The translations under genes and the position numbers were made by a program. Below, in pieces: positions 1 to 48,430 of a stretch of 48,430 bases of DNA (positions within the stretch are counted from its first letter, which is position 1; each line of letters starts with the position of its first letter). The notes below the pieces were generated by a model. That model was not told the origin of the DNA and did not search any database. It saw only the letters and a program-made list of their open reading frames with translations. This DNA is from an uncultured Ruminobacter sp. Its GTDB lineage: Bacteria > Pseudomonadota > Gammaproteobacteria > Enterobacterales > Succinivibrionaceae. Where the stretch lies: positions 1-48,430 of the forward strand of contig CACWVT010000032.1 of assembly GCA_902764345.1 (NCBI GenBank). Reading direction: 5' to 3'.

Positions 1-79
1 CGAAAATAGAAAGCTGTGCTCGCTGAGGGATTTTAGTCTTCCTATGCTCTTAAACGGTCAAGCTACAATACCTGATTAA
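1..79 (+). CDS. hsdS: Type I restriction-modification specificity subunit HsdS, 3' end only
   Basis: The frame open from the window edge to the TAA at 77-79 translates to a typical HsdS C-terminus, ending in MLLNGQATIPD. The same tail (LLMNGQATITD) ends the hsdS cassette at 1728-2446, so the two are homologous. HsdS is the DNA-recognition subunit of a type I restriction-modification complex and sets both methylation and cleavage specificity. The rest of this gene, and presumably hsdM and hsdR, lie to the left of the window. Its stop codon sits 4 bases before recombination site A, and the next hsdS piece faces it on the other strand. This is probably the currently expressed copy because it is the only one on this strand, but the upstream part is not visible. 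Confidence 0.8.
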   Translation, partial: ENRKLCSLRDFSLPMLLNGQATIPD

Positions 80-627
80 GCCGCTAAATTATCATTTATT
101 GTTATATTTAATGAGATTTTTTTATCTATAGCATCAAGCAAATTGGAAATCTTTTTCTGTGTGCTAACATCAGGTAAAAACACCTGGCAACTTTTGATCT
201 TGTCAGGGGAGGTATGCCTTATCTTTGTTTGCTGTGCTGCTGCACTTAATTGTCTTCTAACCACATCAGAGGAAATTAGGTAATAGCAGTATCCTTCATA
301 TAATTCATCAGATATACTTTTAATTAAAGCAATATCCCCACTTTGTACGTATTTATCAGACTCAGGTATTCTAGCTGTAGCCCCAAGCAATCCTATTACC
401 TGTTCAGTGAGAGGTGTGATGATATCTCCCTTTTTTAAAATATATTCATCTTTAACAGGCCCAGTGTAATATAAGTTTTCCTTAGAAGTGTTGGATTTAA
501 AGCCTCCCTCTTCTTTAAAATTTCCAAGAGTAAGCCTAACAAGACTTCCCTCATTTGAATAATATTCACCTGCTAAAGATGCCCCTCTTTTAACTTCAAT
601 AAGAGATTTAAGTTGACACTTTTTCAT
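76..627 (-). CDS. hsdS: Half-length HsdS: first target-recognition domain only
   Basis: This 183-residue protein has the N-terminal target-recognition domain of a type I specificity subunit (residues about 1-145, with the typical stretch GDIITPLTEQVIGLLGATAR). It then carries the first helix of the central spacer (KKISNLLDAIDKKISLN) and stops two residues after the INDNL site. Normal HsdS proteins are about 380-450 residues with two such domains, so this is one half. It is not simple debris: the ATG at 627 has a Shine-Dalgarno AGGA seven bases upstream, lying in the last codons of the recombinase gene, whose stop is at 632-634. The two genes should be co-transcribed and translationally coupled. 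It could act as a half-subunit that dimerises, or as a donor cassette that becomes full length when inversion at site A joins it to a second domain. Confidence 0.8.
   Translation of the reverse strand: MKKCQLKSLIEVKRGASLAGEYYSNEGSLVRLTLGNFKEEGGFKSNTSKENLYYTGPVKDEYILKKGDIITPLTEQVIGLLGATARIPESDKYVQSGDIALIKSISDELYEGYCYYLISSDVVRRQLSAAAQQTKIRHTSPDKIKSCQVFLPDVSTQKKISNLLDAIDKKISLNITINDNLAA
84..98 (-). repeat. hsdS recombination site A (15-bp core)
   Basis: On the minus strand this reads TAAATGATAATTTAG and encodes INDNLA at the end of the half-hsdS at 76-627. It is an exact reverse complement of 1709-1723 and matches 14 of the 15 bases of the minus-strand copy at 2446-2433. Its position inside the conserved central region of HsdS, next to a tyrosine recombinase gene, makes it a likely crossover site. 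Confidence 0.75.
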
Positions 628-631
628 ATTT

Positions 632-1618
632 TTATCCTATATACTTTCTGTGAGCAGCCTTAACATTGCTCTGCTTGACCATAGCGTAATGTAACGTTGT
701 ATCTATTCGCTGATGTCCGAGCAACTGCTGTAACTGCTCAATCGGCATTCCTTTATCAATGGCCACCGTTGCCAATGTTCGTCTAAACTTATGAGGATGA
801 ACTTTGTGTATATCCAACCTCTTACCAATTTCCCGAAATCTGCACTCCACGCCGCCAATCGTAATTCGTTCATATGGTGCCCGTAGAGATACAAAAAGAG
901 CCGGATTATCGTCTGTCCTAGAATCCAAGTATTGTTGCAGATGTAATTTTGATCTGGCATCGAAATATACAATCCTCTCCTTGGAGCCTTTACCTAATAC
1001 TACACATTCCCGTTCGGAAAAATCTATATCCTCTTTATTCAACAGAACCATTTCCCCTACGCGCATACCTGTTGACGAAAGCAGATCTATCATTGCCAAA
1101 TCACGCAATTCATCACACTCATCACGCATCTTTTCAAGCTCTTCATCTGTAAAAGTTTCCTTTACGTTTTTTGCTGTCTTGACTTTGTGTATACGGCGTA
1201 CAGGACTCTTAACAATGTAATCCTCATCCTCAAGCCAGGAGAAAAAGCTCGACAAGATCCTACGAATGTTATCTATCGTTACACGACTAGACTGACGCTT
1301 ACTTTGATACTCCGTCAAGTATAAACGTAAATCTTCTGTAAGAATGCATGTTACACTTTTATCAACTGAAGAAACCAAAGAATCAATCGTAGAGCGGTAA
1401 TACTTAAGCGACTTTTCTGAACAGCCTTCGATGCGTTTTGCCGAAATAAACTTATCAATTAAACCTTTACTATCTTCTTTCCTACAAGTTTCATCTATCG
1501 ATTCCACGGTATAGTGTGAAAGAACCAATTCCAATACTTGTTTGAGAAACATCATCTTAGAATTATCAAGGTGCTGCAACATGGCCTGCAGAATTTCTGC
1601 CATTAATCTCTCATTCAT
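632..1618 (-). CDS. Tyrosine recombinase/integrase, likely hsdS invertase
   Basis: A 328-residue phage-integrase/XerC-type recombinase. The N-terminal SAM-like DNA-binding domain spans about residues 60-150 and the catalytic domain follows. The catalytic residues are visible: Arg in STGMRVGEM, HPHKFRRT (HxxR), LGHQRIDTT (second His) and the nucleophile Tyr in LHYA. The reading frame is open to an ATG at 1657, but the ATG at 1618 (MNERLMAEI) has a good AGGAGA ribosome site 7-8 bases upstream, so that start is preferred. It sits between two pieces of hsdS and beside inverted copies of a short site, the arrangement known for phase-variable type I systems (for example the SpnIII locus of pneumococcus). 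The role as the hsdS invertase is therefore a strong inference. A general Xer or mobile-element integrase is the alternative. Confidence 0.85.
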   Translation of the reverse strand: MNERLMAEILQAMLQHLDNSKMMFLKQVLELVLSHYTVESIDETCRKEDSKGLIDKFISAKRIEGCSEKSLKYYRSTIDSLVSSVDKSVTCILTEDLRLYLTEYQSKRQSSRVTIDNIRRILSSFFSWLEDEDYIVKSPVRRIHKVKTAKNVKETFTDEELEKMRDECDELRDLAMIDLLSSTGMRVGEMVLLNKEDIDFSERECVVLGKGSKERIVYFDARSKLHLQQYLDSRTDDNPALFVSLRAPYERITIGGVECRFREIGKRLDIHKVHPHKFRRTLATVAIDKGMPIEQLQQLLGHQRIDTTLHYAMVKQSNVKAAHRKYIG

Positions 1619-1697
1619 AATCGTTCTCCTATAACAAATCTTATAAGAGAACGACATGGTAGCTAGGATCTTAAATTTCTAGCACTATCGAGACTGG

Positions 1698-1722
1698 GTA
1701 ACCTCATCTAAATGATAATTTA
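1698..1722 (+). repeat. hsdS recombination site B
   Basis: This 25-base block is an inverted copy of 2433-2457 with a single mismatch and contains the core TAAATGATAATTTA shared with site A. It lies in the short gap between the recombinase start and the stop of the hsdS cassette. Together with site C it brackets that cassette exactly, so a recombinase acting on B and C would flip it. Confidence 0.8.
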
Positions 1723-1727
1723 GAGGT

Positions 1728-2446
1728 CTAATCAGTAATAGTTGCCTGACCGTTCATGAGAAGGGGGAGCAGCGTTTTACGTAAAGCATTTAATTTAGAA
1801 TTTTCATTGAGATTGTCGGAAATCAACTTAATGGCTCCTTTTACTTTGGTTGAATATTCATTAATAATTTCGGTAGGGGGTAAAGCAACACTAAATTGCA
1901 GACATAACTCCGGGGTCATTCTTTTACGACTTCCTGTTGAGCTACTCGAACATTGAACCATGTATTTATTGAAGGCATAGCTGTTAAGAATACCAAACAG
2001 ATATTCAATAGGAATATCTTTGGTTTGAAACGGAATAAATTCCGTGGAACAAATACTATCCTCTTCGGCGTTATTAATTAGCCAAACCCTTTTGAATTGG
2101 GGATTGAGTTTTGAAACGAGTATCATATTTGAAGAGACTTTGTATTTCGTGCTTCCTATTAATGAACCTAATTCAATATTCGGAAGTCGAAGTTCATCAA
2201 AAGAAGGAATACTGTAATGGCTATACTCAGTTTGGGGTTGAGGAATAACGGATTCTGAACTAATTGTGGCAATTCTTTTCAGAGGAACCACCTCCCAACC
2301 TTGAGGGATCATCTTTCGTAATTTTTGAGAAAAACACATCGCTCCATAATTGGACTTATACGGAATATTAGCCTTGTTAGGAAAGTCAAATTGCGAAAAC
2401 CAAAAGTCATAGATAAGATCCAGATAATGAGATAAATTATCATTTA
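1728..2446 (-). pseudogene. hsdS: Silent hsdS cassette: spacer plus second target-recognition domain, no start
   Basis: Coding sequence begins inside recombination site C. From 2446 down, the minus strand reads NDNLSHYLDLIYDFWF, the conserved HsdS spacer that follows INDNL, and continues in frame without a stop. It passes a target-recognition domain that begins at about MIPQGWEVVPLKRIA and ends at NGQATITD with TAG at 1728-1730. An ATG at 2339 could give a 203-residue product, but it falls in the middle of the spacer homology and has no clear ribosome site. The best reading is a 5'-less donor cassette. Joined at the INDNL site to an expressed first domain, it would supply a new second recognition domain. 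It carries no frameshift or internal stop, so it looks maintained for use and not decaying. Confidence 0.8.
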
Positions 2447-2457
2447 GATAAGGTTAC
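2433..2457 (-). repeat. hsdS recombination site C
   Basis: Reverse complement of 1698-1722 with one mismatch over 25 bases. It forms the 5' boundary of the hsdS cassette and encodes its NDNL. It is in the orientation that would let an inversion with an INDNL site inside the + strand hsdS (left of the window) place this cassette behind the expressed first domain. Confidence 0.8.
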
Positions 2458-2909
2458 GGAGGTCGTTAATTTTCCCTTGCTGAAGCCTGATTCAATAATT
2501 AGGCCTCAGCTAACACCTTTATATTTTTCGTTATTTTTCAATTATTTAGCTGACTATGAGGTGTATAGTTAAACCGTGGCTAATAAATGCTCTGGGTATA
2601 AGTGGTCTGACTCACGTATTTGCTTTGGTGTAAGTTGCTATATTTCTCAAAAAGCCTTATAAATCAAGGTTTTGAACATATTTTTACTACAGTTTGAGTT
2701 CGTATTAATTTCGTAGTGATACTAGAACAAGAAGGTTTCTATAGTCCTGAGGTTTGTGAAAGTTTTACTTAAATACAGGGGGCACCGGTTAAGTATAAAA
2801 CTCAGGAAGTTTAATTTTTCCGTCACGCCGTGTGGAATGATGCGATCTAAGATTCGTTTTTTTCGACTTAGACATCGTTCCGTTACTGCATCACATGTTT
2901 TTCGTGTCG
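2458..2909. other. Gene-free AT-rich gap between the hsdS locus and the heparinase-like gene
   Basis: No convincing gene in either strand. The only structure noted is an imperfect inverted repeat at 2479-2510 (10-bp arms, one mismatch, 12-base loop), which could be a terminator or a leftover end sequence. Short open frames on both strands at 2722-2994 have no ribosome site and no recognisable protein features. Confidence 0.5.
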
Positions 2910-4811
2910 TTAAGTTTTCTTTCCTCTTTTCTGAAGCCAGGGCTTCATGTGTCTGTCGTAGAATTTTATGATCCAGTGCTTCAGAAGCAACCACGTGAAT
3001 TTCATTTCTCCCTTAAGGGTATGAAGTTTAATTGCTGATGAACCGGCTCTTACCGTAAGTGATTTGGTGTCAACGGTAATGTTTTCAAAGGAAAGTTTTT
3101 TATCGAAATGGCGGACGCGGTTATTCCGATCAACTATGAAAATTCCCGTTATAAAGCATCCGTTACGTCCTGCGGTGTCAAATTTGAGGGTTGTGGTCGG
3201 TGTGAGTTTGTTTGTTTTTCTGGAAACAATGCCGTATCCCGGATTTTGTATGTCTCCCGTATAAACGGAGAGTTTTGCCGGAAGATACTGAACAAGTCTT
3301 ACGGTAAATTCGTCATTTATTTTTAACAGTACTTCCTTGTCACTGGCAGAGATGATTTCAATACTTTCGTTCAGGTGAAACAGCTGGGAGTAGGTATGCC
3401 TTTTATCCGATGAAATTCTGTCATGGATAAAGGTCATGTCGTCAGCGGAAACAAATGATCTGCGAATGATTGTTCCTGTATAAAGTTTGTTGACCCCTTC
3501 AGTGAGGTCGTATTTTTTATTAAGTTCAGCATTATATATGATGACGTTGCATCTTACGTCATTAAGATACGGGACATAACTGAAGTTATCCACTGTTACT
3601 GTGTTATGAGCTAGGGCGGAAGTAAGATATTCTCTGTAGGCACTTTTGCCGTATCCGTAATATCCGCAGTCCGTAAAGATGTCCTTCCCCTTTGAATAAA
3701 GAACGAAAGAAAGATCGTCAGCATGTTTGTGGGTACGTGAACAGAACCCGCATTTAAACATTTTATACGTGCGGTTTACGCTGTCCTCTCCATCTGCGGT
3801 AGAACTTATGTAAAAGTACAGACCGCTTAAGGGGTAGAGTTTTTTGGTTGCTGTTGCAGGGGGAGCATGTTCTGTTCTATATGCTCCTGAGTCCCCCATC
3901 TGTACAAAATATCCGTTCGGCATGGTGAGCCATTTAAGATATTCTTCATAATTTCTCGAGTTTTTTCCTAGTCTGTAGCTCAGGGAATGCTTACCGTTGT
4001 CCGCCAGAAATTGCTGAATGCCCATGAACATTGTATAAACCATTTGGGCATACGATGATGAATTTTCCACGTGAACGTGTTCTCGGGTATATGATATTTC
4101 CTTTTGTTTTACCAGTCTATCGACCGCATGATTCAGCCATTCGTCATTTCCGGTAAGTACTCCAAGAAAGACCAGTGCGCGATCCTGCATAATTCCGTGA
4201 TTGTTTGTCGGTGTGTAGTTGGAATCGTTTCTCAGCCATTCACCGTGATACAGAATGACGGAATACACCTTTTTCCGGTATTCAAGAGGAGCCTCTGTTC
4301 TGTGCAGTGCAAGAAGGAAAAGCAGCAGTACGAAAGTTCTCCCGGCAACGGTATGGTCTCCCCAGATAAAAATGTTTCCGAAAGAAAGATTTGGTGTTGA
4401 GGCAAAATTCAGCCATGAGTCGAACAGCCGTACGGCTTTTTTTATATAAAAATCCTTTCCTTCCTTTTCTTTTTCCGCAAGGCAGGCTTCGCAAAGGATG
4501 CACAGCGGATTCAGGGTGTGCAGGTACAGCTGATATGAATTGGGCTGACGGCTTACGGCAGTGTTCCAATCGATGTCGCTGAAGGACTTGCAGGTAACGG
4601 TATCCAGATTTTTATGAACGTAAATCAGTCCTTTGGAAATTTTATCGGCTATGAGTTTCGTTTTTTTGGCCGGAAAGTATGAGTGGGACGAATACAGGAC
4701 AAACGGATAATGTCCGCTCAGGGCATCAATGAATCTGTTGAAAGTTTTATCATCCGGTTCTTTTTTTAAACAGGATGCAAAATTAATTTCCATATTTTTC
4801 ATGGTATCCAT
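2910..4811 (-). CDS. Heparinase II/III family protein
   Basis: A 633-residue protein with the two-part architecture of heparinase II/III and alginate-lyase-like proteins. An alpha-helical toroid (about 90-330) includes FIWGDHTVAGR and the NNHGIMQDRAL motif. A beta-sandwich part (about 345-600) includes SRTHKHADDLSFVLY and TDCGYYGYG; these His, Asn and Tyr positions are where the family keeps catalytic residues. There is no signal peptide: the N-terminus (MDTMKNMEINFASCLKKE) is polar, so a cytoplasmic location is inferred, unusual for a scavenging lyase. Such proteins are common inside capsule and O-antigen clusters, with a role on the polymer that is generally unproven. It is transcribed away from wecB across a 477-base gap. 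The exact start is uncertain (ATG at 4811, 4802 or 4793; none has an ideal ribosome site). Confidence 0.8.
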   Translation of the reverse strand: MDTMKNMEINFASCLKKEPDDKTFNRFIDALSGHYPFVLYSSHSYFPAKKTKLIADKISKGLIYVHKNLDTVTCKSFSDIDWNTAVSRQPNSYQLYLHTLNPLCILCEACLAEKEKEGKDFYIKKAVRLFDSWLNFASTPNLSFGNIFIWGDHTVAGRTFVLLLFLLALHRTEAPLEYRKKVYSVILYHGEWLRNDSNYTPTNNHGIMQDRALVFLGVLTGNDEWLNHAVDRLVKQKEISYTREHVHVENSSSYAQMVYTMFMGIQQFLADNGKHSLSYRLGKNSRNYEEYLKWLTMPNGYFVQMGDSGAYRTEHAPPATATKKLYPLSGLYFYISSTADGEDSVNRTYKMFKCGFCSRTHKHADDLSFVLYSKGKDIFTDCGYYGYGKSAYREYLTSALAHNTVTVDNFSYVPYLNDVRCNVIIYNAELNKKYDLTEGVNKLYTGTIIRRSFVSADDMTFIHDRISSDKRHTYSQLFHLNESIEIISASDKEVLLKINDEFTVRLVQYLPAKLSVYTGDIQNPGYGIVSRKTNKLTPTTTLKFDTAGRNGCFITGIFIVDRNNRVRHFDKKLSFENITVDTKSLTVRAGSSAIKLHTLKGEMKFTWLLLKHWIIKFYDRHMKPWLQKRGKKT

Positions 4812-5288
4812 TTATCGATTTGTTGTCCTATGCTGGTTATCCGATACTTTATACATGGCAAAACAGGCAGACATTATAACTTAATAATTCAGAAAATCAT
4901 CAGTTTGCCGCGTCGGTTGAGGAAAAGGCCGTTTAAATGATAAAGACTTTAACGAAAGAAAAAGGCTTACTTTACTTTCATGACCTGTTTTGAATTCCTT
5001 TAAAAAGACTCATGAGAATGTGATTTTTTAAGGTTTTCCGCATACACGCATGTGGCTGTTGTCGGTAATTTTGGCGTTATGAGTGGAACTGTATGCTGAA
5101 ATAAAAATTTTAATATTTATGATTAATGTTTTAAAATTAAATTTAAACCTGTAAAAAAAAATGATACATGTTGAAGCTTTGTATTAAAATTGTGAAGCCG
5201 ATAACAAGTTTATTTTTGGTGCTGAAACAACCGTGTAATGCCGGACAGTTGTATGTAGCCGCTTTTTTTGAGCTTTTTTGAGTTTTGT
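4812..5288. other. Divergent intergenic region, likely promoters
   Basis: 477 bases between the divergent heparinase-like gene and wecB, AT-rich towards wecB with runs of A and T around 5100-5160. It must hold the promoters for both directions if the capsule operon starts at wecB. I could not pick a convincing -35/-10 pair, and no JUMPstart/ops element was recognised. Confidence 0.4.
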
Positions 5289-6431
5289 ATGAAGATTATA
5301 GTGATTGCGGGAACCCGACCAGAAGCCGTAAAACTGGCTCCCGTGGTTATGGAATTAAAAAAACATAAAGATATTACAACGGTAGTATGTAATTCGGGAC
5401 AGCATCAGCAGATGATTGAGGATGCTTTTTCGGATTTCGGCATTGTTCCCGACATTTCCCTTAATGTCATGTGTCACGGTCAGTCTCTTGCCAGTCTGAC
5501 TGCAAAACTGTTTACCGCCATTGATGAGGTTTTTGAAAGGGAAAAACCTGACTGGGTCATTGTTCAGGGGGACACCACCACTGTTATGGTGGGGGCAATG
5601 TGTGCTTTTTACCGTCATATCAGGATTGCGCACGTTGAAGCAGGATTAAGAAGTTACGACAAGTATGCTCCGTTCCCGGAAGAGGTAAACCGTCAGACCG
5701 TTACCAGAATTGCCGATCTTCATTTTGCACCTACCGGACTGGCATACAATAATCTCATTAAGGAAGGGATTTCTCCCGATAACGTATATATTACGGGCAA
5801 TACCGTAATTGATGCTCTTATGTGGGTAAGGGATTACCTTAAGGATAAAAACGAATATCTGCATGAGGATGTCAGGAAAGCCGTTGAACAGGGGAAGAAA
5901 ATCATTCTCGTAACCGGCCACAGAAGGGAAAATCAGGGCACCGGCCTTGTTGACATCTGTAATGCCATTAAACATCTGTCATACAAGTACATGGACTGTA
6001 TTTTTGTTTATCCGGTTCATCTTAACCCTGTAGTTCAGAATACGGTAAGGGCAATACTCAGCAATCACGCAAGGGTAATGCTCCTTCCTCCGCTTTCGTA
6101 TCTTCATTTTCAGGCTGTGCTCAACGTATCATATCTGGTACTGACGGATTCCGGCGGTATACAGGAGGAAGCTCCGGCTCTTTCCAAGCCTGTTCTCGTA
6201 ATGAGGGAGGTTACCGAAAGACCAGAAGGAATTCAGGCGGGATGTGCAAGACTTGTGGGGTCTGGCACCGATGCCATAGTTGACGGGGTTTCTGAACTGA
6301 TTGAGAATGCTGAAGAGTACAACAGAATGAAAAATGCCCAGAATCCGTACGGACACGGACATTCTTCTGAAAAAATCGTGAGTGCCATTCTTCGCGCGTC
6401 AGGGTATGAAACCAATCTGATGGCCGTATAG
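5289..6431 (+). CDS. wecB: UDP-N-acetylglucosamine 2-epimerase (non-hydrolysing)
   Basis: The 380-residue product converts UDP-GlcNAc to UDP-ManNAc in the cytoplasm. Family signatures are visible through its length: the N-terminal VIAGTRPEAVKLAPVV, VQGDTTTVMVGAMCAFY, HVEAGLRSYDKYAPFPEE(V)NR with the catalytic-region acidic and arginine residues, VTGHRRENQG, and LTDSGGIQEEAPALSKPVLVMR near the C-terminus. The length is standard. A TTG at 5268 is in frame, but the ATG at 5289 gives the canonical N-terminus (MKIIVIAGTRPE), so it is chosen. It is the first gene of the + strand capsule block and is followed after 110 bases by wecC, which uses its product. No other pathway for UDP-ManNAc is seen. 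Confidence 0.93.
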   Translation: MKIIVIAGTRPEAVKLAPVVMELKKHKDITTVVCNSGQHQQMIEDAFSDFGIVPDISLNVMCHGQSLASLTAKLFTAIDEVFEREKPDWVIVQGDTTTVMVGAMCAFYRHIRIAHVEAGLRSYDKYAPFPEEVNRQTVTRIADLHFAPTGLAYNNLIKEGISPDNVYITGNTVIDALMWVRDYLKDKNEYLHEDVRKAVEQGKKIILVTGHRRENQGTGLVDICNAIKHLSYKYMDCIFVYPVHLNPVVQNTVRAILSNHARVMLLPPLSYLHFQAVLNVSYLVLTDSGGIQEEAPALSKPVLVMREVTERPEGIQAGCARLVGSGTDAIVDGVSELIENAEEYNRMKNAQNPYGHGHSSEKIVSAILRASGYETNLMAV

Positions 6432-6446
6432 AATTTTCAGATAAAC

Positions 6447-6478
6447 TTCCGTGCAGGTAAGTCAAAACCTGCACGGAA
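6447..6478 (+). terminator. Perfect 12-bp hairpin between wecB and wecC
   Basis: Arms TTCCGTGCAGGT (6447-6458) and ACCTGCACGGAA (6467-6478) pair perfectly across an 8-base loop. The sequence that follows is A/T-rich but has no T-run, so this is not a classic intrinsic terminator. It could be an attenuator, an RNA-processing site, or a partial terminator tuning wecB against the long downstream transcript. Confidence 0.55.
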
Positions 6479-6541
6479 CATGATATTTAAAAATAATAAT
6501 AAATAATATAAGACTACTGAAATGGTAGCATAGGATAAAAA

Positions 6542-7780
6542 ATGAAACTTTGTATCTGCGGATTAGGGTATATAGGACTGCCTACCGCCGCCATGTTTGC
6601 ATCTCACGGAGTCAGTGTTCACGGGGTTGACGTAAACGTCCATGCCGTTGAAACAATTAACAAGGGAATGATTCATATTGTTGAACCGGGACTCGGTGAA
6701 GTTGTCAGACAGGCCGTGAAGGAAAACATGCTGAGCGCTTCAACCGAAGCGTGTGAAGCTGATGCATTCATAATCTGCGTACCGACACCTTTCAAAGGTG
6801 AATCTCATGAACCTGACCTCAGCTATGTTGAGTCAGCCACAGCCGAGATAGCTCAGTTTCTGAGAAAGGGAAATACGGTTATTCTTGAGTCAACCTCTCC
6901 GGTGGGAACAACCGAAAGGGTAGCCGAAATCCTCAGAGAAATGCGTCCGGATCTGGTAATGGCGTCTAAAAACACTGACGAATGTGACGTATTCATTGCA
7001 TATTGTCCGGAAAGGGTTCTTCCGGGCAGGATCATGACTGAGCTTGTCGATAATGATCGCATTGTCGGAGGGATAAACAGGGTTTCCGCAGATAAGGCTT
7101 CTGACATATACGCGGTTTTTGTTAAGGGGGAACTCCTCAGAACCAATGCCAGAACCGCAGAAATGTCCAAGCTTACCGAAAATTCATTCAGGGACGTAAA
7201 CATTGCTTTTGCCAATGAACTTTCCCTTATATGCGACAGACTGAACATTGACGTATGGGAACTGATAGCTCTTGCCAATCACCATCCACGCGTAAACATT
7301 CTTAATCCGGGCCCCGGAGTCGGCGGCCACTGCATAGCGGTGGATCCGTGGTTTATCGTCAGCAGGACTCCGGATCTGGCAAGGATTATTCATACCGCAA
7401 GACTTGTAAATGACGGAAAGCCTGAATGGGTGAAGCAGCAGGTAAGAAATGCCATAGCAAAGCTTAACAGACACTGTAACATTGCCTGTCTGGGACTTGC
7501 ATTCAAACCTGACATAGACGACCTGAGAGAGAGTCCGTCAGTGTTCATTGCCCGTGATCTGGCGAAGGAATATCCGGGCTGTGTGATGGCAGTTGAACCA
7601 AACATAACCGAACTCCCGGAAATTTTTGACGGCACCGGTCTCAGACTGGTATCCGCTGAAGAGGCTCTGAAGGCTGATATCATTCTTCTTCTGGTAGACC
7701 ATCGTGAGTTCAGGAGCATCAGCCCTGACTTTGATGAAAAGCAGATACTGATTGACACCAGAGGTCTGTGGCGGAAGTAG
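6542..7780 (+). CDS. wecC: UDP-N-acetyl-D-mannosamine dehydrogenase
   Basis: A 412-residue member of the UDP-glucose/UDP-mannosamine dehydrogenase family that oxidises UDP-ManNAc to UDP-ManNAcA with two NAD+. The N-terminal Rossmann fold starts at once (CICGLGYIGLPTAAMFASHG). The substrate-binding STSPVGTTE and the catalytic cysteine in GPGVGGHCIAVDPWFIV (Cys264) follow. The central domain has the conserved LTENSFRDVNIAFANEL helix, and the C-terminal domain carries GLAFKPDIDDLRESPS. The GHCIAVDPWFIV version of the active site is typical of WecC rather than of UDP-glucose dehydrogenase. Start is set by AGGA six bases before the ATG. With wecB this gives a two-gene module for an acidic amino sugar, so ManNAcA is a likely component of the polymer. 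Confidence 0.92.
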   Translation: MKLCICGLGYIGLPTAAMFASHGVSVHGVDVNVHAVETINKGMIHIVEPGLGEVVRQAVKENMLSASTEACEADAFIICVPTPFKGESHEPDLSYVESATAEIAQFLRKGNTVILESTSPVGTTERVAEILREMRPDLVMASKNTDECDVFIAYCPERVLPGRIMTELVDNDRIVGGINRVSADKASDIYAVFVKGELLRTNARTAEMSKLTENSFRDVNIAFANELSLICDRLNIDVWELIALANHHPRVNILNPGPGVGGHCIAVDPWFIVSRTPDLARIIHTARLVNDGKPEWVKQQVRNAIAKLNRHCNIACLGLAFKPDIDDLRESPSVFIARDLAKEYPGCVMAVEPNITELPEIFDGTGLRLVSAEEALKADIILLLVDHREFRSISPDFDEKQILIDTRGLWRK

Positions 7781-7797
7781 CGGTGCAGCATACGGCA

Positions 7798-7831
7798 TGG
7801 CCCCCTGAAAAGTCGGGGACCATTGCTTTTT
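7798..7831 (+). terminator. Weak intrinsic terminator or attenuator after wecC
   Basis: TGGCCCC (7798-7804) pairs with GGGGACCA (7815-7822), with one bulged base and a 10-base loop, and is followed by TTGCTTTTT. This is a plausible terminator lying 50 bases before the PKS start, so transcription into the PKS may be partly attenuated or restarted here. Confidence 0.5.
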
Positions 7832-7880
7832 GATTTGAATTTAATAATTACAAGAATAACTGAAGAATAAAGGCGTATTA

Positions 7881-10800
7881 GTGAGTAAAAATAAAGATAT
7901 AGCCGTTGTGGGCATGGCATTCAGATTCCCTGGAGGAATAAGGAACGAAGAGCAGTTCTGGTCTCTGGTAAACAGCGGAACCTGTGCAATTACCAAAATC
8001 CCGGCCTCAAGATGGCCAACGGATCTGTATCAGGATGATAATAAAAACGTTCCTGGAAGAAGCGTTACCTTCAATGCCGGTGTTCTGGATTCCATAAAGG
8101 AGTTTGAGCCGGCGTTTTTCGGTATTTCACCTAAAGAAGCCGAATGGATGGATCCGCAGCAGCGTCTTCTGCTGAAGGTTACTCACGAGTGTCTTGAAAA
8201 CGCCAACATAAAAATCAGCGACTTTAAGGGCTCTGACTGCGGTGTTTATGCCGGCGTTTCATCCCTCGATTACTTCCTGCGTGCCGATGAGGACCTGCCT
8301 GCCGTTTCTCCTTATACCATGACGGGGAATACCTTAAGCATCGACGCCAACAGAATTTCCTATGTGTTTGATCTTCACGGTCCTTCGGTAACCATGGATA
8401 CTGCATGTTCATCCACTCTGGTTACCCTGCATCACGCCTGTCAGGCCATAAGAAGCGGAGAGATCCCGTGTGCCATTGTTGCCGGTGCGCATCTTCTCCT
8501 CAGACCGTATTCTTTCGTAGGGTTCAGCAAGGCATCCATGCTTTCACCTACGGGAACATGCAGACCGTTTGACGAAAGGGCAAACGGCTATGTCCGTTCC
8601 GAAGGTGCGGCTGCTCTTCTGCTGAAGCCGCTGGAAGACGCTATAAGAGATCACAACAGAATTCATGCCGTAATCAAGGCTTCCGGCGTTAACACTGACG
8701 GTTCGCGCAAGAGCGGTCTTACAATTCCTTCGGAAACGGCTCAGTCCCAGCTCATGAAGCAGGTTCTTGAAAGAAGCGGTATTTCCGTTGATGATGTTGA
8801 TTACATTGAGGCTCACGGTACCGGTACTCCGGTGGGTGATCCTATTGAAGTCCGTTCGATATCGTCCGTGTATGCCAAGGATCGTAACGGCAGACTCCCC
8901 GTTTCTTCCGTAAAGGCCAATCTTGGTCATATGGAACCGATGTCCGGTCTTGCAGGTATCGTCAAGGCTATTACCGTGTTAAAACACGGTACCGTTCCGC
9001 CGATTCCTTTTGATTTCAGACCGAGTCCGAAGATTGATTTTGACGGACTGAACATTCTCTGTTCTCAGGATGGTGTGAAGCTTTCCGATAAGCGCATTCA
9101 TACCGGTGCCGTTAACTCATTCGGCTTCGGCGGTGCCAACGCCCATGTGATACTGCAGTCTTTTGACAATGATGCGGTATCGGAAATTGCTGATACCGAG
9201 AAGAACGGTTCAGTTCCTCCGCTTTTTATTTCCGCAAAAACCAAAGATTCCCTTAAGGAAATCGGTGAATCTTATGCCGATTTGTTAAGAAGCGGAAAGT
9301 ATGATTACTATGACGTGGCATATACTGCGGTATATGGCAGGGATACATATGAGCACAGACTTGCCGTAACAGGTGCAGGTCAGGATGAGGTGCTTTCTTC
9401 ACTTGATAACTGGCTTAAGACCGGAACCGATGTCAATGTGTTCAGTGCCTTAACCAAAAAGCCTTGTAAGAAGGTGGGTTTTGTATTTAACGGAAACGGC
9501 TCCCAGTATGTGGGAATGGGGCGCAGCATTTACCGTGAATGCCCGCTGTTTGCATCCGTGTTTGATGATCTTTCAGAAAGGATTGAGAAGTATCTTAACG
9601 TTTCGTTAAAGGATATTGTGTCCGGTAAAACCTCTGAAGAAGACTCTGTAAACGAAGCGGATCTCATTCAGGATACCAAGATTGCCCAGACTCTGATTTT
9701 TGCCATTCAGGTTGCCGTGTCAGCGGTGTTAGAAAAGGGCGGATTAAAGCCTGAAGCCGTTGTCGGCCACAGTATGGGGGAAATAGCCGCGGCTTATGTG
9801 GCAGGACTTCTCACCGTTGATGAGGCGGTTAAGGTTATCTGCATCCGCAGCATGCTGCAGGATCGTACCCGCGGTCACGGAAAAATGGCCGCCGTATCCG
9901 TATCCGAGAATGATTTCAATGCCGTCAGGGCGGAACTCGGTATTACCGACGTTGATGTTGCCGCCATAAATTCATCAGACAACATTACCGTTTCAGGCCG
10001 TACCGAAACCATTATCGCACTGAAGGAATATTATTCATCAAGGGGGGTGTTCTATAAGATTCTGGATGTTGATTATCCGTTCCACAGTTCTTTCATGAAC
10101 GTTATTGAAAATGACGTGATGACTGATTTGTCCGATGTGGGAACCGTAAGCAAAGCTTCTTGCGGTACTGCCTTCTATTCCGCTGTTCTCGGAAGAAGGA
10201 TTGAGGACGGATTCTCACTCAAGAATAACTACTGGTGGCATAACATAAGAGATAAGGTTCAGTTCTGGCAGGCTGTTAAGGCCATGACCGAAGACGGCTT
10301 CGATTATATCGTGGAAATAGGTTCCAATGCCATTCTGCAGCGCTACCTGCGTGATATCTCAAAGAAGTCAGGTGCTGATGCCAGGGTTGGTTCTACACTT
10401 CTTGTCAATAATGACGGTGTCCGCCGTATCAGACAGGTTGTCATGGATTATCACCTGTCAGCCGATGCCTCCGATAAGGGCATATTCTTCCCTAAGGCCG
10501 GCAGATTGGTGGAACTGCCTTACTACCCCTGGTCGGAAAAGGTATTTGAATATCATGAATCCTCTGAAAAGCGTCCTGATGAGTTCAGAATTTTCCCTCT
10601 CCTCGGCTGGAATATCCTTTCTGCTGACAGAACCTGGCAGAATGTTCTGGAACCGTCAAAATACGCACTGCTCCGTGATCACGTGGTAGACGGTGAATAC
10701 GTTTATGCCGCCGCCGATTTTATCGAGACGGTGCTTGAAGGTGCGTCATGCGCAAATTCAGGTGAATGCATCAATATCGAACATCTCGACATTCTGAGTT

Positions 10801-13800
10801 CACTGGTGTTCGACGGCGAACACTACAAGTCCATGAGACTCCGCGTTGTTCCGGAAACAATGTCTTTTGACATATATTCAAGAGATTATCTCTCATTCGA
10901 CGAATGGACCAGAAATGTCAAAGGTCGTCTTCTGACCACGGATGACGCCGCACTGAGAAATGCCGTAAACCTTTACGAAGCCAAAAAGAATGACGGGGAG
11001 AACAGCGTTTCTCCGGTTGTAGTGACGAGAGATGAAATCTACGCCATTACCGAAAGCCTTGGTCTTCATTACGGCGAACAGTTTGCTCTTACGGAAAGGG
11101 TGGAAATTCTTAATGACGTTCTGAAGATTCATCTCGATGGAAAAGCACTTAAGGCTCATTCCGAAAAATACATCATACATCCGGGAATTCTGGATGCCGG
11201 ATTCCATTCCCTTTTCGCCATGAAACAGCTGAGTTCAGCCGATTCTGCTTACCTTCCGGTTAAATTCGGACGTATTTCCGTAATGAAGAATGCCGATGTT
11301 TCATATATCGTGGCAATGATTGAAAGAATCGGTGCGAGAAGCATTCTCGCATCATTCCGTCTGTTTAATGACGCGGATGAATGTGTCGGCATAATGGACA
11401 ACTGCAGATTCAACATGATGCCTAAGACCGAAAACAGGTCCGCAGAAGAAGGTGTTGCTTCATGGCATTATGAGGCTGAAGCCGCTCCTCATGCGCTGAA
11501 CGCATGTAAGGGAGTCGTCCGTTCAACTTCTGAAATCGTAAGCTTCCTTGAAGCCTGCGCCGACGACTCAGAAACTGTAAACGCTCAGGACAGAAAGAAC
11601 TGGTATGAACGGATTATGCCGCTTATGGAACAGGCGGTACTGGCTTATTCCGTGGAAGCGGTAAAGGCCGTGGCTTCCGATGCCAGTGATTTTGCTAAGG
11701 CAGGAAGCGGTCCGCTTTACGGATATCTTACCGATCTGCTTTTAAAGCATAACCTCGTTAAGATCGCTGACGGAGTTCCGACGGATTTTGTAAGTCAGGA
11801 TGATATTGGCACTGGTGACGAAATCATAAGATATGCCTATCATCTTGCACCTGAAGCCCTGCCGGATCTTCTTCCGGTTTACCGCGTGGGTAACAGACTT
11901 AAGGATCTTCTCGTGAACGGAGAAGCCTCTGACGGAGTATCCGCAGAAGATCTGAGGGGAGAGGAAAGAAACGGTTATTCTCTTCTCTATACCGGAATGA
12001 AGGCTGCCATGTCTTCATTCATAGCCGACGTAAGTCAGCGCACCGGGGCAGACGAAGGCGCTAAGTTCAGGGTGCTTGAAATCGGCAGCAACAGACTTAA
12101 GCTCGGAGAGCTTCTTGCTGACTGTTTTGCTGAAGGTTCCTGTGTTGAGGTTCTTGCCCTTAACGAAAAAGATATGGCCGAAGTCATTCCGTCCGAAAAC
12201 GTCAGAAAGGTCAGGTTTGATCCTGAAACGTTTACGGTTGAAAGAGACGTGGCGGATCCGTACATCCCTCAGAAATACGATTTAATCGTGGTTCAGGAAG
12301 CTCTTTACAGGGCATCATCAGTGATTGAAGCCGTTGAAGGTCTTAAAAACATGCTGGCTTCAGGCGGTGTAATTGCCGTTCTTGAAAGACATTCAGACTG
12401 GTCTGCCAACATGTGCAGCGGTTTCGGTTCAGATTGGTGGTCTGAACGCAGTGACGGTAATGCCATAAGCCCTCTCAGAAGTCCTGAATACTGGAAGACT
12501 GTTTTTGAAAAGTCATTTAACGACGTTTCCGTATATCGTGAACCTGCCGCCTCCGAATACCGGATGGGCGCTTATCTCATGTTCGTAAGAAACAGCGATG
12601 AAATTTCATTAAGTGATGTTGCCGGCGGTGTTAAACATGCCTATGCCGTCATTTCTCCTGAAGGGAATTCTGTTCAGGCGGGATTCATTCGTAATGAACT
12701 TGCAGGACTCGGGGTTAAGGCGGATGTTATTGCTGCTGATGAAGACTCTTTAGACAGTCTGAACATCGCAGATTATGACAGCTTCGTGTTTGTTTCATCA
12801 TGCGGACTGGCTTCGCACCAGTTACTTAATTCCATGTCAGAAAAGACAGGAATGACAGCCGCATCAGGTGATTCAACCGATATCAGTGATGCCCTCAGTG
12901 TTCTCACATCCGTTGCCAATAAGCTTAACGGCTATGCGCAGAAGAATGCCGGAGCCGGTGAAATAAATCTCTCAGTTGTTACCGTTAACGGTTCTTCTGT
13001 AAGAAACCAGATGCTTACTCATGAGACAGTTCCGGAACAGTCGGCACTCATCGGCCTTTCACGCGTAATCAGAAGTGAAGCTTCGGAGATTAACGTAAGA
13101 AGCATTGATCTGTCGTTTAAGGCAGAAACAGACACCGGTGCTGCTGAAGCATCTCTTCTGAAGGATTTACTGGTTCCTGACGGTTCCGATGAAGTCATTC
13201 TTTCCGGGGCTGAACGTTTCCGTACCGTAGTAAGAAGCTCTGAAAGTGAAAATGCTCCTGCGGATGCTTCCAATAATGTCGATAAGAGCGACGGCAGTAA
13301 TTCTCTGATTTCCGAAAACTACTGTCTTGATTTCACAAGTCCCGGCAGATTAAGAAATCTCTGCTGGAAGAAAAAGACCGTTTCCGCACCAAAGGCCAAT
13401 GAGGTTATTGTTGACGTTAAGGTAACGGGGCTTAACTTCAGGGACATCATGCTCACCATGGGCCTGGTTCCTGATGATGCTCTGGAAAACGGCTTCTCAG
13501 GTCCTGCTCTCGGTCTTGAATTTGCCGGTGTGGTTTCGGAAGTAGGTTCTGACGTCACCGAATACGTTAAGGGTGACAGGGTGCTCGGATTCGGTTCAGC
13601 CTGTTTTACCGATAAGCTGACCGTTCCTGAATATGCAATTGCCAGGATTCCTGACGAGTGGTCATTTGATGCCGCTGCCACTGCTCCCATAGTATTCTTT
13701 ACCGCATGGTATGCCATTCACCACCTTTCAAGAATGGAAGAAGGCGAAAGCATTCTTATTCACGGTGCCGCAGGCGGCGTGGGCATTGCTGCCATTCAGA

Positions 13801-15551
13801 TAGCACGTCATCTGGGGCTTAAGGTTTATGCAACCGCAGGTTCTCCTGAAAAGCGTGATTTCCTGAAGATGCTTGGTGTTGAACACATTTACAATTCCAG
13901 AAATCTCGATTTCCATGATGAGGTAATGAGGGATACAGGCGGTGTTGGTGTTAATGCCGTTCTTAACTGCCTGTCAGGTGAGGCCATGCGCGTGAGCATG
14001 TCCGTTCTTCAGCCGTTCGGCAGATTCATGGAACTCGGCAAGCGTGACTTCGTGGAAAATACCACCGTGGGATTACGCAGTCTTAAGGAAAACATCAGCT
14101 ACTTTGCCATTGACGTGGATCAGCTCTTTAAGGTTTATCCAAAGCGCGCAAGGGAACTGTTCCATGAGGTAATCGGTCTCTTCGCCGAAGGGGAATTCAC
14201 CCCGCTGCCGTTTACGAAGTTCAGTGATCGTGACGTTGTTAAGGCGTTCAAGTTCATGCAGCAGGGCGGACAGATTGGTAAGATTACCGTTGAAAGGACG
14301 GAACATTCCGCAACTGCCGGAACAGAAGCTGAACGTGGCGTATCTGAAAAATCCGGATCCTGCGAAGTATTCAGGGCTGATGATGTCTGGATGATTACGG
14401 GCGGTACCGGCGGTTTCGGTTTTGCAACAGCCCGTTATCTCATTGGTCAGGGGATTAAGAAGCTGGTACTGGTCTCCAGAAGCGGTATCAGGGATGAAAG
14501 CGTACTGGCTGAGCTTGAAGATCTTATTGTGGCCAACGGTCTGTCCGTTATCGTGGAAAAATGTGACGTTTCCTCAGCAGAGGACGTCAGGGCCTTGAGG
14601 GAGCGGCTTGATGACGCCGGCATTAGCGTAAACGGCATTATCCATGCCGCCGCGGTATTTGCTGATACCATGCTTCAGGCCATGAACCGTGAGCTTTATG
14701 CAGGGGTTATGAATCCTAAGTTTGTGGGAGCATGTAACCTTCACGAGGTGTTTAACTCCGAAGCACTGCGTAATTTTGTGGTGTATTCGTCAATATCTGT
14801 AGCCATCGGTAACATCGGTCAGGCAAATTACGTGTCCGCAAATTCAGGTCTTGAAGGTCTGACTGCCATGAGACAGGCACAGGGATTACCTTCCTGCTGT
14901 ATTGAATGGGGCCCAATCAGTGATACCGGTTATTTAAGTTCAAGAACACAGATTAAGAAATCTCTCGAATCCGTGCTCGGTGCCGAGGCTCTCACGTGTG
15001 ACGAGGCTCTGTCTCTGCTGCCTCAGGCATTAAGACGCGGCGGCGTGAACATATTTGCCAACCTTAACTGGGCGGGCGTTGCCGAAACTTCCGGCAGAAT
15101 TTCGTCAAGAATCTATGATTTGGTTCAGAAGGATAAGTTAAGACTTAAGGATTTCGGTTCCGATGATCTGCTTTCCGTAATTGAAGGCAGAAGCCGTGAA
15201 GAGGCTATAGCCGTGATTTCCGACATGCTGGTATCTGAAATAGCCGATACCATGGGCCTAAGTTCCGATCAGATAGCAAAGGATCAGAACCTGCAGAGCA
15301 TAGGTCTTGATTCGCTCATGGCAATGGAGCTTATCGTAAGCATTGAGAAGAAAACAAAGATTAAGCTTTCCGTGATGGCTTTCCAGGATAATCCTACGGT
15401 ACTTAAACTAGCTGAAAAGATCTTCATGAAGATTAGCGGTAGTGAATCTTCCGACGGCGATGAACAGGGAACCGTAAGTCAGGTCATCTCGGCTCATGTC
15501 GATGAGGGGGAAAGAGACATCATCGGACGACAGTTAAATATGGGAAAGTAA
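7881..15551 (+). CDS. Type I highly reducing iterative polyketide synthase (KS-AT-DH-psiMT-ER-KR-ACP)
   Basis: One 2556-residue chain carries a full reducing PKS module. The ketosynthase has the Cys176 (DTACSS), His312 (EAHGTGT), His350 (NLGHME) triad. The acyltransferase has Ser631 in GHSMGE, and its YPFHS specificity region suggests malonyl. The dehydratase has His934 (HVVDG) and Asp1105 (DAGFHS). A degenerate methyltransferase-like stretch near 1395 (VLEIGSNRLKLGELL) lacks the glycine-rich SAM loop. The enoylreductase starts near 1850 with HGAAGGVGIAA near 1960. The ketoreductase has TGGTGGFG near 2170 and Tyr2317, and the C-terminal ACP has Ser2478 in GLDSLMAMEL. Start is a GTG after AAGG. 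There is no thioesterase; the next gene, 9 bases on, is an alpha-oxoamine synthase that could release the chain. Size, architecture and context resemble RkpA of Sinorhizobium and WcbR of Burkholderia pseudomallei, both capsule genes. The product is probably a fully reduced fatty chain; its length cannot be read from sequence. Confidence 0.92.
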   Translation: MSKNKDIAVVGMAFRFPGGIRNEEQFWSLVNSGTCAITKIPASRWPTDLYQDDNKNVPGRSVTFNAGVLDSIKEFEPAFFGISPKEAEWMDPQQRLLLKVTHECLENANIKISDFKGSDCGVYAGVSSLDYFLRADEDLPAVSPYTMTGNTLSIDANRISYVFDLHGPSVTMDTACSSTLVTLHHACQAIRSGEIPCAIVAGAHLLLRPYSFVGFSKASMLSPTGTCRPFDERANGYVRSEGAAALLLKPLEDAIRDHNRIHAVIKASGVNTDGSRKSGLTIPSETAQSQLMKQVLERSGISVDDVDYIEAHGTGTPVGDPIEVRSISSVYAKDRNGRLPVSSVKANLGHMEPMSGLAGIVKAITVLKHGTVPPIPFDFRPSPKIDFDGLNILCSQDGVKLSDKRIHTGAVNSFGFGGANAHVILQSFDNDAVSEIADTEKNGSVPPLFISAKTKDSLKEIGESYADLLRSGKYDYYDVAYTAVYGRDTYEHRLAVTGAGQDEVLSSLDNWLKTGTDVNVFSALTKKPCKKVGFVFNGNGSQYVGMGRSIYRECPLFASVFDDLSERIEKYLNVSLKDIVSGKTSEEDSVNEADLIQDTKIAQTLIFAIQVAVSAVLEKGGLKPEAVVGHSMGEIAAAYVAGLLTVDEAVKVICIRSMLQDRTRGHGKMAAVSVSENDFNAVRAELGITDVDVAAINSSDNITVSGRTETIIALKEYYSSRGVFYKILDVDYPFHSSFMNVIENDVMTDLSDVGTVSKASCGTAFYSAVLGRRIEDGFSLKNNYWWHNIRDKVQFWQAVKAMTEDGFDYIVEIGSNAILQRYLRDISKKSGADARVGSTLLVNNDGVRRIRQVVMDYHLSADASDKGIFFPKAGRLVELPYYPWSEKVFEYHESSEKRPDEFRIFPLLGWNILSADRTWQNVLEPSKYALLRDHVVDGEYVYAAADFIETVLEGASCANSGECINIEHLDILSSLVFDGEHYKSMRLRVVPETMSFDIYSRDYLSFDEWTRNVKGRLLTTDDAALRNAVNLYEAKKNDGENSVSPVVVTRDEIYAITESLGLHYGEQFALTERVEILNDVLKIHLDGKALKAHSEKYIIHPGILDAGFHSLFAMKQLSSADSAYLPVKFGRISVMKNADVSYIVAMIERIGARSILASFRLFNDADECVGIMDNCRFNMMPKTENRSAEEGVASWHYEAEAAPHALNACKGVVRSTSEIVSFLEACADDSETVNAQDRKNWYERIMPLMEQAVLAYSVEAVKAVASDASDFAKAGSGPLYGYLTDLLLKHNLVKIADGVPTDFVSQDDIGTGDEIIRYAYHLAPEALPDLLPVYRVGNRLKDLLVNGEASDGVSAEDLRGEERNGYSLLYTGMKAAMSSFIADVSQRTGADEGAKFRVLEIGSNRLKLGELLADCFAEGSCVEVLALNEKDMAEVIPSENVRKVRFDPETFTVERDVADPYIPQKYDLIVVQEALYRASSVIEAVEGLKNMLASGGVIAVLERHSDWSANMCSGFGSDWWSERSDGNAISPLRSPEYWKTVFEKSFNDVSVYREPAASEYRMGAYLMFVRNSDEISLSDVAGGVKHAYAVISPEGNSVQAGFIRNELAGLGVKADVIAADEDSLDSLNIADYDSFVFVSSCGLASHQLLNSMSEKTGMTAASGDSTDISDALSVLTSVANKLNGYAQKNAGAGEINLSVVTVNGSSVRNQMLTHETVPEQSALIGLSRVIRSEASEINVRSIDLSFKAETDTGAAEASLLKDLLVPDGSDEVILSGAERFRTVVRSSESENAPADASNNVDKSDGSNSLISENYCLDFTSPGRLRNLCWKKKTVSAPKANEVIVDVKVTGLNFRDIMLTMGLVPDDALENGFSGPALGLEFAGVVSEVGSDVTEYVKGDRVLGFGSACFTDKLTVPEYAIARIPDEWSFDAAATAPIVFFTAWYAIHHLSRMEEGESILIHGAAGGVGIAAIQIARHLGLKVYATAGSPEKRDFLKMLGVEHIYNSRNLDFHDEVMRDTGGVGVNAVLNCLSGEAMRVSMSVLQPFGRFMELGKRDFVENTTVGLRSLKENISYFAIDVDQLFKVYPKRARELFHEVIGLFAEGEFTPLPFTKFSDRDVVKAFKFMQQGGQIGKITVERTEHSATAGTEAERGVSEKSGSCEVFRADDVWMITGGTGGFGFATARYLIGQGIKKLVLVSRSGIRDESVLAELEDLIVANGLSVIVEKCDVSSAEDVRALRERLDDAGISVNGIIHAAAVFADTMLQAMNRELYAGVMNPKFVGACNLHEVFNSEALRNFVVYSSISVAIGNIGQANYVSANSGLEGLTAMRQAQGLPSCCIEWGPISDTGYLSSRTQIKKSLESVLGAEALTCDEALSLLPQALRRGGVNIFANLNWAGVAETSGRISSRIYDLVQKDKLRLKDFGSDDLLSVIEGRSREEAIAVISDMLVSEIADTMGLSSDQIAKDQNLQSIGLDSLMAMELIVSIEKKTKIKLSVMAFQDNPTVLKLAEKIFMKISGSESSDGDEQGTVSQVISAHVDEGERDIIGRQLNMGK

Positions 15552-15560
15552 ATAAGCAAT

Positions 15561-16892
15561 ATGTTTAATCCGCCTAAATTTGCCGGAATGCTTAATTCCA
15601 TAATGAAGGAAAAGTCCGGAAAAGCAGAAGACGAGAAGCTCGCAAGGGAGCTTGTGGAAGAGGACGCGCAGCCGAAGGTTAATAAGAAATTTACTTCCTT
15701 CAGGGAGCATCCTCTCTATCAGAAGATAAGTACCATGAGAACCCTGGCTTCTACCTTTCACATTGAAGATCCGTTTTTCAGGGAACATGAAAGACTTAAC
15801 GGAACCGTTACCAGAATCAACGGAAAGGATTACGTCAACTATTCCAGTTATAACTATCTTGGCTTTAACGGCTGTGCCGAACTTAACGAAGCGGTAATTA
15901 ATGCCGTTAAGGTTCACGGCACGTCAGTCGGCGCCAGCCGACTGGTTGCCGGAGAAAGGCCTTTCCAGCGGAGTCTTGAAAGGAAGCTTGCCGATGTTTA
16001 TGATGCCGATGACGCCATTGTCTTTGTAAGCGGTCATGCCACCAACGTGAGCGTCATAAGCACTCTTTTCGGAGCGAATGATTTAATCATCAATGATTCG
16101 CTGGTTCACAACAGTATCATCGAGGGTATAAAGCTTTCAGGGGCAACTCATTTTCCGTTCGTTCATAACGATATGGATTCACTTGAGAACCTTCTTAAAA
16201 AGAACCGCCGTAATTACGAAAGGGTACTGATTGTAACCGAAGGACTTTTCAGCATGGACGGGGATATTCCGGATCTGCCTAAGCTTATAGAGCTCAAAAA
16301 GAGATTCGGCTGTTTCCTCATGATTGATGAGGCTCATTCACTGGGAGTTCTCGGTAAAACAGGTAAGGGGGTTTACGAGCATTTTGACGCGGATCCTCAC
16401 GATGTTGATCTCTGGATGGGAACACTCAGTAAAACACTGGCCGGATGTGGCGGATACATTGCCGCCACGCAGGACATAGTTGATATTTTAAAGTATAATG
16501 CTCCGGGGTTCGTTTTCAGCGTGGGTATATCGGCTCCCATGGCGGTTGCCGCCGAAACGGCGCTGGATCTGATGAAAAAGGATCCGTCAAGGGTAAGGAG
16601 ACTTCAGGATAACGGAAAGCTGTTCCTTGAAACCGCAAAAAGACTGAATCTGAACACCGGAAAATCACTGGGATATTCCGTAGTGCCGATTATCACCGGA
16701 AGTTCCAGAAAGGCGGTATGGCTGTCTGCCGCTTTATTTAAGGAAGGAATAAACGTACAGCCGATAATTCATCCTGCCGTGGAGGAACGGCAGGCAAGAC
16801 TGAGGTTCTTTATAACCTCAGAACATACAGCAGAACAAATCACGAAGACATGTGAAATATTGTCTTCCTTATGTAAGAATGAAGGGATTTAA
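15561..16892 (+). CDS. Alpha-oxoamine synthase (AONS/serine palmitoyltransferase family)
   Basis: A 443-residue PLP enzyme of the family that decarboxylates an amino acid and joins it to an acyl thioester. Visible marks are YSSYNYLGF, the glycine-rich GTSVGASRLVAGE, SGHATNVSV, the PLP-ring aspartate in DEAHSLGVLG, and the Schiff-base Lys291 in GTLSKTLAGCGGYI. The first 60 residues form an extension before the usual AONS core, as in serine palmitoyltransferase and RkpG/WcbT-like capsule proteins. No biotin genes are nearby, so BioF is unlikely. Following a thioesterase-less PKS by 9 bases, it most likely off-loads the ACP-bound chain by condensation with serine, alanine or glycine to give a 3-keto sphingoid-like amine. 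The amino acid used is not predictable here. Its TAA directly abuts the next ATG. Confidence 0.88.
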   Translation: MFNPPKFAGMLNSIMKEKSGKAEDEKLARELVEEDAQPKVNKKFTSFREHPLYQKISTMRTLASTFHIEDPFFREHERLNGTVTRINGKDYVNYSSYNYLGFNGCAELNEAVINAVKVHGTSVGASRLVAGERPFQRSLERKLADVYDADDAIVFVSGHATNVSVISTLFGANDLIINDSLVHNSIIEGIKLSGATHFPFVHNDMDSLENLLKKNRRNYERVLIVTEGLFSMDGDIPDLPKLIELKKRFGCFLMIDEAHSLGVLGKTGKGVYEHFDADPHDVDLWMGTLSKTLAGCGGYIAATQDIVDILKYNAPGFVFSVGISAPMAVAAETALDLMKKDPSRVRRLQDNGKLFLETAKRLNLNTGKSLGYSVVPIITGSSRKAVWLSAALFKEGINVQPIIHPAVEERQARLRFFITSEHTAEQITKTCEILSSLCKNEGI

Positions 16893-18158
16893 ATGATTTC
16901 AAAAATAGCCGTTTGCATCAAAACAGCATTACTGCTTTCAGTTGTGGCATCACAGGTAACTCTTTCCGGATGTACACTCCCTCATGCGGGACCAAGCTAC
17001 GGGGACATAACCTCCAGGGAACAGCCTCAGCAGCAGACTCCGATTTCTCTGGTAATGGTTGACGAGGCAGTAACGGATCTTCTCAATGAAGACGTTTCAA
17101 AGTCTTCATTTTATGACGTGTTCGGTGACAGAAAGCCGGATACCTATACCGTAAATTACGGTGATTCTCTGGAACTGTACATCTGGGAAAGTGCTCCGGC
17201 ACTTCTTTTCGGGACCAACACCGTCGACAGTGATAATCTGTCGGTAAGTTCCCAGAAGCTTCCGGTTCAGATAATTGAAGATGACGGTAAAATCTCCGTA
17301 CCGTTTGTCGGCATGATTTCCGTTGTCGGTAAGACTGTCCGTCAGGTTGAAAAGGATATTCTTAAAGCTCTTGAAAACAAGGCCAATAATCCTCAGGTTC
17401 TGGTAAAGGTTTCTGACAGACCTGCTGACAAGGTTACCGTTATCGGTGACGGACAGGGTGGCAGCAGCATTCTCCTTTCACCTAAGGGCGAAAGGGTGCT
17501 TGACGCCATTGCGTCAACTGCGGGAATTGCCAGCACCTTCAATAAAATTACCGTGGGGCTCACCAGAGACGGCAAGACCGTAACCATGCCTCTCGAAAGC
17601 ATTATTAAGGATCCGAAGCAGAACGTTTACCTCAATTCAGGTGACGTGCTTGTGGCCATGAATCAGCCGTGGTCCTATTCCATTATGGGAGCAAATCTCG
17701 GTTCAGCCAAGGAAATTAATTTCGAAGCCACCGGCATAAGTCTGCTTCAGGCGCTGTCACGTGCCGGCGGTCTGAATGACAACATGGCCGATCCGTCAGG
17801 TGTGTTTGTGTTCCGTTTTGAGGATAAGGAGACCTATAAAAAACTTTCCGATGCGTTTAATTCAGCCAATGCTTCAGCTGAAGGCACTAACGCCAAAGCT
17901 TCGGGAAAGTCATGGGTATATCCGATGGAACAGGTTGACAAGTACAGCAGACTGGAATCAATACCGATGGTATACCAGATTGATTTAAATCAGCCCGGCT
18001 CATTCTTTTCTTCACAGAACTTCAGTGTCAAGAATGGTGACGTGATTTACATTGCCACCGCTTCAAGCTATGAACTGTCTAAGTTCCTGCGCATTGTCGG
18101 TCTGATAGTTAATCCTGCTCTTTCATGGGGCAACAACATTAACAAGATAACGGAATAA
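16893..18158 (+). CDS. Outer-membrane polysaccharide export lipoprotein (KpsD/BexD/Wza family)
   Basis: The 421-residue product begins with a lipoprotein signal peptide (hydrophobic to about residue 23, lipobox LSGC with Cys27), so it is predicted to be anchored in the outer membrane. A polysaccharide-export domain follows (YTVNYGDSLELYIWES, near 87-102, through FVGMISVVGKTVRQVE). Two SLBB-like segments come next (from about 180, KVTVIGDGQGG, and from about 265, YSIMGANLGSAKEINFEATG). Length is close to BexD/CtrA and shorter than E. coli KpsD. It forms the exit channel of ABC-type capsule export and is the first of four consecutive exporter genes. The ATG follows the AONS stop with no gap, which ties expression of exporter and lipid synthesis together. 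Confidence 0.88.
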   Translation: MISKIAVCIKTALLLSVVASQVTLSGCTLPHAGPSYGDITSREQPQQQTPISLVMVDEAVTDLLNEDVSKSSFYDVFGDRKPDTYTVNYGDSLELYIWESAPALLFGTNTVDSDNLSVSSQKLPVQIIEDDGKISVPFVGMISVVGKTVRQVEKDILKALENKANNPQVLVKVSDRPADKVTVIGDGQGGSSILLSPKGERVLDAIASTAGIASTFNKITVGLTRDGKTVTMPLESIIKDPKQNVYLNSGDVLVAMNQPWSYSIMGANLGSAKEINFEATGISLLQALSRAGGLNDNMADPSGVFVFRFEDKETYKKLSDAFNSANASAEGTNAKASGKSWVYPMEQVDKYSRLESIPMVYQIDLNQPGSFFSSQNFSVKNGDVIYIATASSYELSKFLRIVGLIVNPALSWGNNINKITE

Positions 18159-18173
18159 TTGGTTTAGAGTGCT

Positions 18174-18950
18174 ATGAGTGGTAATCCTGTAAAAAATACC
18201 CTGATGGTATGGAAGGCTCTTTTTTTAAAAGACGCCTTAAGCCGTTTTTTCGGGAGTCGCGGTGCCTGGGCCTGGATGCTTATTGAACCGTGCATTCACA
18301 TATTGTTTATGGTATTTGTTTTCACGGTGATAAGAGCCAAGCAGGTCAGTGGCGTTGACGTCGCATCCTGGCTGATGGTGGGTTTTATGGGGTTCTTTCT
18401 GTTCAGAAGAACTGCAGTACAGGGGATTCATGCCCTTGATTGTAACAAGGCATTTTTTGCCTTCAGACAGGTGAGACCTTTTGATACGGCACTGACCTGT
18501 GCCACCGTTGAACTGTTCTCCATGTTCTGGGTAACCGTTCTTATGGTTATAATTTTTGCTTTTATTGGGTATCAGGTAATCCCAGTTGATATCTTAAGGG
18601 TACTGGCAGGCTTTTTCGGTTTATGGATTTTAGGATTGGGATACGGACTTATCTCGTCCGTTTCCATGAGAATCGTCAGGGACTCCGGGCATATTTTACA
18701 GATTCTGATGATGCCTCTGATGATTATTTCCGGAGTTATTATTCCGGTTGCCAGAATACCTGAGCCTTATCAGAGTCTTCTGACCCTCAATCCCATAGTC
18801 CACGGACTCGAATCCATGCGTTTGGGCTTTTGGCCGTATTATCATACAGTTGATGCTTCCTTATGGTATTTGTACTGTGTGGATCTTTTGTTGGTTGTTA
18901 TAGGAATGGCTCTTTACAGAGTATTAGAAACAAGATTGGTGACTCAGTAA
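18174..18950 (+). CDS. kpsM: Capsule ABC transporter, permease subunit
   Basis: A 258-residue ABC-2 type membrane protein with six hydrophobic segments, among them WMLIEPCIHILFMVFVFTVI, VTVLMVIIFAFIGYQVI, LAGFFGLWILGLGYGLI, LQILMMPLMIISGVIIP and a C-terminal LYCVDLLLVVIGMALY. The P-E-P pattern around RIPEPYQSLLTLNPIVHGLESMR is typical of KpsM/BexB/Wzm. It carries the polymer through the inner membrane with the ATPase encoded next. Its stop codon overlaps the next start (TAATG), consistent with coupled synthesis of the two subunits. Confidence 0.92.
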   Translation: MSGNPVKNTLMVWKALFLKDALSRFFGSRGAWAWMLIEPCIHILFMVFVFTVIRAKQVSGVDVASWLMVGFMGFFLFRRTAVQGIHALDCNKAFFAFRQVRPFDTALTCATVELFSMFWVTVLMVIIFAFIGYQVIPVDILRVLAGFFGLWILGLGYGLISSVSMRIVRDSGHILQILMMPLMIISGVIIPVARIPEPYQSLLTLNPIVHGLESMRLGFWPYYHTVDASLWYLYCVDLLLVVIGMALYRVLETRLVTQ

Positions 18951-19612
18951 TGATTATTGTTAAAGACGTGTATAAGCGTTATACCACTAAAAAAGGTGTT
19001 GGAGACTGGGTTTTAAAGGGGATAAATCTGGTAATTCCCAAAAACAGAAGCGTTGGGATCGTTGGAGGTAACGGAGCAGGTAAGTCCACTCTTCTGAGAA
19101 TAATATGCGGTGCGGACTATGCGAGCCACGGTATTGTAGAACGTCACTGTAGGATGTCTTGGCCAATGGGTAACGGAGGTGTTGAGCCTACAATGACAGG
19201 GCGACAAAATGCAAAATTCATCTGCAGAGCGCACGGCTTTGAAGATGAAATGGAAGAGCGTATAGCCAGAATAGAGGATTTTGCCGATATCGGTCAGGCT
19301 TTTGACAAACCGGTAAACACTTATTCTTCAGGTATGCGTTCAAGATTGCAGTTTGCTTTGTCTCTGGCCTTTGATTTTGATGTTTATGTTTCTGACGAAG
19401 TGACATCAGCAGGTGATGCGGCATTTAAAAAAAAGGCGAAAAAAGCGTTTAGGGATTTGGCGGGAAAATCAAGCATCATTATGGTTGCCCATAATGATGA
19501 AATGTTAAAGAGTTTTTGCGAATCAGGTATTTTTTTGTATAAAGGTCAGGCAACATGGTACGACAAATTGGATGATGCCTTGGCTGCTTATAAGGAAACT
19601 ATAAAAGTATGA
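18950..19612 (+). CDS. kpsT: Capsule ABC transporter, ATP-binding subunit
   Basis: A 220-residue ATPase of the KpsT/BexA/CtrD group. Walker A is GGNGAGKST, the signature is YSSGMRSRLQFALSLA, Walker B is DVYVSDEVTSAGD and the H-loop is MVAHN. It is short, as in group-2 capsule ATPases, and lacks the long C-terminal carbohydrate-binding domain of Wzt-type O-antigen exporters. Recognition of the cargo is therefore probably not by a Wzt-type domain. The reading frame is open upstream into kpsM, but the ATG at 18950, overlapping the kpsM stop, gives the canonical N-terminus MIIVKDVYKRY. It overlaps kpsE by four bases (ATGA). Confidence 0.93.
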   Translation: MIIVKDVYKRYTTKKGVGDWVLKGINLVIPKNRSVGIVGGNGAGKSTLLRIICGADYASHGIVERHCRMSWPMGNGGVEPTMTGRQNAKFICRAHGFEDEMEERIARIEDFADIGQAFDKPVNTYSSGMRSRLQFALSLAFDFDVYVSDEVTSAGDAAFKKKAKKAFRDLAGKSSIIMVAHNDEMLKSFCESGIFLYKGQATWYDKLDDALAAYKETIKV

Positions 19613-20763
19613 GTGAAACACAGGTTAATGATGTTAATTCCGCGGCGTTAAGGGATCTGGGCAAAACAACCAGAGTCGTAAACCGTGCGTTTAAGTATAT
19701 TTTTAATGCAATTTACGTGGCGGCTTTTCTAAGCCTCATTTATTGGTGTTTCGCCTCAGATCGTTACGTTTCCGAAGCAGTTGTTCTTGTTCAGAATACC
19801 GATACCGGCGGTTCCACCCAGTCTATGGATCTTCTGAACCTGTTTTCCAACACCACCGGGAATAAAAGTGATCAGCTTTTGCTGGTAGAGTATCTGACTT
19901 CCCTTGATATGCTGAATAAGTTGGATAAGGAGTTTGATCTCAGAAGCCATTACAGTTCTACCGATCATGACATTGTTTCCAGACTTTGGGATAAGGATGT
20001 TTCAATAGAGTGGTTCTATTCTTATTTCAAGAACCGTGTTTTTGCGACATATGATGACTATACCGGAGTCATCAGAATTGAAGCTCAGGCTTTCGATCCT
20101 GAAACAGCCGAAAAGATTTCGGCATTTCTGGTAAAGGAAGGCGAAGCCTTCATGAATGAACTGACCCATTCCGTTGCTAACGAACAGGTTGTGTTCCTTG
20201 AAGAACAGGTTGATGCAGCAAGAAACGACCTCCGTGCAGCCAATGATCGTCTTCTTAAATTCCAGAATCAGAAAAACATGGCTTCACCTGCCATCGAAGT
20301 TGAAAATTATCAGCGCATCATTGCTGATTTGGAAAAGCAGAAGAGTGAACTCATCATTAAGATTCAGTCTCTGCCTCAGTCAATCGGTTCCGATAATCAG
20401 ATTAAGCAGTCACTAAGAAGTAACATAAAGGCGATTGACGAGCAGATTGCAAACGTCAGATCATTTATTACTTCAGACAAAACAACTTCTCTTAACGATT
20501 TGGCTGATAAGGAACAGGCTCTGAAGATGGATGTTGACTTCAAGAAGGACATTTATTCATCCGCTCTTACCGGTCTTGTAAAGGGTAAGATGAATGCCGC
20601 CAGACTTATTAAGCATGTGTCCGTTTTACAGAGTCCTTCAAAGCCTGAGTATGCACTGAAGCCTGAAAGGTTCTACTGCTTTGTTGCCACCTTATGCATA
20701 GCACTTTTAGTGCTCGGCATGCTGCAGCTTCTCAAGTCCGTAATACTTGACCATGTTGATTAA
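19609..20763 (+). CDS. kpsE: Capsule export inner-membrane/periplasmic adaptor (KpsE/BexC family)
   Basis: A 384-residue polysaccharide co-polymerase-like protein. One membrane segment lies near the N-terminus (about 29-47, FNAIYVAAFLSLIYWCF) and one at the C-terminus (about 358-377, YCFVATLCIALLVLGMLQLL). They bracket a periplasmic region with long coiled coils (about 195-245 and 260-310). It links KpsMT to the outer-membrane exporter. The four-base overlap with kpsT and the terminator 30 bases downstream mark it as the last gene of the transcript. The gene order exporter lipoprotein-M-T-E differs from Haemophilus bexDCBA. No kpsC, kpsS, kpsF or kpsU homologue is in the window. Confidence 0.9.
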   Translation: MSETQVNDVNSAALRDLGKTTRVVNRAFKYIFNAIYVAAFLSLIYWCFASDRYVSEAVVLVQNTDTGGSTQSMDLLNLFSNTTGNKSDQLLLVEYLTSLDMLNKLDKEFDLRSHYSSTDHDIVSRLWDKDVSIEWFYSYFKNRVFATYDDYTGVIRIEAQAFDPETAEKISAFLVKEGEAFMNELTHSVANEQVVFLEEQVDAARNDLRAANDRLLKFQNQKNMASPAIEVENYQRIIADLEKQKSELIIKIQSLPQSIGSDNQIKQSLRSNIKAIDEQIANVRSFITSDKTTSLNDLADKEQALKMDVDFKKDIYSSALTGLVKGKMNAARLIKHVSVLQSPSKPEYALKPERFYCFVATLCIALLVLGMLQLLKSVILDHVD

Positions 20764-20792
20764 TCAGCTTCACTGACATTATGCAGACTTTA

Positions 20793-20818
20793 AGAGCCGG
20801 CGTTTGCCGGCTCTTTTA
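20793..20818 (+). terminator. Strong intrinsic terminator of the capsule export operon
   Basis: Perfect 9-bp stem AGAGCCGGC / GCCGGCTCT with a GTTT loop, followed by TTT. It lies 30 bases after the kpsE stop. Confidence 0.85.
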
Positions 20819-20821
20819 CAT

Positions 20822-20990
20822 AGTGTGCTCGGCATGGGGAGAATCTATAGGGTGAAAGTCCCAAATCCGTCCGCTAGAGGAAAGGATTAGCGAAATCCCT
20901 ATACCGAATTTGATACCGAGCCATGTGGCATAAGCTCGTTTGGCTCGGTGGGATTGCTTCACTAATTTCGTAAATGGTCTGCCCCCCCTT
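20822..20990 (+). ncRNA. Structured non-coding element, possibly a group II intron 5' remnant
   Basis: The stretch starts GTGCTCGGCATGGGG and contains GGGTGAAAGTCCC, a GGATTAGCGAAATCC hairpin, and a longer hairpin with perfect 9-bp arms ACCGAGCCA (20915-20923) and TGGCTCGGT (20941-20949). The GTG start and the GGTGAAAGTCC motif recall the 5' end of domain I of bacterial group II introns. No reverse transcriptase or domain V is nearby, so it would be a truncated remnant. It could instead be a different structured RNA. The rest of the gap to 21144 holds a short inverted repeat, CCGGATTA (20998-21005) with TAATCCGG (21020-21027), and no gene. Confidence 0.3.
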
Positions 20991-21144
20991 TTTTTAACCG
21001 GATTAAACCACGGCATCCTTAATCCGGTGAAGTTTTAGATCTGTCATAAAATCCGGTTACATGTAACTGGAAACGTGAGGAAGCCATGATAATTAAGTTT
21101 ATGGAAAGTCTTCTCCGGTGATCTTTAAGTCAGCTTTAAATCAG

Positions 21145-22899
21145 TTACCCGCAGTACACGCATTCCGAGCCGGCAAAGACCATGGCATAGGCTTTGACCG
21201 TTTTGTCCCTGAATTCCAAGGCTGTTTTGTAGGTATTAACCTGTTCGGTTGCATCTTTTATAGTGTTTTGAATCTTTGCTTCCGTAGCATCTGTCTTGGT
21301 GACGTATTTCAGTTCGATAAGATAAATGCACTGGTTACTTTTCCCCTTGTTAACGGTTATTACCAGATCGGCAAACTTTTCTCCTTTTCCGACAACTCTG
21401 AGAGACTTCTGCATTTCAACAAATATCCCGCGCAAGGATTTAAGCTTGGTGCAGAGTGTCAGATTAAGTGCCATTTCGCTCATGTGAGTCAGTACCTGAT
21501 TGGTGAAGATTCCGCTCAGGAATTCCGTACAGGATGAGGCAAATGAACTGATGTCATCATTAACATCACGTAACGATGATATATCAAGAACCGTATCGGT
21601 AAATACCGTATTTGTTTTTAATCGCATGTCAGCGATGCATTGAGCAAACAGCTTTGACATGAAAAGATTAGGTATTTTGAGAGCCAGAGAGGAACTGTCG
21701 GAAGCCTCCTTATCAATAGTCAGATACCCGAGATAATAGAGCATGGAGAGAAGCTGCTCCCGGTTATATCCGGTTACTTTATTTAAATTAATGTTTTCCG
21801 CCAGCTTGTCCAGAAAGAACAAATCATTACTCAAATAGCTTTCCACGATCTCATCTACCAGACCGTTTTCGGCGATGTCAAACAGCTGCTGCAGTTTTGA
21901 ACCGTCGTGATCAGAAGCTGGATCCATATAGTCTTCCGGAGGAAAGAACTGCTGTTTATTCTGTACTGTTCTTAAATAATAAAGACACATGGATGAATTA
22001 AATACGGTGTGTTCGGCCTCCTGACTGAAGCAGTAGCCGTCATATACCGGTTTCATTCTGGCTATTATTTCATCTGTGCTTACGCCAAGCTCTTCAATAT
22101 CAACTAGTTGCGGAATAAGCTTTTCAAGTTCATCTTCAGTAAAACCGGCATATTCATTAAAGCATTTATCAGAAGTGACATTCAGTGAAATATTAAATCC
22201 GGAGGTAAGTGAATCCAGGGAAACGGATGATACCCCGGTAATAAAGGTTTTGGCGACAACGCGTTTAGCCCCGTCTTTTATGGCAGCATAGAAATCCTTA
22301 AGAAATCCCCCCGTACCGGTAATTGCTTTGAAGAGTTCCAAATCCTGAGAGAGAATACTGTTGGCAAAATTATCATATTCGTCAATTATTAAGTAAAGAG
22401 ATTTCTTGGACAGATACAGCTTATATGCTTTAAAAAAGGATCTGATAAAGCTGGAAGGTGTTTTCTTTTCCTCCTCTGTAGGATTGAAAACAAAATCTGG
22501 ATAACGTTCAATAAAATCGGTAATTCCTAAATCAACTGCCGTGATAAATCCATTGATTAATGTATTCTTGTCATCACCGGATACTCCTGAAAAATCAAAG
22601 TCCAGTACATGGTATGTGTTGTGGCTTTCCAGATGTTCATTATATACGGCAGTTCCGGAAAACAGTTCTTCATATCTGTCAGCGTACGATATGTCGTAAA
22701 AGCACTTAAGCATCTGAACAAAGGTGCTTTTACCGAAGCGTCTCGGACGGAGAAGAACAGGGTATGGTGTCATACCATCATCATCAAGATGCAGAATTAT
22801 GCCGCTTTTATCTGCAAAGGCACGGTTTCGAAGTTTAAAACTTTCGTATGCAACTACACCATAAGGGGAATTTAATAATTTTACTGATTCTTCCGCCAT
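21145..22899 (-). CDS. AAA-ATPase-like protein with C-terminal PD-(D/E)XK nuclease-like domain
   Basis: A 584-residue protein of a family very common in gut bacteria (AAA-ATPase-like plus DUF1703-type nuclease fold). The N-terminal half has a modified Walker A (RPRRFGKSTFVQML, near residues 37-50) and a Walker B-like LYLIIDEYDNFA. The C-terminal domain has FADLVITV and YLIELKYV, the D and E-x-K pattern of the PD-(D/E)XK fold, followed by a helix with TEQVNTYK. Its biological role is not established; mobile-element or defence association is often suggested. The open frame extends to 22953, but the ATG at 22899 (MAEESVKLL) has AGGA eight bases upstream and starts the usual domain. It is transcribed against the surrounding capsule genes and is not expected to take part in polysaccharide synthesis. 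Confidence 0.82.
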   Translation of the reverse strand: MAEESVKLLNSPYGVVAYESFKLRNRAFADKSGIILHLDDDGMTPYPVLLRPRRFGKSTFVQMLKCFYDISYADRYEELFSGTAVYNEHLESHNTYHVLDFDFSGVSGDDKNTLINGFITAVDLGITDFIERYPDFVFNPTEEEKKTPSSFIRSFFKAYKLYLSKKSLYLIIDEYDNFANSILSQDLELFKAITGTGGFLKDFYAAIKDGAKRVVAKTFITGVSSVSLDSLTSGFNISLNVTSDKCFNEYAGFTEDELEKLIPQLVDIEELGVSTDEIIARMKPVYDGYCFSQEAEHTVFNSSMCLYYLRTVQNKQQFFPPEDYMDPASDHDGSKLQQLFDIAENGLVDEIVESYLSNDLFFLDKLAENINLNKVTGYNREQLLSMLYYLGYLTIDKEASDSSSLALKIPNLFMSKLFAQCIADMRLKTNTVFTDTVLDISSLRDVNDDISSFASSCTEFLSGIFTNQVLTHMSEMALNLTLCTKLKSLRGIFVEMQKSLRVVGKGEKFADLVITVNKGKSNQCIYLIELKYVTKTDATEAKIQNTIKDATEQVNTYKTALEFRDKTVKAYAMVFAGSECVYCG

Positions 22900-23095
22900 A
22901 ATGAATTCCTGATTTTCAAATAATGCCTGACACCTATGCGGTTGCCCTGACACCTTTGAGGTCGTAAAGCGTAATTTACGGCTGTCAACCGCCGGATGAA
23001 ACTGGTTACAATACTTACTGTCTTCAGATGTTAAAGCGTTTTACTGTAAATATCAATATTTAAGAGATGTTATGGTGATGAATACCGGTTTTATT

Positions 23096-23131
23096 TTTGG
23101 CAATCACATAGAAAGTGATTGTCCCAAAAAT
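23096..23131 (+). repeat. Long inverted repeat upstream of the SNF2 gene
   Basis: TTTTGGCAATCAC and GTGATTGTCCCAAAA face each other across ATAGAAA. The CAATCAC/GTGATTG arms are perfect and extend through TTTTGG/CCAAAA with a small two-base offset. It sits just upstream of the predicted -35 region, so it could be an operator or the terminator of a lost gene. Confidence 0.45.
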
Positions 23132-23140
23132 ATAGCTGAA

Positions 23141-23170
23141 TTTTCCAGAAAGTCGATGTTTTGGTATACT
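23141..23170 (+). promoter_or_regulatory. Predicted extended -10 promoter for the SNF2 helicase gene
   Basis: TGGTATACT (23162-23170) is an extended -10 element with a good TATACT hexamer, and a weak TTTTCC lies at -35 with an 18-base spacer. Transcription would begin near 23177, leaving a 5' leader of about 67 bases before the ATG at 23244. Confidence 0.5.
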
Positions 23171-23243
23171 GTGGCCATTTATGATTAACAGATGATTTGG
23201 TGACGGATTTTAACTTAGATCTGTCTTTTTAAACGGATTTTTT

Positions 23244-26200
23244 ATGGCTACATCTTATGGTACAACATGGTGGGGAAAGGAATGGCTTGCATCCCTGACT
23301 AAAATTGATAATGCCAACCGGATTCCACGCGGAAAAACTTATGCCAATACCGGTAAGGTATTGGATCTTACTATTACTGAAAATGTTATTTCCGCAAAGG
23401 TTAAAGGTCACTATGCTTCATCCTACAGGATTACCATTACGGTTCCTCAGGTATCTGCCAATGACATGGAAAAACTGATGGATCTCATTATGACGAAGCC
23501 GAATATTATGGCTTCTCTGTCAAATAGAATACTTGATCCTGATCTTCTTGATATTGCTTCGTCTCTTGATATCAGTATATTCCCGAGACAGTGGCGAGAT
23601 CTGGAAATGAATTGCAACTGTCCTGATTTTGCCGTGCCGTGCAAACATATTGCCGCTGTTATATACATGATGAGCATGGAGATTGACCGGCGCAAGATTA
23701 ATCTGGATAGGGCTATGGAGGTCAGTGTTCCTAAATGGAACGAGATATCCGGATTTTCCGGACATGATGATAAGCGACATGAATGTGAATCTGGACTGCC
23801 GACAGATGAAGAAACTGATGATGAAAACTGCAGCACCGGTTTCCTGGAGGATACTTCCGGAAACAGTGAGGAGGAAAACCGTCTTCTGAGTATGTTGGAC
23901 AGGCTTTCCTTTGAACCGGTACCAAATCTTTTCGAAGATCTTATGAATCTGCTGCCGGAAAGTCCTGCTGGTTATGTTTTCGGGAATTTCAGAAGTAAAT
24001 ACGGCAAACTGCTTCAAAAAGCCGCTAAAAAAGCCAAAGCCGTATTAAAAAATACGGATATAGGCGAAGATGCTTTCAGGCATCTTCGTCCAGGAGTAAA
24101 TGTTTTTCCGGAAATCACTGAGAAAAATGAAAACGTGGTTACGGCCGGCAGTCTGATTTCTAGTGATACCGTCAATAAAACGGTTTTAAAAAGATGGAGT
24201 AAAAAACGTCAAAGCTACGCTGATGAGTATGTAAATCCCGTTCAGAAAAAAGGCATGGATGCCGTTAATGCGGTCATGGCATACACCGGTTGCGGTATTC
24301 TGGTAAATCACGATATCACTGACAGAGTATCCGGACTTCCAGGAATACCTGGTTCGGAAGTGATTAGCTCCTGCTATTCTACTGAGGAGGAAATCTGCCT
24401 CAGACTTTACTATATTGCCCTCAAGCTGGTGGTTTCAGGTGCGATTATTCCTCAGATTATAAGGTTTGAGCCGGAATACGGTCTGATGATTAAACAGTTA
24501 AGACTTATAAAAGATGAGTCTTCCGATGCTGTATCCTGCCGTTGGATTCCGGCACTGCTTTCTCCTGATGTCAGAGCTTTATGTACCAGGACCGGTAATA
24601 TCCTGAAGGGCTTTTCCAGAAAAATAGTGGCCGTAGAGGGAGATGCGGAACCGTCAGCACTTTTTATCGGAACCACAGCCATCGGCTACTTTGTTTCGAA
24701 TATCATTCAGGACACCTATTTTGATGAGTACGATAAAACCTACTCGGATGATATTGTATTTGATCTTCTTTTTGATACTCCCGGTGCCGCTATTGCCTAT
24801 AACGGTCTGCTTCCTGAATACATCAGTTTGGAAAAATGGCTGGTTTCCTTCCATCTGCTTGACGGGGATATGGTTCCGCTTATTTCGATTACTGAATCTT
24901 CCGCCGGTGAAAACACGGCGGAGCACGGCTCTGCCAAAGCCGAAGGGACATCAGCCGAAATGGCGGATGATGCGGTAAATGTTTATTTTTCTCTGAGTTT
25001 AAGTTCCAAAAGTCTTGGAAATGAGGCTGTTCCTCTTGCCAGAGTGCTGGCGAACCCAGCCGATCCATGTTATTTTGATGTTCTGAAGCTTTCCGGAAAG
25101 CTAACATTCTGCTGTCCTGCACTGAATACTCTGCTTAATACCGGTAAGGATAGAATAAAACTTTCCATAAAGGAGCTGGAAGAACTTCTTATCAGCTCTC
25201 TTCCTCTTTTAAAGATCATCGGCTGCCGGATTGTCATGCCGAAAAGCATGCAGAAGCTTCTTAAACCGGCAGTGAAGATGAAGATCTCCTCGTCAGGGAT
25301 GCCGGGTGGAAGCTTAAGCTTTATCAATCTTAAAAAGATACTGTCCTATGACTGGGAGTATACGGCAGGGGATCTGGAGCTTTCACCGGACGATTTTGCC
25401 GGGCTTGTCGACAATGCCGAAAAACTTGTTCGTTTCAAGGGGCGGTACCTTTATTTTACCGCTGATGATGTTAAGAATCTCCTTAAGCAGAAGAAACAGA
25501 CGGAAAAGGCTGTTTCCGGCAATGCACTGGTGCTGGCCGCCATTACCGGAAGTTTTTCCGGAATAGATGTGCTCCTTGATGATACTGCCACCGCTACTCT
25601 TAACGGACTGTTCAGACGCAGGAATATCGAAGTGCCTGCCACGGTTAAGGCAGAACTGCGTCCTTATCAGGTAAGCGGTTTCAGCTGGCTTTACAACAAC
25701 GCCATGCTGGGCATAGGCTCCATCATCGCCGACGACATGGGGCTCGGTAAGACACTGCAGGTTATTACCGTTCTGGAGTCGATGCGTCTTGCCGGAGAAT
25801 TTAATAAAGCAAGAGCGCTGGTGGTGGTTCCGAAAACTCTGCTTATCAACTGGCAGAAGGAAATAACCAGATTTGCTCCGGAACTTAAGTATTCCGTAGT
25901 ATACGGTCCCGGAGCGGAGATTCCTGAGAAAGGGCATGTGGTTATCACTACGTACGGCAAACTCAGATCTGCAACGGAGCTTTTTGCCTCAATGAAAATC
26001 AGAATACTGATTATTGATGAAGCTCAGAACATCAAGAATGCCTCCACAACTACCAGAAAAGCAGTATGCTCTCTGAAATCAGACGGCTTTATCGCCATGT
26101 CCGGCACACCGGTGGAAAACAGACTGCTGGAATACTGGTCAATTATGGATTTTGCCAATCCGGGGCTTCTCGGCAGCATGTCATCATTTAACAAGGCATA

Positions 26201-27089
26201 TGCCGTGCCGATTGAACGGGAGAAGAATCTTAAATCTCTGGAGCAGTTTAAACGTCTTACCTCTCCGTTTATCATGCGTCGAATGAAAACAGATAAATCC
26301 ATAATAAGCGATCTGCCTGAGAAAATAGTTACCGAGCAGTACTGTTCTCTGACAGTCGAACAGAAGGTGCTTTATGAGTCAGTCGTGAATAATGCCGTTT
26401 CCATTTTGGAAAAGGGAGATTCTGAAGGTAGTGATTTCCAGAAGCAGCGACGGGGAATCATTCTGTCAATGATTACCGCTCTCAAGCAGATCTGTAATGC
26501 TCCGCACTGCTATGACACTACAGCTTCCTCTGAATGGGAGACCTCCGGCAAGGCGGGGACTCTTCTAGAACTGGTATCATCCCTCAGGGATGCCGGCAGA
26601 AAGACCATTATTTTTACGCAGTATACCTCTACCGGAGAGCTTATTGCCTCATGGTTTAAGGATAAGATGAATATTGACGCTGATTTTCTGCACGGCAGCA
26701 TTTCCCTTAAGGAACGCGAACGGATGGTCAGTGTATTTCAGACCGACCGTCACCGTCCTGTGCTGATCCTTTCCCTGAAAGCCGCCGGTACCGGTCTTAA
26801 CATAACTGCCGCATCCGCCGTGATTCATTATGATCTGTGGTGGAATCCGGCAGTAGAGAATCAGGCGACAGACCGAGCTTTCCGTATCGGGCAGAAAAAT
26901 AACGTCAATGTCTATCGTTTTATCTGTGAAGGCACCTTTGAAGAAAAAATCGATGAAATGATTCGAGCCAAGAGGGAACTTGCCGATCTTACGGTAGAGT
27001 CCGGGGAAAAATGGATTACTGAAATGTCCATTGGTGAAATCAAAGATTTGTTTAAGCTTTCAAAAAGCATTGATGCCGGTGATGACTGA
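23244..27089 (+). CDS. SNF2-family DNA helicase/translocase with SWIM zinc finger
   Basis: A 1281-residue protein. A SWIM zinc finger lies at 124-135 (CNCPDFAVPCKH, pattern CxC...CxH). An acidic low-complexity linker follows at about 170-215. A long central region (about 300-790) matches the poorly characterised bacterial SNF2 N-terminal region. The two RecA-like lobes of the SNF2 motor are at the C-terminus: Lys836 in DDMGLGKT, DEAQ at 925-928, MSGTPVENRLLEYWSIMDF, IIFTQYTSTGEL and LWWNPAVENQATDRAFRIGQ. All helicase motifs look intact, so it should be an active ATP-dependent DNA translocase. Its cellular role is unknown; related proteins are found scattered in many bacteria, sometimes beside defence genes. 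It has its own promoter and lies between two capsule blocks, divergent from the AAA-ATPase gene. Confidence 0.9.
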   Translation: MATSYGTTWWGKEWLASLTKIDNANRIPRGKTYANTGKVLDLTITENVISAKVKGHYASSYRITITVPQVSANDMEKLMDLIMTKPNIMASLSNRILDPDLLDIASSLDISIFPRQWRDLEMNCNCPDFAVPCKHIAAVIYMMSMEIDRRKINLDRAMEVSVPKWNEISGFSGHDDKRHECESGLPTDEETDDENCSTGFLEDTSGNSEEENRLLSMLDRLSFEPVPNLFEDLMNLLPESPAGYVFGNFRSKYGKLLQKAAKKAKAVLKNTDIGEDAFRHLRPGVNVFPEITEKNENVVTAGSLISSDTVNKTVLKRWSKKRQSYADEYVNPVQKKGMDAVNAVMAYTGCGILVNHDITDRVSGLPGIPGSEVISSCYSTEEEICLRLYYIALKLVVSGAIIPQIIRFEPEYGLMIKQLRLIKDESSDAVSCRWIPALLSPDVRALCTRTGNILKGFSRKIVAVEGDAEPSALFIGTTAIGYFVSNIIQDTYFDEYDKTYSDDIVFDLLFDTPGAAIAYNGLLPEYISLEKWLVSFHLLDGDMVPLISITESSAGENTAEHGSAKAEGTSAEMADDAVNVYFSLSLSSKSLGNEAVPLARVLANPADPCYFDVLKLSGKLTFCCPALNTLLNTGKDRIKLSIKELEELLISSLPLLKIIGCRIVMPKSMQKLLKPAVKMKISSSGMPGGSLSFINLKKILSYDWEYTAGDLELSPDDFAGLVDNAEKLVRFKGRYLYFTADDVKNLLKQKKQTEKAVSGNALVLAAITGSFSGIDVLLDDTATATLNGLFRRRNIEVPATVKAELRPYQVSGFSWLYNNAMLGIGSIIADDMGLGKTLQVITVLESMRLAGEFNKARALVVVPKTLLINWQKEITRFAPELKYSVVYGPGAEIPEKGHVVITTYGKLRSATELFASMKIRILIIDEAQNIKNASTTTRKAVCSLKSDGFIAMSGTPVENRLLEYWSIMDFANPGLLGSMSSFNKAYAVPIEREKNLKSLEQFKRLTSPFIMRRMKTDKSIISDLPEKIVTEQYCSLTVEQKVLYESVVNNAVSILEKGDSEGSDFQKQRRGIILSMITALKQICNAPHCYDTTASSEWETSGKAGTLLELVSSLRDAGRKTIIFTQYTSTGELIASWFKDKMNIDADFLHGSISLKERERMVSVFQTDRHRPVLILSLKAAGTGLNITAASAVIHYDLWWNPAVENQATDRAFRIGQKNNVNVYRFICEGTFEEKIDEMIRAKRELADLTVESGEKWITEMSIGEIKDLFKLSKSIDAGDD

Positions 27090-27156
27090 TGCGGATATCT
27101 GAAACTCCATGAAAGTGAAGACGTTTATTTTTAAGGATTGCCGTTTTTAACAGGAG

Positions 27157-27178
27157 AGCCGGAGTCTGTTCTCCGGTT
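27157..27178 (+). terminator. Possible terminator after the SNF2 gene
   Basis: AGCCGGAG pairs with CTCCGGTT around a TCTGTT loop, 8 pairs including one G-T. No proper T-run follows, so this is weak. The remaining 145 bases to the next gene are AT-rich and must contain the promoter of the glycosyltransferase block, but no clear pair of hexamers was found. Confidence 0.35.
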
Positions 27179-27322
27179 GTTCCGTGTGCTGGGCATTTTT
27201 TATATCTATAGCACGAAATTTAGACGTTCGGAATAAAAATTAAAAAAAATAGATACGGTACGGATAATATTTTTAATTTTTTTGTTAAAGTGTTTCATTC
27301 GTGAGAACAAATCATTGGGAAA

Positions 27323-28693
27323 ATGGAATTTATGTTTGATTTACACAGCTCTTATACCATTTCTAAGCTGAGAAAATTAATCAGCTCGGCAGATCGTGCA
27401 AATCCTCCTTGTGATTTTACCCCGCAAAAGGGGAATTTCTTATATGTTCCGGCAAGCTGTCTGCCTTTTCACATAAGCGGATATACCAAAAGAACTCATG
27501 AAATATTGAAATCACTGAAGACTGCTTTTGTCCGTCATAACGAGATTAATCCAGACGCACAGCAAAAACTGTTTGTTCTGACTAGAACTGGATATCCATG
27601 GGATCGCTTGGATTCCCTCGAATACCCTGAAAGTGAATCAAACGTAATTGACGGAATTACATATGATCATCTCAGATCTCCGAGAAATTTTTTTATTACG
27701 GCTATGTATGTTGCTAAGGCCTCGAAGCGCATAGAGGAATATATCATTAAAAACAGAATATCCTGCGTTCATGCCGCTTCAAATCACGTCAATGCGCTCC
27801 CTGCACTAATCGCTGCTAAAAGACTCGGCATTCCATTTCAGTATGAGATGCGTGGGCTTTGGGAACTGACAAGAATATCCCGTGACCCGAAATTTGTAAA
27901 ATCCCATAATTTTAAGCTGGGACTGAGCCTTGAGGCCATGGTTGCTACAAATGCCGATAAGGTGTTTGTCATATCTGAACAGCTGTCAGAATACATCAGA
28001 AACAATTGGAAAGTATCGCCGTCCGTAATAAGACTGCTTCCTAACTGTGCCGATGTGGAAATAATTAAGCCCAAGGATAAAGCAGACAATGAGGCTGAAA
28101 TCGGTAATTTGTCAGGCACTGAAAGTAATGATTTCCATAACGGTAAGCCTCCCGTAACGATAGTTTACGCTGGTTCGTTAATTGTTTACGAGGGGATACA
28201 GACACTACTAAAAGCTATGTCCGTACTGGTTCATGACGAACATCTCCAAGTCCGACTTGAGATTTTGGGCGACGGTGAGTACCGTAAGGCTTTGGAACAT
28301 CTGTCTGCCGAACTGAAACTTCAAAATCACGTGTTTTTTCATGGTATGGTGACTCCTGATGAAGCCGAGAGAAAACAGGATGACTGTTCTCTTGTCTGTA
28401 TCCCAAGGGAACCTTTTGAGGTGTGCAGAATAGTTCCTCCGATTAAATTGGTGGAAGCAATGGCCAAGGAAAAATGCGTTATCGTTCCAGATCTTCCGGT
28501 GTTCAGGGATGAACTCGGTCTGGGGGATTCCGGATGCCTTTTCTTTAAGTCAGGAGATTTTCATGATCTTGCACGTGTTCTTAAGGAAAATATCTATGAC
28601 GCTGAAGGACTTCGTGAAAAGGGACGCAAGGCCAGACAATATGTGATAAACCACAGACAGTGGAATCAGTTTACCGGTGAGGTTTATTCATAA
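27323..28693 (+). CDS. Glycosyltransferase family 4 protein
   Basis: A 456-residue GT-B enzyme. The N-terminal half has HISGYTKRTHEILKSL (acceptor-side glycine loop) and the family-like FQYEMRGLWELTRISR. The C-terminal nucleotide-sugar domain has VYAGSLIVYEGIQTLLKA, LEILGDGEYRKALE, VFFHGMVTPDE and the acidic pair region EPFEVCRIVPPIKLVEAMA. No membrane segment is seen, so it should work at the cytoplasmic face. Sugar and acceptor cannot be inferred. It is the first gene of the second + strand capsule block and overlaps the next gene by one base (TAATG), so the two are probably co-translated and may act on the same repeat unit. An ATG three codons later (27332) is also possible. Confidence 0.85.
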   Translation: MEFMFDLHSSYTISKLRKLISSADRANPPCDFTPQKGNFLYVPASCLPFHISGYTKRTHEILKSLKTAFVRHNEINPDAQQKLFVLTRTGYPWDRLDSLEYPESESNVIDGITYDHLRSPRNFFITAMYVAKASKRIEEYIIKNRISCVHAASNHVNALPALIAAKRLGIPFQYEMRGLWELTRISRDPKFVKSHNFKLGLSLEAMVATNADKVFVISEQLSEYIRNNWKVSPSVIRLLPNCADVEIIKPKDKADNEAEIGNLSGTESNDFHNGKPPVTIVYAGSLIVYEGIQTLLKAMSVLVHDEHLQVRLEILGDGEYRKALEHLSAELKLQNHVFFHGMVTPDEAERKQDDCSLVCIPREPFEVCRIVPPIKLVEAMAKEKCVIVPDLPVFRDELGLGDSGCLFFKSGDFHDLARVLKENIYDAEGLREKGRKARQYVINHRQWNQFTGEVYS

Positions 28694-29799
28694 TGCTTGG
28701 CAACATTATCAGAATGACGCGTACGTTCATGTACGATTATCCACGCATAAATGAAGACCGGGCCGGAGACGGTAAGTTCGGTTCTCTTAAGGTTGCTCTC
28801 CTTACGGATTATCTTACGTCCGTGAATCTTTCCTTTGAATGCAGAGTCAGAAATCTCACACCTCATAATTTTAAGGATGTTCTGGTTAACTGGAAACCTG
28901 ATCTGGTTTTTGTGGAATCAGCATTTCACGGCTACCGCTGGAGCTGGAGCTACAGGCTTGTTAAGCATCTGGCCGTGTTCGGAAACAATGATTTGAATGA
29001 ATTTTCCGAGCTGATAAAGCTTGCCAATGATCTTCATATTCCGACCGTTTTTTGGAATAAGGATGACGGGGCGTATTTTGAACCGTTCATTGACGTGGCG
29101 GAAAAATGCGATTACATCTATACAACTGACAGTAACTGTGTTCCGAAATACAGGGAACGCGTTGCACGTAATTCTTCTGACGGAACATGTGCAAAGCATG
29201 TTTCCGTCATGCAGATTGCGTATCAGCCGCGGATTCATAATTTTACGGGATTTAACTTCACCAAAAAGAGAATGTGTTTTGTGGGATCCTATTACCGTAA
29301 GATACTCAATTCCAGAAGACTGTTTCTTGATGCGGTTTTTGACGTCTGTAACAGAAAATCGGTAATTCTGGATGCTTATGACCGTAACAGTTCCAGAATG
29401 TCCGGTTATTTTGAATTCAGGTTCCCCAAAAGTGATTTCATAAACGTTTATCCGAGTCTTACCAATCAGGAAACTGCTCAGGTTTATAAGGATTACAACG
29501 TCTGCCTTAACGTTAATTCCGTCACTGATTCGGAAACCATGTATTCCAGAAGACTTATAGAAATACTTGCATGCGGCGGTATCCTGCTGACCAACAGATC
29601 AAAGGCAGTCGATCTTCATTTTAAGGACTTCTGTACATCGGTGGATAATCCAGAAGAACTTTCAGACATCCTGCCCGGCATGGTGGAAGCTCCTTCAAAA
29701 GAAAACATGGAAAGGGCGTTTGCCGGAAGTGAGTTCGTGAAAAAACATTACTCATGGGAACGCAGACTTGAACAGATGGCCGAGGATATGGGGCTCTAG
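28693..29799 (+). CDS. CgeB-like glycosyltransferase
   Basis: A 368-residue GT-B protein of the CgeB/glycosyl transferase family 1 type. The N-terminal domain runs VALLTDYLTSVNLSFECRV to WKPDLVFVESAFHGYRWSW and IPTVFWNKDDGAYFEPFID. The C-terminal domain has YNVCLNVNSVTDSETMYSRRLIEILACGG, the usual nucleotide-binding end, followed by LLTNRS. The same N-terminal fold appears twice in the 1412-residue protein at 34003-38241, so the two genes are related. The start overlaps the stop of the previous gene. A terminator about 110 bases downstream ends this pair. The donor sugar is unknown. Confidence 0.82.
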   Translation: MLGNIIRMTRTFMYDYPRINEDRAGDGKFGSLKVALLTDYLTSVNLSFECRVRNLTPHNFKDVLVNWKPDLVFVESAFHGYRWSWSYRLVKHLAVFGNNDLNEFSELIKLANDLHIPTVFWNKDDGAYFEPFIDVAEKCDYIYTTDSNCVPKYRERVARNSSDGTCAKHVSVMQIAYQPRIHNFTGFNFTKKRMCFVGSYYRKILNSRRLFLDAVFDVCNRKSVILDAYDRNSSRMSGYFEFRFPKSDFINVYPSLTNQETAQVYKDYNVCLNVNSVTDSETMYSRRLIEILACGGILLTNRSKAVDLHFKDFCTSVDNPEELSDILPGMVEAPSKENMERAFAGSEFVKKHYSWERRLEQMAEDMGL

Positions 29800-29908
29800 T
29801 TATCATTTCAGAGCGTTTGTACTGATTTTTTTGTGAAGTTTATGTAAAATCTGTATGAAAATTATGTATTGTCATTCCGTAAGAAATGATTGATAAGTAG
29901 GTTTAATC

Positions 29909-29940
29909 AGCCCCGATAATATGCGTTTGCCGGGGCTTTA
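29909..29940 (+). terminator. Intrinsic terminator after the two glycosyltransferase genes
   Basis: AGCCCCG (29909-29915) pairs perfectly with CGGGGCT (29931-29937) across a 15-base loop and is followed by TTTA. The next gene begins 79 bases later and so probably has its own promoter. Confidence 0.65.
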
Positions 29941-30018
29941 TTGCAGTAACCCGGTATTCGACAATTACTCTTTCTTCGTAATTCAAATATCCGGTTAATT
30001 ATCGGAGTATCCCTAAAA

Positions 30019-32397
30019 ATGATTTTTTCCGTAATTATACAGATCCTGTTATTTCTTCTTGTTGCCTTTTTTGTGGTTTTTACCTGCTACGAGGTTTTTG
30101 AAGGCCGTAAAAATACGAACGGTTCGGCACGCGACGCTGCAGATCCCACGGACAATGACGATGCGGCAGCTGATTCAGCTGCGGATGATTCCGAATATGA
30201 CACGAATGACGTGCCAAAGGTTTCAATACTTCTTCCTGTCTGCAATGAGACAGCTGTGGTTGGTCAGCTGATACAGGCTGTTTCCCAAATCGAGTATGTG
30301 GACGGGGCATATGAAATTCTCCTTCTTGATGATTCTGATCCGGAAAATGCGGAAATCATTAAGCGTACGGTTGATAATTTCAATACCTTCCGCGGAATGA
30401 GTGATGGTGCCGATATCGAAGACGGCTGTCTGAATTCAGGTTATGTCCGGTATCATTCAAGGGAAGACAGGGACGGTTTTAAGGCCGGAAACATAACTTA
30501 CGGTCTGTCTAAAGCCAAAGGTGATTTAATTGTTATTTTCGATGCAGACTGCATTCCTCCGTCAGATTTCTTAATGAAAACCGTGCCGTGCTTTAATGAC
30601 AAATCCCTTGGATTTCTGCAGACGGCAATTTCCTTCAGAAATAAGAATGCCAATTTCCTGACGAGATTTCTGGAAGGGGAAATCAGTCACAAGGACGGCA
30701 TGACCGAAAATCTTAATAAGACAGGGGATCTGGTAAACATAACAGGATCTTCATGCGTATGGAGAAGAAAGTGCCTTGATGACGTGGGCGGATTCAGTGA
30801 CAGAACTCTGACTGAAGACATCGACATATGCTACAGGGCTCAGCTTCAGGGCTGGAACTGCAGATATCTGGCTGACACCGTATCCGAAGAGGAACTTCCT
30901 GAAACCATGTCGGCAGTAAGACTGCAGAGACACAGATGGGCCTACGGTCTCGTTAAAAATGCCTTTTTACACGCAGGTGAGGTTATCGTGAATACGTCTT
31001 TCTCTGTATCAAGAAAGGTTAATGCCGTACTCATGATGTCCCAAAATTTTTTACTGGCATCCTTCTATGCGTTGCTGCTTCTTACCGTTCCGGCCGTTCT
31101 GGTGTCTGAACATCTCGGATGTTTCTTTGACATCGTATGTACCGTATTTCTGATTACGGCGATTGTATGGGGATGTAACAGTGTCGGCGGAATTGATATT
31201 TCCGGAATTTTCGGTTGCACAGCAAAAGATGAGGATGGAGATGTTTCTGAAAACGATAAAGGTAAAGAAAAGGCTGAAGATGGTTCCGTACCGGCATCAT
31301 CAGGTCGCGGTTTCTGGGAATATGTGGCCTACGTTTTCATGTATCTGCCTTTGTCCTTATATTATTTCATGGCCATTTTTGAAGTGTCATTCGGTGTGAA
31401 CGTGGCTTTTGTTCCGACTCCGAAGGGCGGGGCAAAACTTTGCAGAAACAGGGTTTCCTTAACAATTCTGATACTCGAAATTGTTTCATTCGTATATGCT
31501 CTCTTCGGTGTGATGCTGAGCATCGGATACGGTAACTGCTGGACTCTTCTCTATACCTCAATCTGTACCGCAGGTTTCGGTATATCCCTGTTTTTGAGTA
31601 TTACCGAAAATTACAGCAATTATCTCAGTGGATTAAAGCATGTGGTCATTACCGGAGCTACCGGTGAAATTGGCGGGGCTCTTGCCAGAAAGTTTGCCCG
31701 CAGGGGGATGCATCTTACGTTAAGCGGCAGGAATGAAGACAAGCTTCGTGAGGTAAAGGCTGAGTGTGAACGCCTCGGTGCGGAAGTTGACATAAAGGTG
31801 CTTGATTTAAGAAACACCGATGAACTGAGGGAATGGGGCCACAGCCTTGGTGATACGCTTCCGGTTGATCTTCTCATTGCCAATGCCGGTCTTAATACCA
31901 ACATCGGTGAGGATCTTGAAGGCGAACCTTTTGAAGAGGCAAAAGCCCTGGTGGAGGTTAATCTGCTGTCCGACATAGCCCTTATTGACTCCGTTCTTCC
32001 CGCCATGCGTAAAAGACGTAAGGGACAGATAGCGATTCTTTCTTCACTGGCTTCATATTACGGTCTTGTATATACCCCTACGTACTGTGCCACCAAAGCA
32101 GCTCTCCGTAACTACGGAAACTCCCTTCGTGCCTGGTTAAAGCCTGAGGGTATCAAAATAAACGTGATTCTCCCGGGATATATTGATTCACCGATGTGCA
32201 GGGCAATGCCGGGACCTAAGCCGTTCCTGATGCATTCAGATAAGGCGGCGGGTATTATTGCGAGAGGTCTTTATCTTAATCTTGCCCGCATATCGTTCCC
32301 GTTCCCGTTAAATCTAGGAATCTGGTCCCTGTCGTTCCTCCCTCACTGCCTTGCGGCTCCGATAGCGGCTCTGTTCGGTTACGGGAGAATGAAGTAA
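30019..32397 (+). CDS. Fusion protein: membrane GT2 glycosyltransferase and short-chain dehydrogenase/reductase
   Basis: A 792-residue chain with two enzymes. After a membrane segment (about 3-22) and an acidic linker comes a processive-type GT2 domain from residue 66 (KVSILLPVCNE). It has DAD at 175-177, TEDID at 265-269 and QRHRW at 303-307, then several membrane helices broken by a charged loop near 400-425. From about residue 540 a classical SDR follows: TGATGEIG at 545-552, ANAG, SSLASYYG, and catalytic Tyr689 and Lys693 in YCATK. A hydrophobic C-terminus may keep it at the membrane, as in 3-ketosphinganine reductases. All key residues of both halves are present and the frame is continuous. 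An SDR is what the upstream PKS plus oxoamine synthase would need to reduce a 3-keto amine, and the GT2 could add the first sugar to that lipid. The substrate link is inference. The next gene abuts directly. Confidence 0.88.
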   Translation: MIFSVIIQILLFLLVAFFVVFTCYEVFEGRKNTNGSARDAADPTDNDDAAADSAADDSEYDTNDVPKVSILLPVCNETAVVGQLIQAVSQIEYVDGAYEILLLDDSDPENAEIIKRTVDNFNTFRGMSDGADIEDGCLNSGYVRYHSREDRDGFKAGNITYGLSKAKGDLIVIFDADCIPPSDFLMKTVPCFNDKSLGFLQTAISFRNKNANFLTRFLEGEISHKDGMTENLNKTGDLVNITGSSCVWRRKCLDDVGGFSDRTLTEDIDICYRAQLQGWNCRYLADTVSEEELPETMSAVRLQRHRWAYGLVKNAFLHAGEVIVNTSFSVSRKVNAVLMMSQNFLLASFYALLLLTVPAVLVSEHLGCFFDIVCTVFLITAIVWGCNSVGGIDISGIFGCTAKDEDGDVSENDKGKEKAEDGSVPASSGRGFWEYVAYVFMYLPLSLYYFMAIFEVSFGVNVAFVPTPKGGAKLCRNRVSLTILILEIVSFVYALFGVMLSIGYGNCWTLLYTSICTAGFGISLFLSITENYSNYLSGLKHVVITGATGEIGGALARKFARRGMHLTLSGRNEDKLREVKAECERLGAEVDIKVLDLRNTDELREWGHSLGDTLPVDLLIANAGLNTNIGEDLEGEPFEEAKALVEVNLLSDIALIDSVLPAMRKRRKGQIAILSSLASYYGLVYTPTYCATKAALRNYGNSLRAWLKPEGIKINVILPGYIDSPMCRAMPGPKPFLMHSDKAAGIIARGLYLNLARISFPFPLNLGIWSLSFLPHCLAAPIAALFGYGRMK

Positions 32398-33993
32398 ATG
32401 ATTCTGCCGTACATAATGGGAGCAGGTCTTCTCTGTGCATTGGCGACATTTGCGGCTGAACTTTCAGTGAAGCCGAAAATCCGTCATGTAAAGTTTGATT
32501 TTAAGATCGGGCTCATCCATTTAAGTCTTTTCGGCTTTATATACGGATTCATGCTTCTTATTACCGGAAAGATTATTTTTTCCGCGATGGTTACCTTCCT
32601 GCTTTACTGTATACTGATTGTCATCAATAACGCCAAGTACCTTAATCTTAAGGAACCTCTGGTTTTTTCCGATTATGATTATTTTACCGATGCATTCAGG
32701 TTCCCGCGTCTGTACTTTCCTTTTCTGGGAGTATCAGGAATTTTGGGAATAATGACGGCCGTGGCCGTCATTATCTGTGGCTTCTGCATTGATCCGTCGA
32801 AGGTTGACAGATTTACCGATGCCGTTACGTTTCTTACCGTCATGGGAATTGAAATGGGCAGCCTTCTGGTGCTTTGGTGTACCCGTGACATAAAGAATCT
32901 TAATACCTTCAATATCGGTGAAGATTTGAATAACATGGGATTTGCGGTTTTTCTCTGGAGTTATTTTCTTGCCTATCTGGAAAAACCGGAGGTTAAGTCT
33001 CCTTTTGAGTCTCTTATCGTCGGGCATGAACACACTGATGCCAATGTATTGTCCGAAAAAGCGGAAGATAAAACCGCTGACGTAAGTGAATTAAGCCCGG
33101 AAGGGAATAAAGATCTGCCGAACCTTATTGCCATTCAGAGTGAGTCATTCTTTGATCCCCGTGAATGGAATCAGAACATAAAGGAAGAAGTCCTAAAAGA
33201 TTATGACGCAATCCGTTCAGAAAGCCTGATGTGCGGTAAAATGAAGGTCCCGGCATGGGGAGCCAATACCATCAGAACGGAATTTTCATTTCTTACCGGG
33301 ATTGCTCCAGAGGTCATGAAAGGGCACAGATTCAGTCCTTATCAGATATCTTCAACCTCATGGAAAATTGTGTCCTTTGTAAATTACCTTAAGAGCAGAG
33401 GGTATCATACCGTGTGCATACACCCTTATCATTCAGGGTTTTATCACCGGGATGTAATTTTTAAAAAGTGGCAGTTTGATGAATTTCTTGATATAAGAAG
33501 TTTTTCCCAAGCTGACAGATTCGGGCCTTATATTTGTGATTCGGCAATTGCGGACAGAATGATAGATCTCTGCGATGAATGGAACGGCAGAAAACCGCTA
33601 TTCATTTTCATGATAACCATGGAAAACCATGGTCCGCTAAATCTGGAAATCATTAGCAATGAAGAGGTACAGGGGTATTTTAAGGAAAGGGGATCCGATG
33701 ATTTCAGAGAGCTTGCCATATATCTAAGACATCTTTCCAACGAGAATGACATGCTGAAAAAGCTTACCGGAAACTTTAGGGAAAAGAATTATCCCGTTTC
33801 CATGGCGTTTTATGGGGATCATGTGCCGATCCTGCCGAAACCTTATGCCTGCCTCGGGGAGCCTGAAGGAACCGTACCTTATTTTATTTGGAACGGGAAC
33901 TTAAAATCTGGCGAGGGAAGAACACTTCTTAACGGAGATATTCAGGAACTTCCGATACTGTGGCTAAAGTCTATTTTTAATTTCAGTTATTGA
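32398..33993 (+). CDS. LtaS/MdoB-like phosphoglycerol transferase (alkaline phosphatase superfamily)
   Basis: A 531-residue membrane enzyme. About five hydrophobic segments occupy residues 1-200 (for example PYIMGAGLLCALATFAAEL and GVSGILGIMTAVAVIICGFCI), followed by an extracytoplasmic sulfatase-fold domain. Metal- and phosphate-handling residues are visible: Glu in NLIAIQSESFFD, the probable nucleophile Thr291 in ANTIRTEFSFLTG (aligned to the TSDSEF-type motif of LtaS), FMITMENHGPL and YGDHVPILP. Family members move phosphoglycerol (or phosphoethanolamine) from a phospholipid to a glycan or growing polymer outside the inner membrane. In this locus it may decorate the capsule or its lipid anchor with glycerophosphate. 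Its ATG directly follows the stop of the GT2-SDR gene, so it is co-expressed with that protein. Confidence 0.85.
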   Translation: MILPYIMGAGLLCALATFAAELSVKPKIRHVKFDFKIGLIHLSLFGFIYGFMLLITGKIIFSAMVTFLLYCILIVINNAKYLNLKEPLVFSDYDYFTDAFRFPRLYFPFLGVSGILGIMTAVAVIICGFCIDPSKVDRFTDAVTFLTVMGIEMGSLLVLWCTRDIKNLNTFNIGEDLNNMGFAVFLWSYFLAYLEKPEVKSPFESLIVGHEHTDANVLSEKAEDKTADVSELSPEGNKDLPNLIAIQSESFFDPREWNQNIKEEVLKDYDAIRSESLMCGKMKVPAWGANTIRTEFSFLTGIAPEVMKGHRFSPYQISSTSWKIVSFVNYLKSRGYHTVCIHPYHSGFYHRDVIFKKWQFDEFLDIRSFSQADRFGPYICDSAIADRMIDLCDEWNGRKPLFIFMITMENHGPLNLEIISNEEVQGYFKERGSDDFRELAIYLRHLSNENDMLKKLTGNFREKNYPVSMAFYGDHVPILPKPYACLGEPEGTVPYFIWNGNLKSGEGRTLLNGDIQELPILWLKSIFNFSY

Positions 33994-34002
33994 GATTCCA
34001 TT

Positions 34003-37000
34003 GTGTTTGAGTCAATTATTCATATATTTAAATCTTTATATGGTTGGGTTTGGGATTTCGATGCCAAAGAGCTTTCCATTCGTCAGAATTCTGTATTCGG
34101 GGATGAGCTTGCCGATAATCTGTTTTGGCTCGCCCAAAAATCTTTCTACGTGGCAGAATACGATTCACTAAGGATTGCCGAGGAATCATTTTTTATGTCA
34201 CCGAGTATGGAAAAACTCAAATGGCTCGGATTCAGATTCGGTGACATTAAAATGTTCATTACGGCCAAAAGTATTTTGAGTCAGATTCCAAATTCGTGTT
34301 TTAAGACAAAGTATGACAGGGAAAAACTGGAATACGTTAACGAAAATTATGACATTATTATGTCTCAAAAGTCAGTCAGCTTGAATTCACTGATTCCGGC
34401 CGTTGAAGAACAAAAGTTATATGCAAGAGAACTGAGTGATGTTACCCTGGCTCAGGGGCTGTTTTCATTAGCTAAAAAGGTATATGAAATTAATCCTAAC
34501 GAGGCCTTAAGACTTGCCAAAAAGGCTTTTGCCTGCAGAAAATGTGAGGAAATAGGTACTTGGCTTGGATTAAGAATGTATGAATGTTCAGTTGACATGC
34601 TGAAGTCAGCAATGGATTATTTACATAACTCAAGTGAGTTATTCTGTTTAGGTACGGATGATTTGAGATCATTGGCTGCAATGAAAAAGCTTGAGTCTGA
34701 TGTTTCCAAAATGATGGAAGAACAGGTTGGCAGGCTGAGGCAATGTAAGGGAGCAGAAAATCATGAACTTAATGCACATAAAAACAATGGCTTTATTCCG
34801 TTAAGGATTGCATTGGTGGGCAACGAAGACTTCATGTTTACAATCAGGGATATTTTTGCGGACGTCATAATAATATCGCCTGAAGATTCCTCCACCGTCT
34901 GTGACAGTTCTTCTTTTGACTGTCTGTTTGTTACTATCCATGACGGAAAAGATTCAGGATGGAATCATCTTGGTCTGATGGGGGAAGCTCGCAGAAAGCT
35001 TCTGCGTCTCATCGATGATTGTAATACCAGAAACATACCGACGCTTTTCATTGCGGATTATCATGGGACTGGAGATTATGAGAGTTTTGTTGAATATGCA
35101 CAAAAGTGCAGATACGTAGTTACTTCCCATAGAAAGGAAGAAATGTTGAAATACGTTAAGGATTGCAAAAACTCTGTTGTGTTAGGTATGAAGCCTGTTT
35201 TTAATCTGAGATTTTTCGATCATATTAGTTTCCTGCACAAAGCCCCTTACGATGTATTGTTTAAGGGAAAATGGAAAGGAAAGGATAAGAGATTCCATGA
35301 CAGATTGTCTGCATTTTTTAACGGGATCAAAGGAGGCGGGCAGTCTTTTATACTTGACGTTGAAGAACAAAAGTTATATGCAAGTAATCTTTGTGATGCT
35401 GCTCTGGCAGAGGGGCTGTTTTCACTTGCAAAAAAAGCATATGAAATTAATCCTGACGAGGCCCTAAGACTTGCCGAAAAAGCGTTTGCCTACGGTAACG
35501 GTGAGGAAATAGGCACGTGGCTTGGATTAAGAAAGTGTGAACGTTCAGTCAACATGCTTAAGTCATCCATGGAGTTCTTACCCAAATCAGGTGAGTCGTT
35601 CTGTTCAGGCTCTGATGATTTGAGATCTTATGCTTTAATGAAAAAGCTAGAGTCAGATGTTCCCCAAATGACGGAAGAGCAGGTAAACTGGCTTCGGAAA
35701 CGTTTGGGAGCGGAAAATCTGGAACCTAATGAACAGAAGAATAAATACTATGATATCATTCCGTTAAGGATTGGTCTGGTTGGCGATGATGATTTCATGT
35801 TTACCGTCAGGGATGTTTTTGCGGACGTTATCAGAATATCGCCTGAAGATTATGCCACCGTCTGTGACAGGCCCTCTTTTGACTGTCTGTTTGTGACTCT
35901 CCATGACGGAAAAGATTCAGGATGGAATCATCTCGATCTGAAGGGGGAATCACGCAGAAAGCTTTTGCATCTCATTGATGATTGTAATACCCGAAACATA
36001 CAGACGTTTTTCATTGCGGCTTATCAGGTTGGTGATTATGAGAGTTTTGTGGAGTATGCAAAAAAGTGCAGATATGTTGTCACTTCACAAAGAAAGGAAG
36101 AAATCCGTAAATACGTTAAGGACTGCAGAAACTCCACCGTATTAAGTATGGATCCGTTTTTTAATCCGGCAATTTACAATCCAATTAACAGTCCTCAGTC
36201 AGCTCCTTATGACGTGTTCTACACCGGGGCTTGGAACGGAAAGGATAAGAGATTTTGTGAAGGATTGTCTGCAATTTTTAGCGGAGTCACCGGAGCAGGA
36301 AAATCACTTAAGATTTTTGATGTCAATTATCCTGAAAACAGATACGGAAGGACATTCCCGGAAGAGTTTTTCGGATTCTGTTCTCCTAAGATTCCCAACC
36401 GTTTAAAGTATGCTGTACCTAAGCTTTTTAATTGGGCCGTTGCATTGGATTCCTCCTCATCCGATGAAGATGTTTTACGGAAAACCGTATCGCTATCCGC
36501 ATGCGGTTCGGCCGTTATTGCCAATTACGGTTCCACGGTGAATAATTATTTCCCTAACGTCAGCATGGTCGGTGAGGCTTCCGAAGCGGGGCGCATTATG
36601 TCCTGCCTCAGCGAGGAATATCTGTATGAAAGCAGAATGGTTAACGTCAGAACCGCATATTCAAAGTATACGGTGTTTGATCAGTTCTGCAGCATGCTGA
36701 AAAAAGCAGGGTTTGATTTAAATGTTTCTGCTCCCGATGTTCTTGTGGTCTGTGAGGATATAACCGACGGCATAAAGGAATCATTCGAGCGGCAGACGTA
36801 TGCCAAAAAGCAGCTTGTATCATATGGTGATTTGACGGAGAAGCTCCTTGAAAAGCATAAAGTAATTGCCTGGTTCTCCGATGAATTCTTTTATGAGGAA
36901 TTTTATCTTGAAGACATGGTAAATGCCTTTAAATATACTTCCGCAAGCTTTATCACCAAAGATGCGTACATGAGTGCGAAAGGCCTGGTTCAGGGAATGG

Positions 37001-38241
37001 AACATTCTTACACAGGTTCATATAAATCTCTTTACAATACCGTATTCTGGATTGATGATTTTGAGACGGGGGACATATTAAAGGGGATATATGATTCAGA
37101 TAACGGATATGCTGCGGATCATTTTAATCTGCTGACTTCAGACATGATTCAGAAAGGTAACTGTCAGACCGGAATCGGGCATGACGGTTACGAATGTCTT
37201 AATGCCTCAAGAATTGAGGAGATAACCGGGCAGGAGACCTCCGGGTATAAGATATCCGTGATAATTCCAGTTTACAACAATGGTTATTTACTCTACGGCA
37301 AAGCATTTGCCTCTCTTTTAAGAAGCTCATTATTCAGCGATACTGAGGTTATTCTCGTTGATGACGGCAGTACCGATTTTAACACTCTGGCAGTTGAGTA
37401 TTATCTTTTAAGACATTACGGTAACGTTAGGTTATACAGATTCCCGGCAGGTGGAAGCGGAAGTGCTTCCCGCCCGCGTAATAAGGGTGTGGAGCTTGCC
37501 ACCGGTAAATACGTGGCGTTTCTTGATCCTGATGATGAGGCCGTTAATGACGGTTATGCCGAGCTTTATGCCGATATTGAATCCGGAAATTACGATATTT
37601 CGGCTGGTAATCATCTAGTCTGCACCGACTGTATCAGAAGGGCGGACAATTGTGGAAAGATATCCAAGGTTCAGGACGTTTTTTTCTTCGAACACGGAAT
37701 GAAGGACATCCTTCCGGAACTGAAATTTTTGTCCGTGAGATTGCACGTACAGCTTATAAAAAGAAAGGTTCTGCAGAATTTTACCCATAACCAGATTGAG
37801 GGTGCTGTAGGGGAGGATACCCTGTATTCTTGGCAGCTGCTCTGCAGTGATTTGAGAATTCATTTTATCAGTAGGGACATTCAGGTATACTATGCTGACG
37901 TGGAGTCTTCGGTTACAAATGTTTTGTCATCGGGATATTTCAGAAAACTTCTGCGTATTCAGGAGACTAAATTCCTTTGGCTTAAGGATTCCGGCCTTCT
38001 TGAGGCTTTTATGGATAAAAAGTACAACAGGTATTCCACTGAGTATGTTTTAAAGAAACTCAGTAACGTAAAACCTGAAGACGGGGAAGAATCCGTAAAG
38101 GCAGTATTTAATATACTTTCCGTATACGGGGAGCATTATAACGGACAGTGGGATTTGCTTCGTGCTTATTTGTTCCTTTGTAAGAATAACAGTTTCGCGG
38201 AAGCATTAAATACTGTAAAACTGTTCTTCGGGAAAGGTTAA
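34003..38241 (+). CDS. Large mosaic glycosyltransferase: TPR-like/CgeB-like repeats plus GT2 domain
   Basis: A 1412-residue protein starting at GTG. TPR-like helical segments recur near residues 27-75, 140-190 and 459-505 (pattern GLFSLAKKxYEINPxEALRLAxKAF). Residues 134-452 and 453 to about 770 are a tandem duplication of a TPR-like segment plus the N-terminal half of a CgeB-like GT-B fold. Only the second copy continues into a C-terminal nucleotide-sugar half (about 770-870). A GT2 domain starts at 1082 (ISVIIPVYNNGYLL) with ILVDDGSTD and FLDPDDE. No signal peptide or membrane segment is seen, so it is cytoplasmic. It probably has two catalytic centres, as polymerising capsule transferases do, while the first repeat looks like a non-catalytic copy. 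Sugars are unknown. Confidence 0.8.
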   Translation: MFESIIHIFKSLYGWVWDFDAKELSIRQNSVFGDELADNLFWLAQKSFYVAEYDSLRIAEESFFMSPSMEKLKWLGFRFGDIKMFITAKSILSQIPNSCFKTKYDREKLEYVNENYDIIMSQKSVSLNSLIPAVEEQKLYARELSDVTLAQGLFSLAKKVYEINPNEALRLAKKAFACRKCEEIGTWLGLRMYECSVDMLKSAMDYLHNSSELFCLGTDDLRSLAAMKKLESDVSKMMEEQVGRLRQCKGAENHELNAHKNNGFIPLRIALVGNEDFMFTIRDIFADVIIISPEDSSTVCDSSSFDCLFVTIHDGKDSGWNHLGLMGEARRKLLRLIDDCNTRNIPTLFIADYHGTGDYESFVEYAQKCRYVVTSHRKEEMLKYVKDCKNSVVLGMKPVFNLRFFDHISFLHKAPYDVLFKGKWKGKDKRFHDRLSAFFNGIKGGGQSFILDVEEQKLYASNLCDAALAEGLFSLAKKAYEINPDEALRLAEKAFAYGNGEEIGTWLGLRKCERSVNMLKSSMEFLPKSGESFCSGSDDLRSYALMKKLESDVPQMTEEQVNWLRKRLGAENLEPNEQKNKYYDIIPLRIGLVGDDDFMFTVRDVFADVIRISPEDYATVCDRPSFDCLFVTLHDGKDSGWNHLDLKGESRRKLLHLIDDCNTRNIQTFFIAAYQVGDYESFVEYAKKCRYVVTSQRKEEIRKYVKDCRNSTVLSMDPFFNPAIYNPINSPQSAPYDVFYTGAWNGKDKRFCEGLSAIFSGVTGAGKSLKIFDVNYPENRYGRTFPEEFFGFCSPKIPNRLKYAVPKLFNWAVALDSSSSDEDVLRKTVSLSACGSAVIANYGSTVNNYFPNVSMVGEASEAGRIMSCLSEEYLYESRMVNVRTAYSKYTVFDQFCSMLKKAGFDLNVSAPDVLVVCEDITDGIKESFERQTYAKKQLVSYGDLTEKLLEKHKVIAWFSDEFFYEEFYLEDMVNAFKYTSASFITKDAYMSAKGLVQGMEHSYTGSYKSLYNTVFWIDDFETGDILKGIYDSDNGYAADHFNLLTSDMIQKGNCQTGIGHDGYECLNASRIEEITGQETSGYKISVIIPVYNNGYLLYGKAFASLLRSSLFSDTEVILVDDGSTDFNTLAVEYYLLRHYGNVRLYRFPAGGSGSASRPRNKGVELATGKYVAFLDPDDEAVNDGYAELYADIESGNYDISAGNHLVCTDCIRRADNCGKISKVQDVFFFEHGMKDILPELKFLSVRLHVQLIKRKVLQNFTHNQIEGAVGEDTLYSWQLLCSDLRIHFISRDIQVYYADVESSVTNVLSSGYFRKLLRIQETKFLWLKDSGLLEAFMDKKYNRYSTEYVLKKLSNVKPEDGEESVKAVFNILSVYGEHYNGQWDLLRAYLFLCKNNSFAEALNTVKLFFGKG
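34402..36310 (+). repeat. Tandem intragenic duplication of about 957 bp
   Basis: Unit 1 begins at 34402 and unit 2 at 35359. Both begin with the same 26 bases (protein VEEQKLYA), and long blocks remain nearly identical at the DNA level, for example around 34912-35000 and 35874-35962 (SFDCLFVTxHDGKDSGWNHL). The unit length is 319 codons, so the reading frame is kept. The high DNA similarity means the duplication is fairly recent or is kept similar by recombination. Confidence 0.85.
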
Positions 38242-38361
38242 AATTAACGTGACGTTTTCTATGATATGGATTTCCCCAAAATACCGTTAGGAAGTGAATG
38301 TTACCCCGGTTTGATAAGAATAAGAGAGAGTTATCCGTTAAGGTGACGGTCTGGACTGATT

Positions 38362-40488
38362 ATGTTTAATATTCAACCGCTTATTGAAAATGTTATTAAA
38401 AGAACAAATACACTGCTTGGTACCAAATATGTCACTGAAGAATTAGTTAATTCTATAGTGATGAAGATTCTTAATAAGGAAAAGTATGAATGTCTGTCTG
38501 CGGATATTGCGGATGGACTGAAAAACGTTTTTCAAAAGGAAGAGAAACAGAAGTATGCGTTCGTTGCCTTCTGTTTTGGTCGATACGTTTCCGACAATCT
38601 TTTCGACTCGCTGAATGACCTTGTAAAGGTAGGTTACAGGACTCTCATATACACCAATCCCTCTGACTGTACGAAAAAGGTTCGATCCAAGATTAAGTGG
38701 TTAAAAAGAAAACGTAATGCAGTGATTGTTGATGTATCAGACAACCATTCATATGTGGATCTGATTCTGAGGGCAACTGAATGCCTCAGGTCAGAGAAAT
38801 TGGTGTTTTATACCTTTATGGATAAAATTAATGTTAGGTCCTTCATAAACAGACTTGACGCTGTAATATCCGAGAACGATGGCAAGGATGTTTACGTTTC
38901 TTCGGAATATTGGAATGCAGGCAGAGAATCGTCCGGGAACGGAAGTATTTATCAGAATTGGTCATTATCGGGAATTTCCGGAGTCGTGTTCAGAAGTGAA
39001 TTTCTGACTGAATCTTTAAGAAATGCTGACACCAATAAGAATCAGTGGCTACTGAACCGTATTGTTAAAGATGTTGCAAAGGAAAGTGTCTGTATTTATG
39101 AAGAACAGTATCTCTTTAATAAAATAGCATCAAGTGAAATTACGTTAACGGATATTGCCGGAGCTGCTAAAGAGACCATTCTGGAACTTGAGTCCGTGAA
39201 TTTCGGCAGCGATGGGGCTGACGTTATTTTAGGAAGATTTAATCAGGTTGTAAGAGATCTTTTCCGCTGTAACATTGATGTTCTGAAAAAAGCACTAATA
39301 TTTACCTCTGTGTGCTATGTTCTTTATCTGTGTGAGATACATAAGCTTGATGTGGAAAAGTGGAAGCAGGTATTTTGCAGGTCTGTGGATTTCTGCCATA
39401 CATTTACTTATAAGGAAGTATACGGCATGATATGCCGAATACTTCCGGTTCTCGTGGAAGAGAATCAGACTGATATATTTATAGTTGAAAATCCGGAAAT
39501 GACCGATATCGGAAAATCAAGATTTTTTGAACTGATTTCGGAAAAGTATTCGGTTGATTATCAGCTTAAAAGATCATACGTTGATTACTACAGATTAAAC
39601 AACCTTATCCTGAAAATGCATTCCAGGGCTGCCAGACTGACACTCAGTTCCGTAAGCTTACGCAGGGACATGTATTATTATCCTGAGCGTCACATTACGC
39701 TGTGGCATGGGTTAGGGTGGCTTAAAAAAACTGTTTTTACTCCTCAGAATTACAGTGTGGGTACCATCATATGTTCATCCAAAGTCTGCGAGGAAGGTTA
39801 TAAGGCGCATTTCCATACAGACAGTGCAATTGGTCTGGGATGTGTTCAGACTGACAGACTGTATGACGAAGATTTTATAAATTCATCAAGGGAAATGGTT
39901 CGTCAGAAATACGGTATTCCTGATGACTGTAAAGTCATTTTCTTTGCTCCGACTTTCAGAATGGGCGGGAAAAGACATTATTACAATTTCGGAATCGATA
40001 TAGATGAACTGGCTGAGAAAATGAAAGAACACAATCTGTACGTAATCACCAAGAGACATCATATTTTTCAGGAGGATTTCCGAGATTTCGGAACGGATGA
40101 ATCCGGAGTTCACGATTCAGAAAACGGTCATTTTATCGTGGATTCGTCATTTAATTTTATTGAGCTGATGTGTTCCTGTGACTGTTTTGTTACAGATTAT
40201 TCATCAAGCATGTATTATGCATTTATTTTAAAATTGCCTATATTTTTATATGCTACCGATATTGAAGAATATAAGAAGGGACCAAACGGATTTGAAATAG
40301 ATTATCCTAATGATATTCCTTTGCCTCTGGTTGATAAACCCGATGCCGATGAATTTATTAACGGTTACTACAGAAGTCTTTCCGTTCCTCAGACTCAGGC
40401 GTATCTAGAGTACAGAAAGTATAATGTTCAGGAGTGTGACGGCAAGGTTGCTGAAAGGGTGATGGATTTCATTTCGTCAATGCTTTGA
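38362..40488 (+). CDS. TagF-like CDP-polyol glycerophosphotransferase with extra N-terminal domain
   Basis: A 708-residue protein. The C-terminal 300 residues are a CDP-glycerol/ribitol phosphotransferase domain (TagF/TarL family): WHGLGWLKKTV with His449, GCVQTDRLYDEDF, APTFRMGGKRHYY, VITKRHHIF and TDYSSSMYYAF, all with expected spacing. The N-terminal part (about 70-330; KINVRSFINRLDAV, SGISGVVFRSEFL) is shared with the protein at 45819-48071 and looks like a divergent, possibly inactive GT-A domain. The family normally transfers glycerol-phosphate or ribitol-phosphate from a CDP donor onto a growing chain at the cytoplasmic face. It is the last gene of the + strand block. Its presence, with a second copy and a cytidylyltransferase on the other strand, suggests a teichoic-acid-like polymer or side chain. 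Confidence 0.85.
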   Translation: MFNIQPLIENVIKRTNTLLGTKYVTEELVNSIVMKILNKEKYECLSADIADGLKNVFQKEEKQKYAFVAFCFGRYVSDNLFDSLNDLVKVGYRTLIYTNPSDCTKKVRSKIKWLKRKRNAVIVDVSDNHSYVDLILRATECLRSEKLVFYTFMDKINVRSFINRLDAVISENDGKDVYVSSEYWNAGRESSGNGSIYQNWSLSGISGVVFRSEFLTESLRNADTNKNQWLLNRIVKDVAKESVCIYEEQYLFNKIASSEITLTDIAGAAKETILELESVNFGSDGADVILGRFNQVVRDLFRCNIDVLKKALIFTSVCYVLYLCEIHKLDVEKWKQVFCRSVDFCHTFTYKEVYGMICRILPVLVEENQTDIFIVENPEMTDIGKSRFFELISEKYSVDYQLKRSYVDYYRLNNLILKMHSRAARLTLSSVSLRRDMYYYPERHITLWHGLGWLKKTVFTPQNYSVGTIICSSKVCEEGYKAHFHTDSAIGLGCVQTDRLYDEDFINSSREMVRQKYGIPDDCKVIFFAPTFRMGGKRHYYNFGIDIDELAEKMKEHNLYVITKRHHIFQEDFRDFGTDESGVHDSENGHFIVDSSFNFIELMCSCDCFVTDYSSSMYYAFILKLPIFLYATDIEEYKKGPNGFEIDYPNDIPLPLVDKPDADEFINGYYRSLSVPQTQAYLEYRKYNVQECDGKVAERVMDFISSML

Positions 40489-40771
40489 TTCGATAAAATT
40501 TAACACTGCTAATGCCATCGATGCTATTACCGAAAATTTAATTGCAAAGAATCATATTTTGGAAAGTGCTATGCATACTAATTGAATGTAAAAAAATAAA
40601 TCGTGATTCTAAAAAAGCATGGCACTACTTACGATGAATTTATAGAAAATGTTTGTAAACCTGTTATTGGAATAATCTCTGTATGACATATGGCGAAGTC
40701 TGATAAATTTTAGATGCCAAATTTTGGGTCTGTTTACGCCCATAATACCCGGTCTCTGAGAATACTCCCGC
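40489..40771. other. Convergent gap with apparent gene debris
   Basis: 283 bases between converging genes. Two short + strand stretches look once-coding: one giving NTANAIDAITENLIAKNHI... ending TGA near 40586, and one giving KKHGTTYDEFIENVCKPVI... ending near 40686. Neither has a start or a recognisable domain. No clear terminator hairpin was seen for either side. Confidence 0.3.
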
Positions 40772-41635
40772 CTACAAAGAAAAACGATTTTTATTCTTTT
40801 TTAAGAGCGTCTCTACTGTAATACAATCCAAGGATCTCAATAATGTATTTTCTTCATCTTGTTTAAAAATACCAAATCCCTTATCATTATTAAATCTAGC
40901 GAATTCTAATGAATCAAAGTCGGTAAAATTGTTACTATTTTTACTACGCCATAGCACATTTGTCCTTATTTGTCTCGCTGGGTTTCCTGCCCAAATGGTG
41001 TTTGATTTAATTTTTTTCCCTGAGACAACAGAATTCGCACCTATAATGGCGCCAGAACCAACGATAGTTCCTTTTAGAATAAATGTATTTGGGCCAACCC
41101 AAACATGGTCACCAATTACGATTGACTTTGATTTGTTTAATCGTAGGGAGGTATCTATGTCGTAGATTAAATGACTGTCGGAATTACGTAAAGTTACGTT
41201 GTAGGAAAATAGGCAGTCGTCCCCAATAATTATGTTTTGGTGTTCATAAACAAAAAAAATAGCTTTAGAATTATTAAAATCGTTGAAATAACAATTTTTG
41301 CCTATATAAAGCAGACTATTACTACAAATATGAATAATGAGTTTATAATTTCTTTTAGATTCATTAATATAAATATTTGAATTATTTCCCTTAAATATTA
41401 TTTTACTTCCATTAAGTGTGACATTTTTTCCTAGTATCAACGTGTTATTGCAACAGTCCTTTTCAAACCTAATTTCGGTTTTGGATAGATCTCTGTCGCA
41501 CTGTAAAAAAATAATTCTATTTCCTCTTTCGTAGTCGTGAGCATAGTGGGGACATTGAAGTAAGGGTATTGAGTTTATGCTACATTTTGTAATAGTAGAT
41601 TTGTCAAGGGATGCTGGGGACATAAGCTTCTTCAC
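40772..41635 (-). CDS. Hexapeptide-repeat (left-handed beta-helix) acyltransferase
   Basis: A 287-residue protein whose central and C-terminal parts show the hexapeptide pattern of LbH acyltransferases: KNVTLNGSKIIFKGNNSNIYI, GKNCYFND, IIIGDDCLFSYNVTLRNSD, then IVIGDHVWVGPNTFILKGTIVGSGAIIGANSVV and AGNPARQIR. The last block is the characteristic active-site and acyl-CoA-binding end of serine- and sugar-O-acetyltransferases. It probably acetylates a sugar or polyol of the polymer. The first 60 residues are an unusual polar extension. The frame opens at a GTG (41635); an ATG at 41623 is an equally possible start. It is at the 3' end of the - strand block and clearly more AT-rich than the + strand genes, suggesting recent acquisition. 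Confidence 0.82.
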   Translation of the reverse strand: MKKLMSPASLDKSTITKCSINSIPLLQCPHYAHDYERGNRIIFLQCDRDLSKTEIRFEKDCCNNTLILGKNVTLNGSKIIFKGNNSNIYINESKRNYKLIIHICSNSLLYIGKNCYFNDFNNSKAIFFVYEHQNIIIGDDCLFSYNVTLRNSDSHLIYDIDTSLRLNKSKSIVIGDHVWVGPNTFILKGTIVGSGAIIGANSVVSGKKIKSNTIWAGNPARQIRTNVLWRSKNSNNFTDFDSLEFARFNNDKGFGIFKQDEENTLLRSLDCITVETLLKKNKNRFSL

Positions 41636-41746
41636 TTAATGATATTATTCAATATATTATACGTTTGAACATTTCTATTGTTATCGAGGAATAATACTTC
41701 TTCCAATCATTATGTGAAGAAGTATTATTTGCCAATAAAAAGTATA

Positions 41747-43396
41747 TTATTTAAATAAAGTAGGATATTTTGCTTTTAAACCAGGATATAACTCCTTTAG
41801 AAATATATTGTTATCACATTTATTAAATACTTTAAAGTAACGTTTCCTATTCTTCTTATATTTATCAATATCAAATACCTTAGAATATTTATCCAGGCTA
41901 TCGTATAGATCCAAGGCAAATAATGTTCTAAGACATTTTTTGCATACTCCACAGTTGTTAGGTGTAGATGTATCTAAGCAAACATCCAATGTGTCATAAC
42001 TTGGCTGAAAATCTGTAATAACTTTTGTTTTTATATGACGAGGATACCCAGCTCCGCTTTCAATTATATGAAAATTACTAGTATTGCAAGTCGCAACTAA
42101 CAGTAATTCATATTTTGCTGTATCAAGAGTACTGCAACCATCAATAGTATATTGATTGTGACTTGTTGCTGTTGCATATATGTATGTTTTGAAGAGATTT
42201 TTTAATGTATAAACAGCGAAGATTATTTTAAAGAAATGAACATATACATGTATAAATCGGTTATACAAAGAAGTGATGTTAGAGTTAGTTTTCACAACAG
42301 GGAGATTTAATTTGCTAGCTGTTCTATATACTTTGTCATGAATGTAATCTATGTCTGTATCTTCGTCAAAGTAATTTCCAACATAAATATGTGTAGGTTT
42401 TAGCGAAGGATAATCATCATTGGAATATTTTGCGAGTGAATAAAAAGAATCTATACCACATGATAGTCCGCATCCCACTGCGTCCCCTTTCTTCTTTACT
42501 GTTGTTGTTTTGGCCTTAATTTTGATATGGTATAATCTAGGATCTGCTGCGTATAGATTAGGTAACAGATATTCATTTACATTATGAAGGAATTCATCAG
42601 AGACAGGGTATTCCATTACAATATCATGATTTGTTCTTATAGCATAAGGAATCAAAGCAAGAAGAAACGCATCAGAGGTTTCTAGATCTAAATACTGTTT
42701 GTAGTTATTATCAACAGAAACCCATAATTTTTTTATTTTTCCATTTATCGAGATATCACTATTTAAATAGCATGTATTATTGTCGGAAGAAATGTAAGGC
42801 TTGGACGCAACAATATCTTTCTTGAAATTACTTTGTAGAACATCAAAAGCCTTAAATGGTTTTTTATTGTACACAAAACAAGAATTAATTAGATCTGTAG
42901 ATACATTGGCTTTAACTGAATAAAAATAATCGGTTATAAGTTTAGTGTTGTACGCACGAGTCTTATCTTTTTCAAAAATTATTTTAAATTTATTCTTTGA
43001 AAAGGAGAAAACCTTTGATAGAAATTCTTTAGTAATTTTCTCTCTTACACCAATGACCTCAGTATGTCTAAATACTTCATTTAAGAAATTTTTAATAGAT
43101 TCTAACAACTGAGTACTTAAATGAGAAAAATCCTTCTCATTTTCAAATTTACAACCAATACCAGCCAAATAGAGAGGTGAATCATGCGAAATTTTTGATA
43201 AAATTTTTGTGGATTCATTTATTAGATCAATATTCCCCTCAGAAAATAAATCATTAGAAAACATTAAATAAATAAAATCTGCATCGCAGGTGGGGAATGC
43301 ATTTTCTTCATTATCATCATTGATAGTGTAAAAATCCTGAATTTGATAGTCTTTAGAATAATTTACATAAAATCTTCTATTCGTAATAATTCTCAT
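41747..43396 (-). CDS. QueC-like PP-loop ATPase superfamily protein of unknown role
   Basis: A 549-residue protein. Its C-terminal half contains a PP-loop-like nucleotide-binding motif, SCGIDSFYSLAKYS (residues 312-325; the usual SGGxDS reads SCGIDS). Near 470-486 it has a cysteine cluster of pattern C...CGVCKKCLRT, resembling the zinc site at the end of QueC (7-cyano-7-deazaguanine synthase). PP-loop enzymes adenylate a carbonyl or carboxylate and then add nitrogen or sulfur. The N-terminal 300 residues match nothing I recognise. No other queuosine gene is near, and the setting is polysaccharide synthesis. Conversion of a sugar acid (for example ManNAcA) or another building block to an amide is one idea, unproven. 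AAGG eight bases before the ATG supports the start. It is very AT-rich. Confidence 0.65.
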   Translation of the reverse strand: MRIITNRRFYVNYSKDYQIQDFYTINDDNEENAFPTCDADFIYLMFSNDLFSEGNIDLINESTKILSKISHDSPLYLAGIGCKFENEKDFSHLSTQLLESIKNFLNEVFRHTEVIGVREKITKEFLSKVFSFSKNKFKIIFEKDKTRAYNTKLITDYFYSVKANVSTDLINSCFVYNKKPFKAFDVLQSNFKKDIVASKPYISSDNNTCYLNSDISINGKIKKLWVSVDNNYKQYLDLETSDAFLLALIPYAIRTNHDIVMEYPVSDEFLHNVNEYLLPNLYAADPRLYHIKIKAKTTTVKKKGDAVGCGLSCGIDSFYSLAKYSNDDYPSLKPTHIYVGNYFDEDTDIDYIHDKVYRTASKLNLPVVKTNSNITSLYNRFIHVYVHFFKIIFAVYTLKNLFKTYIYATATSHNQYTIDGCSTLDTAKYELLLVATCNTSNFHIIESGAGYPRHIKTKVITDFQPSYDTLDVCLDTSTPNNCGVCKKCLRTLFALDLYDSLDKYSKVFDIDKYKKNRKRYFKVFNKCDNNIFLKELYPGLKAKYPTLFK

Positions 43397-43610
43397 AATA
43401 ACCTTAAAGTAAAGTAATCAGTTCTTAATAAAACCCTTACTGCCAAACACTAGAATAACTTACCATCACGATCAGTTAGGTCGATCTTTTGACATGTTAT
43501 GAAAAAAGTTTATTTCTTTGCTATCTAGTGTCATAGATAAGTATGCACTGTGTTTTCGGCATAAGATTTAGGTCTGAAAATGTTATTTCAGACCATTCAT
43601 AATGTTTGCG

Positions 43611-44675
43611 TTATTTATTATTCAATAATTCTCGCAATTGTGTTTGCATTGCTTTAGCTTCTACATGAGTTCTGTCTAAGATAGAACGCATAAAAGAAGT
43701 ACGCCATCTATATTCCTGTAGTCTTGTATAGGAAATTTTGCTGAAAAACGTTAGACTTTTATCTTTGTTCTTCTCACAATAGCTGACAAAGTCTTCAATT
43801 TTTTTAATAAGATTATTTCTGGTTTCTAAATAATCATTCTTATTAGGAGTTCCGTTTATAAAGTCGAAACCATCATATCCTTTAGCCAGAAATTCATTAT
43901 TATTACAAAAATGTAACCACTTCTTATATGGCTCAAATCTGTTAGGATCGTTCATTGTTTTGGATTGAATGCACATTACAGGTACTCCCATTGCCAGACA
44001 AGGAAGTGAAACGTGCAGTCTTCTTGTAACTACGTACTTTGCATTTTGGTAAAGAGTCAGGTACTTTTCAACTCTCTTTTTTCTTTCTTCCCATGAAGCT
44101 CCCTTGATGTTTTCTGTTGTATGAGTAACGTTGATAATTTTATATTTATTACCAATCATCGCTCTGATCTTACTTTCAACATCCTTATTCAGGTCAACAA
44201 AAACAACGTAAGTTCCCTTATCCTTTGTTTCAGGCTGTTTTGGAAGAGTTAAGGTAACGCATCCAGAAAAATAGCAAGGAATGTCCTTTTCTTTGAATAC
44301 TTCAGTTGTATACAGATCTCTACATCCTACCGGACCGAAATCCTTAAACCACTGTCCCCCTATACCATCATATAACTCTCTGTAAATAGGGATGGCATAA
44401 GCATTCTTAAGTGGGTCAGTATCTCTGTCATAGTGATGATATCCTACCAAAAGAGGAATCAGCTGACGTGAAGGTGGCATATGGAATTTTCTCCACATAA
44501 ACCAGGCTGCCATAATAAGAGCTACAGGTTCACGTCCATCCCCTAATTTAAATACATCCAATTTTTCGCGATTTACAACAACATCAACTCTGGGAAGGAA
44601 ACGAGCTGCGGCATATGACTGAATATCATCACCTATATTGCTGTTATTTTCGTTAACCAAAAGACCATATTTCAT
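43611..44675 (-). CDS. Polysaccharide pyruvyl transferase family protein
   Basis: A 354-residue protein with the GT-B-like layout of the polysaccharide pyruvyl transferase family. The N-terminus has NENNSNIGDDIQSYAAARFLP, where the N-x-GD motif is the family hallmark. The middle has GPVGCRDLYTTEVFKEKDIPCYFSGCVTLTLP. The C-terminal part has NAKYVVTRRLHVSLPCLAMGVPVMCIQS, with the conserved arginine-leucine-histidine in the substrate-binding region. Family members place a pyruvate ketal on a sugar using phosphoenolpyruvate, though some have other roles. A ketal would add negative charge to the polymer. The gene has a good ribosome site (AAGG, eight bases) and lies in the - strand block between the epimerase and the PP-loop gene. 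A 214-base gap without genes separates it from the latter. Confidence 0.8.
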   Translation of the reverse strand: MKYGLLVNENNSNIGDDIQSYAAARFLPRVDVVVNREKLDVFKLGDGREPVALIMAAWFMWRKFHMPPSRQLIPLLVGYHHYDRDTDPLKNAYAIPIYRELYDGIGGQWFKDFGPVGCRDLYTTEVFKEKDIPCYFSGCVTLTLPKQPETKDKGTYVVFVDLNKDVESKIRAMIGNKYKIINVTHTTENIKGASWEERKKRVEKYLTLYQNAKYVVTRRLHVSLPCLAMGVPVMCIQSKTMNDPNRFEPYKKWLHFCNNNEFLAKGYDGFDFINGTPNKNDYLETRNNLIKKIEDFVSYCEKNKDKSLTFFSKISYTRLQEYRWRTSFMRSILDRTHVEAKAMQTQLRELLNNK

Positions 44676-44734
44676 AAAAATACCTTCTATAAAAGTTCAA
44701 CAAATATTGAATTTTTGAAAAATAAATTCACAGA

Positions 44735-45802
44735 TTAATTCTCTAAAGATTGAAGATAGGAAACAGTTCTTCTTATTTGTTCTTCAAACTTCACTCGTGG
44801 AAAATTGTTAAGCTTGGAAATTTTTGAATTATCCAACAATCGATAAAATTCCCCTAAATACTTTGACACATCAGCATTTGTGTTGAATTCGATATCAATT
44901 TCATTATTTGATACCTGCTTATACAACTCTGCCATTTCGAGAATTGAACAGTAGGATTCGTTATTGGATAAGTTATATATTTCTCCGTCATCACCCAGCA
45001 GCAATGCAGAGATAATTCCTCTGACGGCATCAGCCGTATACAGGTAATCTCGTTTTGTTCCTCCTTTAGTAAGAAGAACAATATTTGATTTATTGATTAC
45101 GGAACGGGCAAACTGAGCAAATACTCTTTGGTCATCAGGAACAATCCCCGGACCAAAGGTCTGTGTCAGTCTGACAACCTTGGAATGTACGCCATACTCT
45201 TTAAAGTATGAAACACAAAGATTTTCAGCAACTCGCTTACTCTGAGGATAACAATTTCTAATAACGTTATGATCAAGTATTCCTGAATCACTTTCTTTAG
45301 CAAGTTCATGATCTAAAGTGCCGTAAACTTCCATTGAAGACAGGAATACTACGGACTCAACGTTATTAATTTTTGAGTATTCTAAAAGACCAGCTGTACT
45401 GTCTATTGTTGTCAGAATTGTTTCTACAGGCCTATTTACAAAGTCACTGCTGGATGTGTTACTGGCGGTATGAATTATAAAATCATACTTTCCGGACAGA
45501 TTAATCTCCTGTGAAATGTCTCCAACCTCAAAAGTCAGGTTAGAGTGATCTTTCAGAAGATTGCCAAAAACAACATTAGCTTTCTCTTTATTTCTTACGA
45601 AGGCTCCTACATTTAAGTCAACATTGTAAACATCAGCACAATAAAGCAGGGTTTTTACTGCTAGTGAACCCAGCAATCCGGTGGCACCGGTAACCAATAC
45701 AGATTTTCCGCTAAACCTGTTCCACGGAATAACCCTGTCATTTACAATACTTTGTAAATCTTCAATTATTAGAGAATTTTCTTTTGCCCATGATTCTTTC
45801 AT
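44735..45802 (-). CDS. NAD(P)-dependent epimerase/dehydratase (extended SDR)
   Basis: A 355-residue extended short-chain dehydrogenase. The nucleotide-binding motif is GATGLLG (about residue 37), the NAD-contacting stretch is HTASNTSSSDF, the serine region is VVFLSSMEVYG, and the catalytic pair is in YPQSKRVAENL (YxxxK). The C-terminal half (GGTKRDYLYTADAVRGI) is typical of nucleotide-sugar epimerases and dehydratases. It probably makes or modifies a nucleotide-activated sugar or polyol; the exact substrate cannot be told. It starts 16 bases after the stop of the TagF-like gene, so the two share a transcript, and with the TarI-like gene further up it may belong to the CDP-activated precursor pathway. 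Confidence 0.83.
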   Translation of the reverse strand: MKESWAKENSLIIEDLQSIVNDRVIPWNRFSGKSVLVTGATGLLGSLAVKTLLYCADVYNVDLNVGAFVRNKEKANVVFGNLLKDHSNLTFEVGDISQEINLSGKYDFIIHTASNTSSSDFVNRPVETILTTIDSTAGLLEYSKINNVESVVFLSSMEVYGTLDHELAKESDSGILDHNVIRNCYPQSKRVAENLCVSYFKEYGVHSKVVRLTQTFGPGIVPDDQRVFAQFARSVINKSNIVLLTKGGTKRDYLYTADAVRGIISALLLGDDGEIYNLSNNESYCSILEMAELYKQVSNNEIDIEFNTNADVSKYLGEFYRLLDNSKISKLNNFPRVKFEEQIRRTVSYLQSLEN

Positions 45803-45818
45803 AACTACATTTCTCTTC

Positions 45819-48071
45819 TTAGATGGTTAAATCTGCAAACTTCTTTCCGTCCCATGTTGCAAAGTAATCAAGCAGTTTTTTGGATACGTTACCGTCACAT
45901 GAGCCAACGTGAATTTCTTTAAATTTCTTATACGAAGGTGTATTAACAGAATCATCGGAATTAAGGATTGCATCCATCAGCAAAGATGCATCAGGTTCAC
46001 CGACAAACGGTACAGGGATGTCCGATGGATAGTTAATCATGAATCCGTTAGGTCCTTCCTGATAACTCTTAACATCCGGTGCATAAAGCACGATAGGAAG
46101 ATCTCGTATAAATGCGTAAAATAACCCGGAGGAGTAATCTGTTATAAATTTGTCGGAAGCACAGATCAGCTCAACAAATGTATGCTGTTCATCTACAATA
46201 AAATGACCATTCTGTGAATTCTTGACGCCTGAGGTGTCAATTCCCTTGTCTCTCATTATGTGAGAGAAAACATGATGCTTTTTGGTGATGATGTAAATAT
46301 TATTGTCGGCCAATGCTTTGGATAAAAGTTCTATATCAACACCGAAATCATAGTATTTATTTGGGGTTCCGTTTCTGAATGTAGGAGCAAAGAATACAAT
46401 CTGAGCATCATGTGGAATGGAGTAAAGCTCGCAGATGGATTTCCTGCATGAACTCAAGTATGCCTTATCGAACAGAATATCTGTCTGAACCTGCCCAAGA
46501 GGAAGTACCTTATCAACCGGCATATGGAATGACTTTGCATAAGGCTCAACGCATGATTTTGCAGAGTTAACCATATAGTTCATCGGATATTTAACTCTGT
46601 CTGCTTCAGCAACTTCCTTCAGCATTCCCAAACCATGCCAAAGAATTATTACCTGCTTTCCGCTGGTAATATACTTATGCATGTCATTGGAGCTTATTAC
46701 ATACTGAGCAGGCTGAATTTCCGTTCTCATTACCATGCAGTAAAAGAAATGGTAGTCATAGTACTGTGGTTTTGATTCGTAAATAACCGTATATTTCTTT
46801 TCAAGGGCAGGAAGAAGAGATTCCTTTAAATCCTGCATAAAGTCAGTTTCGAGAACTGCCACAACATCCTTTTTAACAGAGATAATTGATGTAACGGCCT
46901 TTTTATGGATGTTCTGTATAAACGCCTTTTTGGTAATCTGGTCAAAATCAAATATGACGCAGAATCTGTATATAATCTTTCTCCATTCTTCTGTTGAATA
47001 GTATTTTTTTATAGAGGAACACAGAATTGCACATCCGGAAGCTACAAGCGCAATCTTATTGTCGCTGCATTTTTTGTAAGCCACGGAATTCTGAAGATAT
47101 TCGATCACATAATCAACGAAAAGATTGATGCTGTCAGTATCCTTGCACAGGTTTTTAAGTACATCTATGGAGTCTCTCATAAAGAAAGAAAGATCCGGAA
47201 CGGAATAGTCATCGGTATTGACGGAAAGCCAATATTTTTCTTTGTCTTCAACGCATTTTACGTTTGCGTTCTTGGACTGATTCAGAAGATAGAATCCCAG
47301 CCAGTAATCAGCATTATTCTGAATAGCGTTTAAAGATTTTTCTAAAAAGTTCTTATTGAAAAACAGGCCGGAAAGCCCTGATACTGAGGCATTTTTAGTT
47401 GAAGCAAGATTAAACCCGCCGTTAAACGAAAAGATGTCTGCGTCTGCATTGGCATTGAGCTGGTTTTCGATAACCTGCTGGAAAGAACGAACATTAATTT
47501 TGTCTCTGGGGGTAAAAATACCTACAAATTTGGAACTGATTCTTGGCAAAACATGCTGAAGTCTGTCTTTGGCAGTCATTCCTCTGGAAAAGTAGAACGA
47601 AGCGACGTTTTCGTATGCTTCCAATTCTTTGATTTTGGAATAAACTTCTTTATTCTTTTTTATGGTTCTGTCTAAAGCAAATACAACAGGAATGCCATTA
47701 GGAACGTATTTTTTTAAACCTTCAAGAATATTGGTTGAAAAATAACACTTTGTTGCAAAGATAACGAGGGTAAAAATCTTGTCCGTATTTAACAGATTTT
47801 CTCGTGTGCAATCAACTGTCAAATCTCCAATTCTTTCATTCCTCATTATTGTCGAAAAGTCAGAGATACACTTGTTCAGTTCATCCTGCTCTTTTTTCTG
47901 TGCCGGAGTAAGAGTTTTTGCTACGGTCGGTTTTTTGGCTGGCTTGTTTGCGGGCGTAACCTGAGTTGTTTTTACAGTGCTTTTAACAACTTGAACTGTT
48001 GTTTTTTCAGCAGTGTTATCTGATGATTTTGGAGCGGATGTCTGTGTATTTTTTTTAAAGAACGAGAACAT
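45819..48071 (-). CDS. Second TagF-like CDP-polyol glycerophosphotransferase
   Basis: A 750-residue paralogue of the protein at 38362-40488. The first 68 residues are a Thr/Lys/Pro/Val-rich low-complexity tail absent from the other copy. The N-terminal divergent domain (about 80-330) shares DKINVRSF and SGLSGLFFNKNFLEKSL with the paralogue. The C-terminal glycerophosphotransferase domain has WHGLGMLKEV (His479), LGQVQTDILFDKAY, FFAPTFRNGTPNKYYDF, ITKKHHVF and TDYSSGLFYAF. It should transfer a glycerol- or ribitol-phosphate unit from the CDP donor made by the adjacent cytidylyltransferase. A GGGA ribosome site precedes the ATG. Having two diverged copies suggests primer versus polymerase roles, as with TagB/TagF, or different acceptors. 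Confidence 0.86.
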   Translation of the reverse strand: MFSFFKKNTQTSAPKSSDNTAEKTTVQVVKSTVKTTQVTPANKPAKKPTVAKTLTPAQKKEQDELNKCISDFSTIMRNERIGDLTVDCTRENLLNTDKIFTLVIFATKCYFSTNILEGLKKYVPNGIPVVFALDRTIKKNKEVYSKIKELEAYENVASFYFSRGMTAKDRLQHVLPRISSKFVGIFTPRDKINVRSFQQVIENQLNANADADIFSFNGGFNLASTKNASVSGLSGLFFNKNFLEKSLNAIQNNADYWLGFYLLNQSKNANVKCVEDKEKYWLSVNTDDYSVPDLSFFMRDSIDVLKNLCKDTDSINLFVDYVIEYLQNSVAYKKCSDNKIALVASGCAILCSSIKKYYSTEEWRKIIYRFCVIFDFDQITKKAFIQNIHKKAVTSIISVKKDVVAVLETDFMQDLKESLLPALEKKYTVIYESKPQYYDYHFFYCMVMRTEIQPAQYVISSNDMHKYITSGKQVIILWHGLGMLKEVAEADRVKYPMNYMVNSAKSCVEPYAKSFHMPVDKVLPLGQVQTDILFDKAYLSSCRKSICELYSIPHDAQIVFFAPTFRNGTPNKYYDFGVDIELLSKALADNNIYIITKKHHVFSHIMRDKGIDTSGVKNSQNGHFIVDEQHTFVELICASDKFITDYSSGLFYAFIRDLPIVLYAPDVKSYQEGPNGFMINYPSDIPVPFVGEPDASLLMDAILNSDDSVNTPSYKKFKEIHVGSCDGNVSKKLLDYFATWDGKKFADLTI

Positions 48072-48132
48072 TTAAGAATCCCTGTATTGAATTTTATTAT
48101 TAGCTTTATGTTTTTATTCTGGTTTTATGCTT

Positions 48133-48430
48133 TTATGCCTTTATGCCTGTTTTTTTGTTATTCTCATAACACTGGAACAGGTAAAGATCCGTAGGGGTTG
48201 TGATCTTGATGTTGAAGTGGGAACACGGAACGAAGAACAGCTCGTGTCCGTAGTGTTCAAGCATTGATGCGGAGTCAACGGCCGTCGTGTAATTGTCCTC
48301 AATGGCCTTCTTGTGGCATTCCATTATTTCCGAATAATGGAATGACTGCGGAGCTCTGCCAATGTAACAATTGTTTCTGTTTAGAATCTTGCTGATGTGG
48401 TGATCTGATGATTCACTGCCTGAATCAATC
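48133..48430 (-). CDS. IspD/TarI-like cytidylyltransferase, C-terminal part
   Basis: The minus-strand frame is open from the window edge to the TAA at 48133-48135 (98 codons seen). It contains GRAPQSFHYSEIMECHKKA, the TPQ-F-like motif of IspD/TarI enzymes, then TAVDSASMLEHYG, and near the end SHFNIKITTPTDLYLFQ, the NIKITTPxDL signature. The family joins a sugar- or polyol-phosphate to CTP. With a TagF-like gene 60 bases downstream, a TarI-like role (CDP-ribitol or a similar CDP-polyol) is more likely than IspD in isoprenoid synthesis. The N-terminal CTP-binding part is outside the window. It appears to be the upstream gene of the - strand block. Confidence 0.82.
   Translation of the reverse strand, partial: IDSGSESSDHHISKILNRNNCYIGRAPQSFHYSEIMECHKKAIEDNYTTAVDSASMLEHYGHELFFVPCSHFNIKITTPTDLYLFQCYENNKKTGIKA

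What the first reader, a model, noticed from the sequence alone, without database searches (positions are those of the whole stretch)
7881..16892. Fumonisin-like PKS plus oxoamine synthase inside a capsule export operon
The reducing PKS has no thioesterase and is followed 9 bases later by an AONS/SPT-family enzyme with its Schiff-base lysine, which in turn abuts the exporter genes. In fungi the same pair (Fum1 and Fum8) makes sphinganine analogues. In bacteria rkpA/rkpG and wcbR/wcbT are capsule genes of unclear chemistry. The inference is a dedicated sphingoid-like (2-amino-3-keto) lipid made for this capsule as anchor, primer or carrier.
Basis: partly seen in the sequence, partly recalled or inferred. 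Interest (0 to 1): 0.85.

Follow-up and report, generated by a model that had tools for sequence, protein, structure and literature searches.

The report
Sphingolipid-making module in capsule locus
A rumen bacterium carries, inside its capsule gene cluster, the enzymes to build a sphingolipid-like molecule that probably serves as the fatty foot of the sugar capsule, in place of the usual phospholipid foot.

Summary
A thioesterase-less reducing PKS (7881-15551) lies 9 bases before an alpha-oxoamine synthase (AOS, 15561-16892) that abuts KpsD-KpsM-KpsT-KpsE, in a Ruminobacter-like draft genome. I find two further partners: a reductase (fused to a GT2 glycosyltransferase, 30019-32397) and a GacH/LtaS-type glycerol-phosphate transferase (32398-33993). 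The quartet matches Sinorhizobium RkpA-G-H-I. Inferred pathway: acyl-ACP, 3-ketosphinganine, sphinganine, phosphoglycerol-sphinganine (a lyso-phosphatidylglycerol look-alike) for the capsule terminus. New here: no KpsS/KpsC family (PF05159) in 4 of 4 genomes of the genus, though relatives keep KpsS beside the AOS. A Caballeronia plasmid and genome G390 show a like picture, and all share a GT4-GT-GT2 cassette; in G390 it stands directly upstream of the reductase, where a Paraburkholderia relative has KpsS. Neither the product nor its attachment to capsule is shown. New variant of a known kind.

The parts
7881..15551 (+). Iterative reducing type I PKS (RkpA/WcbR/SgaA type), 2556 aa; KS 5-440, AT 534-860, DH 906-1183, degenerate MT about 1376-1544, ER 1839-2135, KR 2170-2347, ACP 2450-2512; no thioesterase
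   Evidence: Pfam; motifs
15561..16892 (+). alpha-oxoamine synthase (RkpG/WcbT/SgaB type), 443 aa, PLP lysine K291; proposed to release the PKS chain with L-serine as 3-ketosphinganine
16893..18158 (+). KpsD/Wza-type outer-membrane export protein
   Evidence: PF02563 and SLBB; NCBIfam matches under cut-off
18174..18950 (+). KpsM, ABC exporter membrane subunit
   Evidence: PF01061; NF050053 under cut-off
18863..19612 (+). KpsT, ABC exporter ATPase; the true start may be 18950, by comparison with the 220-aa homologue in G003 (the G001 ORF is 249 aa like the window's)
   Evidence: PF00005
19609..20763 (+). KpsE/BexC-type inner-membrane export protein
   Evidence: PF02706; TIGR01010 under cut-off
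5268..6431 (+). WecB, UDP-GlcNAc 2-epimerase (supply of UDP-ManNAc)
   Evidence: TIGR00236 above cut-off
6542..7780 (+). WecC, UDP-ManNAc dehydrogenase (supply of UDP-ManNAcA)
   Evidence: NF008286 above cut-off
27323..28693 (+). GT4-type glycosyltransferase, first gene of the cassette shared with C. insecticola p2 and G390
28693..29799 (+). Second glycosyltransferase of the cassette (PF13524); a homologue also follows wecB-wecC in S. meliloti AK76 pSymB
30019..32397 (+). Fusion of a membrane GT2 glycosyltransferase (aa 1 to about 527; nearest solved are cellulose synthases) and a short-chain dehydrogenase/reductase (about aa 538-780, nt 31630-32358; homologous to RkpH); proposed 3-ketosphinganine reductase
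32398..33993 (+). RkpI-type glycerol-phosphate transferase (sulfatase fold, five N-terminal helices by hydropathy); nearest solved relative is phosphoglycerol transferase GacH; proposed to make phosphoglycerol-sphinganine
34003..38241 (+). Large GT2-containing protein (1412 aa), presumably polymer synthesis
38362..40488 (+). TagF-like (PF04464) glycerophosphotransferase-family protein, presumably polymer synthesis

Best explanation
The locus makes a dedicated sphingoid lipid for its ABC-exported capsule. Step 1 (inferred from intact motifs): the iterative PKS builds a saturated, probably unbranched acyl chain on its ACP and has no domain to release it. Step 2 (inferred from SgaB activity in a like system): the AOS takes the chain and L-serine and releases 3-ketosphinganine. 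Step 3 (inferred from position): the RkpH-type reductase domain of the GT2-SDR fusion makes sphinganine. Step 4 (inferred from homology to GacH and LTA synthases, and from the phosphoglycerol-sphinganines assigned in P. fluorescens MYb115): the RkpI-type enzyme moves glycerol-phosphate from phosphatidylglycerol to sphinganine. The product mimics lyso-phosphatidylglycerol, the usual acceptor at the reducing end of ABC-type capsules, and serves as the capsule's terminal lipid (anchor or acceptor). In many relatives KpsS/KpsC would then add the Kdo linker. In this lineage KpsS/KpsC are absent, and the GT4-GT-GT2 cassette is the best candidate to start the polymer.
For: The PKS-AOS pair is intact, lacks an offloading domain and abuts KpsDMTE. 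SgaAB precedent: SgaB has SPT activity with near-exclusive L-serine preference over alanine and glycine; C24, C26 and C28 sphinganines, and +154 Da compounds judged most likely phosphoglycerol sphingolipids (PMC12134224 sections). The AOS lies with S. meliloti RkpG on one side of a 100/99 branch, with the SPT (3), KBL (3) and BioF (4) rows and the genome's own C17 copy (inside the BioF group) on the other. The same four homologues lie together in S. meliloti (PKS, AOS, SDR, RkpI-type, KpsS), Pseudomonas TMW 2.1634, Paraburkholderia and Caballeronia. In the family, 10 of 10 'type A' loci have KpsS beside the AOS, 9 of 10 the RkpI-type gene, 7 of 10 the reductase and 10 of 10 a GNAT gene in the stretches fetched (with window queries alone also 9 and 7). 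Control, one PF05159 locus from each of 11 genomes without the AOS: 0 reductase and 1 RkpI-type gene, on a 3.8-kb KpsS-GNAT-RkpI contig that looks like a cut type A locus; of the 8 stretches over 10 kb, 0 have either. E249, T291, H342, R351, H411, D474 and H475 are kept in 21 of 21 RkpI-type proteins aligned (the mapping to LtaS is recalled). PF05159 is absent in 4 of 4 genus genomes and in the whole C. insecticola plasmid p2. GT4 and GT2 homologues at 1e-30 appear in 4 of 186 held stretches, all from loci without KpsS/KpsC in reach.
Against: No product is known from this organism, and I found no report of attachment to capsule. The window's RkpI-type protein has five N-terminal helices by plain hydropathy (four or five segments in four homologues), which suggests a periplasmic catalytic domain, whereas capsule is started in the cytoplasm; the order of steps is unsettled. 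The reductase is a generic SDR by sequence. Curated models do not decide the amino acid: BioF 340, KBL-related 314 and SPT 292 bits, all under their cut-offs. Of 22 further loci in the phylum sample 19 have the PKS; of these only 12 show a capsule gene, 10 the reductase and 7 the RkpI-type gene in the stretches fetched. G021's type B locus shows neither reductase nor RkpI-type gene in 40 kb. The type B order is not tied to loss of KpsS: the Comamonas genome of L011 has it and holds KpsS/KpsC elsewhere, and G021 has KpsS in its type A locus. A deletion including wcbR lowers but does not abolish capsule (PMC7858667 passage). A cyanobacterial AOS, Npun_R3567, made no ketosphinganine in E. coli (PMC8895605 passages); whether it belongs to this clade was not tested.
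Confidence: 0.6

Rival explanations
1. The module makes free sphinganine or phosphoglycerol-sphinganine as a membrane lipid or signal; it sits in the capsule operon only for co-regulation and is not joined to the polysaccharide.
For: In P. fluorescens MYb115 free sphinganines and PG-sphingolipids are found by LC-MS and lipidomics, and amounts of some of them correlate with survival of the worm host. PKS-AOS pairs without capsule genes in the stretches fetched exist (G086a, G238, G113, G388, G166, G337).
Against: In the family all 14 loci with readable neighbours (10 type A, 4 type B; two matches of 37% identity left out) have a capsule gene next to the AOS. KpsS acceptor chemistry fits a phosphoglycerol lipid (PMC7694667 passages). 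MYb115's locus tags leave four genes between AOS and reductase, the same number as in the Pseudomonas plasmid locus, where they are PhyH, a PF05159 protein, GNAT and LTA synthase (inference from numbering only).
Confidence: 0.2
2. Anchor exchange in the periplasm: capsule is started on ordinary phosphatidylglycerol, exported, and the RkpI-type enzyme then transfers the glycan-glycerol-phosphate from the diacylglycerol part to sphinganine, by LtaS chemistry with a capsule-bearing donor.
For: Would solve the topology problem of a periplasmic RkpI-type enzyme. The phosphoglycerol-sphinganines of MYb115 would be the side product with plain PG as donor.
Against: No such use of a GacH/LtaS-type enzyme is known to me. 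It does not explain why KpsS/KpsC are missing in the Ruminobacter genomes.
Confidence: 0.12
3. The AOS uses another amino acid or a short acyl chain (a BioF-, KBL- or ALAS-like activity), so that the product is not sphingoid.
For: The best curated model is BioF (340 bits), and the wcb homologue is annotated '8-amino-7-oxononanoate synthase' (PMC4275268 passage).
Against: All curated cut-offs are missed. The genome has another, BioF-clade copy. The AOS is paired with a PKS that has no other release domain. SgaB, from a like pair, prefers L-serine.
Confidence: 0.06
4. Ordinary Kdo/lyso-PG capsule: KpsS and KpsC lie in the unassembled part of these drafts and the PKS-AOS lipid plays some other role.
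For: The four genomes are drafts of 92 to 97% estimated completeness.
Against: PF05159 is absent in all four, and the place where type A relatives keep KpsS, right after the AOS, is assembled in three of them (window, G001, G003) and holds KpsD.
Confidence: 0.05

Closest known systems
PfSgaAB(C), sphinganine cluster of Pseudomonas fluorescens MYb115 (PMC12134224)
   Same: Iterative PKS next to an AOS, with an SDR in the cluster; product chemistry (sphinganines; phosphoglycerol-sphinganines as most likely assignment) known.
   Different: Described as a secondary-metabolite cluster; a word search of the main text finds no 'capsul'. Its sequence was not fetched, so orthology with the window pair is not tested directly.
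rkp-1 region of Sinorhizobium meliloti (rkpAGHIJ) and wcb capsule cluster of Burkholderia
   Same: RkpA, G, H and I have homologues in the window; a 'specific lipid carrier' was proposed earlier (PMC4881576 passage citing Kiss 1997). A published gene list of wcb (PMC4275268 passage) runs acetyltransferase, AOS, LpxC-like deacetylase, PKS, sulfatase, SDR, capsule export.
   Different: KpsS (RkpJ) is part of the rkp set and absent here; here the SDR is fused to a GT2, and a GT4-GT-GT2 cassette is present.
Vi antigen export system (VexA-E), Salmonella Typhi
   Same: ABC-exported capsule without KpsS/KpsC and with its own lipid terminus (PMC12220298 passages).
   Different: Vi has a diacyl-HexNAc terminus involving VexE; no PKS or AOS (recalled).
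Fumonisin Fum1/Fum8 and sphingofungin SphA (fungi)
   Same: Same logic: PKS chain released by an AOS with an amino acid.
   Different: Not shown to be close kin (SphA chain E 3e-23 against 6e-63 for bacterial SPT; Fum8 not compared); no capsule.
GacH / LtaP / LtaS glycerol-phosphate transferases
   Same: Nearest solved relatives of the 32398-33993 product and its Pseudomonas homologue; catalytic residues conserved.
   Different: Known ones act on cell-wall polymers or lipoteichoic acid of Gram-positive bacteria (recalled).

Membership tests
SgaAB-type PKS/AOS sphinganine cluster | Iterative single-module reducing PKS without thioesterase, adjacent to an AOS | tested here: met
   that it works iteratively is inferred
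SgaAB-type PKS/AOS sphinganine cluster | SDR (SgaC-like) in the same cluster | tested here: met
   SDR domain fused to GT2 at 30019-32397, 13 kb downstream; 47% identical to the SDR of the Pseudomonas plasmid locus
SgaAB-type PKS/AOS sphinganine cluster | Serine palmitoyltransferase activity and sphinganine product | not testable with these tools
   needs assay and lipidomics
SgaAB-type PKS/AOS sphinganine cluster | Direct orthology with PfSgaA/PfSgaB | not tested
   MYb115 sequence not fetched; only locus-tag spacing compared with L078
rkp/wcb capsule-lipid module | Homologues of RkpA, RkpG, RkpH and RkpI | tested here: met
   PKS 35%, AOS 46%, SDR 28% (2e-20), RkpI-type 24% (4e-27); rkp names given by position and recall
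rkp/wcb capsule-lipid module | KpsS-family protein (RkpJ; WcbO by recall) | tested here: not met
   no PF05159 in own genome or in the genus (0 of 4)
Group 2 ABC-dependent capsule with Kdo-(lyso)PG terminus | KpsD, KpsM, KpsT, KpsE exporter | tested here: met
   Pfam above cut-off, NCBIfam under cut-off
Group 2 ABC-dependent capsule with Kdo-(lyso)PG terminus | KpsS and KpsC Kdo transferases | tested here: not met
Canonical bacterial serine palmitoyltransferase | NCBIfam SPT models above cut-off; position in SPT clade | tested here: not met
   292 bits against cut-off 640, 262 against 500, 198 against 670; outside the group of three SPT rows
[quoted passage not shown] BioF clade | tested here: not met
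   340 against 426 bits; another own copy is in the BioF group, itself under the model's cut-off
Fum1/Fum8-type fungal cluster | AOS nearest to the fungal PKS-partner AOS | tested here: inconclusive
   Fum8 not compared; the SphA chain is the last of 50 solved matches at 1e-20
Glycerol-phosphate transferase (GacH/LtaS type) | Catalytic Thr, metal and substrate residues in the sulfatase fold | tested here: met
   21 of 21 conserved at E249, T291, H342, R351, H411, D474, H475 (roles recalled from LtaS); nearest solved GacH 5e-15
Glycerol-phosphate transferase (GacH/LtaS type) | Transfer of glycerol-phosphate to a sphingoid lipid | not testable with these tools
   needs assay

The most novel reading that the evidence does not exclude
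A Kdo-free class of ABC-exported capsule whose polymer is started directly on a sphingoid lipid: the GT2-SDR fusion reduces 3-ketosphinganine and puts on the first sugar in one polypeptide, the GT4-GT pair (with UDP-ManNAcA from WecB-WecC) completes a short linker, and KpsMT exports the sphingolipid-ended chain. The cassette would be a non-homologous replacement of KpsS/KpsC, shared by Ruminobacter and some Burkholderiaceae. Against the ManNAcA-linker part: S. meliloti AK76 pSymB has KpsM-KpsT-KpsE-wecB-wecC with the same second glycosyltransferase and a heparinase-like gene, so these may belong to the polymer instead.
Probability: 0.22. Interest if true: 0.87.

Novelty: new variant of a known kind. 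Interest (0 to 1): 0.72.

Why it matters
If right, it joins two lines of work that the papers I could search do not connect: the old puzzle of rkp/wcb 'lipid carrier' genes and the 2025 discovery of PKS-made bacterial sphingolipids. It predicts that the capsules of many proteobacteria end in phosphoglycerol-sphinganine, and that some lineages dropped the Kdo linker. It gives a testable job to each of RkpA, G, H and I, and suggests that sphingolipids of rhizobia, Burkholderia and rumen bacteria should be looked for in capsule fractions, where ordinary lipid extraction could miss them.

Tried and rejected
Fumonisin-type close kinship: not supported by the ranking of solved relatives, with Fum8 itself not compared. 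BioF or KBL role: rejected. A methylated chain: the MT SAM motif of the window PKS looks degenerate (by eye). swf-type sponge-symbiont clusters: a separate PKS group with sulphotransferase and radical SAM genes (PMC3908369, abstract and passages). Cyanobacterial and Bacteroidota relatives of the AOS: no capsule genes met my queries in the loci held; not pursued. wecB-wecC as a strict Kdo substitute: weakened by S. meliloti AK76 pSymB. KpsM subfamily, or the type B gene order, as a mark of KpsS loss: rejected, since G122, G374 and G459 have a like exporter and do have KpsS/KpsC, and the Comamonas genome has type B order plus KpsS/KpsC elsewhere.

Statistics: the Fisher values ignore shared descent and serve as description only: AOS against PF05159 in the 46 family genomes, p 0.002; type-B-like KpsM (E under 1e-40) against AOS in 397 phylum genomes, p 7e-5; RkpI-type gene and reductase at type A loci against the 11 control loci, p 3e-4 and 1e-3. 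The controls are one locus per genome; G030, G033 and G061 are contigs under 5 kb, G033's also looks like a cut type A locus, and G061's gave no match to any query. Other PF05159 loci of the same genomes were not fetched. Rows dropped: G001 was left out of the AOS tree as a copy of L009; G101 was left out of the RkpI-type alignment (22 to 21) because its ORF call looked over-long; G138, G410, G328b, G388, G113 and G238 were left out of the 39-row residue count; G013 and G019 (37% identity) were left out of the family counts. Residue labels printed run two too high.

Structure prediction: searches found the machine busy; one job for the AOS was accepted but was not finished, so no structural model is used.


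Full report
What is there. The window is contig 32 of a 2.49-Mb draft genome of 92% estimated completeness. Its AOS is 98% identical to one in a Ruminobacter MAG, so I take the host as Ruminobacter-like and its family (f1) as Succinivibrionaceae. From 5268 on the + strand come wecB, wecC, a PKS, an alpha-oxoamine synthase (AOS), then KpsD, KpsM, KpsT and KpsE. The PKS has the domains needed for a fully reduced chain and no release domain. Its catalytic motifs are present and its methyltransferase motif is degenerate. Nine bases separate it from the AOS; none separate the AOS from kpsD. After an interruption by a nuclease-like ATPase and an SNF2 helicase, glycosyltransferase genes follow. Among them are a GT2-SDR fusion and a membrane protein of the sulfatase fold.

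What the AOS is. It keeps H183, D256, H259, K291 and R415. It scores under every curated cut-off: BioF, KBL and SPT alike. In a 63-row tree it lies with S. meliloti RkpG on the 51-row side of a 100/99 branch. A PKS was found beside the AOS for 43 of these 51 rows; the SPT, KBL and BioF rows are on the other side, and the genome's C17 copy is in the BioF group. Profile scores do not tell the amino acid; the precedent does. In P. fluorescens MYb115 the pair SgaA-SgaB makes C24, C26 and C28 sphinganines; SgaB binds L-serine and forms 3-ketosphinganines with nearly exclusive serine preference; an SDR, SgaC, is proposed for the reduction; compounds 154 Da heavier are judged most likely phosphoglycerol sphingolipids, and the sections I read name no enzyme for that step (PMC12134224, sections 7, 8, 9 and 15 read). 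A word search of that main text found no 'capsul', 'wcb' or 'rkp'.

I compared the window's proteins with named records. In S. meliloti pSymB of strain Ak57 the order is PKS, AOS, SDR, sulfatase-fold protein (not in the record's gene table, found by tblastn), KpsS: the rkpA-G-H-I-J set (gene names by position and recall). In Pseudomonas sp. TMW 2.1634 the locus holds an LTA-synthase-family protein (36% to the window's), an SDR (47%), KpsS and two larger PF05159 proteins. In Paraburkholderia dioscoreae the order is KpsS-SDR-LTA synthase-PKS-LpxC-like-AOS-GNAT. A published gene list of the wcb cluster shows the same run (PMC4275268 passage). The sulfatase-fold protein is nearest, among solved structures, to glycerol-phosphate transferases: GacH for the window's (5e-15); lipoteichoic acid primase and GacH for the Pseudomonas one. 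Seven residues that match LtaS's catalytic set (recalled) are identical in 21 of 21 homologues aligned. This would be the enzyme class for the phosphoglycerol-sphinganine of MYb115. MYb115's locus tags leave four genes between AOS and SDR, and the Pseudomonas plasmid has four there (PhyH, PF05159, GNAT, LTA synthase). This suggests, but does not prove, that the sga cluster is itself a capsule-type locus.

How often. Among 77 relatives searched (own included), 16 have a match at E 1e-60 or better. Fourteen of the 46 family genomes hold an AOS of this group; two with 37% matches are left out. Ten 'type A' loci have PKS-AOS-KpsS; of these, 9 have the glycerol-phosphate transferase, 7 the SDR and 10 a GNAT gene within the stretches fetched. 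In a phylum sample, 21 of 398 genomes (own included) match at 1e-90 or better, giving 22 further loci, 19 of them with the PKS. Of the 19, 12 show at least one capsule gene, 8 KpsS or KpsC, 10 the SDR and 7 the glycerol-phosphate transferase in the stretches fetched; a thirteenth, G390, has its exporter genes 37 kb off. Control: one PF05159 locus from each of 11 genomes without the AOS gave 0 SDR and 1 glycerol-phosphate transferase, the latter on a 3.8-kb contig that is probably a cut type A locus; of the 8 stretches over 10 kb, 0 had either. The partners thus go with PKS-AOS, not with capsule loci at large.

What is different here. The window's genome has no PF05159 protein, nor do the other three genomes of its genus (0 of 4). 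PF05159 is the family of KpsS and KpsC, which put Kdo on (lyso)phosphatidylglycerol (PMC7694667 passages). The review PMC12220298 names the Vi antigen as the exception without them and holds no word beginning 'sphing' (passages). Two further cases are alike: C. insecticola plasmid p2 (0 PF05159 in all 309,692 bases; its other replicons were not searched) and genome G390 (estimated 100% complete; one partial weak hit; its nearest AOS is that of C. insecticola). All three kinds carry KpsD-KpsM-KpsT-KpsE and wecB-wecC and homologues of the window's GT4 (46%), second GT (47-48%) and GT2 (32-33%). A scan of 186 held stretches found GT4 and GT2 at 1e-30 only in two Ruminobacter loci, G390 and C. insecticola; many of these stretches do not cover a whole capsule locus. 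In G390 the order is GT4-GT-GT2, about 1.1 kb, SDR-transferase-PKS-LpxC-AOS-GNAT; in Paraburkholderia KpsS stands directly upstream of the SDR in the same run. In C. insecticola the three GT genes lie elsewhere in the cluster, beyond wecC, so the positional swap is seen in one genome only. In Ruminobacter (window, G001, G003) the GT2 and SDR are one protein. Fusion and neighbourhood suggest that the GT2 works on, or right after, the reduced sphingoid base. That is inference.

Mechanism. My reading: PKS chain, serine condensation, keto reduction, glycerol-phosphate transfer, giving phosphoglycerol-sphinganine as the capsule's terminal lipid, on which KpsS/KpsC act in relatives and the GT cassette acts here. 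Weak points. Five hydropathy segments before the transferase domain in the window's protein (four or five in homologues) suggest that it lies outside the inner membrane, while polymer start is inside; either the lipid flips, or the enzyme swaps the anchor after export (rival 2). I found no demonstration of the lipid attached to capsule in any member. Genetic support is indirect: rkp-1 products are said to make a 'specific lipid carrier' and are needed for secretion of poly-Kdo (PMC4881576 passages), and a deletion including wcbR lowers but does not abolish capsule (PMC7858667 passage). A result that may count against: a cyanobacterial AOS, Npun_R3567, gave no ketosphinganine in E. coli (PMC8895605 passages); its place in my tree is untested.

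Not in print? In the held open-access library, no paper holds 'capsul', 'lipid anchor', 'serine palmitoyltransferase' and 'polyketide synthase' together, none holds 'KpsS', 'KpsC', 'sphing' and 'lipid', and one holds 'oxononanoate synthase', 'capsular polysaccharide', 'polyketide synthase' and 'lipid', a genome survey listing the genes. In the listings I saw no title or abstract start that states a capsule-sphingolipid link; I opened only the papers cited here and, in passages, PMC9386255. Paywalled papers and preprints were not searched.

Verdict. Observation confirmed; interpretation partly supported and extended. Novelty: new variant of a known kind (rkp/wcb-type capsule-lipid module), with a bold reading, a Kdo-free sphingolipid-started capsule, that the evidence does not exclude.

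Noticed in passing
window 21145-22953 (-) and 23244-27089 (+): An AAA-ATPase_like/PDDEXK_9 gene and an SNF2 helicase (PADLOC best model ZorD 394 bits; NCBIfam SCO1167-type 550 bits, under cut-off) split the capsule locus; ORFs of like length sit at the same place in G001 and not in G003. A PDDEXK_9 ATPase also lies upstream of wecC in G021's type B locus.
   Followed up: partly
window 2910-4811 (-): Heparinase II/III-family lyase at the locus edge; similar sequences also lie in the wecB-wecC capsule loci of C. insecticola p2 (28%) and S. meliloti AK76 pSymB (23%), hinting at a shared uronic-acid polymer.
   Followed up: partly
L077 11049-11963, L079 13039-13965, G390: An LpxC-family deacetylase sits between PKS and AOS in these loci; its substrate there is unknown (an N-acylated intermediate?).
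   Followed up: no
type A loci, e.g. L066 14227-14823 (-): A GNAT N-acyltransferase gene in 10 of 10 type A loci, a candidate to acylate the sphingoid amine; not found in the window by these queries.
   Followed up: no
L066 8926-9315 (-), L065 3610-4002: A small protein of about 130 aa with a lipoprotein-like start (by eye) and no Pfam match (L066) lies just before KpsM in type A loci of G015, G022 and G024 and on the divergent arm in G009.
   Followed up: no
L082 5617-13215; L081 8311-13134: Planktothrix and Streptomyces plasmids encode a PKS with the AOS fused at its C-terminus; no capsule gene met my queries there.
   Followed up: no
window 76-1657 (-): Type I restriction specificity-type ORF and a tyrosine integrase at the left edge.
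   Followed up: no
window 38362-40488 and 45819-48071 (-): Two TagF/TarF-like proteins near the locus, suggesting glycerol- or ribitol-phosphate in the polymer.
   Followed up: no
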